From positions 154,903 through 218,902 of the IMG/VR virus record IMGVR_UViG_3300042891_000711: a DNA stretch of 64,000 bases. The stretch is one strand, 5' to 3'. The first letter of the stretch is position 1. Each line of letters begins with the position of its first letter. A program made the position numbers and the translations under genes. The notes below the pieces were generated by a model. It worked only from the letters and a program-made list of their open reading frames with translations. It had not been told where the DNA came from and ran no database searches. Below, one piece after another: positions 1-64,000 of the stretch. The stretch comes from a virus.

Positions 1-1526
1 TGTATCATTTCTTTCTGCCAGGGTTCTGGTTGCCAGCTAAAGTCAAAGCGGGCATAATCACATAGACTGCTGATTATCCATACGTGTTCTGTTGAGGCAG
101 TTGCCATAATACGTTTAAAGGTATCAAGGTAGTTGTCAACATATCGAGTCGATTTAATATCGGGGTGTTTCTTTTGTAGTTGCTCAAGTTGATCATTATC
201 ATTGCCATGATCCACAAAGTAAATGTCATGCAGGTCGTCTGGTATTATAATACTTTGATCTTGTACAAAGTTTAGGTTTGGAAATTCTTCTAAGCTGTTA
301 GCCCATGCGGATGTACGTTCAAATTCCCAACGATTAATTAAATAGGTATCACTCCACTTTTGATGTTGTGAACCAAATACATGTGTCATGTAACTTTGCC
401 ACGGTTCAGCATGCCATGCAAAGTTAAAGTCATCGTAGACGTTTTCACTACTGATAACCCAAAACTTACTGGTCTTTGCTCGTGCTACACAACGACGAAT
501 TGTGTCAATCATTGAATTAACATAGCGTACTCGTTGTACCTGTGGATACTGTTCAACTAATTTTTCATAACGTGCGGCCGAACTAGCATTGCTCCGGTCA
601 ATAAAGAATATATCTAATACTTGTATCACCGGGTTATCGTGTTGTCCTATAGTAGGAATATCTCCAGCAAACTTAACTTCGGTTGCACCCGGCGCAGTAT
701 AGGTCAGTCCGATACTAGATTGAAACTCTGAGCCAAAATGATAGATGTAGGGAGGATCCTGCGGATGCGGCACCCATCCAAAGTCTACAGTATCTGCATT
801 GACTTCTTCTGGTATAGTCCATAAGGTACGATCAGGTAAGGTACGTGCTACCACTACATCAATATATTTTTCTTGTGTAGCACCCGGTACGTGATATTCA
901 GGACCGCCCACTGCATTCCACACTGTAGGGAATTTATATATATAGGGTTCTTCTGCTGGGTGTGGTACCCAACTAAAGTCAAATGATTCTTTGTCTATAT
1001 TAGCAGGTACCTGCCAACGACTCATGTCACTGAGTGTGCGAGCAAAGAAATCATCTACAAACTTAACAGCAGTTGCACCAGGTACACGATATTCTGGACC
1101 ACCAATACGCTCCCATCCCCACTTAACAGGGAACTGATATACGTATGGTGGATCCAATGGATCAGGTGCCCATCTTTGATCAATACTGGCGGGATCTATG
1201 TTATCAGGTACATGCCAATAGTCTAAATTAGGCAGACGATGTGTGTATGTTTCTTTATGGTAGTTGTGTACTTTATCTTGTACAGTATACTTGTTAGCAA
1301 AGTAGGTGCCACCATCCTGTTGCCATTGGTTTGCCCACGTATGTATTTGATGCTGTTCCCAAGGCACTGCACGGAAATTAAAATCAAATCCTGTGTAGTC
1401 ATTCTGTCCATCTATGTACCAAAAGAATTTAGTGCGACTTAGTTCAGCCGCTTTGGCTAGTGTATCGGCCGGCAGTTCAAAAGGAAATAAGTTGGGCTTA
1501 GGGCCCTTATAGAATACATCAAACAT
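1..1526 (-). CDS. Repeat-containing phage protein of unknown function (C-terminus beyond window)
   Basis: Open from an ATG at 1526 to the left edge, so at least 508 residues and 3'-truncated by the window. Two repeat types are visible. Type A is about 65-70 residues with a W-x-V/I-P start, then F-x-W-x-PHP, PPYIY-x-F, GGPEY and VPGAT; three copies lie at about residues 100-300. Type B carries a hydrophobic F/V-W-x-I-S/D block, then F-x-F/W and E/V-PW; copies lie near residues 34-60, about 340 and about 490. No catalytic motif is recognised. It overlaps the dCMP deaminase gene by 8 bp and is last in the minus-strand run seen here. Neighbouring glycosyltransferase and sulfation genes suggest, but do not show, a glycan-related or surface role. 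Confidence 0.75.
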   Translation of the reverse strand, partial: MFDVFYKGPKPNLFPFELPADTLAKAAELSRTKFFWYIDGQNDYTGFDFNFRAVPWEQHQIHTWANQWQQDGGTYFANKYTVQDKVHNYHKETYTHRLPNLDYWHVPDNIDPASIDQRWAPDPLDPPYVYQFPVKWGWERIGGPEYRVPGATAVKFVDDFFARTLSDMSRWQVPANIDKESFDFSWVPHPAEEPYIYKFPTVWNAVGGPEYHVPGATQEKYIDVVVARTLPDRTLWTIPEEVNADTVDFGWVPHPQDPPYIYHFGSEFQSSIGLTYTAPGATEVKFAGDIPTIGQHDNPVIQVLDIFFIDRSNASSAARYEKLVEQYPQVQRVRYVNSMIDTIRRCVARAKTSKFWVISSENVYDDFNFAWHAEPWQSYMTHVFGSQHQKWSDTYLINRWEFERTSAWANSLEEFPNLNFVQDQSIIIPDDLHDIYFVDHGNDNDQLEQLQKKHPDIKSTRYVDNYLDTFKRIMATASTEHVWIISSLCDYARFDFSWQPEPWQKEMI

Positions 1527-1941
1527 CTAACTGTTCTACTTCCACTCCCGAAGCCTTAAGGAAATTGACTCCACTATCATCGCGATAACTAGTAGCGTAG
1601 TAAACTCGTTTGATACCACTTTGGTATATGAGCTTGGCACAATCCAAACAAGGACTATGAGTAACAAATAAGTCAGCATCAAGTCCAGACTCAGTGCTCC
1701 TGGCTAGTTTTGCAAGTGCGTTAGTTTCAGCATGTAGGACTTCCGGTTTAGTTTTAATCGTGCCATCGTCAAGTTCATACTCGCAGTTATTATCCCAACC
1801 AGTAGGCATACCATTGTAGCCAATTGAAATAATTCTGTCGTCTTTAACTACTAGTGCACCAACTTTAAGTCTACGTGCTGTGCTTAGATCACTGTAGAGA
1901 TGTGCAGCTCGCATGTGTGCTAGTTTATATTTTGTTTTCAT
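1519..1941 (-). CDS. dCMP deaminase
   Basis: A 140-residue zinc-dependent deaminase of the cytidine/deoxycytidylate family, expected to convert dCMP to dUMP for dTTP supply during phage DNA replication. The zinc and proton-shuttle motif HAE is at residues 70-72 and the second zinc motif PCLDC at 97-101, with the usual spacing. The length is slightly shorter than T4 Cd. An in-frame TTG at 1953 would add four residues, but the ATG at 1941 forms an ATGA overlap with the stop of the upstream kinase, so 1941 is preferred. It is translationally coupled between the APS-kinase-like gene and the repeat protein. Confidence 0.93.
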   Translation of the reverse strand: MKTKYKLAHMRAAHLYSDLSTARRLKVGALVVKDDRIISIGYNGMPTGWDNNCEYELDDGTIKTKPEVLHAETNALAKLARSTESGLDADLFVTHSPCLDCAKLIYQSGIKRVYYATSYRDDSGVNFLKASGVEVEQLDV

Positions 1942-2372
1942 TCTAGTATCCAAACTAAATCAGCCAAGGTCTTACTCCATTGATCAATATCATCAAATGT
2001 AGTAATACGGAAATCATATTCTTCAATGGACAAAGGTTCAAACAATTGATTAGTATCTTCGTAACGACCAGACCGAATAGTATCCATCCAAACCACTAGA
2101 TCAGCATCAAATATTTTTCTCAGTTCCCGTGTGGGACAGACAAAATCGCATATGGCAATTATATCTCGTTGCTCAATTGCAGTTGCGATATGTCGCATGC
2201 GATGTGCTTGTCGTAGTCTACCTTCACTGGTAAAATCCCAATCGTTGGTGGCCTGTCGGACTTCGTCGGCATTAACCCACTCTACAGCAAAGTTATTGGC
2301 TATTTCTTCTGTTAACCGTTCAGCTAACGTAGTTTTACCTGAGCCGGGTAGGCCACAAATTAAGATTTTCAT
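1938..2372 (-). CDS. Adenylylsulfate (APS) kinase-like P-loop protein
   Basis: A 144-residue P-loop kinase. The Walker A motif GLPGSGKTT occupies residues 7-15. Beyond it, VNADEVR, a DWDFTSEGR block, an RQAHRM helix and a DFVCPTRELR segment follow the pattern of APS kinases (CysC), which phosphorylate APS to PAPS. The C-terminal WMDTI, GRYEDTN and YDF blocks are typical of phage members. Start: the longer frame from 2435 has no support; the ATG at 2372 places the P-loop directly at the N-terminus and lies 7 bp after a consensus -10 box. If the APS kinase assignment is right it would feed the divergent sulfotransferase-like gene. A general nucleotide or polynucleotide kinase is the alternative. 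Confidence 0.8.
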   Translation of the reverse strand: MKILICGLPGSGKTTLAERLTEEIANNFAVEWVNADEVRQATNDWDFTSEGRLRQAHRMRHIATAIEQRDIIAICDFVCPTRELRKIFDADLVVWMDTIRSGRYEDTNQLFEPLSIEEYDFRITTFDDIDQWSKTLADLVWILE

Positions 2373-2379
2373 ATTAGTT

Positions 2380-2408
2380 ATTATACAACCATTTTTAATG
2401 TACGTCAA
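2380..2408 (-). promoter_or_regulatory. Sigma70-type promoter of the APS kinase operon
   Basis: Read on the minus strand: TTGACG (2408-2403), 17 bp spacer, TATAAT (2385-2380). The predicted start point, 6-8 bp further on, falls at or next to the ATG at 2372, and no Shine-Dalgarno sequence is present, so the transcript is probably leaderless. Confidence 0.75.
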
Positions 2409-2437
2409 GTATTTAATATCATGTAGCTGCCCCAAAT

Positions 2438-2445
2438 AATAAATA
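2438..2445 (+). promoter_or_regulatory. Possible late promoter (AATAAATA) of the sulfotransferase-like gene
   Basis: AATAAATA followed by C, as at other late promoters of this window, but it ends only 5 bp before the ATG at 2451. If used, the mRNA would be leaderless. No ribosome binding site is visible. Confidence 0.35.
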
Positions 2446-2450
2446 CAAGC

Positions 2451-3692
2451 ATGAATGTACTAATTCTTACACCCGACAGAGTTGGGTCAACCCTGCTACA
2501 AAGATTGCTTACCGTGTATATGTTAAGAAAAGGGTTTGATAAACCAGTAATTAACCTACATGAGTTAACCAACGGACTAGTACAATATTACAATACTACC
2601 ATAAATCAAACTGTTCTGGGTAAACCCGAAGGTCAAGACTGGGGATACCATCAATCCTTGTCCGAAGTTATTGAATTGCTATCTTCAACAGACCATTATA
2701 AAACTAGTAGACTAGCACACTATCATATTGTTAATAGACAGGATTCTATTGCCGAACAATTAAAGTTTTATGATTATCTCAATAAGAATTTTTATATAAT
2801 CAGCTGTCGTAGAGAAAATCTATTGGAGCATGCACTAAGCTGGTCAATTAATGCGCATAGTAAAAAATTAAATGTATACAGTCCACACGAAAAGATTAAT
2901 TCATTTTATGATATCTATCGTAACGGTATAGAAGTTCAACGAGATACTATGTATGCTCATTTAAAAAAATATAAAGAATATATCGATTGGTCTGACAGAT
3001 ATTTTAACATACAGTCACATTTTTATTATGAAAATGATGTGCCTAAGATTGAAGATTATATTTTAAATTTAGATTTTATGCAAGGGCACGCCAACAACTC
3101 CTGGCAGGATATGTTTGGGCAAAGCTTCGTCGACTATAATACCTGTCACAAACTTATTCCAGATTTATTGTTGTCTAATAATGTTACTGCCGATACAACA
3201 AAAATCAGTCGTCCACAGTGGGCGTGGAATTCTGAGTCGCTTAATGAATTAAATTGGAATACTGTTAAAGGGAAAGATTGGCCAGAGTACGATGATGTAA
3301 CTGTTGAATCATTTAATAAACTGCCAGCACCTATACAATCAGAACTTACTGAATTTGGCTATAACCCAAACAAGTATTCAGTATCAGTTACTGCTGATGT
3401 TTACAATTTTTTAAACCAGCATGTTGCACAGTATAAAGACACAGATGACCAACTGAACAAACTAGTACAAGATGGATTCTTAGTAACAGGCATTCCAATT
3501 AAACTACAGTCGTTCAGTGAAAAGAAATCTATTGTTAGAAACTTTAACGAATGTGTCGATTGGTATAATGAGTGGACTGTGGATAATTCCTATGGAAAGA
3601 AATATTCTGCGGAAGACATAAGTCAATTATGCATCATTGAAGATACTCGATTGACATTGCCTTTAGTGACTGTTAGTAAATTACTTTCATAA
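2451..3692 (+). CDS. Sulfotransferase-like protein
   Basis: A 413-residue protein whose N-terminus carries a P-loop-like PAPS 5'-phosphosulfate motif (TPDRVGSTLLQRLL, residues 7-20), followed about 110 residues later by a YIISCRRENLLEHALSW segment resembling the 3'-phosphate-binding region of sulfotransferases. The C-terminal half (about residues 240-413) has no recognised domain. It is the only plus-strand gene in the first 18 kb and is divergent from the APS-kinase-like gene, which would supply PAPS. Its 3' end overlaps the convergent SGNH gene by 20 bp. The substrate is unknown; glycan sulfation is an inference from context. Confidence 0.65.
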   Translation: MNVLILTPDRVGSTLLQRLLTVYMLRKGFDKPVINLHELTNGLVQYYNTTINQTVLGKPEGQDWGYHQSLSEVIELLSSTDHYKTSRLAHYHIVNRQDSIAEQLKFYDYLNKNFYIISCRRENLLEHALSWSINAHSKKLNVYSPHEKINSFYDIYRNGIEVQRDTMYAHLKKYKEYIDWSDRYFNIQSHFYYENDVPKIEDYILNLDFMQGHANNSWQDMFGQSFVDYNTCHKLIPDLLLSNNVTADTTKISRPQWAWNSESLNELNWNTVKGKDWPEYDDVTVESFNKLPAPIQSELTEFGYNPNKYSVSVTADVYNFLNQHVAQYKDTDDQLNKLVQDGFLVTGIPIKLQSFSEKKSIVRNFNECVDWYNEWTVDNSYGKKYSAEDISQLCIIEDTRLTLPLVTVSKLLS

Positions 3693-4521
3693 GGTCTGAC
3701 ACAAAATTAGTTGCAGTAGCTTTGTCATAATGGTGACCATCTCTTGCTAGATCAACCTGTGTCAACTGAATAATATTATTACGAATTGCCGAATCGGTTA
3801 GATGTATGTACTCGTAGTAATCATTATAAAAATCATACGTACTTAACTCTTCTTTAATGTTCACAGGAAGGGAATCAAATTCTAGTTTTGTGCGAGGTGC
3901 AGTGGGCCATGTATCTCCACTAAGTTTTTTCCATTTAATATTGAAAAATTCTTCATTTTCTATACGGTACGCACCAGGAATCATTGAATGAATTAATTTA
4001 GTAGTGGTTACAGCGGTATTAACGGCATCTAAATTTTTATCAAAATTATGTAAATAAACTTTATTATCTAAATCAGTATATGCCAGGCGGCGATTCTCGT
4101 CAATCTTAGTGTCATCTGTGTCTTCAGCTCGTTCAACATAAGTCCACTGGATAATTATACATCGAGGAGTTATAGTTTCTAACAAGCGTAGTACTTTTCT
4201 TGCGATCCAATCATTGCTGGCGCCGTCCATACTAACATTAATACACCGAATGTTAGTTTTATTTTGTAATATGTTTACCCAAGTATGCTCTAATGGGCTA
4301 CCCAATCCTACTGTAAAACTATCACCAAAGCACCATATTGCATCGGTTATGTTATCGGGCCATTCACTGTCTCTGAATCCTCGAGAATTGTAATTGTATT
4401 CAATGGCATAAGGATAAGAATTAAAATGATGTTTATCCGTGCAATATTTCTCAGAATCTATACCAGATTCATTCCATACTTTATGTTGTCTGGTAGTTAA
4501 TATAAAATCTGGTAGTATCAA
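3673..4521 (-). CDS. SGNH/GDSL hydrolase-like protein (copy 1)
   Basis: A 282-residue protein with block I FGDSFTVG near residue 66 (the Ser is the expected nucleophile), block II GASND near residue 100, an IIIQWTYVERAE stretch near residue 125, and a C-terminal DGHHYD segment that would supply the catalytic Asp and His. This is the SGNH hydrolase fold, used by esterases and acyltransferases that add or remove acyl groups on glycans. The GxND block III is replaced by a WT-x-x-x-R-x-E motif shared with the two other SGNH-like genes here. Its start overlaps the carbamoyltransferase stop by ATGA (4518-4521). Confidence 0.78.
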   Translation of the reverse strand: MILPDFILTTRQHKVWNESGIDSEKYCTDKHHFNSYPYAIEYNYNSRGFRDSEWPDNITDAIWCFGDSFTVGLGSPLEHTWVNILQNKTNIRCINVSMDGASNDWIARKVLRLLETITPRCIIIQWTYVERAEDTDDTKIDENRRLAYTDLDNKVYLHNFDKNLDAVNTAVTTTKLIHSMIPGAYRIENEEFFNIKWKKLSGDTWPTAPRTKLEFDSLPVNIKEELSTYDFYNDYYEYIHLTDSAIRNNIIQLTQVDLARDGHHYDKATATNFVSDLMKVIY

Positions 4522-6008
4522 GATAAAACTCGAATTCCGTATAACTGCTCAAAGCGGTCAGCATCTGCACGATCGTTAACCATCGGTTCACCACGTACAT
4601 TTAAACTTGTATTAAGTAACATAGGACAACCTGTCCAAGTATACCACAAGCACAATAGTTCACGTATACCACTGCCATCTCTGGGCACAGTCTGTACACG
4701 ACTTGTACCATCTACATGTATTATAGCAGGAAATTCATCGGGTCGCAGGCACTTTGCAGTTGTTTGCATGTATCTGCTTGTGGCAAATCCGTTGGGCATT
4801 TCAAAATACTCATCAACAAACTCCTCTAGTATTATAGGAGCGAATGGTCTAAACTTCTGTCTACGTTTAATTTGATTAACTGCATCTTTAATGTCAGGGC
4901 CACGTGGGTCGGCTAATAAACTACGATTGCCCAATGCTCTAGGGCCAAACTCTGCACGGCCGCTAGCAACGCCAACGATCTTATTGGTCATTAGCTCAGA
5001 GACAACATCGGTGACAGGATAACTGCCACTAATATTATGGCCAAGAAAAGCATTATTCCAATTAAGTTTACCCCCGTGTGCCAATGCCGCCGCTCCAAGG
5101 CTGCTACCAGCATCACCAGGATTAGGCATAATCCATATTTCATCAAAGTATTCTCCTAGATCTCTATTAGCACTGCAATTAAGAGCAACTCCGCCAGCAT
5201 ATACTAAATTACTATTAGGTGCTAGCTTCTTTGCCTTGTACATAATATTATGTATCAATTGTTCTGTTAATGTCTGTGCCGCATTAGCAATTTCAAAATC
5301 ATTCCAACGAGCTCGCATGTCATTATCGGGTAGACCAATATGTAGATTGTGTTTTAATGTTAGATTAAACTCATGGTCAACTAACCAAGTTGACAGTTGA
5401 TCACTTAGACGTGTGGTATTTTGTTTTGCCCAACCTGCCATACCCATCAAGATGTATTCTTCATCTAGTGGTTTAAGTCCAACTTCTTTAGTAAATGCAC
5501 TGTACATCAAGCCGATGCTGTGTGGATATAGTTGTCGCCATACTCGGGTGTATTCAGCACGGCCATTGACATACTTAGCTGACCATATGCTTATGGTGTC
5601 CCACTCGCCGATGGCATCGATTACCACAACTGTTGCGCTGTCAAACGGGCTAGTTTGAAAGCCGGCCGCTGCATGACTTAAATGATGATTGTATGTATTA
5701 ATCGGAGTAGAACTCAACCACGGAGCGACTTTGTGTATCATGTTGCGCACACTCCAGCCTTTAGTTAGTTCGCTGTACTGGCCAGCATAGAGTTGACGTG
5801 TCTTTTTAACCCAGGGTCTTTCGTAGTAGGCAATTAGATCAGGTTCGCCATGATTAAATATGCAATCTTTAAACAGTTCACTGTTTAAATTTGGATCGTG
5901 TTTAATCTTGCTGTAACGTTCAGCATGGCCCGCAAAGACAATGTCATCGCCTTTGATTAATGTAATTGCTGCGTCATGAAACCCAGCCGAGATGCCTAAT
6001 ATGTTCAT
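4518..6008 (-). CDS. Carbamoyltransferase, NodU/CmcH family
   Basis: A 496-residue protein covering both halves of the family. The N-terminal Kae1/ASKHA-like half starts MNILGISAGFHDAA and contains the metal-site motif NHHLSHAA near residue 107 and VYAGGVALNCSAN near residue 269. The C-terminal YrdC-like half has SGRAEFGPRALGNRSLLADP near residue 350 and RRQKFRPFAP near residue 383. Relatives transfer a carbamoyl group from carbamoyl phosphate to sugar or antibiotic hydroxyls. It overlaps its upstream neighbour by 35 bp and its downstream neighbour by 4 bp, and lies between SGNH-like genes, which points to sugar decoration. The sugar is not known. Confidence 0.93.
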   Translation of the reverse strand: MNILGISAGFHDAAITLIKGDDIVFAGHAERYSKIKHDPNLNSELFKDCIFNHGEPDLIAYYERPWVKKTRQLYAGQYSELTKGWSVRNMIHKVAPWLSSTPINTYNHHLSHAAAGFQTSPFDSATVVVIDAIGEWDTISIWSAKYVNGRAEYTRVWRQLYPHSIGLMYSAFTKEVGLKPLDEEYILMGMAGWAKQNTTRLSDQLSTWLVDHEFNLTLKHNLHIGLPDNDMRARWNDFEIANAAQTLTEQLIHNIMYKAKKLAPNSNLVYAGGVALNCSANRDLGEYFDEIWIMPNPGDAGSSLGAAALAHGGKLNWNNAFLGHNISGSYPVTDVVSELMTNKIVGVASGRAEFGPRALGNRSLLADPRGPDIKDAVNQIKRRQKFRPFAPIILEEFVDEYFEMPNGFATSRYMQTTAKCLRPDEFPAIIHVDGTSRVQTVPRDGSGIRELLCLWYTWTGCPMLLNTSLNVRGEPMVNDRADADRFEQLYGIRVLS

Positions 6009-6522
6009 TGATTACTTCCGCTATTCGTTGATGCCCTAGTTCCAGTGGATGTCCACCCGGTCCTTTTGGACAATCACCCATCCATTCTACTATGCCTTGG
6101 TTTGGCCAGCCTAGCCAACATGATAATCCTGTGTCAGTTGCTTGTTGTTGTATATCAAAGGTACTTACAAACACGTGTGGTATATTGTGTAAATAGGCAT
6201 CTAATAACTTAGTCTGTACTATAAATTTTTTATAAGCCCATGCAGTGTCCCAGTCAGCAAATACACTATTGACTACAGGACCATATTTTTTATAACTAGC
6301 CGATGTTAAATGTTTGCCAGGCAATTCAATACGGTTAGGACTAGTCCATGCTACGATTACATAATCAACTGAATGTGTGTCGACATAGTCAACTGTTGAT
6401 CTAAGTATGTAATCATTACTAGCACCAGGAACACTAATGTTTACAGTGCCACTGATTAAATCAGGCCATGCAACTTCGCTTTCTTCACCTGCGGTAAAAC
6501 TATCGCCATTGACTAAAATCAT
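5974..6522 (-). CDS. SGNH/GDSL hydrolase-like protein (copy 2)
   Basis: A short SGNH-like protein of 182 residues. Block I (VNGDSFTAG) is at residues 4-12 and block II GASND near residue 33. The shared motif VIVAWTSPNRIE follows near residue 60, and a terminal GGHPLELGH gives a catalytic His but a less clear Asp. It is shorter than the 275-282-residue copies because the middle is reduced. Its ATG overlaps the stop of the 33-residue upstream gene as ATGA, and its end overlaps the carbamoyltransferase start by 35 bp. Confidence 0.75.
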   Translation of the reverse strand: MILVNGDSFTAGEESEVAWPDLISGTVNISVPGASNDYILRSTVDYVDTHSVDYVIVAWTSPNRIELPGKHLTSASYKKYGPVVNSVFADWDTAWAYKKFIVQTKLLDAYLHNIPHVFVSTFDIQQQATDTGLSCWLGWPNQGIVEWMGDCPKGPGGHPLELGHQRIAEVINEHIRHLGWVS

Positions 6523-6620
6523 TTATAGATAAAAGGATCGCGTTTACGTAATTCTTTTAATTTTTTACGATAGTTTATTTCTAATCGAATTCTACTGTAT
6601 AAATTCTTTAACCAGTTCAT
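6519..6620 (-). CDS. Small basic phage protein, 33 residues
   Basis: A small gene below usual ORF cut-offs. It starts at an ATG at 6620 preceded by a good ribosome binding site (GGGAG, 7 bp upstream), encodes a lysine/arginine-rich probable helix ending KKLKELRKRDPFIYK, and stops at a TGA overlapping the next ATG (ATGA, 6519-6522). Its first 29 bp overlap the end of the upstream SGNH gene in another frame. The ribosome binding site, coupling and filling of an otherwise unexplained 69-bp gap support a real gene. The function is unknown. Confidence 0.7.
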   Translation of the reverse strand: MNWLKNLYSRIRLEINYRKKLKELRKRDPFIYK

Positions 6621-7419
6621 GATAATTCTCCCGAATATATTTTGCAGCATCAATATGCGCAGGTTCCAACGGATGTGTTGTGCCTATAGGATATTTAAAG
6701 TCTCTTGCCCAGGTATAAAATCCTTGATTATTTGGGAAAGTAATCCAACGATCGAAGTCAATTTGATTGTATAATAATGCTATACTTTCATCATTCATTA
6801 GATGCATACAGTTATTTAATAGTGCTTCATCCACCATTGAAAATATATAGGGTATCTTTCTTAACTGTAGATATTGCTGTAACATAATTATTTCTGTCAG
6901 CGAATTATAAGTTTCCCAATACTGTTCTTTTGATGCACCGATGTGCTTATAAAATGTTTTGGCAAATTCAGTTACGCCTGAACGTTTTGCTCGATTTAAA
7001 TGTGTAACGTGATGTTCGAGTATATCAGGATCATCTGTTTTAAATTCGCGTTTAATATCTTCTATATCATCAATGATTGACCAAGAAGTAAGGTTGTACC
7101 AATTACCCCAACGTTCTTCTGTATCATAATTAAATCTAAATTCGTATCTACCAGGAAAGGTCCATGTCACAATCACTAATCCAACGTCTTGTAATTTTTC
7201 ACAGGCGTTCATCGTAGTCCGACGAATAGCACTGTTACTAAATCCGGGATATGCTGCACATTCATAGTGCATACCAAAGTTTTGGGCTAAGAGTGCCGGG
7301 TAAGTACTTAAACTGACTATCTGATGGGCAGGGTCAGGGTTAGTAGTATCTCTATGAGTAACACTATCGGTTAGTTCACTGCCATAAGTAAAACTATCAC
7401 CGCCTGATAGTAAAATCAT
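6592..7419 (-). CDS. SGNH/GDSL hydrolase-like protein (copy 3)
   Basis: A 275-residue protein with block I SGGDSFTYGSE at residues 5-15, block II PGFSNSAIRR near residue 61, the shared VIVTWTFPGRYEF motif near residue 83, and a C-terminal THPLEPAHID segment holding the putative catalytic His. The same W-T-x-P-x-R-x-E block in the other two copies marks these as paralogues of one SGNH subfamily. Only 1 bp separates it from the upstream gene's stop. Likely an acyl-esterase or acyltransferase acting with the neighbouring glycan genes, by inference only. Confidence 0.75.
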   Translation of the reverse strand: MILLSGGDSFTYGSELTDSVTHRDTTNPDPAHQIVSLSTYPALLAQNFGMHYECAAYPGFSNSAIRRTTMNACEKLQDVGLVIVTWTFPGRYEFRFNYDTEERWGNWYNLTSWSIIDDIEDIKREFKTDDPDILEHHVTHLNRAKRSGVTEFAKTFYKHIGASKEQYWETYNSLTEIIMLQQYLQLRKIPYIFSMVDEALLNNCMHLMNDESIALLYNQIDFDRWITFPNNQGFYTWARDFKYPIGTTHPLEPAHIDAAKYIRENYHELVKEFIQ

Positions 7420-7420
7420 C

Positions 7421-8506
7421 TTAGGATATCCTTAGGATCTGTTGATCTCGATAGTCACTGTCTGACCAATCGTATGTATAAGTTACAGTAGCACTACTAG
7501 TTCGTATGCTGTGTACATTTAAGTGTAGGCCGAGCTGTGCCCATATAACGTTATAGTCTGTTGATCCAAAACTTCTAATTAAATCAACTTGTCCGACCTG
7601 TGGGTGACCAATTGTTAATGTTTTATCTTCTGGATCGAATCCATTGTCAATTAACCATGTTCTAAACGCTTCAAGACTTCGTATTTGCCAATGATATTTG
7701 CCCGGGTCATTGGCCCATTCAATATCAAAGTCTCCGGCGGCTTCTGTTTGCGAACGCAATGTTGTAGTAGTCAATTCATCTATTCTATGCCCTGCTGCGC
7801 CTTCATCTCGAAATACTTCATAATGATGTTTGCCCACTGCTTTGTTGACTCCAGCGAATACACCACCCAGTGGTCGGTTTATGCTGTTAATTCCAAACAA
7901 TTCAAAATCATCTGCATCTAATACAAATCTTGGTGCATTTAACCAACACATTAGCTGACTTGGTCTTCGCCATTCTGGTGCGTGCGCGGCTTTGCGCATG
8001 CTCAACACCAGCGATTCGTATTCATGACATAATAAATTTAATTGTCGAATGTGCCATTTAGTTTGATTATCAGCACGGTTGTAATATTCTGTCATATGGC
8101 CGCTAGTGCCCTGCAGGTCTTCAAAATATCGATGCAATTGATTTAATTTATCATGTATAATCATACCACCTGGTAAATCATCACCTACCGGTCCGGGCAT
8201 TATTGTATTAGCCACTGTGAAATGATCATCAATTTGATAGCCAATATTAGCTTGATTAATTGCAGCAATTGACTGATTCATTTGATCAGTTATATACTCT
8301 GCATTACGTTCAGATTCGATAAAGCCGTGAAAACAATAATTCTTTTCTAAGTGATAGTTATTTTCTACTAGATGATTTAATGCTGATAACCATTTACGAC
8401 TAAGTGAGCTGTCAAATACATCAATGTATACAGTTAACAGTTCGTTGGTTTTATTGTTTTTTAAATCAATTTCAATTTGATCAAGCAATGTTGTTGTACC
8501 ATTCAT
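7421..8506 (-). CDS. Hypothetical protein, 361 residues
   Basis: I do not recognise a family. The protein is soluble, with no signal peptide or membrane segment. Notable stretches are NNYHLEKNYCFHGF (about residues 49-62), a PGPVGDDLPGGMIIHD block (about 104-119), LDADDFELFGINSINRP (about 196-212) and an aromatic C-terminal region. The start at 8506 overlaps the upstream radical SAM stop by 26 bp, and no later Met fits better. Its place between the radical SAM genes and an SGNH gene, with tight coupling both sides, suggests a role in the same pathway. Confidence 0.8.
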   Translation of the reverse strand: MNGTTTLLDQIEIDLKNNKTNELLTVYIDVFDSSLSRKWLSALNHLVENNYHLEKNYCFHGFIESERNAEYITDQMNQSIAAINQANIGYQIDDHFTVANTIMPGPVGDDLPGGMIIHDKLNQLHRYFEDLQGTSGHMTEYYNRADNQTKWHIRQLNLLCHEYESLVLSMRKAAHAPEWRRPSQLMCWLNAPRFVLDADDFELFGINSINRPLGGVFAGVNKAVGKHHYEVFRDEGAAGHRIDELTTTTLRSQTEAAGDFDIEWANDPGKYHWQIRSLEAFRTWLIDNGFDPEDKTLTIGHPQVGQVDLIRSFGSTDYNVIWAQLGLHLNVHSIRTSSATVTYTYDWSDSDYRDQQILRIS

Positions 8507-9770
8507 ATACAGCCGGTCTCTCTTTTAATATGTCTGCTAGCGTATAGGTATCTTTACGTATACTTTCTAATTGTAGCACACGAGCCTTACCTTTTGCAAG
8601 ACTTACTTTATATGTATCTGGCCATTGCTCATCAAACGTTGGTCGTGATTTTAACTGCACAAGTATATCCTGCATAGCACCAGAAGTTTGTGGTATTAGT
8701 TCATCTAGCCAAGGATGTAGTAAGTCGCGTGGTAGTGCCAGCGGACTAAGGATGATGTCAGGGCTAAAGCTAAAAATAACTTTAGCCAAGACATCTACGT
8801 TTTCTTTTTCAGCAAGCTGGGTAATGTTTGTGACTTCAAACATGCCGGGCAGTGTGAGAGTAAAGTCAATTCGCATTTGCCTTCTATGACTTGCTGTTCT
8901 AACTCCTTCACGGAAATTTGCAAGCCATGTATTGTAGTCAAGTCCTGTTCTAATATATTCTCCAATTCGACCAGTTCCGTCGAGGCTTGCACAGATTTGC
9001 CAGTCACGTAGCCCAGATAGAATATCCCTATAGAGATTGATGCCACGATAGTCGACGCGGCTAAGATTTGTATTGTATCTTGCGTAAACATTTTTACCAT
9101 ATCCTAGTTCAACAATGCGTTGCATATAACGCCAATGTTGTTCATACATCAAGGGTTCACCACCCACCCAATATACTTCTTCTACTTGATGATCTTCAAC
9201 TGCTTGAGCAAACTCCTGTTCAATTTGACTATCTTGAAATTTTGATATTTCATTTCTTACTTCGGGCCGCATCCAATTGTTCTTTGGATTATGCCAGTTA
9301 ATCATGTCATATTGTCTTTGTTCAGACTCCCATGCACTGCTTAACATATCACCACACATACGACATTTGAAATTGCATAAGTTACTAAAGCGATAATCCC
9401 AGCTTACAGGACGAAGTGTAGTAGTTCCGTCTGGTTGGGTATTCTCTAGTACTTGCAAATACTTATGGCCAAACAGACTATCAAAATAACTACGGTAAAT
9501 GCTAGTGTTAAGTAATTTGTCATTGCACACTTCGCACTCAGGTAGTGTTTCACCTGCCATCATACGGCGACGTACACTTTTCATGTGTTCGCTATTCCAA
9601 TGTTCTTCAAGTGTAATAGGAATATATGTGCCAGTACCAGCTTTAGTATCTATGTACTGTTCAAAGTTCTGTGCGGGCTCGCGACTAGCACAGCACATAC
9701 GTCGCTCAGTTTGCGGACTAAGATATGTATGTACCCACGGTGCTAGACAAAGTGTACTAGGCTTCGACAT
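8481..9770 (-). CDS. Radical SAM protein with N-terminal twitch-like domain
   Basis: A 429-residue radical SAM enzyme. The [4Fe-4S]/SAM motif CNFKCRMC is at Cys132, 136 and 139, followed by the GGEP motif (WVGGEPLM). Upstream, an LAPWVH block, paired CC, an R-x-x-M region and a terminal C-x-x-C form a cysteine-rich half-domain like the SPASM/twitch auxiliary cluster domain but placed at the N-terminus. Such proteins often modify peptides or carbohydrates by radical chemistry. It overlaps the upstream tandem radical SAM gene by 14 bp. The substrate is unknown. Confidence 0.9.
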   Translation of the reverse strand: MSKPSTLCLAPWVHTYLSPQTERRMCCASREPAQNFEQYIDTKAGTGTYIPITLEEHWNSEHMKSVRRRMMAGETLPECEVCNDKLLNTSIYRSYFDSLFGHKYLQVLENTQPDGTTTLRPVSWDYRFSNLCNFKCRMCGDMLSSAWESEQRQYDMINWHNPKNNWMRPEVRNEISKFQDSQIEQEFAQAVEDHQVEEVYWVGGEPLMYEQHWRYMQRIVELGYGKNVYARYNTNLSRVDYRGINLYRDILSGLRDWQICASLDGTGRIGEYIRTGLDYNTWLANFREGVRTASHRRQMRIDFTLTLPGMFEVTNITQLAEKENVDVLAKVIFSFSPDIILSPLALPRDLLHPWLDELIPQTSGAMQDILVQLKSRPTFDEQWPDTYKVSLAKGKARVLQLESIRKDTYTLADILKERPAVYEWYNNIA

Positions 9771-12312
9771 AGCCCATTGCTACAGCAATCTCTCTATGAG
9801 TAGTTAACATACTCTGCTCACGGTATGCGTCTGTCTGTTGCATCTTATGTAGGAATTCTGTGCCATCACTACCACCACCATTTTCGATAAATTGAATTAT
9901 CTTATCAATTTCAACTCGATGCTTAACATTAAATGGATAAGCAGATAATCTATCAATTACTAACTTTTGTGCATCCGTTGTCATTCGATTGATACACATA
10001 ACACTCGGGTCATGCAACATATTAAAATGCACCATATCAAATTGTTGAGTATTAACCCAGTCACATAGCTCGGGCAGATAATAAACATTTTGTATGTTAA
10101 CGGTCATGCAAACCTGTGTCTGAATTAAATTAGTTTTCATGGCATTAAATTTTATAACATTAGTTTTTACTTCTTCCCACACAGCACCATAGCGTTCGTA
10201 TTCAAAACGTGCTTCGGTATTATCAATACTAACTGCAATTTCAACATTTCTAAATTTACTCCATAAGGCAACTTCTTCGTCGCTTGGGTATACTGTACCG
10301 TTAGTATTATAGTGTATATCAATACGTTTACTATATCCATGCTCAACTGCATAGCGTAATAGTTTAAAATGCTCTTCGATTAGGAATGGTTCGCCGCCTG
10401 TGAATTCAAAGTACTTAATGTTTGGTAATAGTTCTTTTAAATTTTCCCAAAATACTTCGCTTTCCCTCGGCCAGGTTCCTTCTTGTAGGAACATATATGC
10501 ACCGTGTTGTTTACGGTCATATCCCTGCACGTCTTTATATTTTCTAGCTTCGTAATCAATTTCTTCTTTAGCCCATTTACTGCTACTCCATGATCCGCAT
10601 ATACGACATTTAAGATTACAGATGTTGCCTAGTTTAAGATCAATGAACCAAAGTTGATCCGGTGTATCATTACGCCAATCAACTATTGGATAGAATTCTT
10701 TAAGTCTAATTCTGCTGTTGATACGTTTACTAACTATGCCCGCATCTTCTTCACTCCAGCAACGATTGCATGTACTAGGCTTTTCACCTCGACGGAATTG
10801 TTGGCGCAGGTCCTGCATGTATTCACTATTGTAAATTTCAGCCAAGGAGCTTTCTCTAAGTTTATACGGAGTACCATCGGGTTTAGTAATTTCATCTTTA
10901 GCCAGACAACACGGACGGGCTGTGCCGACTGGACTTGCTTCAATACTGACCCACGGCAACATACAGATATTATCATGTGTCTTATTGATTCCCAAATGGT
11001 CTCTCAACTCTTGATATTCTGGAAACACTTCTTCGAATGTTTCTTTTCTAAACTCATCGGTTTGATCATTTATCTTAAAAAATTCTTTTAATAAATGGCT
11101 CTTATCGTCTTGATACATAAATGTGATAATAGCTCGATAACCCGATATAGCTCGTTGTAAATGATCCTGTGGGTCAAGCCAAGCAATATGTTCTTCAACA
11201 CGTTGCTTAATTCTATCTTTAAACTGAATTGGTAATACATCGATTCGATCACGTTCTGGACTTTGTAGAATGTTAACATTCCAATCCATTGCTTTAATTA
11301 AGCCAAGTTCAACCCATTCTTTATGAAATTCAGTTAAATGCCAAGCATTAAGTATACTAACTGTACTGCTGACATAAAAGTCAACTTTAGGACAAATTTC
11401 AATCATTTTGCGTCGATTTTCTACTGTTTCTGCCCAGTCTGTGCCCTTGCGGATGTATTCTCCGCGAAGATATGAATCATCTAAACTAGCACCCACACTT
11501 ACTACATCAAACAGTTTCCAATATTCAAATACCATCTTATCTTTAAGACGTATGTGACTGAAGTTTGTGTTGTAGATTAACCTAACATGGAACATTTCAC
11601 GCTTAACCAGTTCTTCTAATATGCGATAATGTTCTTCCATGATTAATGGCTCGCCGCCGGCAAAGTAAATCTGTTCTAGATAGGGAATGTGTTCCTGCAT
11701 CTGTTCCCACATGTCATCTTTATTTTTACCTGCAAACATAATCTGCGGATGATTTAATTTACCGAATAGTTTAGTTTCTTCTGCAAACCAACTACTGCTG
11801 AATAAACTACCACAAGTACGGCAACTAAAGTTACATAGATTACTAAAACGTACATCATAGTAGCGTAGTTTAAAGTCATCTAAACTACCGTCGGCATTAG
11901 TTTTATCTGCTAAGGCAATATGATGTCCAAAGTTCTTATTTTGACTGTTGCGCATCGAAAAGAATCCGTTGTCTTCTTGTTCGTAACAACGTGTACATTC
12001 TTTACTGGGTTTATCCTCTAACATATTTAGACGCATCTGTTTGTATGGGGTTCCATTCCATACTTCTGCCATGGTATTCTCTTTGAAGTTACCAATCGGC
12101 AAATGCATTTCACCTAAACAACATGGATATGCACGACCATCGGGAATTCCATGCATGTGCGTCCATGGTATCATACAGAAGTGCTTGCTTTCTATTAGTT
12201 TATATGTTTGATCTTCTGTTAACTCATCTTCATGTATATACACAGGTTTACGTGTATTGTAATTGTGATTTTTATGATGTACAGTTAATTTTTTGCTTGG
12301 CTCATCGCTCAT
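9757..12312 (-). CDS. Tandem (double) radical SAM protein, two complete twitch-radical SAM modules
   Basis: An 851-residue protein made of two full copies of the module seen in the neighbours. Module 1: MIPWTHMH and CC near residues 46-63, CNFSCRTC at Cys160, 164 and 167, and FAGGEPL. Module 2: MLPWVSIE and CC near residues 450-470, CNLKCRIC at Cys565, 569 and 572, and FTGGEPFL. Each module also has the C-x-x-C of its N-terminal cysteine-rich domain. Both active sites keep all three cysteines, so both are probably functional. A fusion of two complete radical SAM enzymes is unusual. It starts with an ATGA overlap to the upstream radical SAM gene. Confidence 0.9.
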   Translation of the reverse strand: MSDEPSKKLTVHHKNHNYNTRKPVYIHEDELTEDQTYKLIESKHFCMIPWTHMHGIPDGRAYPCCLGEMHLPIGNFKENTMAEVWNGTPYKQMRLNMLEDKPSKECTRCYEQEDNGFFSMRNSQNKNFGHHIALADKTNADGSLDDFKLRYYDVRFSNLCNFSCRTCGSLFSSSWFAEETKLFGKLNHPQIMFAGKNKDDMWEQMQEHIPYLEQIYFAGGEPLIMEEHYRILEELVKREMFHVRLIYNTNFSHIRLKDKMVFEYWKLFDVVSVGASLDDSYLRGEYIRKGTDWAETVENRRKMIEICPKVDFYVSSTVSILNAWHLTEFHKEWVELGLIKAMDWNVNILQSPERDRIDVLPIQFKDRIKQRVEEHIAWLDPQDHLQRAISGYRAIITFMYQDDKSHLLKEFFKINDQTDEFRKETFEEVFPEYQELRDHLGINKTHDNICMLPWVSIEASPVGTARPCCLAKDEITKPDGTPYKLRESSLAEIYNSEYMQDLRQQFRRGEKPSTCNRCWSEEDAGIVSKRINSRIRLKEFYPIVDWRNDTPDQLWFIDLKLGNICNLKCRICGSWSSSKWAKEEIDYEARKYKDVQGYDRKQHGAYMFLQEGTWPRESEVFWENLKELLPNIKYFEFTGGEPFLIEEHFKLLRYAVEHGYSKRIDIHYNTNGTVYPSDEEVALWSKFRNVEIAVSIDNTEARFEYERYGAVWEEVKTNVIKFNAMKTNLIQTQVCMTVNIQNVYYLPELCDWVNTQQFDMVHFNMLHDPSVMCINRMTTDAQKLVIDRLSAYPFNVKHRVEIDKIIQFIENGGGSDGTEFLHKMQQTDAYREQSMLTTHREIAVAMGYVEA

Positions 12313-13661
12313 AAGGTGTCGTACCAGTTAGTTAATTGTGTAAATGTATATTTAAAGTCTTTGCCTCGACGTTGGTCGTATTGCTGATAAAATTGTTTAA
12401 AATCGTTTTGTAATTTAGGCAAATCAAATGCTTCAGCATGCGGAATATCTACCATGGTCAAATATTCAATTAGTCGTTTAATGTGCTCAAATTCGTGCTC
12501 ATGAAATACTGTATTCTTATTATTGTTAGCTAAAAAAGTTTCAAGTTCTAAACTATATTTTTTACGTAGTTCTAAGGGTAATATTAAAGGGCTTTGGAAA
12601 CTTGGAAAGCGCAGAATATTTAGAGTAAACGACAATGAATCACGTCCGTATTTCTCTTTGAGTTTCATTATATTGTACAAAAATTCACTGAGGCTTGATA
12701 AACACAGGGCATTGATTGTGCCCATGATATGCACGCCGCGCACCTGTTTGGATTCTAATAGAAATACTAAATTTTTGACCCATTGTTTCCATTCTAATCC
12801 ATCACGTATATACTCTGCTTGTGCGCCCATAGCTTCGTTACTGGTGTAGATATCAAGTTCGATACCCTGTGTGCTATCCAGCAAGCGTTCGAGTACATCA
12901 CGTTTAAAGCCAAGATTACTATTGATAGCTAGGCGTGTAGTACTGGCACCTTTATGTTCTTTAAACCAATCTATTAGACGCCATGTATAACCCGACATCA
13001 AGGGTTCACCACCTGTGATGCGCAGTTCTTTTAACGTCTTGTGTAGGTCTGTTTCCCACCACTTAAAGAACGCTTCCACATAAGGATTAACTTCATTGAG
13101 TGTGTAAAGTTGACTACTATCATGAACATGAGTAAAGTGATTCCTACCGTCTGATACCAAGTTTGTGTAAGCACCATTTGTTTTAATATCTCTGACCCAG
13201 GCGCTACTAAAAGCAGGATTGCAGTAACTACAAGCAAATTGACAAGTACGGTCAAAAGAAATTTCCAATGTCTGCAGATCCACGTCTTGGTCCGCGGGTA
13301 AATTATATGCATAATCTAAATCCTCATCTTTATAAATTACAGTTTTGTACACACGGTCACTGACTGCCGCTGTGCCCATGTCTTCAATCTTCCAGCAGTA
13401 TTCACAGCCCGCGGGTCGTTCACCTTGTTGCATCATACGACGTTCTTCTTTCTTACGTATGCTGTTGTGCAGGGCTTTGGGATTAGCAGCAATATCCTCA
13501 AGTGACACTTTGTGCGGTAGTGGATGATGACAGCTAGTAGTCATACCCGAACCCAACCATATAGTAGCATTGTACCACTTGGCCGCACAGAATGATTCTG
13601 ACTTAATGTCAATTACTCTACGCTTGTATTCTAAGTCTGTTTCGTTATTAATTTTCGGCAT
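12309..13661 (-). CDS. Radical SAM protein
   Basis: A 450-residue protein with a CxxxCxxC motif (CQFACSYC, Cys140, 144 and 147) and RITGGEPLM. The N-terminal cysteine-rich region differs from the two previous proteins: FCAAKWYNATIWL replaces the PW-H block, and a C-H-H-P signature replaces CC, ending in CEYCW. It is closest in layout to the next gene (13648-15030), with which it shares HHP/YHP, CEYCW/CSYCW and P-x-F/Y-S-x-x-W blocks. It overlaps that gene by 14 bp. Likely a paralogue working on a related step. Confidence 0.9.
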   Translation of the reverse strand: MPKINNETDLEYKRRVIDIKSESFCAAKWYNATIWLGSGMTTSCHHPLPHKVSLEDIAANPKALHNSIRKKEERRMMQQGERPAGCEYCWKIEDMGTAAVSDRVYKTVIYKDEDLDYAYNLPADQDVDLQTLEISFDRTCQFACSYCNPAFSSAWVRDIKTNGAYTNLVSDGRNHFTHVHDSSQLYTLNEVNPYVEAFFKWWETDLHKTLKELRITGGEPLMSGYTWRLIDWFKEHKGASTTRLAINSNLGFKRDVLERLLDSTQGIELDIYTSNEAMGAQAEYIRDGLEWKQWVKNLVFLLESKQVRGVHIMGTINALCLSSLSEFLYNIMKLKEKYGRDSLSFTLNILRFPSFQSPLILPLELRKKYSLELETFLANNNKNTVFHEHEFEHIKRLIEYLTMVDIPHAEAFDLPKLQNDFKQFYQQYDQRRGKDFKYTFTQLTNWYDTL

Positions 13662-15030
13662 GATATTTGCATTCGTTCCAAAATTCTCGCATCTGTGGGA
13701 ATATGTCTGTAAAATGTCCTATGTCAGTTTCGTATGCGCCGCGACGTTTATCGTATTCGCTAAAGAATCGATAGAAGTCCGCACGTTGTAGTGTAACATA
13801 CTTTGCATCTAACTTGCTACCATCTCGCATCCAAAGTAAGTTGCGTTCCATACGCTGTATTTCATAATCTTTAAAGCCAACAAAACTATCGTTGGGCATT
13901 AGGTTAGCCCGCATAAATGCTATAACATCTTCTAATACTGTCTGGTAACTTGCTGGAAGTATCTGTAAACTTTGCCAAGTTGGACTACGTAGTAAAGGTG
14001 TATCAAACCAAACACGTTGATAAGTTTCGCTATACAATTCACGTTGATCTAATACAGTCTGCAATAATTGTTTTAGTCCTAAAATATTTAAATTACTCAT
14101 CGTGATGATATAGGTTAGGCTATTGCGATAAGGTATATGTGTAAGATAACGATGTACATATGAATTTACTCTATGTTGATTTAAACCACGACGAATATAC
14201 TCCGACTGTCTGGTGTCACCCGAATCTAAACTAACATACTGCATAAAGTGTTCGATGCGTTCACCTTCGCATAGCTGTTTTACTTTGTCTAGATACTTGT
14301 CAAACAGTTCAGGCTCGACACTAAAGTTACTGGTTACATCAACGTGCAAGTCACTCTTAGGCAAGGCAAGTATGTAGTCAAACACACGATGCGTATTCTT
14401 ATCCATAAGTGGTTCGCCACCTGTCATACGGAAGTGTTTTAGTTTAGGATATAGTTCAGGCCACCAAGACCAAAATGCATCTACATAAGGATTTTCTGCA
14501 CGTACTGGAATTGGCTTACGTCGACCTTCAAAATGTTCAGGCGCATTGTGCGGAGTACTAGTTGGATATGCTCCCCATCGGTCAATATCTGTACCCCACT
14601 TAGTACTGTACTGCGGACTGCAATAGCTACATGCCAAATTACAGCCATGACTGAAGTTTACTTCTACATAACTTGGCGTAACGTCCTGATCCCAAGGTGC
14701 ATTAACTATAGTTTCGTAGTGTTCAGCAGCCCATGGTTCGCCACTGCGATAATGCCTATCGCTTAGTTGCTGGTTATCTTCTGCACTCCAACAGTAGCTG
14801 CATTCTGCCGGACGTGTTTGCTCTAGCATAAGTTTACGTTGCTGTTTCTTATAGTCAGTATTGTGTAAGGCACTGGGATTGAATAGTAATGGTGCGCTAT
14901 CAATTTCATGTAAAGGCGGATGATAACAACTGTTAGTTAAGCCCGTTGGTAAATGTAGACTTACCTGTTGCCACTTAGCCAAGCAGAGTGCCGGACCTAA
15001 CTTGTCCTTCATTTCTTCTGCGGCAGACAT
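13648..15030 (-). CDS. Radical SAM protein
   Basis: A 460-residue radical SAM protein with CNLACSYC (Cys130, 134 and 137), FRMTGGEPLM, an N-terminal LAKWQQVSLHLPTG block, the C-Y-H-P variant of the cysteine pair and CSYCW. Start choice: the frame extends to a GTG at 15075, inside the upstream gene, but the ATG at 15030 gives MSAAEEMKDKLGPALC and leaves a 7-bp gap after the upstream stop, so it is preferred. It is paralogous to 12309-13661 and is the first of four consecutive radical SAM genes in transcription order. Confidence 0.88.
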   Translation of the reverse strand: MSAAEEMKDKLGPALCLAKWQQVSLHLPTGLTNSCYHPPLHEIDSAPLLFNPSALHNTDYKKQQRKLMLEQTRPAECSYCWSAEDNQQLSDRHYRSGEPWAAEHYETIVNAPWDQDVTPSYVEVNFSHGCNLACSYCSPQYSTKWGTDIDRWGAYPTSTPHNAPEHFEGRRKPIPVRAENPYVDAFWSWWPELYPKLKHFRMTGGEPLMDKNTHRVFDYILALPKSDLHVDVTSNFSVEPELFDKYLDKVKQLCEGERIEHFMQYVSLDSGDTRQSEYIRRGLNQHRVNSYVHRYLTHIPYRNSLTYIITMSNLNILGLKQLLQTVLDQRELYSETYQRVWFDTPLLRSPTWQSLQILPASYQTVLEDVIAFMRANLMPNDSFVGFKDYEIQRMERNLLWMRDGSKLDAKYVTLQRADFYRFFSEYDKRRGAYETDIGHFTDIFPQMREFWNECKYHAEN

Positions 15031-15037
15031 GAAATTA

Positions 15038-15934
15038 CTACTCACGTGACATTGGGCCTCGGTTTTTAAACACACTTTTGTAGTGATGTTTAAAGAATCT
15101 ACTTTGATCAGCTGTGAAATGTGGAGCAGGTAATCCTAGTTTTACGCTTAATGTATGTGACATTTCACTACATTCTTCTACTAGATTATATACTTTATGT
15201 TGATGCCATATATTGTTTAGTGCATCGAAGTCCTGCACTTCTCTATAATCCCAATCTGTAATCATAGTCATGTATGTGCCTAGTTTAGCACCGTACATGG
15301 CCCAGTCACCGTTCTCTACATCTATGCCCACATTGTGCCATATGCTTAGATGATCATAGTTACGTTCGTGTACACGTTTTTCAAATTCTTGTAGTGTAGG
15401 TTTGGCACCACGATCCAAACACATCTTAACACCTTCTCTAAAGCCAGCTCGCCATGCTTGATAAGGACTTTGATTTGGATATGTTGTGCTGTAGCAATCA
15501 TTCATTGCCCAATATCGTGGATCAAAACAAAACTCAACTGCGGTATCATCTGCACCATCGCTGGCTTCGTGTGTACGCATATTGTTTACAAAATCCTTGG
15601 TCCAGCAACTCATACCACCATTGCCGTACATAAGTCCGTTGATAATGTTACGTGCTTTCCAACGGAATACTACATCTCGATTAGTATCATCCAGTGTAAG
15701 CTGTAGGTTAAAGAACTCTGGATCGGGTAAGTTATCACCATCTATTAATACAAAGCGTTCAGTATCACTTGCGGCGGCCGCGGCTTTATGTGCAGCATCA
15801 CTGCCCTTGACACCGTCTACTCGTTTAGCCCACGGCACCATGTTTTGAATTTTAATCCAAAACTCTTCTTTTTTAGGTTCATCGTAACTTAGGTAGATGC
15901 AGTCTAAATCTGCAATATCAACGATTTGTGTCAT
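15038..15934 (-). CDS. Glycosyltransferase-like protein (GT-A-type)
   Basis: A 298-residue protein. An N-terminal CIYLSYDEP strand is followed by a basic KRVDGVKGSDAAHKAA segment and then RFVLIDGDNLPDPEFF, whose DGDN is the position of the metal-binding DxD of GT-A glycosyltransferases. The second half is rich in aromatic residues (RYWAMNDCY, SIWHNVGIDVENGDWAMYG). Relatives occur in T4-like aquatic phages. It overlaps the upstream small gene by 17 bp and directly precedes the radical SAM series. Donor and acceptor are not predictable from sequence. Confidence 0.68.
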   Translation of the reverse strand: MTQIVDIADLDCIYLSYDEPKKEEFWIKIQNMVPWAKRVDGVKGSDAAHKAAAAASDTERFVLIDGDNLPDPEFFNLQLTLDDTNRDVVFRWKARNIINGLMYGNGGMSCWTKDFVNNMRTHEASDGADDTAVEFCFDPRYWAMNDCYSTTYPNQSPYQAWRAGFREGVKMCLDRGAKPTLQEFEKRVHERNYDHLSIWHNVGIDVENGDWAMYGAKLGTYMTMITDWDYREVQDFDALNNIWHQHKVYNLVEECSEMSHTLSVKLGLPAPHFTADQSRFFKHHYKSVFKNRGPMSRE

Positions 15935-16274
15935 AGTATTCTATATCCTGGTAGGTGTCAGTTGATTCTATTATTAGTCCTGCATGTTTCTTTACAGTAG
16001 CGTAGCCTGTGATACTACTAGTTAATTGTACACGATAACCCGGGTTGTTGTCAATCTTTTTTAGACGGCAGTCTACAATTGTATAGCGGAAATAATTCTC
16101 ATATTCATCTTGACTAACAACAACATACTGCGTATCTGCTGGGTGGTTCATCATTGTACACATTGTAATGATTCCAAGTTCATTGTAGTGTAATCTATAT
16201 TCTTTAACTTCTTCTACAGTAGGTTTGAGCATTGCCAATGCTTTTTCAAATTCACTTAAAGAGTTCATGTTCAT
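15918..16274 (-). CDS. Hypothetical protein, 118 residues
   Basis: No family is recognised. A predicted helical N-terminus (LSEFEKALAMLKPTVEEVKEY) is followed by a likely beta-rich part with TMMNHPADTQYVVVS, EYENYFRYTIVDCRLKK and GYRVQLTSS. Two start codons six bases apart (16274 and 16268) are both possible. It overlaps the glycosyltransferase-like genes on both sides, so it is translated with them, and may be an accessory subunit; that role is inferred. Confidence 0.72.
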   Translation of the reverse strand: MNMNSLSEFEKALAMLKPTVEEVKEYRLHYNELGIITMCTMMNHPADTQYVVVSQDEYENYFRYTIVDCRLKKIDNNPGYRVQLTSSITGYATVKKHAGLIIESTDTYQDIEYYDTNR

Positions 16275-17109
16275 ACTCCTTGACTAATTGATCCGTTACC
16301 CAAGACTTTTCATGATAGTGAACGGGGTGATATTGATTGGTGTTTGCTATGCGTATCATTGGCAGTTCTGTTTCACACATGACTAACTCGGGCCAGGGTG
16401 TACTAGTCCATGCATTAATTGCTGGCTTCATATGCACAAAATTAATAAAGTCTAGGCTAGGTAGTGTACAATCTTCTACACCAAGTAACTTTGCAGCTAG
16501 AGCATAGACAACATCAGTAGTGGGATTATCATCACGGCAGTTAAGTAATACATTGTCACGTATGTAGGCCCAATTTTTAAATATTTGTTCTGCTAAGGCA
16601 AAGAATTGCGTAGCTTCACGACTGTATCTAAAATACATTAGCCCATTGTAGGTATCGGGCAATTCATTATCGTCAAATAACTTTCTGTATTCTCGTGATA
16701 CGCTTAACTCCTGCTGATAGTTTCTACAGCCGGTGCTTAGTACAACATTTTTTAATCTAAAAGCAGTCCACCAATGTGCAATACTTCTAGTGAATACAAT
16801 GTCACTTTCAAGTTTAATTGTTTCTTTGAATGGAGTGAGATAAAATGCCTGCCATTCATTTGATAACTTCCATGTTTCGTTTTCAGCTAGGTCATTCTCA
16901 ATAGTAACAACATAATCAAACACCCGTCGATGTTGTTCTGTTATCTGTTCAAGTGTATGTTTATCAACTGCTACTGCGTATAAACTATCAGGCATGGTCA
17001 GTTTAATACTCATTGCTTGCACGTAAGCAAGCTGTAAGTAATCAACCTCTGTGGTATTCTGCGCAATGGTCATAAAACCCTGCTGTGCTTGATGTGGTGT
17101 TATGCGCAT
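16252..17109 (-). CDS. Glycosyltransferase-like protein (GT-A type, DxD)
   Basis: A 285-residue protein resembling GT8-like enzymes: an N-terminal strand and a YLQLAYVQAMS helix, AVDKHTLEQI, then LTPFKETIKLESDIVF, where ESD stands at the metal-binding DxD position. Later regions include VVLSTGCRNY and GLMYFRYS. It shares its plan (V/VDYLQLAYVQA, L-(T/S)-P-x-x-ET-I-x-L-(E/D)-SD) with the next upstream gene, so the two are probable paralogues. The overlap with that gene is 10 bp. Confidence 0.68.
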   Translation of the reverse strand: MRITPHQAQQGFMTIAQNTTEVDYLQLAYVQAMSIKLTMPDSLYAVAVDKHTLEQITEQHRRVFDYVVTIENDLAENETWKLSNEWQAFYLTPFKETIKLESDIVFTRSIAHWWTAFRLKNVVLSTGCRNYQQELSVSREYRKLFDDNELPDTYNGLMYFRYSREATQFFALAEQIFKNWAYIRDNVLLNCRDDNPTTDVVYALAAKLLGVEDCTLPSLDFINFVHMKPAINAWTSTPWPELVMCETELPMIRIANTNQYHPVHYHEKSWVTDQLVKEYEHELFK

Positions 17110-17876
17110 ACTGTATCTACCAACTGATTAAAATTTTCACTAAGCAAATAATCTTTATCCATCACGTGTATGTTTTGCAGGGCAATGACATGTGCAGAAT
17201 TTTCTTCGCGTATAATCATCTTTTCGCCCGTTATTTCAATGTTTTTAATTAGTTTATCCAGGGTTAACATAGTCCAAGGTATACTTTGTGTGGTGTTAGT
17301 AGTGTACCCATTAATGATGTTGTTAGCAATAGCAAACGCATAATCATTGCGGAAATTACGTTCTCTTAAGTGATATAGTTTTTGATAGTAAGCATAGTTA
17401 CGTTCAATACGACCAACTAAATCAAATAACATTTGTGTTTTATCTGTACGCTTAAATGTTATAGCAGTTGCCCATACATAATCTAAACTTAACTGACCCA
17501 TGTTGCCCGACATTGACTGTTCAGGGCTTTGATTATTGTGCATTAACTTATAATCAACTGTTGTATCAAGTATAGTTAATAAACTTGAGTCTAACTGTAG
17601 ATAGTCACTGTCAAGTAAGATAGTTTCGTCATAAGGGCTAAGTTCGTATGCACGATATCTACCACCATTCTTCCATTCTGTACCACCAGCATAGCCAGTG
17701 CGATAGTTAGCTAAACTAGGTACGCCCAGATCTGTGATAATGGTAGTAGGTAAGTTTAATGTATGTTTTATTAGTCGTGCGGCTTGCTCAGCGATTCTAA
17801 CATAATCAACTGTGGCAGTGTTAACAGCAAATAGTACAACACCTTTAGACTTTGCGGGCACGTCGAATTTCTTCAT
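17100..17876 (-). CDS. Glycosyltransferase-like protein (GT-A type, DxD)
   Basis: A 258-residue protein with GVVLFAVNTATVDYVRIA at the N-terminus, LPTTIITDLG, and YELSPYDETILLDSDYLQL, in which DSD is the expected metal-binding DxD of a GT-A fold. A GNMGQLSLDYVWATAITF segment follows. It is similar in layout to the downstream 16252-17109 product. The start overlaps the upstream gene by 32 bp. It is the first glycosyltransferase-like gene after the early promoter at 18210-18238. Confidence 0.7.
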   Translation of the reverse strand: MKKFDVPAKSKGVVLFAVNTATVDYVRIAEQAARLIKHTLNLPTTIITDLGVPSLANYRTGYAGGTEWKNGGRYRAYELSPYDETILLDSDYLQLDSSLLTILDTTVDYKLMHNNQSPEQSMSGNMGQLSLDYVWATAITFKRTDKTQMLFDLVGRIERNYAYYQKLYHLRERNFRNDYAFAIANNIINGYTTNTTQSIPWTMLTLDKLIKNIEITGEKMIIREENSAHVIALQNIHVMDKDYLLSENFNQLVDTVCA

Positions 17877-18162
17877 ATTGAATATGCCATGCGTTCATTA
17901 CTTGTTGATAGTGTTGCTGACACAATTCTAAAAATGCTAGTCGTTGTATTTCTATAGGATTTTCGTAGGTATCTTCAAGATATAGTGTATCAGCAGTCCA
18001 AGTTGATAGGAATGCTATAAGTTCCGGTGTTACTTTAAAGAGTCCATTGTTATACGGAACATGTAAGTCCGTTTGTATTTTTTCTTTAAGTATGCGTTTG
18101 TTGGTTTGATAATCCGTTGCTTGTTTAATTTGAGCAACTAGTTGAGTAATTTCTGTTGTCAT
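17845..18162 (-). CDS. Conserved phage protein of unknown function, 105 residues
   Basis: A mostly helical protein: MTTEITQLVAQIKQATDY, then KRILKEKIQTDLHVPYNNG, a VTPELIAFLSTW block, EDTYENPIEIQR and QQHYQQVMNAWHIQYEE. The pattern resembles a small conserved protein near fibre genes in aquatic T4-like phages. The longer frame starting with TTG at 18195 would begin in the hairpin loop, so the ATG at 18162 is chosen. No strong ribosome binding site is seen. It is the first gene after the sigma70-type promoter, with a leader of about 40 nt. Confidence 0.75.
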   Translation of the reverse strand: MTTEITQLVAQIKQATDYQTNKRILKEKIQTDLHVPYNNGLFKVTPELIAFLSTWTADTLYLEDTYENPIEIQRLAFLELCQQHYQQVMNAWHIQYEEIRRARKV

Positions 18163-18177
18163 AATAGTAATTAGCCA

Positions 18178-18209
18178 TAAAAATAGGTAAGTCAAAATAA
18201 CTTACCTAT
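18178..18209 (-). terminator. Terminator-like hairpin after the structural operon, overlapped by a promoter
   Basis: A perfect 10-bp inverted repeat (18183-18192 with 18200-18209, stem ACTTACCTAT), a 7-nt loop and, in minus-strand RNA, a run of five to six U. It lies 30 bp past the stop of the last structural gene. The -10 box of the next promoter abuts the hairpin. Confidence 0.7.
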
Positions 18210-18238
18210 AGTATAAGACATTTGTATTAAGTTGTCAA
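18210..18238 (-). promoter_or_regulatory. Strong sigma70-type promoter of the accessory block
   Basis: Read on the minus strand: TTGACA (18238-18233), 17 bp, TATACT (18215-18210). Transcription should begin near 18203, inside the first arm of the terminator hairpin, so transcripts from this promoter lack the full stem. The palindrome could also be a repressor site. Confidence 0.8.
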
Positions 18239-19180
18239 CTAAGTTATAGTTGGTGTACCCCATGCATTAGTTGTAAGATACGTTGATTCTGGGTATACAA
18301 CGTCAACTGCCATTCTGTAGGTTAAACTTAATGTGTCATTCCAGGTTTTGTCAGCAACAGTGAACACAGTGCGGAAAACTACGTTTAATCCGTTTGAGCC
18401 GTTAGTAGTGTCACTACTGCTTGTATACACTTGTAAATACCCAGTGCTTGCTGTGTAACTTGCTGTGGTATCAGTTACTTGCACTATAGTAGCCGGTGTG
18501 TTAAGTACGTTAGTTCTATAACCAAGTGCTGTATTGTTGGTATTTAAGGTAATACCAGACCCAGTGCGTCCTGTGTTCGTGGTATTTCTAAATCCAACAC
18601 CGCCTAGGCCAGTTACTAGTCTAGCAAAACTACTTTCTGATCCGTTGTCAGCCGCATTAAGTGTGCTTAGTCGTAAATTTAATTGGCCACCAGCATTAAA
18701 GAAATAGCGTGCTTGATTGGCGCTGCCAAATGTCACTACACGGTCTACTGTATAACTACTTAAACCTGTTGAACCAGTTACTGATGCATCAAAGTTGGCG
18801 CCAGTTAGTGTAGAACCTTGCGCACTATATAAAGCCGCATTTGTATTAATTGTTGTTACCGCTGTTGCTACGTTGGCAAAGTATGTAATAGTTTGTCCGG
18901 CAGTATAGTTACCACTTAATTGTGCGCCGGCACCACTTTGATGTCCCAATGCACCATTAAGTAGTGTTAGTAATCCACTCCATTGTGTGGCTGTTACAGT
19001 TGCGGCAGCTGCAACTGTATTAATAGCAGTAACAGTTTGACCATATCCTGTGGCACCTGTGCCTACACCCATAACATACGCAATGTTTTTAGTAACATTG
19101 GTATAGGTACCCTGGGTACCGCCCCATGCTAGGTTGTTATAGTCTGTTGCTGAAATTAATCCACCTGATGCGTATGCCAT
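18239..19180 (-). CDS. Virion structural protein, probable tail fibre component
   Basis: A 313-residue protein rich in Thr, Ala, Gly, Asn and Ser with almost no charged residues, typical of phage fibre and adhesin proteins. The N-terminus (MAYASGGLISATDYNNL) resembles other phage fibre-type proteins, and a TVDRVVTFGSANQARYFFN stretch near residue 155 precedes a beta-rich C-terminus ending in VYPESTYLTTNAWG. It has a good ribosome binding site (AAGGA, about 8 bp upstream), is 10 bp from the upstream fibre gene, and is the last gene before the terminator. Confidence 0.75.
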   Translation of the reverse strand: MAYASGGLISATDYNNLAWGGTQGTYTNVTKNIAYVMGVGTGATGYGQTVTAINTVAAAATVTATQWSGLLTLLNGALGHQSGAGAQLSGNYTAGQTITYFANVATAVTTINTNAALYSAQGSTLTGANFDASVTGSTGLSSYTVDRVVTFGSANQARYFFNAGGQLNLRLSTLNAADNGSESSFARLVTGLGGVGFRNTTNTGRTGSGITLNTNNTALGYRTNVLNTPATIVQVTDTTASYTASTGYLQVYTSSSDTTNGSNGLNVVFRTVFTVADKTWNDTLSLTYRMAVDVVYPESTYLTTNAWGTPTIT

Positions 19181-19190
19181 TCTTTATTCC

Positions 19191-20648
19191 TTAACTGTTT
19201 AATTTGACTATTGCCTCAACAGTGCCTTCGCCTGTTGATGTTTTATTCTCTAACGCACGTCCGATAACATTAAATGCTGTCATTTCGCTACGTGTTGCGG
19301 CGCGAGCTAGCCCGCGTCCTGCACTTACTAATCTATCGCCTTTGGTTACACTACCAATTACTCTAACGGGTACACGCCCATTAACTGCCACTGGCGGGTG
19401 AGTGGCGTTATCACCTGCACTACCATTCATTAGGAAGCCTGCGTTAGTACTTATCACACCAAAAACTGCTTCACTTAATTCTTGAACTGCGGCAGTAATT
19501 TCTTTAACTCCGCCAAGTTCAACTACTGTGCCCGGTAATAATGGTGTATCTGTTTCAAATCGTTCTGCCAAGTCAGCGTAACTTGCTGTAATTGCCTGAC
19601 CAATAAAAAATGTACCATGTACGTTAGCAAATCTACTCGATGTACTACCAATGTTAATTGTAGCATTACCGTTAGGTAGTATTGAGTTAGATACAACTGT
19701 AATACCTTGATTTAAAGTATAGCCAGTAACTGTTAAATTACCCGCAACACTTGCTGCACCCTGCGCAATTAAACTACCTGGTAATGTAACTGCTGCAGTA
19801 GTACCGCTAATACCGATTGCTTTAGTATCGCCGCCACTACTTCTTTTAACCCATAAATTCATATCACCATTAACAAAACTATTAGTTAAACTAATTGTAC
19901 CAGTTGCTGAACGAATAGCTAGATTACCAACATCAACTCCGCCGCCAGCGGCAATATTATATGCAGTTTCAGTATCTTGGTCTGAACGTAAATACGATCC
20001 GCCGGCAACACCGCCTACTTGTAATGCATTACTAGCCGATCCAGTAAATTGTGCCCCGGTTAATACAGTTGGACTAATTAAATTCATACCAGGTTTAATT
20101 GAATCAAAACCTGTAATCGATGTCTGCGGAGTAAATTCGCTGTCTTTGCTCAGAATAGCAATTACACTATTTGAAATATAAAATTTAACAATAACGTGAC
20201 TAATTGTATTACTGTCTAAAATAGTTTCAACTACTGCTCCGCTGGTGCCAGATGTTGTTGTATACGATGGGCCAATTGTTACCCATGCACTGCCGCTCCA
20301 TACTTTAAGTTGTGCATTGCTAGTGTCCCACCATAAGTCGCCTGTTACAGGTCCTGTTGGTGAACTGCTAGATGCTGCTGAACTGCTGATAGGCTTCCAC
20401 AAACTACCACTATATACTTTTAATACATTATTTGTACTATCATACCATAACTGACCGGTGCGTGCATTTAATGGTGCTACTGTGTTGGTAAAATTTTCAA
20501 GTAATTTAACATAATTCTCATTAAGGAACAAACCATAACCGGCATAGTTTTTACCAATCAGAGTTAAACTTGTAGCAGATGTATTCACTGTTCCATCTGC
20601 TATACTTGCAATAGTTACTCCTGCTGTTGTAGTTACTGTATATGACAT
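19191..20648 (-). CDS. Tail fibre-like protein with C-terminal Peptidase_G2-like domain
   Basis: A 485-residue protein. Residues about 1-210 match the N-terminus of the neighbouring 452-residue protein: GTVNTSATSLTLIGKNY, an LLENFTNTVAPLNARTGQLW block, two copies of W(Y/W)D-(S/T)-x(6)-K-V-(Y/W)-SG, and DSEFTPQTSITGF. A beta-repeat middle follows. The C-terminus (ASYADLAERFETDTPLLPGT, VFGVISTNAGFLMN, PVRVIG) resembles the Peptidase_G2/intramolecular-chaperone-type end of marine phage fibres, which may self-cleave after trimer folding. A GATAAATA late-type promoter and AGG ribosome binding site precede it. Confidence 0.8.
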   Translation of the reverse strand: MSYTVTTTAGVTIASIADGTVNTSATSLTLIGKNYAGYGLFLNENYVKLLENFTNTVAPLNARTGQLWYDSTNNVLKVYSGSLWKPISSSAASSSSPTGPVTGDLWWDTSNAQLKVWSGSAWVTIGPSYTTTSGTSGAVVETILDSNTISHVIVKFYISNSVIAILSKDSEFTPQTSITGFDSIKPGMNLISPTVLTGAQFTGSASNALQVGGVAGGSYLRSDQDTETAYNIAAGGGVDVGNLAIRSATGTISLTNSFVNGDMNLWVKRSSGGDTKAIGISGTTAAVTLPGSLIAQGAASVAGNLTVTGYTLNQGITVVSNSILPNGNATINIGSTSSRFANVHGTFFIGQAITASYADLAERFETDTPLLPGTVVELGGVKEITAAVQELSEAVFGVISTNAGFLMNGSAGDNATHPPVAVNGRVPVRVIGSVTKGDRLVSAGRGLARAATRSEMTAFNVIGRALENKTSTGEGTVEAIVKLNS

Positions 20649-20668
20649 TGTTTTTACCTATTATATAT

Positions 20669-20676
20669 TATTTATC
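20669..20676 (-). promoter_or_regulatory. Probable late promoter (GATAAATA)
   Basis: GATAAATA on the minus strand, about 21 bp before the ATG at 20648, in the 32-bp gap between two fibre genes. It differs from TATAAATA at the first base. Confidence 0.5.
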
Positions 20677-20680
20677 TGTT

Positions 20681-22039
20681 CTATACAGTGTATTGGAACC
20701 AGAAATCGCCATCATTACCCTGTCCAGAATCCGGAGCTGATGTGCTTACAAATTTAGCACTGCCGCCCCACCATTGGCCGGCTGTTCTTACATATTGTGT
20801 AGTTGCTACTGCACCATTACCTGCACTTGTATAAGTCTGCGCCTGAGTTGTCGCAGTTGCACCAGATGCTAAAAATACACCACTTGCACTTGCAGTTAAT
20901 ACACTTGTACCATCGATGGCTAAATTTGCACTGCCTGTTCCGCTATCAAGAATTTCTAAGAAACTATTTCCTTGATATATTTTATTTTTTAAGAAACCAG
21001 AATTATTAACAACAAATTCAGTAGTCGCAATTGCAGTATTTGCTGTCAAAGCTGGCATTGTAATTGCTGTCGAAATTCCAGTTAATGTAGCATCAACAAA
21101 ACTGCCGTCAACATAATTTTTTGTAGCAACACCCAATGTAGTTGTTGGATCTGCGGCAACTTCGATAGTGCCGGTTGTGCCATTAACTGTTAAATAAGTT
21201 GTGCTGTTAGTAACTAAATTAATATCACCATTGGTAGAATTGTTTATTATCGATGCGTTAACTCCGCTAACTGATAACGATAAGTCCAGTCCAGCACCAA
21301 TTGTAATTCCACTATCATTTATAATGCGCAGATTACCGGTGCTACTGTTATTAGTGTCTGTACGTAGATAATTGCTAGCAATAACACCACCTAAATAACT
21401 AGCATTATTAGCAGTACCCCATAGTGTGTGACTACTACGTAAATTATGTCCAGTTTTAATAGAAGTAAATCCAGTAATTGCAGTCTGCGGGGTAAATTCA
21501 CTATCTTGATTAATAATTGCTGTACGTGTGCCATCTATGTACAATGATACAACATTATGAGTTATAGAACTAGTGTCTATAATTTGTTCCCATAAGGCGC
21601 CGCTCTCACCGTTCCTTATGCTCCATACCGGTCCAACTAATTTCCAGCCTGCGACATTATACGGAGTAGTACCATCATATACGTATAATTGTTCGGCATA
21701 GGTATCCCACCAGATATCTCCTGCAACGACTGTTGACGGTGCACCAACGGTATCACTATTTTGTGCAGTTGCACTGCTGATAATTTTAAAATATGTACCA
21801 GTGTATACTTTTAATAATTTAGCTGAAGTATCCCACCACAATTGTCCATCTAGTGGATTACTAGGTTCAATGTCATAGGCAAAATTTTCAATTAATGCTA
21901 CTAAGTTATCAGTCATTATCTGACCGTAGTTACTGTAGTTACGACCAACTAATGTTAAACTAGTCTGCGCAGTATCTACAGTACCATCTAGGATAGTACC
22001 AAGTGTTGTTCCGTTTGTTTTTCTTATTATATACGCCAT
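20681..22039 (-). CDS. Tail fibre-like protein
   Basis: A 452-residue fibre-type protein. Residues 1-210 are paralogous to the downstream 485-residue protein: GTVDTAQTSLTLVGRNYSNYG, ALIENFAYDIEPSNPLDGQL, WWDTSAKLLKVYTG, a second WWDTYAEQLYVYDG, and DSEFTPQTAITGF. The middle contains KNYVDGSF, a fibre-type linker. The C-terminus ends GNDGDFWFQYTV, a common phage fibre ending. The end therefore differs from its paralogue and could bind a different partner or receptor. The ribosome binding site AGGAT is 7 bp from the ATG. Confidence 0.8.
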   Translation of the reverse strand: MAYIIRKTNGTTLGTILDGTVDTAQTSLTLVGRNYSNYGQIMTDNLVALIENFAYDIEPSNPLDGQLWWDTSAKLLKVYTGTYFKIISSATAQNSDTVGAPSTVVAGDIWWDTYAEQLYVYDGTTPYNVAGWKLVGPVWSIRNGESGALWEQIIDTSSITHNVVSLYIDGTRTAIINQDSEFTPQTAITGFTSIKTGHNLRSSHTLWGTANNASYLGGVIASNYLRTDTNNSSTGNLRIINDSGITIGAGLDLSLSVSGVNASIINNSTNGDINLVTNSTTYLTVNGTTGTIEVAADPTTTLGVATKNYVDGSFVDATLTGISTAITMPALTANTAIATTEFVVNNSGFLKNKIYQGNSFLEILDSGTGSANLAIDGTSVLTASASGVFLASGATATTQAQTYTSAGNGAVATTQYVRTAGQWWGGSAKFVSTSAPDSGQGNDGDFWFQYTV

Positions 22040-22052
22040 TTTATTATCCTAG

Positions 22053-22769
22053 TTATGCAGTGGTACTTAAATTAGTCAGTGTTTGTATGCGCACTGTGTA
22101 ATCAATTTGAATCAATCTGTTTAGTGATTTTTGTACTGGGCTAAAAATCACGTGTGTTAGTAATTTACCAAGTCCTTCGCCCGAAGAACTAAATCCTTTT
22201 AAGCCTAGTTCATCAAATACAAATTGATCGTTTAAATCTTGGCTGTTATCAAATACCGCTTGTCCGTTTGGTTCACCGTAATCTAATAGACAGCTAACAA
22301 TGATGTCTGAATAAATTTGCCCCGGTACGTGAGTAATCACCATTTTATTGCGTAATGGGTCACCGTTGGCAGCGTTGGTATCATCAACAATCTTAAAATA
22401 TTGTGGACTGTATAAGTCAGCATTTTGTACGTTGGTGTTTGTGGGCAAGTATGTAATAACACCAGTGGGGTCAACTGTAGTACCACCGTTACCGAAATGC
22501 ATTTCAGTAATAAATTGTGTACCTTTATTACTTAAACTTTGTGCAATTGCTTCACTCATGTTTTCATAATGAATAGCGTTGCGTTTGTTTACAAAGACTT
22601 CGTTAGTCTCAGGATCAAATATCTTAATATGACCTTGAAGGTGTATACCACCACGCTCATCAGGTTGTTTAGCTGGTGCAGCAGTTGGTTGTGAGTTCAT
22701 TGTTGAATCTTGCATTTTTTTATCCATATACTTATTTATTTCATTATCATTCATAGGTCTTTCTACCAT
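22053..22769 (-). CDS. Virion structural protein, probable baseplate or fibre-associated
   Basis: A 238-residue protein. The N-terminus is polar and disordered (MNDNEINKYMDKKMQDS, then PTAAPAKQPDERGG), followed by HLQGHIKIFDPETNEVFVNK, HFGNGGTTVDPTGVITYL and DELGLKGF. No enzyme motif is seen. The start is uncertain: 22769 overlaps the upstream stop by 7 bp, whereas an ATG at 22754 has a weak AGAAAG upstream. Its place between two fibre genes supports a tail-tip or fibre-attachment role; this is inference. Confidence 0.75.
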   Translation of the reverse strand: MVERPMNDNEINKYMDKKMQDSTMNSQPTAAPAKQPDERGGIHLQGHIKIFDPETNEVFVNKRNAIHYENMSEAIAQSLSNKGTQFITEMHFGNGGTTVDPTGVITYLPTNTNVQNADLYSPQYFKIVDDTNAANGDPLRNKMVITHVPGQIYSDIIVSCLLDYGEPNGQAVFDNSQDLNDQFVFDELGLKGFSSSGEGLGKLLTHVIFSPVQKSLNRLIQIDYTVRIQTLTNLSTTA

Positions 22770-24391
22770 GCGTCACGTGCAGCTCTAATCCATTGATCGG
22801 TTTCAACACAGATATAAATGTAACTAGCATCGTATACAATGTCACCTTTAATACCAGTATCAGTGGCACTAGCTGGAGTTACATTGGCTAATGTTGCTGT
22901 ATATGCTGTTTGCTGATTTGTACTATCAGGAAAACTAATTACTCCCACATTAGCAACTGTAGTAAATAACCAACTGTAACTTACATTACCGTCAATTTGG
23001 TCACCTATTATAATAGCGGCATTGTATTCATTAACAGTAACTTGGTTGAATACTCCGTTAATCGCTGTAATATTTGAACTAATGGCTGCAATGGACACAC
23101 CACCATTGATTCCAGACGACAGACTTACCGATGGCATTCCTGGGGTATCTTCGTTTGTTTCTAATACACTGCCGTTTGGTAAATTAATATCGCCATCTTT
23201 AGTGAACTGCCAAGTGTGTGTCACCGCTGTGTTTGCATTATATATTAAAACATTAGCTTGGGTTTGAGTAACTGCTACATAATTATTACTAGCAGTTATT
23301 GCCGCTCCGCCAATATTCGATCCGTTTAATACTGAATAATCTGTTCCTTCAAATAATACACTAGTTAGTGTGCCATTTAATGGTAAGTTTATAGTTGATA
23401 CTGAAATAGTATTAGTATATAAACTAGTCCATTGATACGACATGTTACCCAACGAATACAAACCATCTACAGATGGTATAATATTTCCAAATCCTATCGA
23501 TCCGTTAGTAATGTTTTCAATTGATGTTAATTGAGTTGCATTATTAGCATCGACATAGCCCTTCATATTGGTGTTGGCTGTTGTAATTGTATTAGTTAAC
23601 GTAACCGAAAGATTGGCATCATTTCCTAATGCCGCTGCTATTTCATTTAATGTGTCAAGTGCCGACGGTGCGCCACCTATCAATGAGGTAAGTTGTCCAT
23701 CAACGTAGCCCTTCATGTTGGTGTTGGCTGTTACAATAGCGGCATTAGCACCAGTTACTGAATTACTAACGACTGTGATTTCATTTGATTGAATTGTATT
23801 AGCCGCATCAACATAGCCTTTCATATTGGTGTTGGCTGTTACAATAGCGGCATTAGCACCAGTTACTGAATTGCTAATTATAGTATCTTGTGCATCAACA
23901 TAACCTTTAAGTGCTGTATTAGCTGTTACAATAGCAGCATTGGCACCAGTTACTGAATTGCTAATTATAGTATCTTGTGCATCAACATAACCTTTAAGTG
24001 CTGTATTAGCTGTTACAATAGCAGCATTGGCAGCTATAACCGAATTACTGATTATAGTATCTTGTGCATCAACATAACCTTTAAGTGCTGTATTAGCTGT
24101 TACAATAGCAGCATTGGCAGCTGTTATCTGACTTAATTGTGTTTCGGCATTGGCCTGCCAGGCAGCACTAACGTCAGCAATTGCGCCACTTTGTACTGCA
24201 GCATTAGCTGTAGTTGACGCAGTTAAATTTGCTAAATCTGTAACTACAGTTCCGAGGATGTATGTTTGTAATTGTGCAACATTACTTTGTACTGTTGTCA
24301 ATGTTCCGGCAATATTACCAACTACAGGAATTATTACATTCCCCTGCACCGTGGTTAAATTTCCTAATTGGCTAATCTTAATCGTCGACAT
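22763..24391 (-). CDS. Repeat-rich fibre-like structural protein
   Basis: A 542-residue protein of Ala/Thr/Asn/Val-rich composition. After an N-terminal part (TIKISQLGNLTTVQGNVIIP) come several copies of a 29-residue repeat with NAAIVTANT, (A/M)LKGYVDAQDT and ISNSVTG, then SALDTLNEIAAALGND, a sequence seen in many phage fibres. The repeats suggest an elongated coiled or fibrous shaft. The beta-rich C-terminal part ends in IYICVETDQWIRAARDAW. A GAGG ribosome binding site precedes it, 2 bp after the giant gene stops. Confidence 0.82.
   Translation of the reverse strand: MSTIKISQLGNLTTVQGNVIIPVVGNIAGTLTTVQSNVAQLQTYILGTVVTDLANLTASTTANAAVQSGAIADVSAAWQANAETQLSQITAANAAIVTANTALKGYVDAQDTIISNSVIAANAAIVTANTALKGYVDAQDTIISNSVTGANAAIVTANTALKGYVDAQDTIISNSVTGANAAIVTANTNMKGYVDAANTIQSNEITVVSNSVTGANAAIVTANTNMKGYVDGQLTSLIGGAPSALDTLNEIAAALGNDANLSVTLTNTITTANTNMKGYVDANNATQLTSIENITNGSIGFGNIIPSVDGLYSLGNMSYQWTSLYTNTISVSTINLPLNGTLTSVLFEGTDYSVLNGSNIGGAAITASNNYVAVTQTQANVLIYNANTAVTHTWQFTKDGDINLPNGSVLETNEDTPGMPSVSLSSGINGGVSIAAISSNITAINGVFNQVTVNEYNAAIIIGDQIDGNVSYSWLFTTVANVGVISFPDSTNQQTAYTATLANVTPASATDTGIKGDIVYDASYIYICVETDQWIRAARDAW
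23794..24140. repeat. In-frame 87-bp tandem repeats
   Basis: Near-identical 87-bp units (29 codons) in the fibre gene: the same tagtatcttgtgcatcaac stretch recurs at 23881, 23968 and 24055, with degenerate units continuing towards 23700. The near-identity implies recent expansion or homogenisation. Confidence 0.85.
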
Positions 24392-24393
24392 TC

Positions 24394-27300
24394 TTAATCC
24401 TCAATAATTGTTTTACTATCTTCAGTAGTTAGTGTATTTACCGCATCTTCTGTTGTAATCATATCTTTAATCGCTGTAATTACGATATTTGTTGCTGTAC
24501 TGCCTTTTAAGAATGTCACTGGTACAGTTGTTGAACCGTCAAATCCAGTACCATCAGTTGCTACTCCACTGCCCAAATTATACCATACATTTGTTGTGTG
24601 TAATTCTATATTTGCTGCAATAGTTACGTTACCGTTATTATCAACAAACGGAATTCCGTTATCGTTTCTACCAACCGGAACAATACTTAACGGGTAAACA
24701 TTTCCGGTGTTAGTACCATTTATTATTATTTCCGAATTAAGTGTGATATTACCAGTTATAGTAGTTGGATAAACTGCAACATTGGATCCATTTATTGCAA
24801 TATTACCACTAGCTCTGCCTGTATTCAATGTTGTAATGCCGTAGTAACTTACTTCAACGTTGCTAACATTGGCACCAGTAGTCAATACTGTTACATTAGC
24901 ACCTGTTGATGATTGTGTTATGTAATCACCACTAGATACTGTAACATTTCCGCTTAGTTTTAAATAATTATCTTGGAACGTTAAGCTGTTTGAATTATTC
25001 CGCACAACCAATAATACTCTGGCTACTGAATCAATACCAGCTACCGTTAGTGATGCACCAGATGCAGTTTGTGTTATTACATCACCCACGTTAGCAGTTA
25101 TACTTTCAGTTAGTGAAAGATAGTATGAACGAGTCGATGTCACAGTATACGGTGTAGTTGTACTAAGAACTACATTAGACACTGTTCCTGGAACAATTTG
25201 GTCAACACTACCATCAGTTACAACTGCACCGGCGTATTGAATTACTGGAGTAGCAGTACCTTGTGTACCACGACGTATTTGCCCAAGTGTATTAGTAATT
25301 AAATCACGAGTGTAGTAAGTTATACGTTCACCGTTAATAAACACTACTCCTGGAATAGATATTTGTGCTATACCAATTGCATCCATAAATGGTTCAGCCA
25401 GTTTGCTAGCATCCGCTACGACAATTTCAGTATCAGTTAAGCCCAACGGAGCCGCAAGTGTCGTTGCGTGTGCATCAGCAATACGCAAGTAACTTTCTTC
25501 ACGCATCATGTTACTAAACATTCTGTAGGCAATTACATCAACGTTGCTGTTAATTTTAGTATAGACCTGCATGTCTAGTGTGTCAAATACAATACCAGGA
25601 ACCATTTCTTCTGGAGCATGGCTCGAGTATGTGTCTACATAAGCACCACCGACAACATCGATATCTTCTGCACGTGTGCCAAGAGCTAAGTCAGTATAGT
25701 TACTCTGTATAATTGTATCAACGGTTGCATCATCTAATAATGGTAAGCCATCTGCATCATATTGTATTTGGTCAAACAAGCCGGTATCAAATGGTGTTGC
25801 TCCACTGAACCCAGGTGCTTGATCAAATCCAAGTCCTTGTACTCGTACACCTGGATAATCAATTCCACGTAGTAGTTGATTCAAATCACGTGCTGGCATT
25901 GAAGCACCAGGCTCATAATATCCCACAATACGATCGTTAGCAGTAGTAAAATTAGCCGAGTTATATTCAGTATAATCATCCGTATGTACAAAAGTAGAGC
26001 CTGATGTTATATTTGCTGTTACTATAAATGCATGACGAACAGCACCTGCCAGTGAGCCCACATGAGTCACGATATCGCCAACGGTATAAGCAGTATTTGC
26101 TGTCCATTCCTGCACGCTACTTGTATAGCTAATTCTATCAAATTTTAGTGTTGTATCAAATGTTCTGACTTGATTATTTTTAAGCACAGCATACGCAGTT
26201 GCTGGTGTTGTATTTGTACCATTGATTAACACAGTTGGAGTTAAGAAATATCCAGTGCCACGAGTTAAGATTTCAATACTGGTTACGGTACCTAAATCAA
26301 AATCAATAATTGCACGTGCTGTTGCTCCCGTAGCTGCGAGGCCGCCGCCAACAATAGTAACGATTGGTTCAGCAGTGTATCCACTACCGCCATATTCCAC
26401 AATGATATTCTCGACACGGTGATTTCTATTCGCATACCATTGATTATACGTATCAGTTTGCCACAATGCTTCATCTTTAATTACATTTTCGCCACTTGGA
26501 CTACGGAATACTTTTGTTTCAGTATCGTAATAAGCCGGTAAATCAAAGTCAGTTACACTACCTGCAAATTCATCATTACTGTCATAATTAATAGAATATT
26601 CACGTATTTTAGTTGAATATGGTTTAACTTCTGTAATGTAATTTTCGTAATACGTTTGATTATCTTTAATATAATTAGGATATTGCAATAGTGAACGTAA
26701 CTTATGTGATACACTAATAAAGCTGGTTTTAAATATCCAATCAACATATTTTTGCTCATTGAATAGATAGTTAATCATTACAAAGAATAATTTGTTAAAT
26801 TCTGTATCTAATTCGCCAACAAAAATATCATCTTTAAGTGCGTTAATTATATAACGAACTTCAGTGGTCGGAGTTGTATTATTAATAAAATTCCCAGACG
26901 ATGTTTTTAATTGTATAGTGCCGTCTTGTATTCCTACAACGTCAAATTGGTTATTGCTGTTAAGAACTAGTAGGTTCCACCCACGACTATTGCCAGTACT
27001 TACTCTGACCAGTACTTCTTCACCGACAGCCACTGGTAATTTTAAGGCATCTGTTAATGTTTCAACTACATACTCGAGTTGAGTGTCTGTGCCATAACCA
27101 GGAGCATACCAATCAACATACTCCCAATACAAGTCAGTTTTATAACTTTGAATTCGAATTATTTCCCAAATTTTAGTAGTAGACAACTCGTATAGCACCC
27201 ACAGGTTATCTCGGGTAGTATCTTGATTTACTAGAACTTTATACCCAACAGCCAATACACTCACATCGAGATATTGTAACTCTATTTCTGTTGCTATTTT

Positions 27301-30300
27301 TAAATTGTATTCACCTAATTTAATATTAGGTTGTGCTTCGGCTGAACTAATAGTAGTCAAATCACAATTTCTTGCTATCGGTTTAGTTATCAATATACTA
27401 TTCGCATAGTCCACTAAGTTAGCATAGGCTGCAAATCTATCAGCAAATATAGCCTGACGTGGTCTAGTGCCCAGGCCAAATTTATCAGCCTGGCTGAGTG
27501 CAGGATCAGGAACTTCTGCACCTAATATATCAATACCAGCTAGACTATCAATTAGCTTATTAATAATTTTAGGAGATATAATACTATTTGCATTACCTTT
27601 TTCTACTAGTTCATACTCACTGTGAATAATATTAGTGTTCTTAACTGTGTTATAGTCAAGGTGCAAAATAGTATTTTTCGCAGAAAGATAACTACCCACG
27701 TTGTATACAACAAATGCATTGTTTTGTATAATTGCTGCATAAGGTGTACCTTGATTTTTAGGATTTTCAATTATATCTTTTATTGCGGCAATTGGTAAAC
27801 GTCTAGTTTCGTTGTTTAGATCAACTGTAGTTTTATCTTTAACCCAGTAAAAATATTTGATACTGATAATATTAGTAACTTGGTCAACATACACAAGTTC
27901 AACATAGGCACTATCGTCGGCATATTTTGGAATGCCTTCACCACCGTTGGCAACATACGCACTTGGTAAGTAATCACTTTCTACCCACTCTAATAATTCG
28001 ACAGTTGAGCCAGGGAATAATCGACCCCAGTTAATACTACGATATGTTAATGTATCTTGCTCATAGTCAATATAACTAAGTTGACTTAGGTTCCACCATA
28101 CTTGTCCAACTTGCTCGCCATTCCAGAATATAGTATCATTTAAACTAACTGCACTATTTGTGCCGCGATTATACACAGCTGGATCGTAGCCGGTTTTGTA
28201 TGATATTTCTTGATCTGCACGGCCAAGTATTTTACCTTTTGCAGGATCAATAAATTCTAATGTTGTTAGAATAGTGTTTGACAGATTGCTGTATAGATAC
28301 ATTCTATTAACTGATTCTATATCCACTGTCGGTTGCTGATATCTAATTAAACTCCAACCACGTTTGTTTATTGTATTATTAAATAGATATATACTACCTG
28401 TGTTTTCAACAACATTATTAATATAAGTTGATGTAGCAACACCATTAATCCAAATTGGATATACAACTTCAACTCCGTCAACTATTACTGTACCCGTCAC
28501 AAAATGATCTGTCCCAGCCGGTGATACTGTAATATTTGTACTAGCAGTGGCATCAGCACTAACAATATATCTAATATTATCTGACGCTTTTTGGGTAATT
28601 ATATCCCCAGCACGTACAGTTACCGCTGTAGATAATGTAAGATTGGTTATAGTGTCATCGCTTGGTGCACTTACTATAATGTGTCCGCCAATTATGTCAA
28701 TTGCTGCGCCAAAGCCGTCGCCTGTGTTTAAATCAGTTGGATTAAGTTGTTGACAGAATGCATAACGTCCAGGATGTTCAACCATATCACGAGGGTCATC
28801 GTACAATTCATATGTATACACACTACCGCTGGCTTTAACACTATCAACAAACGGCGTAGAATCATCATCAATTACTGTGGTATCGCTGTCAAAGGTAGTA
28901 AACGTATTGGTTGTTCCTCCATCACTGCTGATAACCAACATGTATGCGTTACGAGCTAATATAACTTTAGTACCAAAATATTCATTGTTACTACTGTATG
29001 GATTAACAATAATCTGCATGAACGCAAATATAGCCAAGCCTGCGTCAGCATACACTGCACCACTACCTGATAGAACACGTAAACGATTTTTAGCTACAGT
29101 TTTATCACTGTCTAATCTTAAGTATCCATTTTCATTGACTGCCGTAATACCCAATAGTTTAGCATCATTGATATCTTTTATTAAACTATCAAGACTTGAC
29201 ATAGGCAATCCGGTAATAGGATCATTATGCAATGGTTGTACAGTAATTTGGAAGTTATCCAACCGAATTGTATCGCCCGGAGTAAATGTTGGATTTTTCG
29301 TAAATCCTCTGTTGATACCGTATAGCGTACCTTTGTTATGGAATTTCCACACAGCACCAGTATTATAAACTGTATCTGCATTATAGAATGGAGCACCGAT
29401 ATAGAATGCACAATTATTTGAACAAATAGTCAGCGATGTTCCGAATCGTGCACCTTGTTGGATAGCACTTAAACTTCCACCTAAGCTGTCAACCCCAATT
29501 AATTTTTCTAATAGAGTAAATTGATTAGTTTCAATTTTTACATTTTTACCTACCCCAAGCGGTACAAATAGTGTTATTTCGTTTGCGCCAGTCTTAGTAT
29601 AATTAAATGTTTCGATATCATCAACTGTTACTGCATGCACAGGTGCAATATTCCCTTCTGTAGTATACACTGTGCCATTTGTACTATTGAATGCCTCAAT
29701 TACCCGATCGTAAACATAAACAGCACCAGCACTTACATTTTCAACATAAGATATACGCGGTAATACATTACCATCTACAGTAATCGATGCAGTATTAGTT
29801 CCTACAGGAATTGATCGGTCAACTGTTGTTATTCCATCACTAAACACTGCTACGTTAACAGTATCTGCAGGTGCGCCTACACCAAGTTGTGCACCATTTA
29901 AACTTGCATCAATACAAAAACCAAATTCACTGCCTGCCGGTCCAACAAGTGGATAAAGTGGATCAGTTGGATCACCGATTAACGCATAGTACGGACCTTG
30001 TGAAATTGTCAGCGTATCGTTAACGTTTCCGGATATAAATGTTATCGTTGTTCCGGATAAGGTGTAATCAATATTTGGAATGTATGTACGTGTCGCACTA
30101 GTAACTACTAATGAATTAGCATCATCAGTTACTTCGGGTGTGAATGGTACTGTTATAGATGATACTGAACCAGATGTAGTAACTGTTCCATTTGCTTCAG
30201 TTACAAATCGTTTTAAACCGTAGACATAAACTTTAGGAGTCGATTCATAAGGTGCACCGACATATAACCAGTGACCCAATTCATCAAACGCAAAGCCATA

Positions 30301-33300
30301 GCCGAACTGTCCGTTAACGGCGCTGACATTGCCTGCAATAACCTGTCCTCGATTCCATACAGTTTCGCCTTCAAGTTTATTATAGGTATAGATTAAACCA
30401 ACATTAGCAGCACCAGCTAAACCAGAACTTGTCGGTGCATTAACTGCTAGACGTACCTGTGTACCATCAACGGCTGTATCGATATGTGAACCATAGGTAA
30501 ATGTGTTTACACCGTCGGGTATTATTGTAGTTGATGTACTATATATGTTTGCAGTATTTTTATCAAATACATTAACTGCACCCGTATTAGTCGAAACAGA
30601 TAAGTTTGCATATAACGTAGTACCAACAAAAATAGTTTGCTCGGCATTATCAATCATTTTTAATGCTCGACCGTAGCCAATGTTTGCAGAATATTCATTA
30701 TTAGTTGTCAATGAAGATACTGTAGTGTTTGCTGGGAATATATTATTAGTACTAACTATCTGACTTGCGCTTACAGAAAAAGCATTTGCACTAGTAAGGA
30801 AATTTGATATAATACCCACAGCATTACCTGTAATAGTTGTGATATTAGTTACAACGTTGCCGCCAATAGTTAATGTACTTGTGGCATTGGCCAATGCTAC
30901 ATTACTAAATGTAATGTACATGTCATTGGTTTTTACCAAGCGTTGATCTATTTCCCATGGATGTGTTTTTTCGTAGACTTTCCATGTGCCACTAGGTTGC
31001 GTACCATATGGTTGACCCTGCACTGCATTAGTTTCGGCATCATCGTCGATCCAAATCTTTTCACCAACTTTCCATTGATGTTTAGGAGAATATAATCGTG
31101 CATCTTCCATGTATTGAAATCGTATGCTATCTAAAATAAACAACATACCGTCGCCATCAAGTGTGGTTAATTGTGTTGTATCACCAGAATATTTGACTAA
31201 TATATTATTGAGGTCAACTATTTCTTCAACTTGGTAGAATCCATCAAATTCTGTAGTAAAACTACGAATTAGGAATATATCGCCAGCGGCCAATCCGTGT
31301 GGATCATCGGTGGTAAATGTCACATATCCATCGAGTGAGTTTGACACCAACAATACATGATTGTTAGTTTCTGATACTCGATAAACATTCCAGTTTTGCG
31401 AAAAGTCTTTTGCACACCATATAGTATATCCAGTACCTATTGCACTTAAAGAATTGTTTAAATCTATAAAATTAGCCAAATCAAATATAGTAGTATCAAC
31501 ATCGTCGATGTTTACATATCCGGCGGTGGCAATATCATTATTATAATCACTAGCTGCATCTCTGTTTAATGCAATAGTACCTGCATATTGTTCAGTTGAT
31601 TTATATAGTTGTGATTTATTAAATGTAGTTACACCGTCACTGCCATCAGCAGTCACAAAAGTAGCAATTGCAGGATTAACCGAAAATGCTTTTTCGTCGA
31701 GTGCAATTTCAACATACGGGTTAGTATCTAACGCACCGTATTCACCCACACGTATTGCCCATTCTTCGTAGAAATTTATAGCACTACTTAAATTGTTAAA
31801 TTCTGCATTTGATAATTGATTAATTGCATTTGCAGAACCTTTTTGTTTAATGAATCCTTTATACAATTCAATTTGTGTAGTGTCACTTAGGCCCAGATCT
31901 GCTAGATATTGACGTGGTTTAAATCCGATTAAGCCGTGACTATATTTGATTTGGTCTGCATCTTTAAAGTTTGTATATGAATCATAATATACCTGCGACT
32001 TAGCAGCTATAGTGGCAAAGTTTGGTAACAACCCCTTTTTAATTTCAGTTGTAGAAATTTGTTTCCAGTAAGCAAATACAAATTCAGTTGTTGCTGCAAC
32101 ATTTTGTAGGGCAACATAATATTGATTTTTATATTGTACCAGATCACCTTTTAAATAATCCTTGCCGCCTTGCCAGGCATCTACATCACCAGAATTATAA
32201 ATAAAGCCCGGAGCACTTAAACTGCCATCCCAATCTGCTGTTTTTTGTCCAATTAATTTTAATCTAAATTGTCTATTACCTAGTTCTGGTTTGTAAATAA
32301 TATCGTTGAACACTGTTGTATTATCAAATATCAATACATGTTCATATTGCACCAAATTTAATTCAATGTAGCCTATAACTGCATCGTTAGTTAATGTCAG
32401 TTTAAAAGCAGTTGGACTACGCAATACGTTATAGTTTGTAGTCTTAACCAGGGCAAAATTTTGATCTAATACTTTAGAACCGTATTGACTATCTGTAATA
32501 GCATCCGTAATTGCGCCAACGGTAACTGCATTTATTACATTAGCCACCGGACTTAGTACCAAGATACTACCAGGTGCCCACCCTTGTTGCGCCCAGAATA
32601 AGAATTCCTTAGTTGATAGTTTCCAATTACGAGTTTCACCAAGTTGTTCATCGGTATCATTGAACGTAAAGCCTTGTGCCATTAAATGTCTTTCGTAACT
32701 AATTAAAAAATCAGCTACTTGTTGTTGAGTATTAAATTCGTAGCCGTATGGCACTGTTAGTTTTAAGTTTTGATAATCTTTAAACACAGTCACTGAATTG
32801 TTTAATACAGTAATTTTATATGCGTTTGTGTTTATAACACTTGGAATAATAGTAAAGTATGGATTGGATAAATTATATCCACGTACACTATACCCGTTTG
32901 TAGTTTTTTCAACAATTACACCGCTGTAGACTATCCTATCAACCGGAGTTGATTTATACAAATGTACATTATAATTTTCATTTGGGATAATAATACTATC
33001 ATTTGTACTAGTCGGTGAACTTTGCTCTGCCAACACCTGCAGATATTTTTGATCACTGAATCCAGCCATTTTATATGCAAGATTAACTTCGTAATTTTTC
33101 AATAAAGGAGTAATAACACTGGCCGGATTAATTCCTTGTTTTACTAAGAAATCCGCAATCCAGTTTATGTAACCTGCTGTCCTAACCGCTGTGCCAGATG
33201 ACGTATCACCATTAAATGTCATTGATGTTTGTTTAATATGATCATTTGTGTCAGTTATGTACTGGTCTAATACGTAATTTTTTGAATAACGTGATACATC

Positions 33301-36300
33301 CATTAATAGGCCAAAGTATCTAGCCGGTTTAGCCAACGCTAGAGCTTGTTGAGCGGCAAATGGGTAATCACTACTGTTGCGCCAGGCAGCTTCAACTGGA
33401 CCTTGTTGCCCTACTGCCCACGATGTTGCGGCTCTAGTGGAGTTAAACGATGCTGTCATAATTGCCGCTGGACTTAATAGTAGTCCATTTACGTCAATTG
33501 GAATAACTGCCGATAAGCCAGGACGAGCAAAATTAGTATCTATACCAGCACGTTCGCCATATTTAATTAAACCTAGTTCTAGGTCGTCCCATAAGAGTTT
33601 GTTACCACCAGTGTAAGGTGCAGGACCGTATTCTTCTACCCACCATGATGGCATTGTAGAGAAGCCCAACATCTCCCACGGAGTTTGATGTGGACGTATT
33701 GTATCGTAGAAGTATTGATAACAGGCTCTCCAGCTGCCAGGTAATATTTCACCGCTAATTCTATCAACGAATCGACCATAGTTCCAAGTAAATGGATCAT
33801 TGCTTTCAAATGTGTCGTTAATTGTAAAATCAATTTTATTATTGCCAATCCAATTTAAGAAATTCTTAGATAATAATTGATTAGCATCAGCCAATGAATA
33901 ATCACCTGTTCTAAATTTTCCTGGCATAACTGCATATATGTCTCGATAACTGCTCGAATCTCTAAGAGTAATGTTGTTGTATATACGCTTTTCTAATTCT
34001 AATATAAAACTATCTCTATAATCTTCAAATGCTGGTGTCATACTGCCATCATGACCACGAATAACATTAATAGGTGTACGATACGTATCGTCTAAAAAGA
34101 TTTCAGGAATAAATTTAGGATATAACCCTAATTTACTCGGAGTTTCTGGCACATACGATCCATTTGTATCTTGATATTCTACAATTTTAACATTATCGTC
34201 GACTTCTAAAGTAACAGTATCCTTAAATGTTATTGCTGGACGATCTGTATCAAATGTATAATCTCTATCTATGATTAACTGTACATCATTTAAATAAACC
34301 AATACCGCAGTATTACCTAAGGCAGTGGCGTCAAATACTGTAGTAATTTCATATGAACGTACCAATGGATCAAATATTGTATAACCTGCACCATTGACAA
34401 TATTTTTTAATGTACCATACGGTATCATGTCACTGTAGAACCACGGGAATGTTTTATTTTTAATCTTGTTAATTTCTGTTAAGATTAAATCAACGCTGGC
34501 CACAGGATCAGTTGGCTGTATGCCCGACAATGTTGCACTCAATTCTAAAAATTTATTTTTAAATCTAGCATATTCTTGTTGTGCATAACGAACAGCGTCA
34601 ATAAAGTTTGTGCTATCGTTTAATAAAAATAATGCTGCATTTGATATCGGTGCACTGTGTTGCAGTATGTTGCCGCCTTGTGATTTAATCTCAATGTCAC
34701 GCAGATTACTTTCACTAAGTATATCACCCACTAACTCGCTGCTATTCTGACTTAGCTCCACTAGATGATTTCTAATTTGTCCCAATGTCAATGATTCTAA
34801 ATCAATGTTTTGTGCATTTAAATCTAAGTTCTGCGGTACTTGATATTGTCCAAGTTTACTTACTTCGAGACTATAAATTAAGATATCAATCTTGTCGCCA
34901 ATCGCTGGTGCAGTGGTCAACGTTAACTCATTATTTGTTAGTGTCCACTGTGTTATGTTCAAGAATGTATTATTTTTATAAACTTTAACATGAGGAACAG
35001 ACGCTGATGCCACAGGAGTAATATCAATTTTAAACGGGCTATTAATACCATTATAGATGTATGTAATTAATTGATACTGTTTAAGTGGTTCAGCCACTGT
35101 ATTCCAATTATTTTTTGGAACTACTGTATTTCTGTCGATGATTTGTTGTAGGAAACCAGTGGCGATTCGATCAGTGTATTCCACTCTATCACGCACATAG
35201 GTAAATGTATCCGTATCAAAGTAGTTAGAAAATTCAATGTCGCCTTGCGCACGGAATGTTCTGTATTTTAATGGAAAGTATAATACTGTATCTGCTACAG
35301 TGCTGGTGCTAGTACGATTATAACCAAATAATCGTGTACCTGCAAATGTACTTGATTCATATTCAGCAAGACGAGTGCCATTGGTGTCATACACATCAAA
35401 CAATGGATCTTGTTGTAGGCTAGTCTTTGTCTGACTTTGTGTCCATGTATCTCCGTTGTACCACCACGCTGTTCCTTTATACAATCCTGTTTTTACTACC
35501 ACAGTATCATAAATTTCGTTATTAGCATCATCTGCAGGATTTAAATTGATATATACCGGTCCCGTTAGTCGCCCAATCTCGTCCAGTTGAGTTTGTACTA
35601 AATTAATTGTATAGATATTATCACGCACCACTGGATCATTATCATTGACAAATATAATTCTCATACCGTCAACTAGTGTAACTCCTCCTACAATAGTTAA
35701 TATTTTTCCATTCAACTCATTAAATGCATCTCGAGTAGTTGTATCTAGTATATCAATTGGTCGTTTACCAATTCTACCAAAATTAAATAATTGTAGATCT
35801 GCTTCAAATTGCACAATTGGACGTTGAGCACGATATGTTTGATCGTATGTAACAACTACATTATTATATTCGGCGGTTAATTTAATCACATCACGGTGAA
35901 ACCAACGATTGCCACGAGACCAAGGATTCAAATCTTTACTACAACGATTAATTGTAATATATTCTGCATTAGACACATTACCTGGCAAGCCATCTGGATA
36001 ATTTAATGCTAGTTCATCATTGTATAGCTCAGGTGTAACTAATAATTCTACATCAATTAGCTGTATTCCGGTTGGTGCCCCTACATTCTCAACATAATAT
36101 TCTTTATTTTGATAAGACGCCGGAGTAACATCGGTACCAAAACTTACCTTTAATCCACTGGTGAATATTACTCCATTAGGGCTAGTATAGTTAGGTGTTC
36201 CTATAATATCATTTTCGACATCAATTTCCCAGCCAGTAATATCAACAAGTTTGATTGTACCGTAAATAGATGGATCACTGCCGTCTTGGAAGTATAGCGT

Positions 36301-37506
36301 ATTTTGTATACTTGAGATTACAGGAACAACATGAAAAAATTCATCATAATCTTTAAAGAACTCTTTATTGGCATTCACAAGTCCAGATTTAATGTACACT
36401 TTTTCATTAAGCAATACATTTTGAACATGCACTAAGCGAATTAATGGATCGTTAATATTGCCTATATCAGTGAACTGCACTTTCCATACGCCGTAACGTT
36501 GGGCATTTGGAATAACTGTACCAGCATTGTATCCAGAAACAACCAACCCGGTGTCCGGATCAATGACTTCGGGCATGGTCCATGCTTCTTCACCACGACT
36601 TGTTAACAGATTTTGGTTTATGAAAATTGCAGTTTTACCATTAAGTTGCCCAGTAATTCCTGCGTATGCTGGAAATTCTGCAAGAAATTGACTAACAGTG
36701 CGATTTTGTATATCTGCATAGGCAAGAGGGACAGCATATTCCACATTAGCTACTACATTCATTAACACATATCGATCTTGTGCTGTTGACTGTGGAACAT
36801 TAAATGTAATTGTACCTGTTTCTGCGCCGTTATTAGTAACGCCAAGTACATCTCGTGTGCTAACTGTCGGAGTTGCATTTACTAATCCATCAACGCCTAA
36901 TTCAGTTTGTATCCAAAATCCGGAGCCAAGTTGATCGACTTCGAACGTATATTGCCCACCACGAGCCAAGGTAATTGTATTTTTTACTAAGCCACCTGTG
37001 GTAAAATCATAACGAGATATGTTTGCGTTACGAGTGACAGTAAATGTTTTTTCTAAGTCGACTCCGCCGGTATTAACATCAACCGGATCTGGTCCATCTT
37101 TAAGCCAGTAGTATTGACTGAAGTTAACAAACTTATCAAAAGAGATTTGCGGATCAAAACTATAGTATTCGCCATCAAATAGTCTGTCATGATTGGCTGT
37201 CAACCCACTGTAGTATTCAATTTTATTTAATATATCATTATAGCCAGCAAAGAATGTAATTTCTTTTTGATCATTGCGAACAACAATACTTGGCTCGAGT
37301 TGATACTTTTGTCTGTCAGCTGAACTTTCAATTACATAGCTGTCTTTACTTTTGTATGTAGGAGCAAATGTTCTTCCAATATAGCCATATATATTTCTCA
37401 AATTTGGTTCAGTTACTAACTGATCCATTGTGGCCGACAAGAACTTATTGTTAACGTCGGTTTGAAATATGGTAGGAAGAAAATTTGAAGTCTTTTTTGT
37501 CGCCAT
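24394..37506 (-). CDS. Giant virion structural protein, 4370 residues, with FG-GAP-like propeller
   Basis: One uninterrupted 13.1-kb frame, about a fifth of the window. It follows gp6 where T4 has gp7 and gp8, so it is probably a baseplate or tail-tip protein, but I cannot show homology to either. N-terminus: MATKKTSNFLPTIFQTDVNN, then SQYYWLKDGPDPVD. Residues about 1773-1800 and 3795-3815 hold W-x-x-G-x-x-Y-x-x-GD-x-V motifs like small carbohydrate-binding modules. Residues about 2275-2950 hold seven FG-GAP-like repeats (FG start, L-x-(V/I)-GAP middle, GAVYVY end). A paired GGSGYTAEPIVTI/GTGYFLTPTVLI module lies near residue 3700. A TTAAATAC late promoter and weak GAG ribosome binding site precede it. 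Confidence 0.85.
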   Translation of the reverse strand: MATKKTSNFLPTIFQTDVNNKFLSATMDQLVTEPNLRNIYGYIGRTFAPTYKSKDSYVIESSADRQKYQLEPSIVVRNDQKEITFFAGYNDILNKIEYYSGLTANHDRLFDGEYYSFDPQISFDKFVNFSQYYWLKDGPDPVDVNTGGVDLEKTFTVTRNANISRYDFTTGGLVKNTITLARGGQYTFEVDQLGSGFWIQTELGVDGLVNATPTVSTRDVLGVTNNGAETGTITFNVPQSTAQDRYVLMNVVANVEYAVPLAYADIQNRTVSQFLAEFPAYAGITGQLNGKTAIFINQNLLTSRGEEAWTMPEVIDPDTGLVVSGYNAGTVIPNAQRYGVWKVQFTDIGNINDPLIRLVHVQNVLLNEKVYIKSGLVNANKEFFKDYDEFFHVVPVISSIQNTLYFQDGSDPSIYGTIKLVDITGWEIDVENDIIGTPNYTSPNGVIFTSGLKVSFGTDVTPASYQNKEYYVENVGAPTGIQLIDVELLVTPELYNDELALNYPDGLPGNVSNAEYITINRCSKDLNPWSRGNRWFHRDVIKLTAEYNNVVVTYDQTYRAQRPIVQFEADLQLFNFGRIGKRPIDILDTTTRDAFNELNGKILTIVGGVTLVDGMRIIFVNDNDPVVRDNIYTINLVQTQLDEIGRLTGPVYINLNPADDANNEIYDTVVVKTGLYKGTAWWYNGDTWTQSQTKTSLQQDPLFDVYDTNGTRLAEYESSTFAGTRLFGYNRTSTSTVADTVLYFPLKYRTFRAQGDIEFSNYFDTDTFTYVRDRVEYTDRIATGFLQQIIDRNTVVPKNNWNTVAEPLKQYQLITYIYNGINSPFKIDITPVASASVPHVKVYKNNTFLNITQWTLTNNELTLTTAPAIGDKIDILIYSLEVSKLGQYQVPQNLDLNAQNIDLESLTLGQIRNHLVELSQNSSELVGDILSESNLRDIEIKSQGGNILQHSAPISNAALFLLNDSTNFIDAVRYAQQEYARFKNKFLELSATLSGIQPTDPVASVDLILTEINKIKNKTFPWFYSDMIPYGTLKNIVNGAGYTIFDPLVRSYEITTVFDATALGNTAVLVYLNDVQLIIDRDYTFDTDRPAITFKDTVTLEVDDNVKIVEYQDTNGSYVPETPSKLGLYPKFIPEIFLDDTYRTPINVIRGHDGSMTPAFEDYRDSFILELEKRIYNNITLRDSSSYRDIYAVMPGKFRTGDYSLADANQLLSKNFLNWIGNNKIDFTINDTFESNDPFTWNYGRFVDRISGEILPGSWRACYQYFYDTIRPHQTPWEMLGFSTMPSWWVEEYGPAPYTGGNKLLWDDLELGLIKYGERAGIDTNFARPGLSAVIPIDVNGLLLSPAAIMTASFNSTRAATSWAVGQQGPVEAAWRNSSDYPFAAQQALALAKPARYFGLLMDVSRYSKNYVLDQYITDTNDHIKQTSMTFNGDTSSGTAVRTAGYINWIADFLVKQGINPASVITPLLKNYEVNLAYKMAGFSDQKYLQVLAEQSSPTSTNDSIIIPNENYNVHLYKSTPVDRIVYSGVIVEKTTNGYSVRGYNLSNPYFTIIPSVINTNAYKITVLNNSVTVFKDYQNLKLTVPYGYEFNTQQQVADFLISYERHLMAQGFTFNDTDEQLGETRNWKLSTKEFLFWAQQGWAPGSILVLSPVANVINAVTVGAITDAITDSQYGSKVLDQNFALVKTTNYNVLRSPTAFKLTLTNDAVIGYIELNLVQYEHVLIFDNTTVFNDIIYKPELGNRQFRLKLIGQKTADWDGSLSAPGFIYNSGDVDAWQGGKDYLKGDLVQYKNQYYVALQNVAATTEFVFAYWKQISTTEIKKGLLPNFATIAAKSQVYYDSYTNFKDADQIKYSHGLIGFKPRQYLADLGLSDTTQIELYKGFIKQKGSANAINQLSNAEFNNLSSAINFYEEWAIRVGEYGALDTNPYVEIALDEKAFSVNPAIATFVTADGSDGVTTFNKSQLYKSTEQYAGTIALNRDAASDYNNDIATAGYVNIDDVDTTIFDLANFIDLNNSLSAIGTGYTIWCAKDFSQNWNVYRVSETNNHVLLVSNSLDGYVTFTTDDPHGLAAGDIFLIRSFTTEFDGFYQVEEIVDLNNILVKYSGDTTQLTTLDGDGMLFILDSIRFQYMEDARLYSPKHQWKVGEKIWIDDDAETNAVQGQPYGTQPSGTWKVYEKTHPWEIDQRLVKTNDMYITFSNVALANATSTLTIGGNVVTNITTITGNAVGIISNFLTSANAFSVSASQIVSTNNIFPANTTVSSLTTNNEYSANIGYGRALKMIDNAEQTIFVGTTLYANLSVSTNTGAVNVFDKNTANIYSTSTTIIPDGVNTFTYGSHIDTAVDGTQVRLAVNAPTSSGLAGAANVGLIYTYNKLEGETVWNRGQVIAGNVSAVNGQFGYGFAFDELGHWLYVGAPYESTPKVYVYGLKRFVTEANGTVTTSGSVSSITVPFTPEVTDDANSLVVTSATRTYIPNIDYTLSGTTITFISGNVNDTLTISQGPYYALIGDPTDPLYPLVGPAGSEFGFCIDASLNGAQLGVGAPADTVNVAVFSDGITTVDRSIPVGTNTASITVDGNVLPRISYVENVSAGAVYVYDRVIEAFNSTNGTVYTTEGNIAPVHAVTVDDIETFNYTKTGANEITLFVPLGVGKNVKIETNQFTLLEKLIGVDSLGGSLSAIQQGARFGTSLTICSNNCAFYIGAPFYNADTVYNTGAVWKFHNKGTLYGINRGFTKNPTFTPGDTIRLDNFQITVQPLHNDPITGLPMSSLDSLIKDINDAKLLGITAVNENGYLRLDSDKTVAKNRLRVLSGSGAVYADAGLAIFAFMQIIVNPYSSNNEYFGTKVILARNAYMLVISSDGGTTNTFTTFDSDTTVIDDDSTPFVDSVKASGSVYTYELYDDPRDMVEHPGRYAFCQQLNPTDLNTGDGFGAAIDIIGGHIIVSAPSDDTITNLTLSTAVTVRAGDIITQKASDNIRYIVSADATASTNITVSPAGTDHFVTGTVIVDGVEVVYPIWINGVATSTYINNVVENTGSIYLFNNTINKRGWSLIRYQQPTVDIESVNRMYLYSNLSNTILTTLEFIDPAKGKILGRADQEISYKTGYDPAVYNRGTNSAVSLNDTIFWNGEQVGQVWWNLSQLSYIDYEQDTLTYRSINWGRLFPGSTVELLEWVESDYLPSAYVANGGEGIPKYADDSAYVELVYVDQVTNIISIKYFYWVKDKTTVDLNNETRRLPIAAIKDIIENPKNQGTPYAAIIQNNAFVVYNVGSYLSAKNTILHLDYNTVKNTNIIHSEYELVEKGNANSIISPKIINKLIDSLAGIDILGAEVPDPALSQADKFGLGTRPRQAIFADRFAAYANLVDYANSILITKPIARNCDLTTISSAEAQPNIKLGEYNLKIATEIELQYLDVSVLAVGYKVLVNQDTTRDNLWVLYELSTTKIWEIIRIQSYKTDLYWEYVDWYAPGYGTDTQLEYVVETLTDALKLPVAVGEEVLVRVSTGNSRGWNLLVLNSNNQFDVVGIQDGTIQLKTSSGNFINNTTPTTEVRYIINALKDDIFVGELDTEFNKLFFVMINYLFNEQKYVDWIFKTSFISVSHKLRSLLQYPNYIKDNQTYYENYITEVKPYSTKIREYSINYDSNDEFAGSVTDFDLPAYYDTETKVFRSPSGENVIKDEALWQTDTYNQWYANRNHRVENIIVEYGGSGYTAEPIVTIVGGGLAATGATARAIIDFDLGTVTSIEILTRGTGYFLTPTVLINGTNTTPATAYAVLKNNQVRTFDTTLKFDRISYTSSVQEWTANTAYTVGDIVTHVGSLAGAVRHAFIVTANITSGSTFVHTDDYTEYNSANFTTANDRIVGYYEPGASMPARDLNQLLRGIDYPGVRVQGLGFDQAPGFSGATPFDTGLFDQIQYDADGLPLLDDATVDTIIQSNYTDLALGTRAEDIDVVGGAYVDTYSSHAPEEMVPGIVFDTLDMQVYTKINSNVDVIAYRMFSNMMREESYLRIADAHATTLAAPLGLTDTEIVVADASKLAEPFMDAIGIAQISIPGVVFINGERITYYTRDLITNTLGQIRRGTQGTATPVIQYAGAVVTDGSVDQIVPGTVSNVVLSTTTPYTVTSTRSYYLSLTESITANVGDVITQTASGASLTVAGIDSVARVLLVVRNNSNSLTFQDNYLKLSGNVTVSSGDYITQSSTGANVTVLTTGANVSNVEVSYYGITTLNTGRASGNIAINGSNVAVYPTTITGNITLNSEIIINGTNTGNVYPLSIVPVGRNDNGIPFVDNNGNVTIAANIELHTTNVWYNLGSGVATDGTGFDGSTTVPVTFLKGSTATNIVITAIKDMITTEDAVNTLTTEDSKTIIED

Positions 37507-37532
37507 GTCGTTATAATCTCAAGTGTTATATA

Positions 37533-37540
37533 GTATTTAA
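37533..37540 (-). promoter_or_regulatory. Probable late promoter (TTAAATAC) of the giant gene
   Basis: TTAAATAC followed by TATATAACAC on the minus strand, 26 bp before the ATG at 37506. The stop codon of gp6 lies inside the motif. Confidence 0.5.
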
Positions 37541-40500
37541 GCCAGTACAGTTTGGTTGATTTGCGCCGCGGTAATTGCACTAATAATCTGTACATTGTCT
37601 ACTGTAGCTGCACTAACAATAATTTCATTGTAGTTTGCATTGATTTGTAACAAGCTACCAAATGTACTAGATTCGCTTGACGGCACAATAGTTATACTCG
37701 AAATGTTAGGTGCAAGTACACTATGCAGATATGCACTTAGTTCACTAAAATAAAATGTTTCGCCAAAGTCCCAGTTTGCAACATCAAAATAGTTATTGAT
37801 TGCATCAATAACTTTAGTTTTAACATCGTTGTCACTAACAATAATACTTGCATTTTTTACAACTTTAAATGTTGCTTGCAATGCGGTTGGCGCTTTGGCG
37901 CCAAATATTGGTTTGAATTTAGCAGGATTATAAATGATGGTATCTGTTAAATTTTTATAATTTTCTAATGTACTAAATTCTGTACTTAAGGCATCAACTG
38001 TTGGCGCAGTCGGTTCGCCGACGGTGCCAGTGCTATCCTGTATCCAGGCTGTATAATCTGTTGAATATTGTTTTGTTAATAGATACAAATCAATAATATT
38101 ATTTGGGCTTGGATCAATACGACGATAGTTAGGACTATTGTGTCTGTATTGGAAATATAAATCTTGTCGTCCTACTTTAGCAGTATAATCAAATACTTCG
38201 TTTAATGTGTAGGCTGCGCCGGTAACAGTTAATTGATAGAATTTATTTTCTGGTGCAATGTAAAACAATTTGCCAGATGTGTACAACGTTGCATCAGCTT
38301 GTGCTGCAACCAAAGTTTCATAAGTTGATTCTACTAATGTATTGCTTACTAAAGTCTGTGTAACAAAATTATCATATCCGTAAGTTGATTGGAAAAATAC
38401 ATACTTGCTATTACTATTAACGTCAGGACTAACAATTAACTCAAATAATTCCGGATTATCCAAAATACCATTAGTGTCCAAATCAGAAAATGTAACTAGA
38501 ATTTTACTAGGATTTTCATATCCGTCAACTTCGATAATATTTTTATAAATGTACCATGTATAATCTAAGGCCAATGGATTAACATCATCTGGATTACTAT
38601 TAACTTTTAATATTTTAATATTATCGTGTACTGTAAATCCAGTTTTTGGATCGAATACTTTTACAGTATTATCAAAGTAGAAGTTAGTTTCTTTTACACT
38701 TTCAAATACGTAATTTAAACCACGATACAGTACAGTATATGTCTGACCAACTGTTTTAAAGCGTATTAGCCAGCTGGCATCTAACCCTGTACTGCTGGTA
38801 TTACCTGCATAGCCTAAATTAAATTCCCCAGTATCTAAGTCACCAGGTAATATTAATTTCCATGATGTAGTATCGATATCATATCGTAGACCAAAATCTT
38901 CATATGCCTGTACATAACCAACAATAGAATCTACTAGTGCTGTTGAAAAGTCAGTGTCAAATACCGCATATACCGCAACAGCTATAGCACCGTTAGGAAC
39001 TTGTTCACCTAATATAATTGGGCCGGAACCATTGGCTAAATTACCTGTGCCACCATTGGTTCCATCACCTATTACCTGCTGAACATTTGCATAGATATAA
39101 AATTTGTCACCAGACTTGCTTGGTATACCTGTTTGAATAGTATTGCGTGCATCAAAATAGTTGCCGGTGCCTGCACTAAATTTAATTATAGAGCTTTGTT
39201 TAATAAACTTGTTATTTGTAGACACTACATCGCCAACTTGAAGTATAGTATCATTTGAATCAATAAAATAACCCGTAGATCCATTGGCCACAGTAGTTGA
39301 ATAATTCCAGTATGCGTTAGTGATAGTAATAGTTGGGTATTTACTGTAGAAAAATTGTAATGTTTCCTGTGCTGATGCCACCGGTTTTACTTTATTGTAA
39401 ATTGCTTTGTAAATATCATTTCTTGTAGTATAATCAAAAGAGAATGTGCTGACAAATGGGTCACGATACAATACACCATCATCTGCAAAGATATTAGTGC
39501 TTGAGTATTTTCCAGTTGTGTCAATAACATCTAAGTAACGGCTAATACCAGAACTAGTACGATTAACTGCTTTTACTTTTAAAATATTGCTGAACAATGT
39601 GTAAGGTAAGATATTATAATCTTCACCTGTTACCATACGATCCTGTGTATAGTATTGTTGTGGTGCTTTTTGACGAATTTCATCAAGTGTTTCACGTGAA
39701 CTAGCATTAGCTACTGTGTAGCGTAGGCTAGCACGAATAGTTATAGTTTCAACGCGGCCGGTTCGACTGATATAATTAACTGGTACAACTATACCCTGCA
39801 TCTCATCCGGAGTAATTTTATAATCAGCACCATTACTTACACGATAATATAATCTATAATTGCCTTGTGGAATATTAGCAAAAGATCCATCGCCGAACAC
39901 TAGATCAATTTGATCACTGGCTCTAGTGTTAACTTGAAATACGGATTTATTAGTACTTTTATTATAGATAACATTAGTATTGTTTACTGTTGCAACCTGT
40001 GTCCATAAGGCATTTGGTAATCCTTGTGCGTCTAAACTGTATAACCATATATCGGTATTATTAATATTATCTACATTAACACTGTAGACACGATTTGGTG
40101 TACTTTCTTGGAATGTGAAATCAAGTGATTTTAATTCGCCCTGTTTGAAGTAGGTAAAAAAGCCTGTATTATTACTAGTGTTGCCTAAATTGTCGTTACG
40201 GTAAAGTAGATTAAATGGTTGATTTTGACGAGGTGCGCTTTCATATATAAAAGTTTTACCGGCACTTGTTGGGCTGGTCATTTCAAATTTAGTCGTAGTA
40301 CCTTCGATGTTAGTGGTAAAACTATATGTTGCAATAATACTTGGTACTAAATTTATTTGATATTCGTCGGTGGTTATACCATTAATCAATTGAGTGTTGC
40401 TAGGTTTACCTATAGATTGAGTTGATAACAACCCTGCATTAATCACTGCGGTGAACTGCTCATACCAATTATCATTTGCTGAATCAGACCAATTAATTAC

Positions 40501-40920
40501 TAGGCCAGATAAATTTATACCGTTGCTATCGTACACAGTTTCAGTTGTACTTACACTGTCAACTTTTAAGAATCCGCTTGCAGAGATATTACGTTTAGGA
40601 TTATATGAAATTAGTTTGGCCAATTTAAGAACACTATCACGACGTTGTGCAGTATCAATAAAGTTTTCACGTGCGTTTAAGTCGCCGCGGAATGCCAGGC
40701 TTTGACCTAAGAACGCAATCAAATCAATCAGTGCAATGAATTCACTTGATTCGATAAAGTCGTTAAAGTCTTCTGGGTAATATAAGCGTAAATAATCAAT
40801 CATTGACTTACGAAGTGTTTCGTAGTCATAGCTTTGAAAGTCCGCATTACGGAAGGTTTGATAGACTCTTGTCCAGTCTTCTGCAACTAATAAACCTGAT
40901 TGTCTTGTGGTAATAGCCAT
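37537..40920 (-). CDS. gp6: Baseplate wedge protein gp6
   Basis: An 1127-residue homologue of T4 gp6, the wedge subunit whose dimers form the continuous ring around the baseplate hub. Diagnostic N-terminal blocks are RSMIDYLRLYYP-type (KSMIDYLRLYYPEDFNDF), IALIDLIAFLGQSLAFR and ENFIDTAQRRDSVLKLAKLI followed by SYNPKR. It is longer than T4 gp6 (660 residues), with extra domains in the middle and C-terminal half. An AATAAATA late promoter and a GGGAA ribosome binding site precede it. Confidence 0.95.
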   Translation of the reverse strand: MAITTRQSGLLVAEDWTRVYQTFRNADFQSYDYETLRKSMIDYLRLYYPEDFNDFIESSEFIALIDLIAFLGQSLAFRGDLNARENFIDTAQRRDSVLKLAKLISYNPKRNISASGFLKVDSVSTTETVYDSNGINLSGLVINWSDSANDNWYEQFTAVINAGLLSTQSIGKPSNTQLINGITTDEYQINLVPSIIATYSFTTNIEGTTTKFEMTSPTSAGKTFIYESAPRQNQPFNLLYRNDNLGNTSNNTGFFTYFKQGELKSLDFTFQESTPNRVYSVNVDNINNTDIWLYSLDAQGLPNALWTQVATVNNTNVIYNKSTNKSVFQVNTRASDQIDLVFGDGSFANIPQGNYRLYYRVSNGADYKITPDEMQGIVVPVNYISRTGRVETITIRASLRYTVANASSRETLDEIRQKAPQQYYTQDRMVTGEDYNILPYTLFSNILKVKAVNRTSSGISRYLDVIDTTGKYSSTNIFADDGVLYRDPFVSTFSFDYTTRNDIYKAIYNKVKPVASAQETLQFFYSKYPTITITNAYWNYSTTVANGSTGYFIDSNDTILQVGDVVSTNNKFIKQSSIIKFSAGTGNYFDARNTIQTGIPSKSGDKFYIYANVQQVIGDGTNGGTGNLANGSGPIILGEQVPNGAIAVAVYAVFDTDFSTALVDSIVGYVQAYEDFGLRYDIDTTSWKLILPGDLDTGEFNLGYAGNTSSTGLDASWLIRFKTVGQTYTVLYRGLNYVFESVKETNFYFDNTVKVFDPKTGFTVHDNIKILKVNSNPDDVNPLALDYTWYIYKNIIEVDGYENPSKILVTFSDLDTNGILDNPELFELIVSPDVNSNSKYVFFQSTYGYDNFVTQTLVSNTLVESTYETLVAAQADATLYTSGKLFYIAPENKFYQLTVTGAAYTLNEVFDYTAKVGRQDLYFQYRHNSPNYRRIDPSPNNIIDLYLLTKQYSTDYTAWIQDSTGTVGEPTAPTVDALSTEFSTLENYKNLTDTIIYNPAKFKPIFGAKAPTALQATFKVVKNASIIVSDNDVKTKVIDAINNYFDVANWDFGETFYFSELSAYLHSVLAPNISSITIVPSSESSTFGSLLQINANYNEIIVSAATVDNVQIISAITAAQINQTVLA

Positions 40921-40940
40921 ACTAATTCCCTGTTATAATG

Positions 40941-40948
40941 TATTTATT
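40941..40948 (-). promoter_or_regulatory. Late promoter (AATAAATA) of gp6
   Basis: Minus-strand AATAAATA followed by CATTATAAC, 21 bp before the gp6 ATG and within the 51-bp gap after gp25. Confidence 0.6.
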
Positions 40949-40971
40949 TAAGGAAAAAAGTACGTAGTTTA

Positions 40972-41349
40972 TTAGTTTGCAGTAAGTGTTCTGTTTTGAT
41001 TGTTGAATCTAAGATTCATTAGATTTGTTTGATTTGTCTGTAGATAGCGTAGTTCGAGTTCGATTTGAATACCTGTTTCATACTCAGTGACAATGACATT
41101 GTCAATAGAAACACGTGGATCATAGGCAGCAATTGCCTTGATGTCAGCTATAATAGCACTCTTAAGTTCGGGAGTAAATGGATCGTATAATACGTTCCAT
41201 ATAATAGTGCCAAAATTAGGATTCATCAGTTTCTCACCTTTGCGGATTTGAAAGTGATTGATTAAATCTTGTTTAATTAACTCAAAGTCAGTTAGACGAA
41301 ACTTTTTATTTCTGCCTACTGTTGAGAAACCTTTATATAAAATAGCCAT
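40972..41349 (-). CDS. gp25: Baseplate wedge protein gp25
   Basis: A 125-residue homologue of T4 gp25, also related to the TssE protein of type VI secretion. It contains INHFQIRKGEKLMNPNFGTI with the family M-x-P-x-FG-x-x-(I)-W pattern, and YDPRVSIDNV (the conserved R-x-x-(I/L) beta strand). It nucleates sheath assembly at the baseplate. The ribosome binding site AGGAT sits inside a GATAAATA sequence just before the ATG, which may also act as a late promoter. It lies between gp5 and gp6. Confidence 0.93.
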   Translation of the reverse strand: MAILYKGFSTVGRNKKFRLTDFELIKQDLINHFQIRKGEKLMNPNFGTIIWNVLYDPFTPELKSAIIADIKAIAAYDPRVSIDNVIVTEYETGIQIELELRYLQTNQTNLMNLRFNNQNRTLTAN

Positions 41350-41368
41350 AATAATATTTATCCTAGGG

Positions 41369-43507
41369 TTATGTGGATTTAATTGGTTGATCTAGTGTGG
41401 CCATTTTTGGTCCTAGTACTGCAACGGCATATTTGCCTTTGGCAAAATAATTATCGCCGGTAGTACCAAACGCATCTGTTTTACCACTGCCGCCGCGCCA
41501 TTGTTTAGCACCACCTGCGCCCAGTAAGTGACTTACTGCTAATAATCCCGCTACGTCTTCGAGAGGAGTATCTTTAGTCACAGTACCAATATTACATAAT
41601 GTTTTGTAGTTGCGTTTGGTATAAGCACACATCTCAGCTTCTTGTATAGCTGGACTGTTTAGAAATTTTTCTAAGCTATCAATGCCGTCTTTGCCAATCC
41701 AGTTATTTGGGTTACGTAACTGTGCATTACTACCGCAGGACATTTTAACATGTTTGGCATCCTGTAGTGCAGGATATCCAAATTGATATTTACCTACAAA
41801 CCCGATACTATTGATACATCGATATCCGCTCTCACCGTTTGCTTGTCCGCCTCGTCCGGGAGATCCGCTTTCGCTTTTACCTATAACTGCATAGTACGCT
41901 GTCATTTGTGCAGAAGTTAGGCCGCCAATTGAACAGTCAGTAGTAGGTTGATTTCGTAGATCAACTTCAGTGGCTGGATTTTTAACTCCTGTGCCAGTAG
42001 TGGTTTTAGTTGCATCAGTCTTACCTGTATATGTTTCAGCAGGTTGTTGTCCAATTGATTCTGCCGCTGCAAACGGCAATGGCGCACTTCGTCTATATGG
42101 TTCGTGCGTAGGAGCAACTGTGACTATCGAAGATAAACTACCGGTGCTGGTATATAAGCCAACTGTTGAATTAAGTACAACATCTGACAGATTATTGATT
42201 TGTATTTCTTTTGGCTTATTAACTGACTGTGCGCCGCCGCTGTTTTGTTTTATCAATTCACCGGTGTGAGCAATATCTCCGGCTGCCTTCATTGATATAC
42301 TTGCGGCGTCGATGTTAACAGGTGAATCACTTTGTAATCCTATAGTACCGCTCGCTCCGACAGTAACTACTCCAGTAGACAACATGTTAAAACTACCACA
42401 GTCAATTTGAAATTTACTGCCCGATTTCATGTTTATTTTATTAGCGGCATTAAGGTTTATATTATTGTCTGAATGTAAATTAATAGACCCTTCACTTCTT
42501 ACATTAAACCCATTATTTGTATAGATATTAATTGCACCGTCTTTAGTTAATTCAACCCAGCTTGTACCATCACTATGCGAGATATACAAAGTATTGTCAG
42601 TCGCAGTGTCATTCATCATTATCTGATGACCGCCAGCAGTACGCAATCTTACTAATTGATTTTCACCCGTTACAGCACCGTCATCCATGACAAACGTGTG
42701 GCCGCCTACACGAGTTGAAAAACGATAATCGTCTTCAGTTAAGGTTCCGGCTTTTACTTTGGCAAGATATGCTTCGCGATTGTTAGCCGGATCATCTGCA
42801 TATGGTCTGCCGGGTGTGCTAATACCAAAAACGTTACTCGGGCTTTCACGTTGACTACTACTGGTAATTGTACCGCGGGCAGTATCCCTATCTAACCCTT
42901 GTGTTTTTAGTATAGAATATTGTTGTTCATGTATTGGTTTAGGATTATCAATAAAGTTTGGATTTTTTCGAAGATTGGGGTCAATTTCATTATATTCAAC
43001 CACAGGAGCAGTGATTCCATTTTGATATGATTTTTTAGTATCAGCTGATGCACCCGATGTATCAATCTTATTACTGCTGGCCATACCCGGCATCATGTGT
43101 CTGCTGACATTTGAGTTAACACAGGCAATAAAATATCCGCGCAATGGATCGCCGGCAATGAATATCACAATTACTTCTACGCCAATATCAGGTGGCACCA
43201 TCCACATGCCATAGGTATGTGGCACATTTACAAACTTATTATCACTATTAGGTCTGTCTGCATATTTTGATGCAATATCAGTTGTGCCCATAAACGGGCT
43301 AGCATAGCTGACTGTACGCCAATTTCTTGATTCGTCGGGGTCACCACCTAAATCCGGAATCCATACCTGTAGTCGACCTGCACGTGTTGGGTCGAGATTG
43401 TTTTTAACAATACCAATGTATGGGTGCGGGTCAACTCTGGTGGCAGCCGCATCTTCTTTACGTAGATGTTTAACTACTTTACTACCAACTCTATGATCTA
43501 TTGCCAT
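41369..43507 (-). CDS. gp5: gp5-like baseplate hub spike with C-terminal lytic domain
   Basis: A 712-residue protein. The N-terminal OB-fold starts near residue 27 (HPYIGIVKNNLDPTRAGRLQ, VWIPD) and includes MWMVPPDIGVEVIVIF, as in gp5/VgrG. The middle forms a spike beta-helix (INIYTNNGF, GSINLHSDNNINLNAANKIN). The C-terminal domain (about residues 530-700) has GKSESGSPGRGGQANGESGY with Glu546 as candidate catalytic acid, then FVGKYQFGYPALQD, resembling lysozyme/transglycosylase domains. In T4 gp5 the lysozyme lies before the helix, so the order differs here. It should pierce the envelope and locally digest peptidoglycan. Confidence 0.88.
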   Translation of the reverse strand: MAIDHRVGSKVVKHLRKEDAAATRVDPHPYIGIVKNNLDPTRAGRLQVWIPDLGGDPDESRNWRTVSYASPFMGTTDIASKYADRPNSDNKFVNVPHTYGMWMVPPDIGVEVIVIFIAGDPLRGYFIACVNSNVSRHMMPGMASSNKIDTSGASADTKKSYQNGITAPVVEYNEIDPNLRKNPNFIDNPKPIHEQQYSILKTQGLDRDTARGTITSSSQRESPSNVFGISTPGRPYADDPANNREAYLAKVKAGTLTEDDYRFSTRVGGHTFVMDDGAVTGENQLVRLRTAGGHQIMMNDTATDNTLYISHSDGTSWVELTKDGAINIYTNNGFNVRSEGSINLHSDNNINLNAANKINMKSGSKFQIDCGSFNMLSTGVVTVGASGTIGLQSDSPVNIDAASISMKAAGDIAHTGELIKQNSGGAQSVNKPKEIQINNLSDVVLNSTVGLYTSTGSLSSIVTVAPTHEPYRRSAPLPFAAAESIGQQPAETYTGKTDATKTTTGTGVKNPATEVDLRNQPTTDCSIGGLTSAQMTAYYAVIGKSESGSPGRGGQANGESGYRCINSIGFVGKYQFGYPALQDAKHVKMSCGSNAQLRNPNNWIGKDGIDSLEKFLNSPAIQEAEMCAYTKRNYKTLCNIGTVTKDTPLEDVAGLLAVSHLLGAGGAKQWRGGSGKTDAFGTTGDNYFAKGKYAVAVLGPKMATLDQPIKST

Positions 43508-43529
43508 TTATTACTTTCCTTATTTTTGA

Positions 43530-46500
43530 TTAAACCGCTCTTGAATATGCATCTAATGCATTAACGTATGCAGTTTGTGCGGCTTTATTGGCTGCGTCCA
43601 ATGGCGCATATTTAGCTTGAGCAGTTGCTAACTGAGTTTCTGCTGCAGCCAAGGATTGTTGATTATTAGCAATTAATGGGTCAGCTTCAGCTTGTGTTAG
43701 TACTCCCCGTGCTACTCTGTCAGGGTATCTATCGAGGTTAGCACGTATGGTTTCAATTCTAGATTGAATTTGCATAACTGCATCTAACGCAGTATTTGCT
43801 GCAGATTGTGCTTGATCTCTTGCAGCTCTAGCTTGATCAGCTGTAGCCTTTAATGCTAATTTAGCATCACTCATTGGAGCTACACTCGGTGGAGGAACAG
43901 CAACCGGTTCTGTTTGTGTAGTAATTGCAGTTTCTGTTGCTGTTGCATCAACTTTAGCCAACTCTTTCTCTTCAGCAGTTTGTAGTGGAGCCACAGTGTC
44001 AGCAACTGGCGCACTACCGGGTGCTTTCTCGTCGCCTGTTGCTTTTACGGAAAAATCAGGACCAATATTAGCCTGAGCATCTACGTCAATTGATCTTGGT
44101 GCGGTTGCAACTATAGCTCTATTGCCTTTTTCTTCTTTGCCGGCTGTTGATGGTTCTAATGATGTTTGTCGTGGTAATCGAACTGCATCTAATACCTGCT
44201 CGAATTTCCCGCCCGAAAATGTACTTTCGACAGTTAAAACACGATACATTCCAGAAAATAAACTTACTGAGTGTTTAGAGTCGAACTTCATCATGCCAGT
44301 TGATTCGTCTATGTCGCTGGGACTTTTGACTGTGATCTGTATATAAAGTTCACCTTGATCCATACGTAGACTACCGTTGGCAATTAATCGAGGGTCTATC
44401 CCAGTGCCGTCAACTTGCTCTGTTATATTGGTCATCTCCGGTGCATAAAACACGTCATCTTGTTTAATATAGTGGGGGTCACCAATTATCTTTAGTTTTG
44501 TCTGCAACATATCGCCGCCGGCTGAGGTATACAGCGATGCTTCAATGTCTGCTAGAGCAATTGCTTCTACTGTCACTGCTCCACCAGTTGAATTTTGTTG
44601 CGAGTTATGAACAACTTGTTTCTCAACCATGGGCATTAATGCGTTGGCTTCCTGTGCAGCAGCATCGAGTTTTGCGTTTTTAGTTTCTGCTATTTGTAAA
44701 TTTTGTGTTTTAGATAAATTTTCTCGATAGGCTGTAGTAGCAGTATAATACAGTGCATTAAATTCTATTGTAAAATCAAGCACATCATTATTTTTTCCTG
44801 TATACCAATAGTTGTGTATTTTACAAGGCTCGGTCCATGTTCCTTGCGGGCCTTCGCGTGTTTTTGTATTATACACTGTGTAGGGTAAGATGTGATAGGT
44901 AACTTCTCTTGCCCAAGATTCACGTGCGTCATTGTATTTGCCTAACTTTATAGTCGGCACAACTTTATACCATTTTAGAGGTATATTAGCCTGTTCTTCA
45001 AGATATTTTTTGTATGCAACATCATCACCATTAAATGTTGACACTGGTCGTACTTGTCCTTGTAAATATTTGGTATGCCGCATGGCAAATGCAATAACCT
45101 GATCTATACTTGTACCCGCATTAATTGAAAGTACCCGAACACTATGGTCTAGATTTCCTGGAGTACCTCTAATAGACATACCATTTTCTTCGCTGGCCAT
45201 CGCAGTATGCGCTGTACTCAATGTCTCTACACTAAGATTAAACTGGCCACCATCATCCTTAAGAATATCTGGATGAATTATAAATTTATATTTGTCTGCT
45301 ATTTCTGTATTATCTCTAGCAGCCAAATCTGCATAATAAGCATCTAATGCTGCAGGATATGATTTTACTTTATATACTGCATCTTTACCTAGTATAACAT
45401 TAGTGGTTTGGTCGCTTACTAGCAAGGACGGGGCATAGGTTAATTGTCCATCTGGTCCTATTAGATTACCTGTACTTCCAGCTATAGTAGCCACTCCTCG
45501 GCCATTGGCTCCGGCAGTTGGCGCCGCACGTAGAATAGTTGGTCTCTCCCTACTTGCTTTTAACTGGGCTGCCATAATTTCTTCAGTGTTGCTTTTTAAA
45601 AAACTTTCTAATGTGCCGGCCGTGACTTCGATGAGTACCGGTGTACCAACAGTTGATAAATCGTAAGCTGAATGACTATACGGACAGGCTTCTATTTCAT
45701 ATTCGGCGCCTTTGGGCGAGGCTTTTATATCCAGTTTTAACAAACGTATAGGTATGCGTTTGGTTAGATCGGGAATAATTCCAACAATTTCGCCAGCGTC
45801 ATTTGTGCCAAAAAAATCAATCTGTAATAGATATGGCTGTGCTATATAATTAGGAGATTTAATCTCAGTGCTAAGATCAATGATTCGATTTAATAATGTA
45901 ACTCCGTAGGGTTCGATGATTGAAAATTTAAGATTTATTGCGTTGGTAGAACGTGAGCGATCATTCAATCCAATCACTGTGGTCATGTTAAGATTTTCAA
46001 AGTAAAAATCTTCAGCAAAGAATGGAGCACGTTTGAACATCGATGCCCCTTCGTCGTTATTGTATCTACCAGCACTGGCTATGATAACCCGATTTGATTT
46101 ATAATTTTTAACGTCAGCCACTATATCATTGTATTCGTCAACAGTCAACAATGCCAAACTTAATCCATATGTGTACGATGGATAAGCTAATAAAGGATTA
46201 GGTATTGGATCTTTTCTCTTTTTATTATTTGCTGTAGGTGCTTTTGCTGGTTCACCGCTGGTAACTTCAGATGCAGTTGATGTAGCATCAGCAACAGTGG
46301 CCGGCGAGTTATTTGCTATTCTTGCATCTTCAGTTTTTGAAACCACAGGCACTCTCGATAGTGCTTCGTTTTGCTGTGCTCTGAGTTTCTCAAATTCATT
46401 TTGGAATTGTGTTTGATTTATTTTTCCACTTTTTAAATCATTTGCTAGATTAACCTGATATTGCGTGTACTGCTGATTAATACGATCAGCTGAACCGGCT

Positions 46501-46688
46501 GCAGGTGGAGGAGTAGATGCTAGTTTATTTGCCGCAGTATCTTGAGTCGGTGCTTGTTCTTTTAATAATTGTGCATTTATTTTTGCGATTCCGGCTTGAA
46601 ATTGTGCCTGTGTTATAGTGCCGGCAGACAAATCATTTACTAATTTAAGTTGAGCTTGCTGAGCTAGTTCAGCTTTTGTAAGTGCCAT
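43530..46688 (-). CDS. Large baseplate hub-like structural protein
   Basis: A 1052-residue protein between gp53 and gp5. Two SHOCT-like helical repeats at the N-terminus (about residues 10-42 and 73-108) share LVNDLSAGTITQAQFQ and LANDLKSGKINQTQFQ. A structural core starts near residue 165 (YPSYTYGLSLALLTVDEYND) and includes NLKFSIIEPYGVTLLNRI, RIPIRLLKLDIK and CKIHNYWYTGKNNDVLDFTI. Residues about 925-1052 are an Ala/Gln-rich helical, probably coiled-coil tail. The position and large size suggest the hub partner of the gp5 spike, as gp27 is in T4, but gp27 homology is not shown. The ribosome binding site GGGAT is 8 bp upstream. Confidence 0.8.
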   Translation of the reverse strand: MALTKAELAQQAQLKLVNDLSAGTITQAQFQAGIAKINAQLLKEQAPTQDTAANKLASTPPPAAGSADRINQQYTQYQVNLANDLKSGKINQTQFQNEFEKLRAQQNEALSRVPVVSKTEDARIANNSPATVADATSTASEVTSGEPAKAPTANNKKRKDPIPNPLLAYPSYTYGLSLALLTVDEYNDIVADVKNYKSNRVIIASAGRYNNDEGASMFKRAPFFAEDFYFENLNMTTVIGLNDRSRSTNAINLKFSIIEPYGVTLLNRIIDLSTEIKSPNYIAQPYLLQIDFFGTNDAGEIVGIIPDLTKRIPIRLLKLDIKASPKGAEYEIEACPYSHSAYDLSTVGTPVLIEVTAGTLESFLKSNTEEIMAAQLKASRERPTILRAAPTAGANGRGVATIAGSTGNLIGPDGQLTYAPSLLVSDQTTNVILGKDAVYKVKSYPAALDAYYADLAARDNTEIADKYKFIIHPDILKDDGGQFNLSVETLSTAHTAMASEENGMSIRGTPGNLDHSVRVLSINAGTSIDQVIAFAMRHTKYLQGQVRPVSTFNGDDVAYKKYLEEQANIPLKWYKVVPTIKLGKYNDARESWAREVTYHILPYTVYNTKTREGPQGTWTEPCKIHNYWYTGKNNDVLDFTIEFNALYYTATTAYRENLSKTQNLQIAETKNAKLDAAAQEANALMPMVEKQVVHNSQQNSTGGAVTVEAIALADIEASLYTSAGGDMLQTKLKIIGDPHYIKQDDVFYAPEMTNITEQVDGTGIDPRLIANGSLRMDQGELYIQITVKSPSDIDESTGMMKFDSKHSVSLFSGMYRVLTVESTFSGGKFEQVLDAVRLPRQTSLEPSTAGKEEKGNRAIVATAPRSIDVDAQANIGPDFSVKATGDEKAPGSAPVADTVAPLQTAEEKELAKVDATATETAITTQTEPVAVPPPSVAPMSDAKLALKATADQARAARDQAQSAANTALDAVMQIQSRIETIRANLDRYPDRVARGVLTQAEADPLIANNQQSLAAAETQLATAQAKYAPLDAANKAAQTAYVNALDAYSRAV

Positions 46689-46691
46689 TTA

Positions 46692-46997
46692 CTATAATCC
46701 CAATGCCGCAATGATTGTTTCTTTTTTAGGAATGAATATTGTTGTACCTGGTAAGAAATCAAATACTGGATCTTGTATAGTATTTGGATTACGCATAGCA
46801 AATACCCACCACAATGCACTATCTCCATATAAGTCATAGGCTAATAAATCTGGGCGATATTTGTAGGTTGCGGCAATTCTATATACTACATCAGCTGCTA
46901 GTGCCGGAATATCTCTAAACGTTGTAACATCTAAAAAGAATCCGTATGTTTCTGTTTTATTGTACGGACTTGTTTGACTGTATATGACTGCTGACAT
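46692..46997 (-). CDS. gp53: Baseplate wedge protein gp53
   Basis: A 101-residue homologue of the T4 gp53 wedge clamp: YGFFLDVTTFRDIPALAADV, YRIAATYKYRPDLLAYDLYG and the typical ALWWVFAMRNPNTIQDPVFD, ending PGTTIFIPKK. It is shorter than T4 gp53 (196 residues), keeping the LysM-like core. The ribosome binding site AGGAGG is 8 bp upstream. It overlaps the upstream structural gene by a single base and is followed by the hub-like gene. Confidence 0.9.
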   Translation of the reverse strand: MSAVIYSQTSPYNKTETYGFFLDVTTFRDIPALAADVVYRIAATYKYRPDLLAYDLYGDSALWWVFAMRNPNTIQDPVFDFLPGTTIFIPKKETIIAALGL

Positions 46998-48232
46998 TAT
47001 AGGAATCCTCCTGTAGTTGCAGTTTGTATTAGTCTGCCCGCAGCAAATGAATCAAGATTAAAATTATCGTGTAGATTTTTGCGGCTGTATATTGGTTTAA
47101 GCGTGATCTGTATAGTGCTTACCGCCGGCACTCGTGTTGATGATGTTACTGTCTTGTAAGATGATACCATTGTTTCTGCTGTGGCTTTTTTACTGCCCCA
47201 TTGTGGCTGATATTTCATACCGTCATTATCCAGTGTGTTTACCACGCTCATTGGTGTTGTTGGTGCAGCCAATGATTCTGTTAAAGTTGTAGTTTCTACT
47301 GGTATTTGTATATAGTCTACTTCATTTGGCATAGTATGTGTAAAGTTAGTTATCACACATGGTACATGAGGGAAATAGTGACTACCATAGCCGTCTAAAA
47401 ATACCAGCGGCGGTGGGTTACCTGCATTTGCGCCTTGACCAAAAAACATTTTGGTAGCTGATCTAAAAAAGTAGATAGCTGCTAGTAAATATTTGCCTTC
47501 GTCAATGCCTTGTACTGTAAATTCACCGCCAATGGTAATGTCACTTACTTCACTGTTAGTGTAAAATTGTTGCGAGTAGTTGCTGTGTACTGGTGTAGTC
47601 GAGCTATAATTGGCCACATGCGATACTGTTATAGTTGGTGTATATGGAAATATAACTCCGTTTGTTTCTTTCAATGGAGCCATGAGATTATTTGGGTTTA
47701 CTCCACTGGCTTTGTAAAATATAGTTGCTTTATCAGCTAAACTTATACGTACTCGCCAATCATCATCCGATGCTCCTCCACCGGTATTTGCATCTTGTAT
47801 TGCAATTGATGGTTCATTTTTTGTGCCGGCTTCTGCTGCATTATCAGGTAATAAACTTCTTCTAGCATCTTCCGATTCATACGAAGCAACATCCTTCGAT
47901 GGGTCATAACCGCCGGTACCACTTTCTTCAATCTGGTCACCATAAAAGCCGCCTCTAAAATCAGCACCTTGATTATAATTTTCAGTTATAGCTGCACGGC
48001 CGCCAATTGAATCTGTTCCTGTTAAATAGGCACTAGGGTTGCTAGGATTATAGCCGCCGCCACTGCTTAGTGTCTGTTCACCATTATACCCGCCAGCAAA
48101 ACTAGGTGCATAAGCACCGGTGTAATTTTGCGGAGCATACGGGTCATATCCACCGTTAGTAGATTCAACTTGTCCCGGTACATATCCGCCTCTATTGTCG
48201 TATACGGGTGCATCTGTAGGATTTAGAGCCAT
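46997..48232 (-). CDS. Conserved tail or baseplate structural protein
   Basis: A 411-residue protein, first gene of the long late minus-strand operon. Residues 10-130 are low-complexity with repeated GGY motifs and look disordered. The folded part begins near residue 155 (DDWRVRISLADKATIFY) with VIFPYTPTITVSHVANY, HSNYSQQFYTNSEVSDITI, EGKYLLAAIYFFRSATKMFF, and HYFPHVPCVITNFTHTMPNE. This pattern is conserved in aquatic T4-like phages next to gp53. It could be a tail-tube cap or tube-baseplate connector (gp48/gp54-like role), but I cannot confirm that. Confidence 0.8.
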   Translation of the reverse strand: MALNPTDAPVYDNRGGYVPGQVESTNGGYDPYAPQNYTGAYAPSFAGGYNGEQTLSSGGGYNPSNPSAYLTGTDSIGGRAAITENYNQGADFRGGFYGDQIEESGTGGYDPSKDVASYESEDARRSLLPDNAAEAGTKNEPSIAIQDANTGGGASDDDWRVRISLADKATIFYKASGVNPNNLMAPLKETNGVIFPYTPTITVSHVANYSSTTPVHSNYSQQFYTNSEVSDITIGGEFTVQGIDEGKYLLAAIYFFRSATKMFFGQGANAGNPPPLVFLDGYGSHYFPHVPCVITNFTHTMPNEVDYIQIPVETTTLTESLAAPTTPMSVVNTLDNDGMKYQPQWGSKKATAETMVSSYKTVTSSTRVPAVSTIQITLKPIYSRKNLHDNFNLDSFAAGRLIQTATTGGFL

Positions 48233-48255
48233 AATAAAACCTCTGTGTTATAGTG

Positions 48256-48263
48256 TATTTATT
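48256..48263 (-). promoter_or_regulatory. Late promoter (AATAAATA) of the main tail operon
   Basis: Minus-strand AATAAATA followed by CACTATAACAC, 24 bp before the ATG at 48232, with an AGAGG ribosome binding site between. It is the first late promoter of the tail operon. Confidence 0.65.
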
Positions 48264-48296
48264 ACCGGAGAAATAGTAGCAGTTAAAGATTAACCG

Positions 48297-48336
48297 CATA
48301 AATAGGTTGTATAGTGCAATGCTATTATGTTATACT
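48297..48336 (+). promoter_or_regulatory. Promoter region of the gp55 gene
   Basis: TTGTAT (48307-48312), 18 bp, TATACT (48331-48336) with an extended TG at 48328, giving a leader of about 16 nt and an AAGGAA ribosome binding site. A late-type CATAAATA also lies at 48297-48304, so both host-type and late transcription are possible. Confidence 0.6.
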
Positions 48337-48357
48337 AATTAAAAGGAACCAAACACT

Positions 48358-49254
48358 GTGGCTCGTAAAATTAATTATCTCAACAACAAAGATATACTAA
48401 AAGAAATAGCAAAAAGTAAATTAGCATACTGTAGTTTCGTTAATAAAGAAGTAACTATATACGATGCTATTGTATCAAATGTAAGTGCAATAAACAAAAA
48501 ATCCGTGGCAGACGCAAGGGCAACACGTGCAACTAGACTAGCTAAAGAAGCACAAGAAGCCGAACTAGCATTAGGCAATAAACGCAAACTAGATGAATTT
48601 GCAATCCCTGTAGAAAATATTCCAGTCACTGACATTGTATTCCGTGTCATGACCTGGGAGCATATACCCATTGACGAAGTTAAACAGAAAAAATCTGACG
48701 CCAAGGCGCAAGAAGCCTACGATGAAGATTTATTCGAAACTGAGTATGATGAACCAGCAGTTAAGGTTAAAGGTGCTACCAAGTACGTTAAACTAAATTT
48801 TCCTCCATTCTTTCACTATTCAGTAACAGAAGAACTAACTCCGATTATTGTAGGCAAGAGTCACTGGAAAGGCGATTTAGAAACTGGCATTTTCAGTAGA
48901 GACCATGGGCAGATGACTCCAAAACTAGCGCACATGTTTGTTAAACTATGCGAACGTTATGCTACACGTAGCAACTGGCGTGGTTATACTTATAACGATG
49001 AAATGCGCAGTCAAGCATTGCTACAGTTAAGTCAAATTGGTCTACAATTTGATGAAAGCAAATCAGACAATCCCTTTGCCTATTACACAGCGGCTATCAC
49101 CAACAGCTTCACCCGTGTTCTTAACATTGAAAAGCGCAATCAAAACATCCGTGATGACATCTTGGAAATGAACAACTACGCACCTAGCTACACTCGTCAA
49201 AATCAAGGTGGCGGATCATGGGGTGGCGGTGGTGGACACGGTGCAGACGAGTAA
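48358..49254 (+). CDS. gp55: Late-transcription sigma factor gp55
   Basis: A 298-residue homologue of T4 gp55, which directs host RNA polymerase to TATAAATA late promoters, several of which occur in this window. The C-terminal half carries the conserved core: NWRGYTYNDEMRSQALLQ, DNPFAYYTAAITNSFTRVLN and IEKRNQNIRDD. It is longer than T4 gp55 (185 residues), with a charged Ala/Lys-rich helix at about residues 45-85 and a glycine-rich tail (GGGSWGGGGGHGADE). The start is GTG with AAGGAA 10 bp upstream. It is divergent from the tail operon. Confidence 0.93.
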   Translation: MARKINYLNNKDILKEIAKSKLAYCSFVNKEVTIYDAIVSNVSAINKKSVADARATRATRLAKEAQEAELALGNKRKLDEFAIPVENIPVTDIVFRVMTWEHIPIDEVKQKKSDAKAQEAYDEDLFETEYDEPAVKVKGATKYVKLNFPPFFHYSVTEELTPIIVGKSHWKGDLETGIFSRDHGQMTPKLAHMFVKLCERYATRSNWRGYTYNDEMRSQALLQLSQIGLQFDESKSDNPFAYYTAAITNSFTRVLNIEKRNQNIRDDILEMNNYAPSYTRQNQGGGSWGGGGGHGADE

Positions 49255-49270
49255 TTTGGCTACATTCTAT

Positions 49271-49300
49271 TAGACTTCACAGGGTTAAGTAGTATATACT
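49271..49300 (+). promoter_or_regulatory. Possible sigma70-type promoter of gp47
   Basis: TATACT at 49295-49300 with a weak -35 (TAGACT, 49271-49276, 18-bp spacer). The predicted start falls at the ATG at 49307 and no ribosome binding site is visible, so the mRNA may be leaderless. Confidence 0.5.
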
Positions 49301-49306
49301 AATTAT

Positions 49307-50323
49307 ATGGCAAATTTATTTAAAAAAGCGGCAGTTCTGACAGACATACATTTTGGCCTAAAGTCAAATAGTCAAACACACAACGACGATTGTTTAAACT
49401 TTGTTAAGTGGTTTATTAGCAAAGCTAAAGAAGAAGATTGTGATGTTTGCTTTATGTTAGGTGACTGGCATAACAACAGAGCGGCAATTAATATTATCAC
49501 GCTAAACTATAGCTTACAAGCTCTCGAGTTACTAGGCCGGGCGTTTGAGCGTGTTATATTCATACCGGGCAATCATGATTTATATTATCGTGATAAACGT
49601 GATATACAGTCAGCTGAGTGGGCTAGACATATTCCTAATATCGAAATCATCAATGATTTCTACCAAGAAGGTGATGTTAGTATTGTCCCGTGGTTAGTAG
49701 GTGACGATCATAAGAAAATACAAAAGATTAATGCCAAGTATATGTTTGGTCACTTTGAACTGCCGGGCTATTACATGAACGCAATGGTACAGATGCCAGA
49801 GCATGGCGAGATTAGACGTGAGGATTTTGGGCATATCGATCATGTCTACAGTGGGCACTTTCATAAACGTCAAACTGGTAAGAACATTACTTATGTTGGC
49901 AATGCATTCCCGCATAACTATGCCGACGCCGGCGACGATGAGCGTGGCATGATGATACTATCCTGGGGTGAAGAGCCGACATTTCATGCATGGCCCGATC
50001 AACCCAAGTATCGTGTATATACTTTAAGCGGTATTTTACAGAATCCAGATACTTTGTTACAAAAGGGTATGCACTGTCGTGTAAATATCGATGTAGATAT
50101 TTCATACGAAGAAGCAACCTTCATTAAAGAAACATTTGTGGGCACATATAATCTACGTGAACTTACTCTAATACCAGTCAAGCATACTGATGTCGGCACA
50201 GATATTATGTTAGGCAATATTCAATTTGAAAGTATTGATACCATTGTAACTAGTCAACTAACAGCTATTAACAGTGATCACTACAATCCAGCATTGTTAT
50301 TAGACATCTACAGGAATCTATGA
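49307..50323 (+). CDS. gp47: Recombination endonuclease subunit gp47 (Mre11/SbcD-like)
   Basis: A 338-residue metallophosphoesterase nuclease, partner of gp46 in DNA end resection for recombination-dependent replication and host DNA degradation. All phosphodiesterase motifs are present: LTDIHFG (Asp13, His15), LGDWHNNR (Asp53), GNHD (88-91), FGHFELPG and YSGHFHKRQ. The length matches T4 gp47 (339). It starts the coupled chain running to 55557: its stop overlaps the next ATG (ATGA, 50320-50323). Confidence 0.96.
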   Translation: MANLFKKAAVLTDIHFGLKSNSQTHNDDCLNFVKWFISKAKEEDCDVCFMLGDWHNNRAAINIITLNYSLQALELLGRAFERVIFIPGNHDLYYRDKRDIQSAEWARHIPNIEIINDFYQEGDVSIVPWLVGDDHKKIQKINAKYMFGHFELPGYYMNAMVQMPEHGEIRREDFGHIDHVYSGHFHKRQTGKNITYVGNAFPHNYADAGDDERGMMILSWGEEPTFHAWPDQPKYRVYTLSGILQNPDTLLQKGMHCRVNIDVDISYEEATFIKETFVGTYNLRELTLIPVKHTDVGTDIMLGNIQFESIDTIVTSQLTAINSDHYNPALLLDIYRNL

Positions 50324-50769
50324 GTTGGAGATCAATTCAATTAGGGGAAAGATTATGCGACCAAGATCAACTAATAATAAATTTATTTCAAGGGCGTACA
50401 GTAAACTATATTGGCAACGATGATGAATTTTCAAAAAATTTAAATTTAGATCCTGCTTCGAAAAATATTATTGCTATTTTTAATCATGCTGGTTGGTTAA
50501 GTGATTTATTAAAATTCATCGAAAGTTCCATAAAAGATGCCGATGAATTTTATATAGGAATTAACAGATACACAATATTAGGAAACGACATCGATATAAT
50601 GTTTGCAGATGGTAATAGTAGCACACTGATTGACTTTATTTTGCAGTACACAGATTCTTTGGGATTTTCTATTAGCAAATCCGGATCATTTGATCAAGAC
50701 CAAGGAAGGTATTTTAATTTTGTACAACCGATAACCTGGGTATATGGAACAAACAAACGTAACCGATAG
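50320..50769 (+). CDS. Hypothetical protein, 149 residues, between gp47 and gp46
   Basis: Not recognised. It has hydrophobic strands such as KNIIAIFNHAGWLSDLL and DEFYIGINRYTILGND, and ends QGRYFNFVQPITWVYG. The coding sequence is visibly more AT-rich than gp46/gp47. An ATGA overlap with gp47 and a 26-bp overlap with the next gene show translational coupling. No signal peptide or membrane helix. Confidence 0.72.
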   Translation: MSWRSIQLGERLCDQDQLIINLFQGRTVNYIGNDDEFSKNLNLDPASKNIIAIFNHAGWLSDLLKFIESSIKDADEFYIGINRYTILGNDIDIMFADGNSSTLIDFILQYTDSLGFSISKSGSFDQDQGRYFNFVQPITWVYGTNKRNR

Positions 50770-51298
50770 TAACCGAATTGCATTTTTTCAGCAAGTATAT
50801 GCTGTTTCGACTTATTCGCAAAAAGAATTACTCGATATTCAAGAGTACCGAGATAAGAAAATATTAGCCGTCGATTCTTGCGGGTCACACTATGAAAAAA
50901 TGTTTCCAGAAGTAACCATTACAAAATTTGAACATGTACAAACAGTTAAAGAATATCAGTTACCCCAGGGGTATTTTAATAAATTGTATAATAAGATAGA
51001 AAATATAAAAGAAAAAACAAATGTATTGCTGTTAGATCATTGTCCTACTATTTTTAAATACAAAACAGAAATCGAGTTAGCCGATATATTATCTATTATA
51101 ATTAAAAATACAGATGCCGACTTATGTTTAGTGCGTATCGACACTGTTACGTTGGCTGATAATCGTTTAGTAGATCGTTTTAAAAATCTGTCTTTGATAA
51201 TACCGGAAAATTATGTAATTAATTATTTTATGTACAACCAAAAAGAACTATCATTTAAACTAACAAAAAAACAAAATTATGCTACCAGTATCTATTGA
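50744..51298 (+). CDS. Hypothetical protein, 184 residues, between gp47 and gp46
   Basis: Not recognised. Alternating strands and helices: KKILAVDSCGSHYEKMFPEV, TNVLLLDHCPTIFKYKTEIE, DADLCLVRIDTVTLADNRLV and NLSLIIPENYVINYFMY. The repeated hydrophobic strands with D/S/G turns suggest an alpha/beta (Rossmann-like) fold, but no cofactor motif is clear. AT-rich. It overlaps both neighbours (26 and 20 bp). Confidence 0.72.
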   Translation: MEQTNVTDSNRIAFFQQVYAVSTYSQKELLDIQEYRDKKILAVDSCGSHYEKMFPEVTITKFEHVQTVKEYQLPQGYFNKLYNKIENIKEKTNVLLLDHCPTIFKYKTEIELADILSIIIKNTDADLCLVRIDTVTLADNRLVDRFKNLSLIIPENYVINYFMYNQKELSFKLTKKQNYATSIY

Positions 51299-52151
51299 TT
51301 TTGTTGCCGGCAGTCACGGACATTTTTTAGAATATGTTTGCAATCGATTTATAGCAAAACAAAACATTGAATTTAGCCCGTTTGATTCGTTGGGTGCCAG
51401 TCATGCTATGCCCGCAGAATATCAACAGGAGAAAATATTTAAATGCAATCATTATTCAAATTATCATATACCCACCGAACCTAATGTGGTTAAAATCTCT
51501 TTTGATAATAACGATTTATTAGCATTATCTAGTGTTTGCTTTTTACGGGCCGGTAATTCAAATATTGATATCAGTAATCTCGAGTACAATACATACAATA
51601 AGTTAAAAGATGGGTTTTTTAAAGAGTTAATTAGCGAAATAACTGTAGCTTATCCTAATCTTGTGCTAAATGAATCTATGCCTAATTGTCCGAGGTACAT
51701 ATTGCGAGAATTTTTTAAATTTGGGTTTAAAGATTCTGTTATTAACGGATTTACAAAGAAATTAAAAGAACTACAGTATAATAACAATATTAATGTTTTT
51801 GATTTTAAGTTTAACAATTTTTACAATACCCACCAATTTATAAACAATATTATAGAGATTTCGCATTGGTACGGTGTTACTGTAGACCAAATTAATCAAT
51901 TAAAAATACTACACGAAGAGTTTTTAAGTAAACAACTATTCAAAGAGCATAAACAACAATGTGATTATATTATTGATATGATTATTAAAAAACAAAACGT
52001 TTCTATTAATAATTTAACCATATTTCAAGAGAGCTATATAAATGGTTGTTTGGAAAATTTATATAGCAACGAAATGCCTTTTGTGCAAGAAAAGTATTTT
52101 AATTCAACTCAAGATGTAGTATACTACTTAAATACCTCAGGGCTCAGATAA
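51279..52151 (+). CDS. Hypothetical protein with N-terminal GSHGHFLEY motif (possibly sulfotransferase-like)
   Basis: A 290-residue protein starting MLPVSIDFVAGSHGHFLEYV. The strand followed by G-S-x-G-x-F-L resembles the PAPS-binding loop seen in phage sulfotransferase-like proteins, but the second binding motif is not evident, so the assignment is weak. The remainder is Asn/Phe/Tyr/Lys-rich and helical. AT-rich like the two upstream genes. It ends 1 bp before gp46, so it is inserted inside the gp47-gp46 pair. Confidence 0.7.
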   Translation: MLPVSIDFVAGSHGHFLEYVCNRFIAKQNIEFSPFDSLGASHAMPAEYQQEKIFKCNHYSNYHIPTEPNVVKISFDNNDLLALSSVCFLRAGNSNIDISNLEYNTYNKLKDGFFKELISEITVAYPNLVLNESMPNCPRYILREFFKFGFKDSVINGFTKKLKELQYNNNINVFDFKFNNFYNTHQFINNIIEISHWYGVTVDQINQLKILHEEFLSKQLFKEHKQQCDYIIDMIIKKQNVSINNLTIFQESYINGCLENLYSNEMPFVQEKYFNSTQDVVYYLNTSGLR

Positions 52152-52152
52152 A

Positions 52153-53925
52153 ATGACATTCAAAATAAAAAATCTTACAGTTAAGAACTTCATGAGTGTT
52201 GGTAATGCAACGCAGGCAGTGGACTTTGATCGCAATGACCTTACGTTAGTACTTGGTGTTAACGTTGACTTAGGTGGGGATGACAGCGGTGCACGTAATG
52301 GTACAGGTAAAACTACTATCATTAATGCCTTGAGCTACAGTTTGTTTGGGCAAGCATTAACTAATATTAAACGTGATAACTTAATTAATAAAACTAACGG
52401 TAAGAATATGTTAGTCACAGTTGAGTTCGAGCATAACGGGCAAGATTATAAGATTGAACGTGGCCGTAAACCTAACATAATGAAGTTTTATGTAGGCGAT
52501 GAAGAAAAAGAAATTACCGATGAAAGTCAAGGCGACAGTAGAGAAACACAGGCTGAGATTGAACGCTTGTTAAGCATGTCGCACAATATGTTCAAACACA
52601 TTGTTGCACTTAATACATATACTGAACCATTTTTAAGTCTTAAATCTAACGACCAACGTGAGATTATCGAACAACTACTTGGTATTACTGTCTTAAGTGA
52701 AAAAGCAGAAAAACTTAAAGAGTTGGGTCGTGCCACTAAGGATGCAATACTGCAAGAAGAGTTCAATATTAAAGCCATAACCGACGCAAATGGCCGTATT
52801 CAGGAGCAAATTGACAGCTTAAAACGTCGGCAAACTTTGTGGACTACCAAGCATGCAGACGATACAGTAAAACTACAAAATGCCCTTACAGAACTGCTTA
52901 AAATTGATATCGAACAAGAGCTAGCAGCACATACTGCGCTAACTGCTTACAATCAACAGCGCAAAGACCTAGATGATTTATCCAAGGCCATTCTGCGTAG
53001 CGAAGCTGACATTGCCCGTGAACAAAAGACTATAGACAAAGTTACTAAAGAAATTGCAGACTTAGAATCACATACCTGTTATGCTTGTGGACAACATTTT
53101 CACGATAGTAAGCACGAAGAAGTGTTGGCAGCTAAACGTGCTTCGCTCGAAACTGCTACAAATCAATATCTGTCAGATGAGTCGCAATTACTTGCGCTTA
53201 CTGGTGCTAAGACAGAAATTGGCATACTTGGTGCGCAACCTCGAGTGTTTTATGACAAGGAAGCTGATGCATTCCATCATAAAGGTTCTATTACCAGCTT
53301 AGAAACGCAGTTAGCCGCTAAGTCTGCAGAAGTAGATCCATATGCTGAACAGATTGAAGAAATGACTCAAACTGCCCTAGTTGAAACTGATTATACTACC
53401 ATGAATGATCTAGTCAAGTTAAAAGAACATCAGGACTTCTTGTTAAAACTATTAACTAACAAAGATAGCTTTATCCGTAAGCGTATCATTGATCAGAACT
53501 TGTCGCATTTAAACGCACGATTAAGTCAATACTTGGATCGTATCGGCTTACCACATACGGTGACGTTCTTAAACGATTTAAGTGTTGAGATTACAGAACT
53601 TGGGCGTGAGTTAGACTTTGACAACTTATCGCGTGGTGAACGTAACAGGCTTATCTTAAGTTTATCATGGGCTTTCCGTGATGTATGGGAAAGTTTATAC
53701 AATCCAATTAACTTATTGTTTATCGACGAGCTTATTGACAGTGGTATGGACAGTAGCGGTGTTGAAAGTTCATTGGGCATACTTAAAAAGATGTCACGTG
53801 AGCATGAGAAAAGCATTTGGCTTGTTTCACACAAAGATGAACTTGCAGGGCGAGTTAACAATATTATGACTGTAACCAAAGAGAACGGGTTCACATCATA
53901 TAGTACCGACGTAGAAGTAATATGA
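52153..53925 (+). CDS. gp46: Recombination endonuclease subunit gp46 (Rad50/SbcC-like)
   Basis: A 590-residue SMC-like ATPase, partner of gp47. Walker A ARNGTGKTT has Lys53. Long helical arms surround a zinc hook CYACGQ (Cys309, Cys312). The C-terminal half has the ABC signature LSRGERNRL near residue 490, Walker B LLFIDELID near residue 521, and the H-loop WLVSHKDEL. The length is close to T4 gp46 (560). The stop overlaps the next ATG (ATGA at 53922). It is separated from gp47 by three unrelated genes. Confidence 0.96.
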   Translation: MTFKIKNLTVKNFMSVGNATQAVDFDRNDLTLVLGVNVDLGGDDSGARNGTGKTTIINALSYSLFGQALTNIKRDNLINKTNGKNMLVTVEFEHNGQDYKIERGRKPNIMKFYVGDEEKEITDESQGDSRETQAEIERLLSMSHNMFKHIVALNTYTEPFLSLKSNDQREIIEQLLGITVLSEKAEKLKELGRATKDAILQEEFNIKAITDANGRIQEQIDSLKRRQTLWTTKHADDTVKLQNALTELLKIDIEQELAAHTALTAYNQQRKDLDDLSKAILRSEADIAREQKTIDKVTKEIADLESHTCYACGQHFHDSKHEEVLAAKRASLETATNQYLSDESQLLALTGAKTEIGILGAQPRVFYDKEADAFHHKGSITSLETQLAAKSAEVDPYAEQIEEMTQTALVETDYTTMNDLVKLKEHQDFLLKLLTNKDSFIRKRIIDQNLSHLNARLSQYLDRIGLPHTVTFLNDLSVEITELGRELDFDNLSRGERNRLILSLSWAFRDVWESLYNPINLLFIDELIDSGMDSSGVESSLGILKKMSREHEKSIWLVSHKDELAGRVNNIMTVTKENGFTSYSTDVEVI

Positions 53926-54446
53926 AAATTGCAATCACAGGACATAGTCGAGGAATCGGGTTAGCAATAGCTAATCAGTTAAATCAGCATGACATAATTG
54001 GCTTAAGTCAAACCAATGGATATGATATTGCTAATATTTCTCAAATTATAAATGCAGTGCGTGATTGTGATGTATTCATTAATAATGCGTATTGTGATTA
54101 TTATCAGACTGAATTACTCTCAGCATTATATTTAGAATGGCAAGATCTTAATAAGATTATTGTTAATATCGGCAGTACCAGTACTGCATACCCGCGCACC
54201 GAAGCTGCATTAAATGATCTACCTTGGCCGTATAGAGATCATAAGATAAGTTTAGAAAAAGAATTTAGAAAATTAGCATGGCAAGGCGCTAACTGTAGAC
54301 TTGCATTGATAAATCCCGGCGCAATAGATACCGATATGATGCGAGCACAAAACTGTATTAAATTAAATCCTATAGAAATTGCCAAAGCTGTAGAAATAGT
54401 ATTAACTAATCCTTATATTAAAGAGATGACAGTTTATGCAAAATAA
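53922..54446 (+). CDS. Short-chain dehydrogenase/reductase-like protein
   Basis: A 174-residue Rossmann protein: TGHSRGIG at residues 6-13 (the nucleotide-binding TGxxxGIG), NNAY at 54-57, IGSTS (catalytic-Ser strand) at 83-87, YRDHK at 104-108 giving the YxxxK catalytic pair, and NPGAIDTDM at 131-139. All core SDR motifs are present although it is about 70 residues shorter than a classical SDR. It is coupled to gp46 (ATGA) and overlaps the following radical SAM gene by 11 bp. Likely an NAD(P)-dependent sugar or metabolite reductase; substrate unknown. Confidence 0.85.
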   Translation: MKIAITGHSRGIGLAIANQLNQHDIIGLSQTNGYDIANISQIINAVRDCDVFINNAYCDYYQTELLSALYLEWQDLNKIIVNIGSTSTAYPRTEAALNDLPWPYRDHKISLEKEFRKLAWQGANCRLALINPGAIDTDMMRAQNCIKLNPIEIAKAVEIVLTNPYIKEMTVYAK

Positions 54447-55557
54447 GTATGGATTTCAGTTATACCATTGGCATCTTGAACCAAGTAGTCGTTGTACATT
54501 ACGTTGTCCTCGCTGTCCTCGTGAAGAAATGGGCGGTGATATACCATGGCTTAATAAAGATATCACTTTAGAATTATTTAAAAAAACATTTACAGAAGAA
54601 TTACTTAAAACACAGGTTAAACGTATTACTATGTGCGGTGATGTCGGCGATCCAATTTATTGCCATGACTATTTAGATATATGTGAATATATTAAAACTA
54701 CTAACCCTGATATACATATCTATACTATCACTAATGGCAGTTATAAAAAACAAGATTGGTGGGAACGCTTTGGTAATATATTAAATGAACGTGACACTGT
54801 AGCATTTAGTATCGACGGATACGATAACGATAGTAACAATTTATATAGAGTCAATAGTAACTGGGACAGTATAATTACCGGTGTAACTACGTTAACTAAA
54901 TTAAAAAGAGCTTATGTAACCTGGGCTGTAATTGTATTTGCATTTAATCAAGATCAGCTAAAACTAATAGAAAATATAGCACGTGACGCAGGATGCGATA
55001 GTTTACAGGTTACTAAAAGTATAAAGTTTGGTAGTCGATTTAATAGTTACAATACAACAGATAGCACAGACGAATTAGAACCGAGGCCGGAGTTTGTTAG
55101 TCAAAGTGGTCGTTACGAAAGATATAGTGTTCAATTAAGTAATCGTCGATTTGATAATGCTGACTATATGCAGACTAATTTAATACAGTGGAAGAATACA
55201 GTTAATACCTATAAAGATGATTATGTAATTCCACTTTGTTTAATTGGTAATCGTGGATTGTACCTAAATGCGGCTGGTCAATTATACCCATGCAGTTGGG
55301 TAGCGGCTCCTCACAAAGGTAGACATAGTCCTATTACAAATAAAACATTGAAATTAGAAGACAGCTTGTTTAGGAAACACGAAGACTTATTTAATCTGCA
55401 TACTAGGTCATTAGAGGAAGTATTAAATGACCCAGTCTGGGAAAAGTTATTTGATAGTTGGCACAAAAAAGAAGATGCATTTATTGAATGTGAAGAAAAA
55501 TGCAATAACTGTGCAGTCAGTCAAGAAAATTACAGTGTAGGATATTTAACAAATTAA
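54436..55557 (+). CDS. Radical SAM/SPASM-like protein
   Basis: A 373-residue radical SAM enzyme with an N-terminal CTLRCPRC (Cys20, 24 and 27), close to the start, unlike the four minus-strand relatives. ITMCGDVGDP replaces the usual GGEP. The C-terminus has an LYPCSWVA block and CEEKCNNCAV cysteines typical of a SPASM auxiliary cluster. It belongs to a different subfamily from the 8481-15030 cluster. It is translated from within the SDR gene, so the pair may act in sequence. Confidence 0.9.
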   Translation: MQNKYGFQLYHWHLEPSSRCTLRCPRCPREEMGGDIPWLNKDITLELFKKTFTEELLKTQVKRITMCGDVGDPIYCHDYLDICEYIKTTNPDIHIYTITNGSYKKQDWWERFGNILNERDTVAFSIDGYDNDSNNLYRVNSNWDSIITGVTTLTKLKRAYVTWAVIVFAFNQDQLKLIENIARDAGCDSLQVTKSIKFGSRFNSYNTTDSTDELEPRPEFVSQSGRYERYSVQLSNRRFDNADYMQTNLIQWKNTVNTYKDDYVIPLCLIGNRGLYLNAAGQLYPCSWVAAPHKGRHSPITNKTLKLEDSLFRKHEDLFNLHTRSLEEVLNDPVWEKLFDSWHKKEDAFIECEEKCNNCAVSQENYSVGYLTN

Positions 55558-55579
55558 TTTGCCACCCACTACAAGGCGG

Positions 55580-55587
55580 TTAAATAC
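55580..55587 (+). promoter_or_regulatory. Probable late-type promoter (TTAAATAC)
   Basis: TTAAATAC followed by ACATAAC, 24 bp before the ATG of the histone-like gene, matching the TAAATACxxTA pattern of other late promoters here. Confidence 0.5.
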
Positions 55588-55611
55588 ACATAACAACAAG
55601 GAGAAGTAAAC

Positions 55612-55797
55612 ATGTCAATTCATGAAGATATTTTAGCAGCAGTAGAATTATACGTATCAGAATCAGAGAAATTTGAAGTTAAGGGTGTTAAGGCCGCAGC
55701 GGCACGTGCTCGTGGTGCATTGGGCGATTTAGGTAAATTAACTAAAGCCCGTCGTGCAGAAATCCAAGAGAAGAAAAATGCAGCGGCTGCAAAATAA
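55612..55797 (+). CDS. Histone H1-like small basic protein
   Basis: A 61-residue protein with an acidic N-terminal helix (EDILAAVELYVSESEKFE) and a basic Ala/Lys/Arg-rich part (AAARARGALGDLGKL, KARRAEIQEKKNAAAAK). It resembles the small histone-H1-like proteins common in aquatic T4-like phages, thought to bind DNA. The ribosome binding site AAGGAG at 55598-55603 is among the strongest in the window, implying high expression. Confidence 0.85.
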   Translation: MSIHEDILAAVELYVSESEKFEVKGVKAAAARARGALGDLGKLTKARRAEIQEKKNAAAAK

Positions 55798-55804
55798 ATA
55801 ACGT

Positions 55805-56245
55805 ATGACATACGACTTTCCCTGGATCTATAATGGTACACCTTTTGATTCAGGGGATATCGGTGAATACTATGGTTTCATTTATAGAATAACCAATCTT
55901 ACTAACGGCTACGATTATGTGGGCCGTAAGTATTTCAAAACTATTAAGAAAAGACCACCACTAAAAGGCAAGAAGAACAAACGTCTAGAAACAATCGAAA
56001 CTGATTGGAAAGACTACTGGGGTTCGTCAAGTCGATTAGTAGCAGATATATTAGAATTAGGCAAAGAACAGTTTACTCGCGAAATTATACACTTGTGTAA
56101 GAGTCGCGGTGAAACAAATTACATGGAAGCGTACTATCAATTTACAGAAGGTGTACTGTTGAAGGAAAATAACTACAACGGTATCATACAAATTAAACTT
56201 GGCAAGGGTTCCGTAAAAGATTTAATAATTAATAAAAACAGTTGA
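55805..56245 (+). CDS. GIY-YIG endonuclease, Seg-like
   Basis: A 146-residue protein with the GIY-YIG nuclease core: GFIYRITN at residues 24-31 (GIY-like), YDYVGRKYF at 36-44 (YIG-like, with Arg41), and NYMEAYYQF later with the metal-binding Glu. The C-terminal NYNGIIQIKLG segment is typical of phage Seg-like proteins. It may be a free-standing homing endonuclease or a phage repair or restriction nuclease. It lies between the histone-like gene and the 680-bp non-coding region; its stop overlaps the -35 box of the next promoter. Confidence 0.85.
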   Translation: MTYDFPWIYNGTPFDSGDIGEYYGFIYRITNLTNGYDYVGRKYFKTIKKRPPLKGKKNKRLETIETDWKDYWGSSSRLVADILELGKEQFTREIIHLCKSRGETNYMEAYYQFTEGVLLKENNYNGIIQIKLGKGSVKDLIINKNS

Positions 56246-56270
56246 CCAACGACACTAAACGTATTACAAT
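56242..56270 (+). promoter_or_regulatory. Sigma70-type promoter into a non-coding region
   Basis: TTGACC (56242-56247), exactly 17 bp, TACAAT (56265-56270). The predicted start is near 56277. No convincing gene follows for 650 bp, so it probably makes an RNA. Confidence 0.65.
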
Positions 56271-56276
56271 AAACAC

Positions 56277-56840
56277 ACAGCTCCTAGACACCAAGTCACT
56301 CTCATAGAAACAAATTCCAACTCCGTAGTAAAGTAGTAAATGTTTTAACAGCCCTATTGCAGATTAAGTTCTGTATTCAGAGGAGATCGTGCTCGCGTAA
56401 TGGCCGCACGTGGAACGTGTAGACTAGACTACACACTGAATGGCGACCGTGTATTGTGCTATAAAAAGCGAATCAACAATATAAAAATTAGGTGTAAAAA
56501 CCGAATGATTTGGGCACTGTGAAAAAGATACAACCCATATGATGACATAGTTTGGCTAACTACGGATTATGCATCAACCGTCGTAAGAAGCAAGAGTAGG
56601 GAGTACAGGGCGACCGCTTCCGTGTAAATGAATATAATCTCTTTTAGTTAGTATGATGAAGCACTCGGATGAAGTCGCTCTGTTTTACTTTGCCTTTAGT
56701 GGGTGAAGTATGACTATAATCTGGATGAAGCAGTTCTAAAGTCAAAAGCATTACAGTACATAACAAAGTAAATTAGATTAATTAGATTAGAAGAAAAAGC
56801 ATGAGCGCAAGCGAAATGCGAATGTCTTTAGACATTCTTT
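56277..56840 (+). ncRNA. Candidate structured non-coding RNA
   Basis: The whole stretch 56246-56929 lacks a convincing gene. It has its own promoter, patches of clearly higher GC than its surroundings (about 56380-56460 and 56595-56620), and hairpins: CGTGC/GCACG (56388-56410), a perfect GTGTAG/CTACAC stem (56417-56434), a GCAA-type tetraloop hairpin near 56800-56818, and a terminator-like stem at 56820-56837. The octamer GGCGACCG occurs twice, and GATGAAG three times. No tRNA, tmRNA, RNase P or group I intron signature is recognised. The region also contains very short frames (40, 17 and 22 codons), so decayed coding sequence is an alternative. The 3' end is a guess. Confidence 0.35.
56820..56840 (+). 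terminator. Terminator-like hairpin
   Basis: Stem GAATGTC/GACATTC (7 bp), loop TTTA, followed by TTT. Weak U tract; a possible 3' end of the plus-strand RNA. Confidence 0.4.
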
Positions 56841-56900
56841 AAATGTAGTTAATTGTCTTTTGCTCTTATAATGACTTTGATAGACGTATGTTATAGTCAA

Positions 56901-56925
56901 TAAAAAAGCACAATAAATGTGCTTT
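56901..56925 (-). terminator. Rho-independent terminator of the gp26 operon
   Basis: Stem AAAGCACA/TGTGCTTT (56905-56912 with 56918-56925), 5-nt loop, then a run of T on the minus strand, 5 bp after the stop of the gp51-like gene. The plus-strand T run is weaker, so it may be partly bidirectional. Confidence 0.75.
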
Positions 56926-56929
56926 AGTA

Positions 56930-57148
56930 TTAAAAAAATGGAAGTCCGCTTTTTTGTGTAGTTTCCATATTATCTTTAATAATCTTTCCGATAATATCTC
57001 TTTCTTGCTGTGTTAAAAACATTGCATCTTCATAACTTAAACCACCCCGCATATACCAACACATACGTAATGCTTCTTCTCTGAAGGCTTTTGACTCTTT
57101 ATCGTAGGAATCAAGCAGTTCTACGATGGCATCATTATCTAGGGTCAA
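56930..57148 (-). CDS. gp51: gp51-like baseplate hub assembly protein
   Basis: A 72-residue protein: EEALRMCWYMRGGLSYEDAM, then QERDIIGKIIKDNME and a TQKSGLPFF ending. This pattern matches small proteins paired with gp26 in aquatic T4-like phages and annotated as gp51, the hub assembly factor; it is much shorter than T4 gp51 (249 residues). The ATG overlaps the gp26 stop by 4 bp and a terminator follows, so gp26 and gp51 form a two-gene operon. Confidence 0.65.
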   Translation of the reverse strand: MTLDNDAIVELLDSYDKESKAFREEALRMCWYMRGGLSYEDAMFLTQQERDIIGKIIKDNMETTQKSGLPFF

Positions 57149-57999
57149 AAGCCTCGAGCGAAAAAACTTGCGTAATCGAAATCAATGGATAATTTAAATT
57201 CATTTGAGCATTCAGTACACACTACGTCGACTGGTTTAATACTAATTGATTTAGACAGTTCTTCAATTGTTTGTTGTACTGTGCGTATTACAGTTGATTC
57301 GGAATTTGTGTAGTACTCTCTAATAAATTTTGTATCTGATACAACGTCGCCATCTTCTGTCGTAATCGCCGCAGTACAATTAGATATAGTTTCGATGTTT
57401 AATTCAACCATTTTATTAATATGTTCATTGTATTTGACTTTTCTAACGTCTGCGTCAAGATCGGGATCTGCTAGTGTCTGGATTAACTTTTCTTCTTCAA
57501 ACACAGTATTACCAGATTTACTAATTTGAGCGTAAGTTAATGGTTTAAGACTAACAGACAACCCGTCTGATAATTCCACAGTCTTTGAATAATCTGGCAT
57601 TGATACAGAACCTAATGTAGCAGTTAAGTCTACATCATAATCATGTTCCGTACCGCATTGTGGGCAAGTCGATCCTATGGCCATTGTAGGACCATAACTA
57701 GCAATACGAATAGCAATCAATGTAGTGTCTACATCTACGCTGGGCATATCCCACGCATTTTTAATATTTGGGCAGCAACTCTGAATAACATCAACGACGC
57801 TTGTACCACTGATCAACGCATCTGGTGTGCGTAATGTAATTTCGTCTCTGGTAGTCATTGGATATACAGGTAGTTCGCCTGTTACTGGTAGTTCTAATGA
57901 ACCCTCTTTCCAAAACTTTCCTTCGCTAGTTAACTTGATATACAGCGCAGGTTGGCGAAAGTGTTTAGCTAACGGATTTGCGTTATTGATTTGAGCCAT
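57145..57999 (-). CDS. gp26: Baseplate hub protein gp26
   Basis: A 284-residue homologue of T4 gp26. Diagnostic blocks: FRQPALYIKLTSEGKFW, TGELPVYPMTTRDEITLRTP, DVIQSCCPNIKNAWDMP and IAIRIASYGPTM. Two C-x-x-C pairs (Cys112/115 and Cys261/264) probably bind one zinc ion. It ends DYASFFARGF. Read from a minus-strand TATAAATA promoter that faces the tape-measure promoter. The ribosome binding site ATAGGAAA is about 8 bp before the ATG. Confidence 0.88.
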   Translation of the reverse strand: MAQINNANPLAKHFRQPALYIKLTSEGKFWKEGSLELPVTGELPVYPMTTRDEITLRTPDALISGTSVVDVIQSCCPNIKNAWDMPSVDVDTTLIAIRIASYGPTMAIGSTCPQCGTEHDYDVDLTATLGSVSMPDYSKTVELSDGLSVSLKPLTYAQISKSGNTVFEEEKLIQTLADPDLDADVRKVKYNEHINKMVELNIETISNCTAAITTEDGDVVSDTKFIREYYTNSESTVIRTVQQTIEELSKSISIKPVDVVCTECSNEFKLSIDFDYASFFARGF

Positions 58000-58011
58000 G
58001 GTTTTATTTCC

Positions 58012-58019
58012 TATAAATA
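58012..58019 (+). promoter_or_regulatory. Late promoter (TATAAATA) of the tape-measure gene
   Basis: Perfect TATAAATA, 34 bp before the ATG at 58054. It forms the left arm of an 11-bp perfect inverted repeat with the opposing promoter. Confidence 0.8.
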
Positions 58020-58035
58020 TAATTGATATACTGTA

Positions 58036-58043
58036 TATTTATA
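58036..58043 (-). promoter_or_regulatory. Late promoter (TATAAATA) of gp26
   Basis: Perfect TATAAATA on the minus strand, 36 bp before the gp26 ATG, facing the plus-strand promoter at 58012-58019. Confidence 0.8.
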
Positions 58044-58053
58044 GGTTAAAACC

Positions 58054-60684
58054 ATGGATGAAAAAGAATTAGACCAGAAGATCGAGGCCCTAGCCAATGC
58101 TTCAGCAAAAGCACGGGATGACATGGTGTTTTTGGCTGAAGCAATCAATAAAATGGGATTGCGCGGAGTTGATGCTAAGAAAAAACTAATAGAAATGGCT
58201 GTTGGTGTAGACAAAGTTACAGTCGCAATGAAAAAGTCTGCGGTTGATATTAAACAATCCATGGAAGCTCTTAAAAAGAGCATTAACAAAGGCGAAGTAA
58301 GCTCTGAAGAGCTCACAGAGCAATTAACTACTCTCAGAGATCAAATTAACAAAACATCTGATCAAGGTAAAAAGCAAGCTCTGCTTGATGCTAAAGCTGA
58401 TCTTGAGGCAATGAATGCTCGTAATCAAGCAAACGCCGCATTAAAAGACAGTTTGTGGAATATGGCGGGTGTTCTAACTGTTGGAGCTGCTAATGCATTT
58501 AAAGGTGCAACTACTAAAGCATTGTCTGGAGCAGATGCATTTGACATAGCTGGTTCAATGATGACTGCTGGTGTTGATCTTGTTAATACTGCCAATCAAG
58601 GTGGAGCAAACGCTTTAAAATCATTCGGAGCTGCTACGGCTGGAGCAGGCGGAAAAATGGGATGGGCCGGCGCCGCAGCAAGTGTACTAGGTGAAGGGTT
58701 AAGTGCCGCAAGTGTTGGGTTAAGTGAATTAGCTAAAGCAGGCATTGGATTTATGCTTGCACAAACCAAGCAATTAATTGCAGGGTTTCAAACATTGTCT
58801 TCTGTGGGTGCTGTGTATAATGGCGGTATGATGGCCATGGTTAACACTAGTCTTCGTGCTGGTATGACTATGGAACAATTTAGTAAATCTGTATCAGCTA
58901 ATAGCGATAATTTAGCTAGAACCGGACTAGGTGTGGCAGAAGCAAGTAAACGTATGGCCGGTGCAATGGACGGAACTTCAAAAGCCGGTATTGCTGCTCG
59001 TAAAGGTATGTTTGCTTTAGGTATGGGCATGGAAGAGCAAGTTGATGCATTTGCTAATACTATGGCACGTATGGCTGGGCCATTAGGGCAATTACGTGCT
59101 AGCGATAAAGAAGTAGCACAAGCAACGCAAGAATATGCTAAGAATTTAAAAATGGTATCTGCAATCACCGGTGAAGATGCCAAAGCCAAACAAGAAAAAA
59201 TTCGCCAAGAACAAGATAATCTATGGATGGATGGTCAACTTGCTAGTATGAGCACAGAACAACGAGAATCGTGGAATGCTATGATGCTTTCGTTGAACGA
59301 AGATGATAGAAGAGCAGTAATTGAAAGAAAAAAATACGGCAGTGTTATTAGTAAAGATCTTGCAGGTGGTGAAGCGTTGGTTCCTGCTATAGCAAAAATG
59401 CGAGATCGAGCACTTCATATGGCTCTAGATGCACATAGTACAACTGCAGACGGTTATAGAATGCAAGGAGAATTTGCTAAAGAAACTCAAAGACAGGGGC
59501 TAGAACATGCCAATACACTAGGTATAGCTACAAGCGAAACTGCTATAGCTATGTCGAGTAGCATACATAAATCAATTAAATCTGCAGCTGCAACTTCAGA
59601 AGGTGCAGAAAAACTTGCTGCTGCTGCAATCGAAAGACAAAACAAAGCCGGCAAGGCAGGAACAGATGTCGGAGCAAATAATTTAGAAATGCTTCAGAGT
59701 AATATGATTGACATGCAAAAGCTCGCAGTTGATAATATGGATCAATTTCAAAAAGCATTAAAAATGTCATACGATGCTGCTATGTGGGCAGTTCGAGGAT
59801 TGGGCAGTTTAGGTACAGCGGCTGCCAATAATCCAATTAAAACTGGATTGTTGGCTATATTACCGGCAATAGTCGGTACAATTGGCCCATTGTTATTAAC
59901 AAAAATGTTTGGTGGTAAATTTGGTGTACTAGGAGCATCAGCAGCAAATCCGATGCATGTTACCGGCGGTGGCTTTGGTGGACCAGGCGCAGGTGGCGGT
60001 GTAGATAAAAATGGACGATACAGAGACTCAAAAGGTAGATTTGCCAAAGCCCCTACTGCAATGTCTACTCTTAAAAGTGCCGGTGCATTGGGAAAAATTG
60101 CCGGTGTTACAGGTGCTATAGTTGGAACTGCAATGGCAGTAGGCGATATCTATGATACAGAAAATGATAAAACATTAACTAAAGGTCAAAAACGCGAAAA
60201 AGAAGGAAGTATAGTTGGTAGTGCCGCCGGCGGCGCCGCCGGCGCTTGGGCTGGCGCAACTGCCGGCGCAGCTATGGGGGCATTTGGCGGCCCACTCGGT
60301 ATAGCCGTTGGCGGACTAATAGGCGGAGCATTAGGATATTGGGGTGGTAGTGAAGGCGGAGAGAAATTAGGCAAAGCCATAATGAAAGACGAGTCTGCTA
60401 CTAGCAAAGTTGCAGCAGCAACTTCAGTAGCCGTTAGTGGGGCAACTACTCAAACAACTACTCCAAAACCAGTAACTAGCTCATCACAAAACTTAGCAGC
60501 TGAACAAATTAAATTGTACGGTGCTGTTGTTGATCCCGAAGCAGCTAAAAAAGCAGCAACAGAAAAACCAGTAGCCAGTGCAAATCCAGCAGAGCAACAA
60601 CAAATCAATCTATTACAAAGCATTTTAACTACTATGCAAAAGAACAACCAGATAACGTCAGGAATTTTACAGAACAGCTATTAA
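58054..60684 (+). CDS. Tail tape measure protein
   Basis: An 876-residue protein with the usual tape-measure layout: charged helical N-terminus (about 1-140, with ELDQKIEALANASAKARDD), long Ala/Gly/Met-rich helical body, hydrophobic segments near residues 595-620 (TGLLAILPAIVGTIGPLLL), and a Gly/Ala-rich membrane-like stretch near 725-775 (GSAAGGAAGAWAGATAGAAM). Such proteins set tail length and help DNA cross the inner membrane. By position it fills the role of T4 gp29, although sequence similarity is not evident. At roughly 0.15 nm per residue the tail would be about 130 nm. Confidence 0.82.
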   Translation: MDEKELDQKIEALANASAKARDDMVFLAEAINKMGLRGVDAKKKLIEMAVGVDKVTVAMKKSAVDIKQSMEALKKSINKGEVSSEELTEQLTTLRDQINKTSDQGKKQALLDAKADLEAMNARNQANAALKDSLWNMAGVLTVGAANAFKGATTKALSGADAFDIAGSMMTAGVDLVNTANQGGANALKSFGAATAGAGGKMGWAGAAASVLGEGLSAASVGLSELAKAGIGFMLAQTKQLIAGFQTLSSVGAVYNGGMMAMVNTSLRAGMTMEQFSKSVSANSDNLARTGLGVAEASKRMAGAMDGTSKAGIAARKGMFALGMGMEEQVDAFANTMARMAGPLGQLRASDKEVAQATQEYAKNLKMVSAITGEDAKAKQEKIRQEQDNLWMDGQLASMSTEQRESWNAMMLSLNEDDRRAVIERKKYGSVISKDLAGGEALVPAIAKMRDRALHMALDAHSTTADGYRMQGEFAKETQRQGLEHANTLGIATSETAIAMSSSIHKSIKSAAATSEGAEKLAAAAIERQNKAGKAGTDVGANNLEMLQSNMIDMQKLAVDNMDQFQKALKMSYDAAMWAVRGLGSLGTAAANNPIKTGLLAILPAIVGTIGPLLLTKMFGGKFGVLGASAANPMHVTGGGFGGPGAGGGVDKNGRYRDSKGRFAKAPTAMSTLKSAGALGKIAGVTGAIVGTAMAVGDIYDTENDKTLTKGQKREKEGSIVGSAAGGAAGAWAGATAGAAMGAFGGPLGIAVGGLIGGALGYWGGSEGGEKLGKAIMKDESATSKVAAATSVAVSGATTQTTTPKPVTSSSQNLAAEQIKLYGAVVDPEAAKKAATEKPVASANPAEQQQINLLQSILTTMQKNNQITSGILQNSY

Positions 60685-60686
60685 GC

Positions 60687-60694
60687 TATAAATA
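60687..60694 (+). promoter_or_regulatory. Late promoter (TATAAATA) of the portal gene
   Basis: Perfect TATAAATA followed by CACTAT, 24 bp before the ATG at 60719, starting 3 bp after the tape-measure stop codon. Confidence 0.8.
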
Positions 60695-60718
60695 CACTAT
60701 CGTAAAGAGAATATAACT

Positions 60719-62434
60719 ATGTCATGGAAAAAACATTTCCGAACTGCAAACACTGGTGGACAACTAAGTCCAATTAGTGGTATTAACAATTCAGCAGATC
60801 CGAGCTATCGTAACTATCAAAGCCAATTACCTGAGGTATATATCGGCCATCCAAATCGTACTGAACGTTATAATCAATATGAGCAGATGGATATGGACAG
60901 TGAAGTTAATGCTGCACTTGATATTATTGCAGAATTCTGCACACAACCAAATACAGAAAATGGCACAGGCTTTGATTTATTCTTTAAAGAAGATCCAACA
61001 GATAACGAAGTTAAATTACTTAAAGATCAACTGCTACAGTGGGTTAATCTAAATCAATTAAACAAACGTCTATTCAAACTTGTACGTAATACATTAAAAT
61101 ACGGTGATCAAGTATTCCTACGTGATCCAGAAACATTCAAATTATACTGGACAGAAATGGGCAGTGTAATCAAAGTTATTGTTAATGAAGCAGAAGGCAA
61201 AGAGCCCGAGCAATACGTAATTAAAAACCTTAATCTTAACTTTCAAAACTTAACTGCTACTGCATTAAGTTCGAGCGATACCTACACAAATCACCCGCAA
61301 CAAGGCGGTAGTGGTGGCGCAGGTTCCTATGTACAACCTAACGTACCTTACAGTGGCGGTTCACGTTTTAGTCATGCTCAAAACGAAGCAGTATTAGATG
61401 CAGAACATGTAGTGCATATCAGTCTGACAGAAGGTCTAGATGTAAACTGGCCATTTGGTACTAGTATTCTTGAAAGCATATTTAAAATCTTTAAACAAAA
61501 AGAATTGTTAGAAGACGCTATTATTATCTATCGTGTGCAACGTGCACCGGAACGTCGTGTATTTAAAATTGACGTAGGTAACATGCCTACACACATGGCT
61601 ATGGCCTTTGTGGATCGCATTAAAAATGAAGTACATCAACGTCGTATTCCAACACAAACTGGTGGTGGACAAAATATGATGGATGCTACATACAATCCAT
61701 TAAGCACAAACGAAGACTTTTTCTTCCCAGTAGGCGCAGAAGGCCGTGGATCGAGCGTTGAAGCATTGCCAGGCGGTAGTAACCTGGGTGAAATTACAGA
61801 CTTACGTTTCTTTACTAATAAAATGTTCCGAGGTTTACGTATTCCTAGTAGCTACTTGCCTACAGGCAGTGATGATAGTTCATCTACATTTAATGATGGC
61901 AAGTCAACTACTGCATTAATTCAAGAATGGCGCTTTAATCAATACTGTATGCGTTTACAAACTATGATAGTTGAAAAACTAGACAATGAGTTTAAAATGT
62001 TCATGCGTTGGAGAGGTATTAACATTGATGGTCAGCTATTTGAACTACGCTTAAACGAACCACAAAACTTTGCCAAATATCGTCAAGCAGAAGTAGATGC
62101 GGCACGTATACAAGCATTTACATCATTAGAACAAACACCATACCTAAGTAAACGTTTCTTATTAGAGCGTTACTTAGATCTAAGTGAAGAAGAAATGCAA
62201 CGCAATGATGAATTATGGGCAGAAGAGCATAATGATACTCCGAATCCTGGAGATACTGATGTTGGATTACGTGCAATTAACGTTACACCAGCGGGGATTG
62301 AAAGCGATATGAGTAATTTAGAAATGCCCAACTTAACCGCAGAACCAGCACCTGGAGTAGAACCGGGTGCATTACCTGCAACGGGTGCTGCACCAGCAGT
62401 ACCAGAAACGCCTGCTGCACCTCCTGGTTTATAA
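60719..62434 (+). CDS. gp20: Portal vertex protein gp20
   Basis: A 571-residue homologue of T4 gp20, the dodecameric portal through which DNA enters the capsid. Diagnostic blocks: NRYNQYEQMDMDSEVNAALD-type (ERYNQYEQMDMDSEVNAALD), IIAEFCTQPN, LVRNTLKYGDQVFLRD, IYRVQRAPERRVFKIDVGNM and RIPSSYLPTGSDDSSS. The C-terminus is a Pro/Ala-rich tail. The length is close to T4 gp20 (524). It begins the head gene cluster that continues out of the window. Confidence 0.96.
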   Translation: MSWKKHFRTANTGGQLSPISGINNSADPSYRNYQSQLPEVYIGHPNRTERYNQYEQMDMDSEVNAALDIIAEFCTQPNTENGTGFDLFFKEDPTDNEVKLLKDQLLQWVNLNQLNKRLFKLVRNTLKYGDQVFLRDPETFKLYWTEMGSVIKVIVNEAEGKEPEQYVIKNLNLNFQNLTATALSSSDTYTNHPQQGGSGGAGSYVQPNVPYSGGSRFSHAQNEAVLDAEHVVHISLTEGLDVNWPFGTSILESIFKIFKQKELLEDAIIIYRVQRAPERRVFKIDVGNMPTHMAMAFVDRIKNEVHQRRIPTQTGGGQNMMDATYNPLSTNEDFFFPVGAEGRGSSVEALPGGSNLGEITDLRFFTNKMFRGLRIPSSYLPTGSDDSSSTFNDGKSTTALIQEWRFNQYCMRLQTMIVEKLDNEFKMFMRWRGINIDGQLFELRLNEPQNFAKYRQAEVDAARIQAFTSLEQTPYLSKRFLLERYLDLSEEEMQRNDELWAEEHNDTPNPGDTDVGLRAINVTPAGIESDMSNLEMPNLTAEPAPGVEPGALPATGAAPAVPETPAAPPGL

Positions 62435-62454
62435 TATTTTAGGTAAATAATATT

Positions 62455-62679
62455 ATGAATCTACTTGAAATATTTAATTCTGAATTAGTGCAACAGCACC
62501 AAACTGAAAAGGACGATAACACTCCTTTAAAGTTGTCTGATCTGCGCAAAACTAAATTAACATTAACTCAATTACATCGTTTGCGCATTATGAATGATGT
62601 ACGTAGGTTAGAAAAAGAGCAAGACTTGGAACGAGTAAGAACACAGTACAAACCAGCAGAAGTTGCTCCACCGATGTAG
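62455..62679 (+). CDS. Small conserved phage protein between portal and prohead core genes
   Basis: A 74-residue, charged, probably helical protein: LEIFNSELVQQHQTEKDD, LSDLRKTKLTLTQLHRLRIM, NDVRRLEKEQDLERVRTQY, ending PAEVAPPM. Similar small proteins sit at this position in aquatic T4-like phages. The position suggests a role in prohead assembly, which is not demonstrated. GTAAATAA at 62443-62450 just before the ATG may be a late promoter or simply part of the leader. Confidence 0.8.
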   Translation: MNLLEIFNSELVQQHQTEKDDNTPLKLSDLRKTKLTLTQLHRLRIMNDVRRLEKEQDLERVRTQYKPAEVAPPM

Positions 62680-62736
62680 TTATCAACTAGAATCAATCAA
62701 AAAACACGCATTTAACTTCAATTTTTCAATAAACCA

Positions 62737-62744
62737 GTAAATAA
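62737..62744 (+). promoter_or_regulatory. Possible late promoter (GTAAATAA) of the gp67-like gene
   Basis: GTAAATAATATTA, the same 13 bases as before 62455, in the 127-bp gap; the leader would be about 60 nt with AAGGAG at the ribosome binding site. Differs from TATAAATA at the first two bases. Confidence 0.4.
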
Positions 62745-62806
62745 TATTACAGAGATATTACGTAACGTAAATCTCACCTAGACAGACACAATTTAAGGAG
62801 TTCTTT

Positions 62807-63589
62807 ATGAACAAGTATGAACAGTTAATAGAACACATCATTAATGATGAAACTGATAAGGCTCGCGAATTATTCCACAACATCGTTGTTGAAAAATCAC
62901 GTGACATTTATGAAAGCCTAATCGACGAAACAGATTTAGACGAAGTTGGCGGAAATAAAGTACAAGGCTACATGGATGAAGTTACTATCGATGAACAAGG
63001 TCTTAGCGAAGAAGAGGAAGAAGCCGGCGAATTTGAAATGGACAGCGAAGAAGGCGAAATGGAAAATGATTTCGACAACTCAGGTGATTTAGATTCACAC
63101 GAAGAAGAGCACGGCGATGTTGAAACACGTGTTGATGATTTAGAGTCTGCATTAGACGAACTTAAAGCTGAATTTGATGCGTTAATGGCCGGCGAAGAAG
63201 GCGAAGAAGAACACGCTGACATGTTTGGTGGCGACGAAATGGGTACTGACGAAGTTGCTCAAGAAGAAATGTACGAAGCTGAAGAATGTGATACAGAAGA
63301 AGATGACGAAGAAGAAGTTGAAGAATCTATTGTACGTGAATACGTAGAAAAAGTAGCTGCTCCGTCAAATACTGAAGGTGCTGATAACAAGCAATCTACA
63401 GTAGCTAAGAAAAATGACATGGGCGGTTCATCTGCTAATATCGTACGCGGTGGTACAGAAAACGGCGGCACAGTTAAAAAACCAGCAGTAAATAACATGG
63501 GTAATATTAATGTTCCTGGTGGTAAAGCTGGTAATGCATTTGCTAAGAAAGAAAAAGTAGCAACTACAGAGTCACGTAAAAGCAAATAA
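62807..63589 (+). CDS. gp67: Prohead core protein, gp67-like
   Basis: A 260-residue acidic protein. The N-terminal helix (YEQLIEHIINDETDKARELF, then VVEKSRDIYESLIDE) resembles the N-terminus of T4 gp67, and is followed by a long Glu/Asp-rich stretch (about residues 65-175) with a probable coiled coil (VETRVDDLESALDELKAEFD), then a Gly/Asn/Lys-rich tail. It is much longer than T4 gp67 (80). Such proteins form the scaffold core inside the prohead and are destroyed by gp21. Strong AAGGAG ribosome binding site. It lies between gp20 and gp21, as in T4. Confidence 0.75.
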   Translation: MNKYEQLIEHIINDETDKARELFHNIVVEKSRDIYESLIDETDLDEVGGNKVQGYMDEVTIDEQGLSEEEEEAGEFEMDSEEGEMENDFDNSGDLDSHEEEHGDVETRVDDLESALDELKAEFDALMAGEEGEEEHADMFGGDEMGTDEVAQEEMYEAEECDTEEDDEEEVEESIVREYVEKVAAPSNTEGADNKQSTVAKKNDMGGSSANIVRGGTENGGTVKKPAVNNMGNINVPGGKAGNAFAKKEKVATTESRKSK

Positions 63590-63603
63590 TTTAGGATAAG
63601 AAA

Positions 63604-64000
63604 ATGGCTTCATACTTAAAAGAAAACTTAACCTTTGACAATGCTAGAATGGAAATTCTAACAGAAGATAGTCATGATGGTAAAGGTAAGAATCTTTATA
63701 TGAAAGGCATATTCATTCAAGGTGGCGTTAAAAACCATAACGAACGAGTGTATCCAGTAAATGAAATTAGCAATGCCGTAACAAACATCAATGAACAAAT
63801 CAAGGGTGGCTACAGCGTTTTAGGCGAAGTAGATCACCCAGATGATTTGAAAATTAATTTGGACCGTGTGTCACACATGATTACAGATATGTGGATGGAC
63901 GGTCCTAACGGCTTTGGTAAATTAAAGGTTCTCCCTACTCCAATGGGTAAGTTAGTAGAAACAATGTTGGAAAGTGGAGTTAAACTTGGTGTTAGTTCTA
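63604..64000 (+). CDS. gp21: Prohead core protease gp21 (C-terminus beyond window)
   Basis: The first 132 codons of the T4-type prohead protease. Visible blocks: MASYLKENLTFDNARMEILT, KNLYMKGIFIQGGVKNHNER, VLGEVDHPDDLKINLDRVSH (with the catalytic His of the herpes-protease-like fold) and GKLKVLPTPMGKLVETMLES. The catalytic Ser would lie beyond or at the window edge (GVSS). It cleaves core and capsid proteins during head maturation. It starts 14 bp after the gp67-like gene with AGGAT upstream. Confidence 0.95.
   Translation, partial: MASYLKENLTFDNARMEILTEDSHDGKGKNLYMKGIFIQGGVKNHNERVYPVNEISNAVTNINEQIKGGYSVLGEVDHPDDLKINLDRVSHMITDMWMDGPNGFGKLKVLPTPMGKLVETMLESGVKLGVSS

Follow-up and report, generated by a model that had tools for sequence, protein, structure and literature searches.

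What does a phage make with five radical-SAM domains encoded side by side in four adjacent genes? We analyzed the surrounding window, a stretch of 64,000 nucleotides (positions 154,903 to 218,902 of the IMG/VR virus record IMGVR_UViG_3300042891_000711), by comparison with related viral loci, profile searches and structure prediction. The module that contains these genes probably builds an unusual decoration, either on the phage tail or on the host surface.

Radical-SAM genes and their family

The original prediction of four overlapping minus-strand genes with five radical-SAM domains was confirmed at the following coordinates:

13648-15030, minus strand: radical-SAM gene 1, 460 aa from the ATG at 15030; C-H type, N-terminal twitch
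12309-13661, minus strand: radical-SAM gene 2, 450 aa; C-H type, gene 1 clade
9757-12312, minus strand: radical-SAM gene 3, 851 aa; two complete twitch plus radical-SAM units
10975-12312, minus strand: N unit of gene 3
9757-10986, minus strand: C unit of gene 3
8481-9770, minus strand: radical-SAM gene 4, 429 aa; CC type

The reading frame of gene 1 opens at a GTG at 15075, which merely extends it; relatives start at the ATG at 15030. All four proteins match the NCBIfam profile NF033640 (N_Twi_rSAM) at E 2e-81 or better over nearly its full length, with 274 bits for gene 1, 294 for gene 2, 717 for gene 3 (two domains) and 290 for gene 4 against a curated cut-off of 170 bits; scored singly, the two units of gene 3 reach 394 and 335 bits, both above that cut-off. 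By profile, all five domains are NF033640 members, and nothing argues against membership. No known reaction was found for this family, whose name carries no biochemical function. The whole 218.9-kb record encodes 12 radical-SAM domains, 8 of them from NF033640; among related T4-like phages the number of family matches ranges from 5 to 12 per phage. The AF2 model of gene 2 reached a pLDDT of 90.3 and a pTM of 0.87.

Cluster ligands were compared across 60-76 relatives per domain. For each domain, no relative departs from the CxxxCxxC motif or from the N-terminal C...C...CxxC: the seven cluster cysteines of gene 1 in 76/76 (its N-terminal extension is missing from most), those of gene 2 in 75/75 and of gene 4 in 64/64, and the CxxxCxxC plus four N-terminal cysteines of gene 3 in 65/65 relatives of the N unit and 60/60 of the C unit. 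The cluster cysteines are intact in every relative, and the prediction of a complete CxxxCxxC in each gene, with two in one of them, was borne out. The four invariant cysteines also support the proposed N-terminal cysteine-rich half-domain, which is of the one-cluster or 'twitch' kind; Pfam SPASM likewise matches this part of gene 3 and, weakly, of gene 4. With dN/dS values of 0.06-0.14, the radical-SAM domains are under purifying selection.

The proposed division into two pairs of paralogs stood for one pair only. The C-H/Y-H-P domains of genes 1 and 2 form one clade with support of 100/100, whereas the CC domains (gene 4 and the N and C units of gene 3) fall into three separate deep clades, that is, three distinct lineages. 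Most relatives encode the two units of gene 3 as separate genes, and the 851-aa protein is a fusion of two genes.

A conserved module downstream of the tail-fiber genes

Within the window the module runs from roughly 18.2 to 4.5 kb, directly downstream of the tail-fiber genes of this T4-like myovirus. Other structural genes in the window encode a baseplate wedge (37537-40920) and a portal (60719-62434). The remaining features of the module and its borders, with their occurrence in a set of 44 full-length related viral loci, are:

19191-20648, minus strand: tail fiber protein (PHROG 19602 tail fiber, E 5e-10)
18239-19180, minus strand: conserved probable tail-fiber-region protein, upstream of the module; 44/44 loci
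18210-18238, minus strand: predicted sigma70-type promoter, TTGACA-17-TATACT, 11/12 consensus
18183-18209, minus strand: terminator-like hairpin followed by a T run, in the gap after the tail-fiber-region gene
17845-18162, minus strand: small conserved protein, first gene of the predicted transcription unit; 42/44 loci
17100-17876, minus strand: probable GT-A-like protein, LLDSDY motif only; 44/44 loci
16252-17109, minus strand: probable GT-A glycosyltransferase, LESD motif; 44/44 loci
15918-16274, minus strand: 118-aa conserved protein; 39/44 loci
15038-15934, minus strand: conserved GT-A-like protein, DxD-type LIDGDN motif; 43/44 loci
7421-8506, minus strand: conserved protein of 361 aa, 26-base overlap with gene 4; 42/44 loci
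6592-7419, minus strand: SGNH-hydrolase-like protein, weak DUF6071 match; 36/44 loci
5974-6522, minus strand: second SGNH-like protein, NGDSFT motif, weak DUF6071 match; 34/44 loci
4518-6008, minus strand: NodU-type carbamoyltransferase (PF16861, Carbam_trans_C, E 1.3e-47; PF02543, Carbam_trans_N, E 3.4e-38)
3673-4521, minus strand: third SGNH-like protein, accessory, GDSL E 0.0095; 1/44 loci

The gene set is kept across these loci, as the prediction required of related phages. The four radical-SAM genes are colinear with the upstream glycosyltransferase-like genes in 43-44 of the 44, and downstream follow a conserved protein of the 7421-8506 type, SGNH genes and often a carbamoyltransferase. 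Core genes overlap, with negative median gaps, and the only module gaps above 50 bases measure 64 and 72. When the module genes in the window were scanned for hydropathy, no transmembrane helix was predicted.

The flanking genes named in the prediction differ in how well they could be identified. The product of 4518-6008, which has both carbamoyltransferase domains and matches PHROG 1601 at E 2.9e-96, is on these profile matches certainly a carbamoyltransferase. The SGNH assignment comes from conserved motifs together with the weak profile matches listed above: a GDSF block and an HP....H block are invariant in relatives of 6592-7419. The glycosyltransferase identity of the three upstream genes remains weak by sequence. 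The protein of 15038-15934 shares 66-72% identity with many relatives, and its best profile match is weak (PF13641, E 0.057); that of 16252-17109 has weak matches to Mannosyl_trans3 (E 0.03) and glycogenin (E 0.17), and since a profile-profile comparison with a GT8 of Vibrio phage K566 gave no match, its assignment also stays weak. Profile searches gave no match for 17100-17876 and no family match for 18239-19180, and database searches no usable match for 15918-16274. The C-terminal domain of the tail fiber protein is of Peptidase_G2 type (PF11962, E 1.2e-6).

The conserved 7421-8506 protein gave a confident AF2 model (pLDDT 81.6, pTM 0.83), and despite this no fold match in the PDB at E<=0.001. 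Its relatives were found only in phages, nine of them in BFVD, and a paralog lies near another N-twitch family member elsewhere in the same genome.

By its sequence signals, the module appears to be its own transcription unit, with an intrinsic terminator and a sigma70-type promoter. The exact TTGACA-17-TATACT pattern is expected 0.1 times in the window. A promoter of at least 10/12 consensus occurs at the same gap in 34 of 61 distinct relatives (2.5 expected), and a terminator in 38 of 61 (2.0 expected); promoter scans of four other gaps in the relatives stayed at chance level. The first gene, whose frame opens at a TTG at 18195, is taken from the ATG at 18162 on the basis of the starts in relatives. 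A search for the T4 late promoter (TATAAATA) gave four sites, below chance, with zero in the module. Promoter and terminator separate the module from the fiber genes, so it is not simply co-transcribed with the acceptor proposed below, a point against that proposal.

Possible products of the module

In keeping with the original prediction, the neighboring genes suggest a pathway of glycan type. Two sugar-nucleotide genes lie beside the far end of the cluster, at positions 151755-153829 of the record: one encodes a sugar aminotransferase of the DegT family (E 1.3e-84), the other an NAD-dependent epimerase (E 1.6e-40). Variable inserts in relatives include genes for DegT, UDP-sugar dehydrogenase, epimerase, hexapeptide acyltransferase and further SGNH proteins. 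Bacterial single-copy homologs have mixed neighborhoods with no clear glycan setting (5 of 97 neighbors are GT2), and bacterial N-twitch enzymes are often solitary in non-glycan contexts. In a few Bdellovibrionia and Myxococcales loci a NodU-type carbamoyltransferase adjoins N-twitch enzymes, a neighborhood suggestive of a glycan link.

We tentatively favor, at somewhat less than an even chance, a cytosolic operon whose unusual glycan would end up on a structural protein of the phage, with the tail fiber as the likeliest acceptor. We hold it slightly more tentatively still that the five radical-SAM units, with the 7421-8506 protein of unmatched fold as partner, act on the phage particle itself in several steps, whether on a glycan or directly on tail-fiber residues; we know of no virus shown to carry a modification of this kind. 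In the favored glycan pathway, the radical-SAM units, glycosyltransferase-like proteins, SGNH proteins and carbamoyltransferase would cooperate in the host cytosol. At the CxxxCxxC cluster of each unit, SAM would be split to give a 5'-deoxyadenosyl radical, which would abstract one hydrogen atom from a carbon of the sugar. Substrate binding or oxidation would fall to the auxiliary twitch cluster, as in the aminocyclitol dehydrogenase BtrN, so different units could act on different positions, with separate units oxidizing, epimerizing or deoxygenating them. Assembly of the glycan would be the task of the glycosyltransferase-like proteins, with carbamoyl and acyl groups added as the last step. 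An A-type Fe-S carrier encoded in the same genome could help to load the clusters; its gene, however, occurs in no more than 3 of the 12 records examined, which counts against this pathway, as do the weak identity of the glycosyltransferases and the often solitary bacterial N-twitch enzymes. The sugar substrate, the reactions and the virion acceptor are inferred.

The same glycan chemistry could instead yield a product placed on, or replacing part of, the host surface polysaccharide, changing receptors and excluding other phages. O-chain modification is the published proposal for the glycosyltransferases of the equivalent island in pelagimyophages (PMC7029224). The module's own host-type promoter is compatible with expression ahead of the late genes, and sugar-nucleotide genes are present in the genome. 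Phage seroconversion systems, however, normally need a flippase, a polymerase, a lipid-linked glycosyltransferase or membrane proteins, and none of these is predicted in the module. We consider a host-surface product somewhat less likely than one on the virion. Less likely again is that the radical-SAM units directly modify residues of a phage protein, for example by backbone epimerization, crosslinking or hydroxylation of the tail fiber, with the glycosyltransferase-like genes acting in parallel. Peptides are substrates of many SPASM/twitch enzymes, Foldseek matches of the radical-SAM model include the protein- or peptide-modifying anSMEcpe and SuiB, and a conserved tail-region protein always adjoins the module. 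In an Elusimicrobia bin, N-twitch enzymes fused to TPR hint at protein recognition, and such forms could equally suit protein substrates, which counts against the favored glycan pathway. Yet the best twitch match is an aminocyclitol enzyme, BtrN, the module's partners are of sugar type, and the small proteins match no solved RiPP recognition protein. A RiPP pathway was rejected: the overlapping core genes leave no precursor-sized gap. Two small conserved proteins matched no RRE/PqqD-like protein by sequence profile, a method that can miss one.

Action on nucleotides, nucleic acids or cofactors, in the manner of viperin or queuosine enzymes and with glycan neighbors by chance, is very improbable. 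The cores show weak similarity to viperin, QueE and MoaA, but all such matches lie far below family cut-offs, and across the 44 loci the genes keep a fixed order relative to their glycan-type neighbors. A viperin or queuosine identity was rejected as similarity at the level of the core (viperin, at most 47 bits against the NF038283 cut-off of 180).

With its fixed partners, the conserved operon gives rise to a specific hypothesis about the substrate and delimits the proteins to be expressed. If virions are indeed decorated by radical chemistry, this would be a new route to variation of the receptor-binding surface or evasion of host defense, and would also supply new enzymes for sugar modification.

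Relation to known systems

As an interpretation, the original prediction survives the checks that could have refuted it and agrees with the glycan-type neighbors; its claim of a system undescribed in phages is not supported, given the curated family NF033640 and two earlier reports (PMC5332604, PMC7029224). A T4-like marine viral genome reported in 2017, TARA_ERS488813_N000010, has 12 radical-SAM genes and an A-type Fe-S carrier (PMC5332604), as the present T4-like record has 12 such domains and the carrier; this likeness is one of counts alone, the module, its partners and its function being absent from that text. The 'host recognition cluster' beside the tail fibers of pelagimyophages was described in 2020 with radical-SAM cassettes, without function (PMC7029224). 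That cluster, placed between VrlC and gp14, is a hypervariable island of T4-like phages with tail fibers and glycosyltransferase or sugar genes. The present locus resembles it in lying on the tail-fiber side among structural genes and in having sugar genes and a carbamoyltransferase; the likeness in glycosyltransferases concerns genes that are weakly identified here. In pelagimyophages the radical-SAM genes are described as added cassettes, whereas here the five-domain set is fixed and other genes vary. Pelagimyophages infect SAR11, and phages of the module group carry a betaproteobacterial-type tmRNA. Neither the fixed module nor a promoter of its own, its partners or a tested function was found in either report.

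Vibrio phage K566 carries four N-twitch radical-SAM genes interleaved with two GT8 genes and a GT4-like gene. This island is an independent case of radical-SAM/glycosyltransferase pairing, in favor of a glycan role. Its radical-SAM enzymes share only about 23% identity with those of the module, the gene order is different, and no 7421-type protein is among the genes examined. The KVP40-type phage phi-pp2 has two family members side by side. Gtr-type O-antigen conversion clusters differ in having a membrane flippase and a lipid-linked glycosyltransferase, against a module without a predicted transmembrane helix. Among solved proteins, the twitch domain is closest by profile (E 1.5e-9) to the aminocyclitol dehydrogenase BtrN, whose C-terminal twitch (residues 176-257) aligns to profile positions 29-107; this region is N-terminal in the phage proteins, as if permuted. 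Within NF033640, the present locus stands out by having five copies, including a fused pair, in a single conserved operon.

Radical-SAM units and their conserved ligands

Four adjacent minus-strand radical-SAM genes had been claimed in the original prediction, and all are present as described, including the start of gene 1 at ATG 15030, which comparison with relatives upholds (the ORF list extends to 15075).

13648-15030, minus strand: gene 1
12309-13661, minus strand: gene 2
9757-12312, minus strand: gene 3
8481-9770, minus strand: gene 4

The NCBIfam family NF033640 ('twitch domain-containing radical SAM protein', here with an N-terminal twitch) takes in all four proteins at 274 to 717 bits (cut-off 170). 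The 851-aa product of gene 3 consists of two complete units that singly score 394 and 335 bits, both over the cut-off, giving five catalytic units in total. Across the whole 218,902-base record we counted 12 radical-SAM domains, 8 of them family members, with three of these outside the module (about 18.2 to 4.5 kb of the window) at 29.9, 39.4 and 53.0 kb of the record; among the others, a B12-binding domain is found in two and a C-terminal SPASM domain in one.

We then compared each unit with its distinct relatives on viral contigs, 60 to 76 per unit. The CxxxCxxC cysteines and the four N-terminal ligand cysteines are all kept in every unit, the sole departures being the second Cys of a CC doublet (kept in 55/60 for 9757C, the C unit of gene 3) and cysteines outside the clusters. 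The dN/dS values of the units, against a relative at 66-87% identity, are 0.06 to 0.14. Judged from these alignments, the five-unit set and its intact ligands are not due to chance. The N-terminal pattern aligned for gene 3's N unit is C-x12-G-x4-CC ... CxxC; sequence profiles match this unit to BtrN via the twitch domain, C-terminal in BtrN. The predicted gene 2 model is good (pLDDT 90.3, pTM 0.87), and in the PDB, at E up to 0.001, it matches radical-SAM enzymes, among them anSMEcpe, viperin, BlsE, MoaA and SuiB, with low TM-scores (0.28-0.38 by query length) and in most cases across ~270 of 450 residues; no solved structure in this search covered the whole arrangement.

Co-conservation and phylogeny of the module

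Scanning viral contigs with gene 1, we retained the best 80 of 399 relatives, and a gene 3 scan gave 29 loci. Gene presence was counted in 44 loci with full flanks, which, being selected by gene 1 similarity, represent one lineage with identity down to ~65%. Gene 1 is present in 43 and genes 2, 3 and 4 in 44 each. Upstream, the tail fibre and the genes 18239, 17100 and 16252 occur in all 44, with 15038 in 43, 17845 in 42 and 15918 in 39; downstream, 7421 is found in 42, the two SGNH genes in 36 and 34, and the carbamoyltransferase in 29, a count lowered in part by locus ends. Gene order is constant, with variable genes inserted between, including DegT, UDP-sugar dehydrogenase, epimerase, hexapeptide acyltransferase, AMP-binding and further radical-SAM enzymes. 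Homing-endonuclease-like (NUMOD3-type) genes lie in or near the module of several relatives (L018:7924-8574, L021:1623-2300, L103:12524-13240). Since gene 3 is two genes in most relatives, its 851-aa form is a fusion. Three remoter loci (L042, L043, L046) hold 9 to 11 family members near one another.

A tree of 86 rows places each of the five units with its own counterparts in related phages; the C-H motif-type clade holds genes 1 and 2 together (support 100/100), and the three CC-type units are scattered over different parts. Members above the cut-off occur in 12/12 phage records tested (5 to 12 matches each) and in 0/14 named control genomes. A Bacteriovoracaceae contig (UBA6144, L131) has eight members close together, flanked by seemingly ordinary chromosomal genes; relatives of genes 1, 2 and 4 are among the eight, and there is no obvious glycosyltransferase. 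Many contigs of the uncultured Elusimicrobia bin-0981 (L132-L147) also have N-twitch genes; some of these carry long fused TPR arrays (966-1078 aa) and form clusters close to an apparent asparagine-synthase-type gene.

Probable transcription unit, putative partner protein and pathway

Core module genes overlap (median gaps are negative), and the only real gaps are 18239/17845 (64) and that between the two SGNH genes (72). The former contains two signals:

18238-18210, minus strand: promoter TTGACA-17-TATACT
18209-18183, minus strand: hairpin with T run (terminator-like)

Among 61 distinct relatives, which are not independent of one another, a promoter scoring at least 10/12 recurs in this gap in 34 and a terminator in 38, versus 2.5 and 2.0 expected from first-order Markov resamples. 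Four other gaps in those relatives are at chance level, so the module is probably its own transcription unit, set apart from the tail-fibre genes under a host-type promoter. The T4 late-type TATAAATA has four sites in the window, none within the module; three lie shortly upstream of ORF starts (57999 minus, 58054, 60719).

The protein of 7421-8506 has a confident model (pLDDT 81.6, pTM 0.83) with no significant PDB match, and its nine significant viral matches are all phage proteins. A distant paralogue (record 37935-38804, E 1.5e-14) lies one gene away from the family member at record 39433-40749, which supports a putative functional link of the 7421 protein with the N-twitch enzymes.

The identity of the carbamoyltransferase gene is certain. 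GDSF and HP....H are retained in the SGNH protein (6592-7419) and across its relatives, and 15038, 16252 and 17100, with DxD-type motifs and weak profile matches, are putatively GT-like. Sugar genes also stand by the cluster's far end:

Record 151755-153829, outside the window: NAD-dependent epimerase (E 1.6e-40) and DegT sugar aminotransferase (E 1.3e-84)

An 872-aa protein (record 153810-156428), whose start-proximal part lies at window 1-1526, closes the cluster; it has repeated 'FDF.W..EPWQ' type units and no Pfam match, and its relatives reach ~1170-1210 aa. The 4370-aa tail-region protein (24394-37506) gave marginal domain matches only, including a carbohydrate-binding module (E 0.009). 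An A-type Fe-S carrier is encoded in the record; of the 12 records tested, 3 have it.

Overall, the gene content gives reasonable support to a sugar pathway. Direct modification of a peptide by the radical-SAM units is kept alive as an alternative by the TPR-fused Elusimicrobia members. For the sugar pathway, decoration of the virion rather than the host surface is argued for mainly by two features, the missing membrane components and the position beside the tail-fibre genes; the separate promoter weighs against it. A simple hydropathy scan predicted no TM helix in the module genes of the window; 18/75 relatives of gene 2 exceed the threshold, a signal that we took as noise given the radical-SAM barrel.

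Suggested hosts and comparison with other phages

A betaproteobacterial-type permuted tmRNA gene (record 42915-43321; L011:4915-5321; beta_tmRNA 97.7 bits, tmRNA_permuted 111 bits) suggests betaproteobacterial hosts; tmRNA matches occur in 4/10 related large contigs, 3 exceeding the gathering score. The tmRNA gene sits immediately next to an N-twitch gene in two of the related phages (G002 178664-179998, G004 180859-182168).

Vibrio phage K566 is an independent case: two GT8 genes and a GT4-like gene are interspersed among its four N-twitch genes, of which two pass the cut-off and two reach 142 and 154 bits; an annotated PagP-type lipid A acylation protein (L187:5230-5679) lies close to this island. 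In the KVP40-type phi-pp2, two members lie side by side, both scoring under the cut-off (126 and 117 bits). We found no function for, or description of, the module in the open-licence literature. The sequence family is already known, as are many radical-SAM genes in T4-like phages: one T4-like marine viral genome has 12 together with an A-type carrier (PMC5332604), and a pelagimyophage tail-fibre island combines radical-SAM cassettes with glycosyltransferases, for which host O-chain modification was suggested (PMC7029224). Set beside these, a conserved five-unit operon with its own probable promoter, a fold-orphan partner and an independent Vibrio case pose a testable question.
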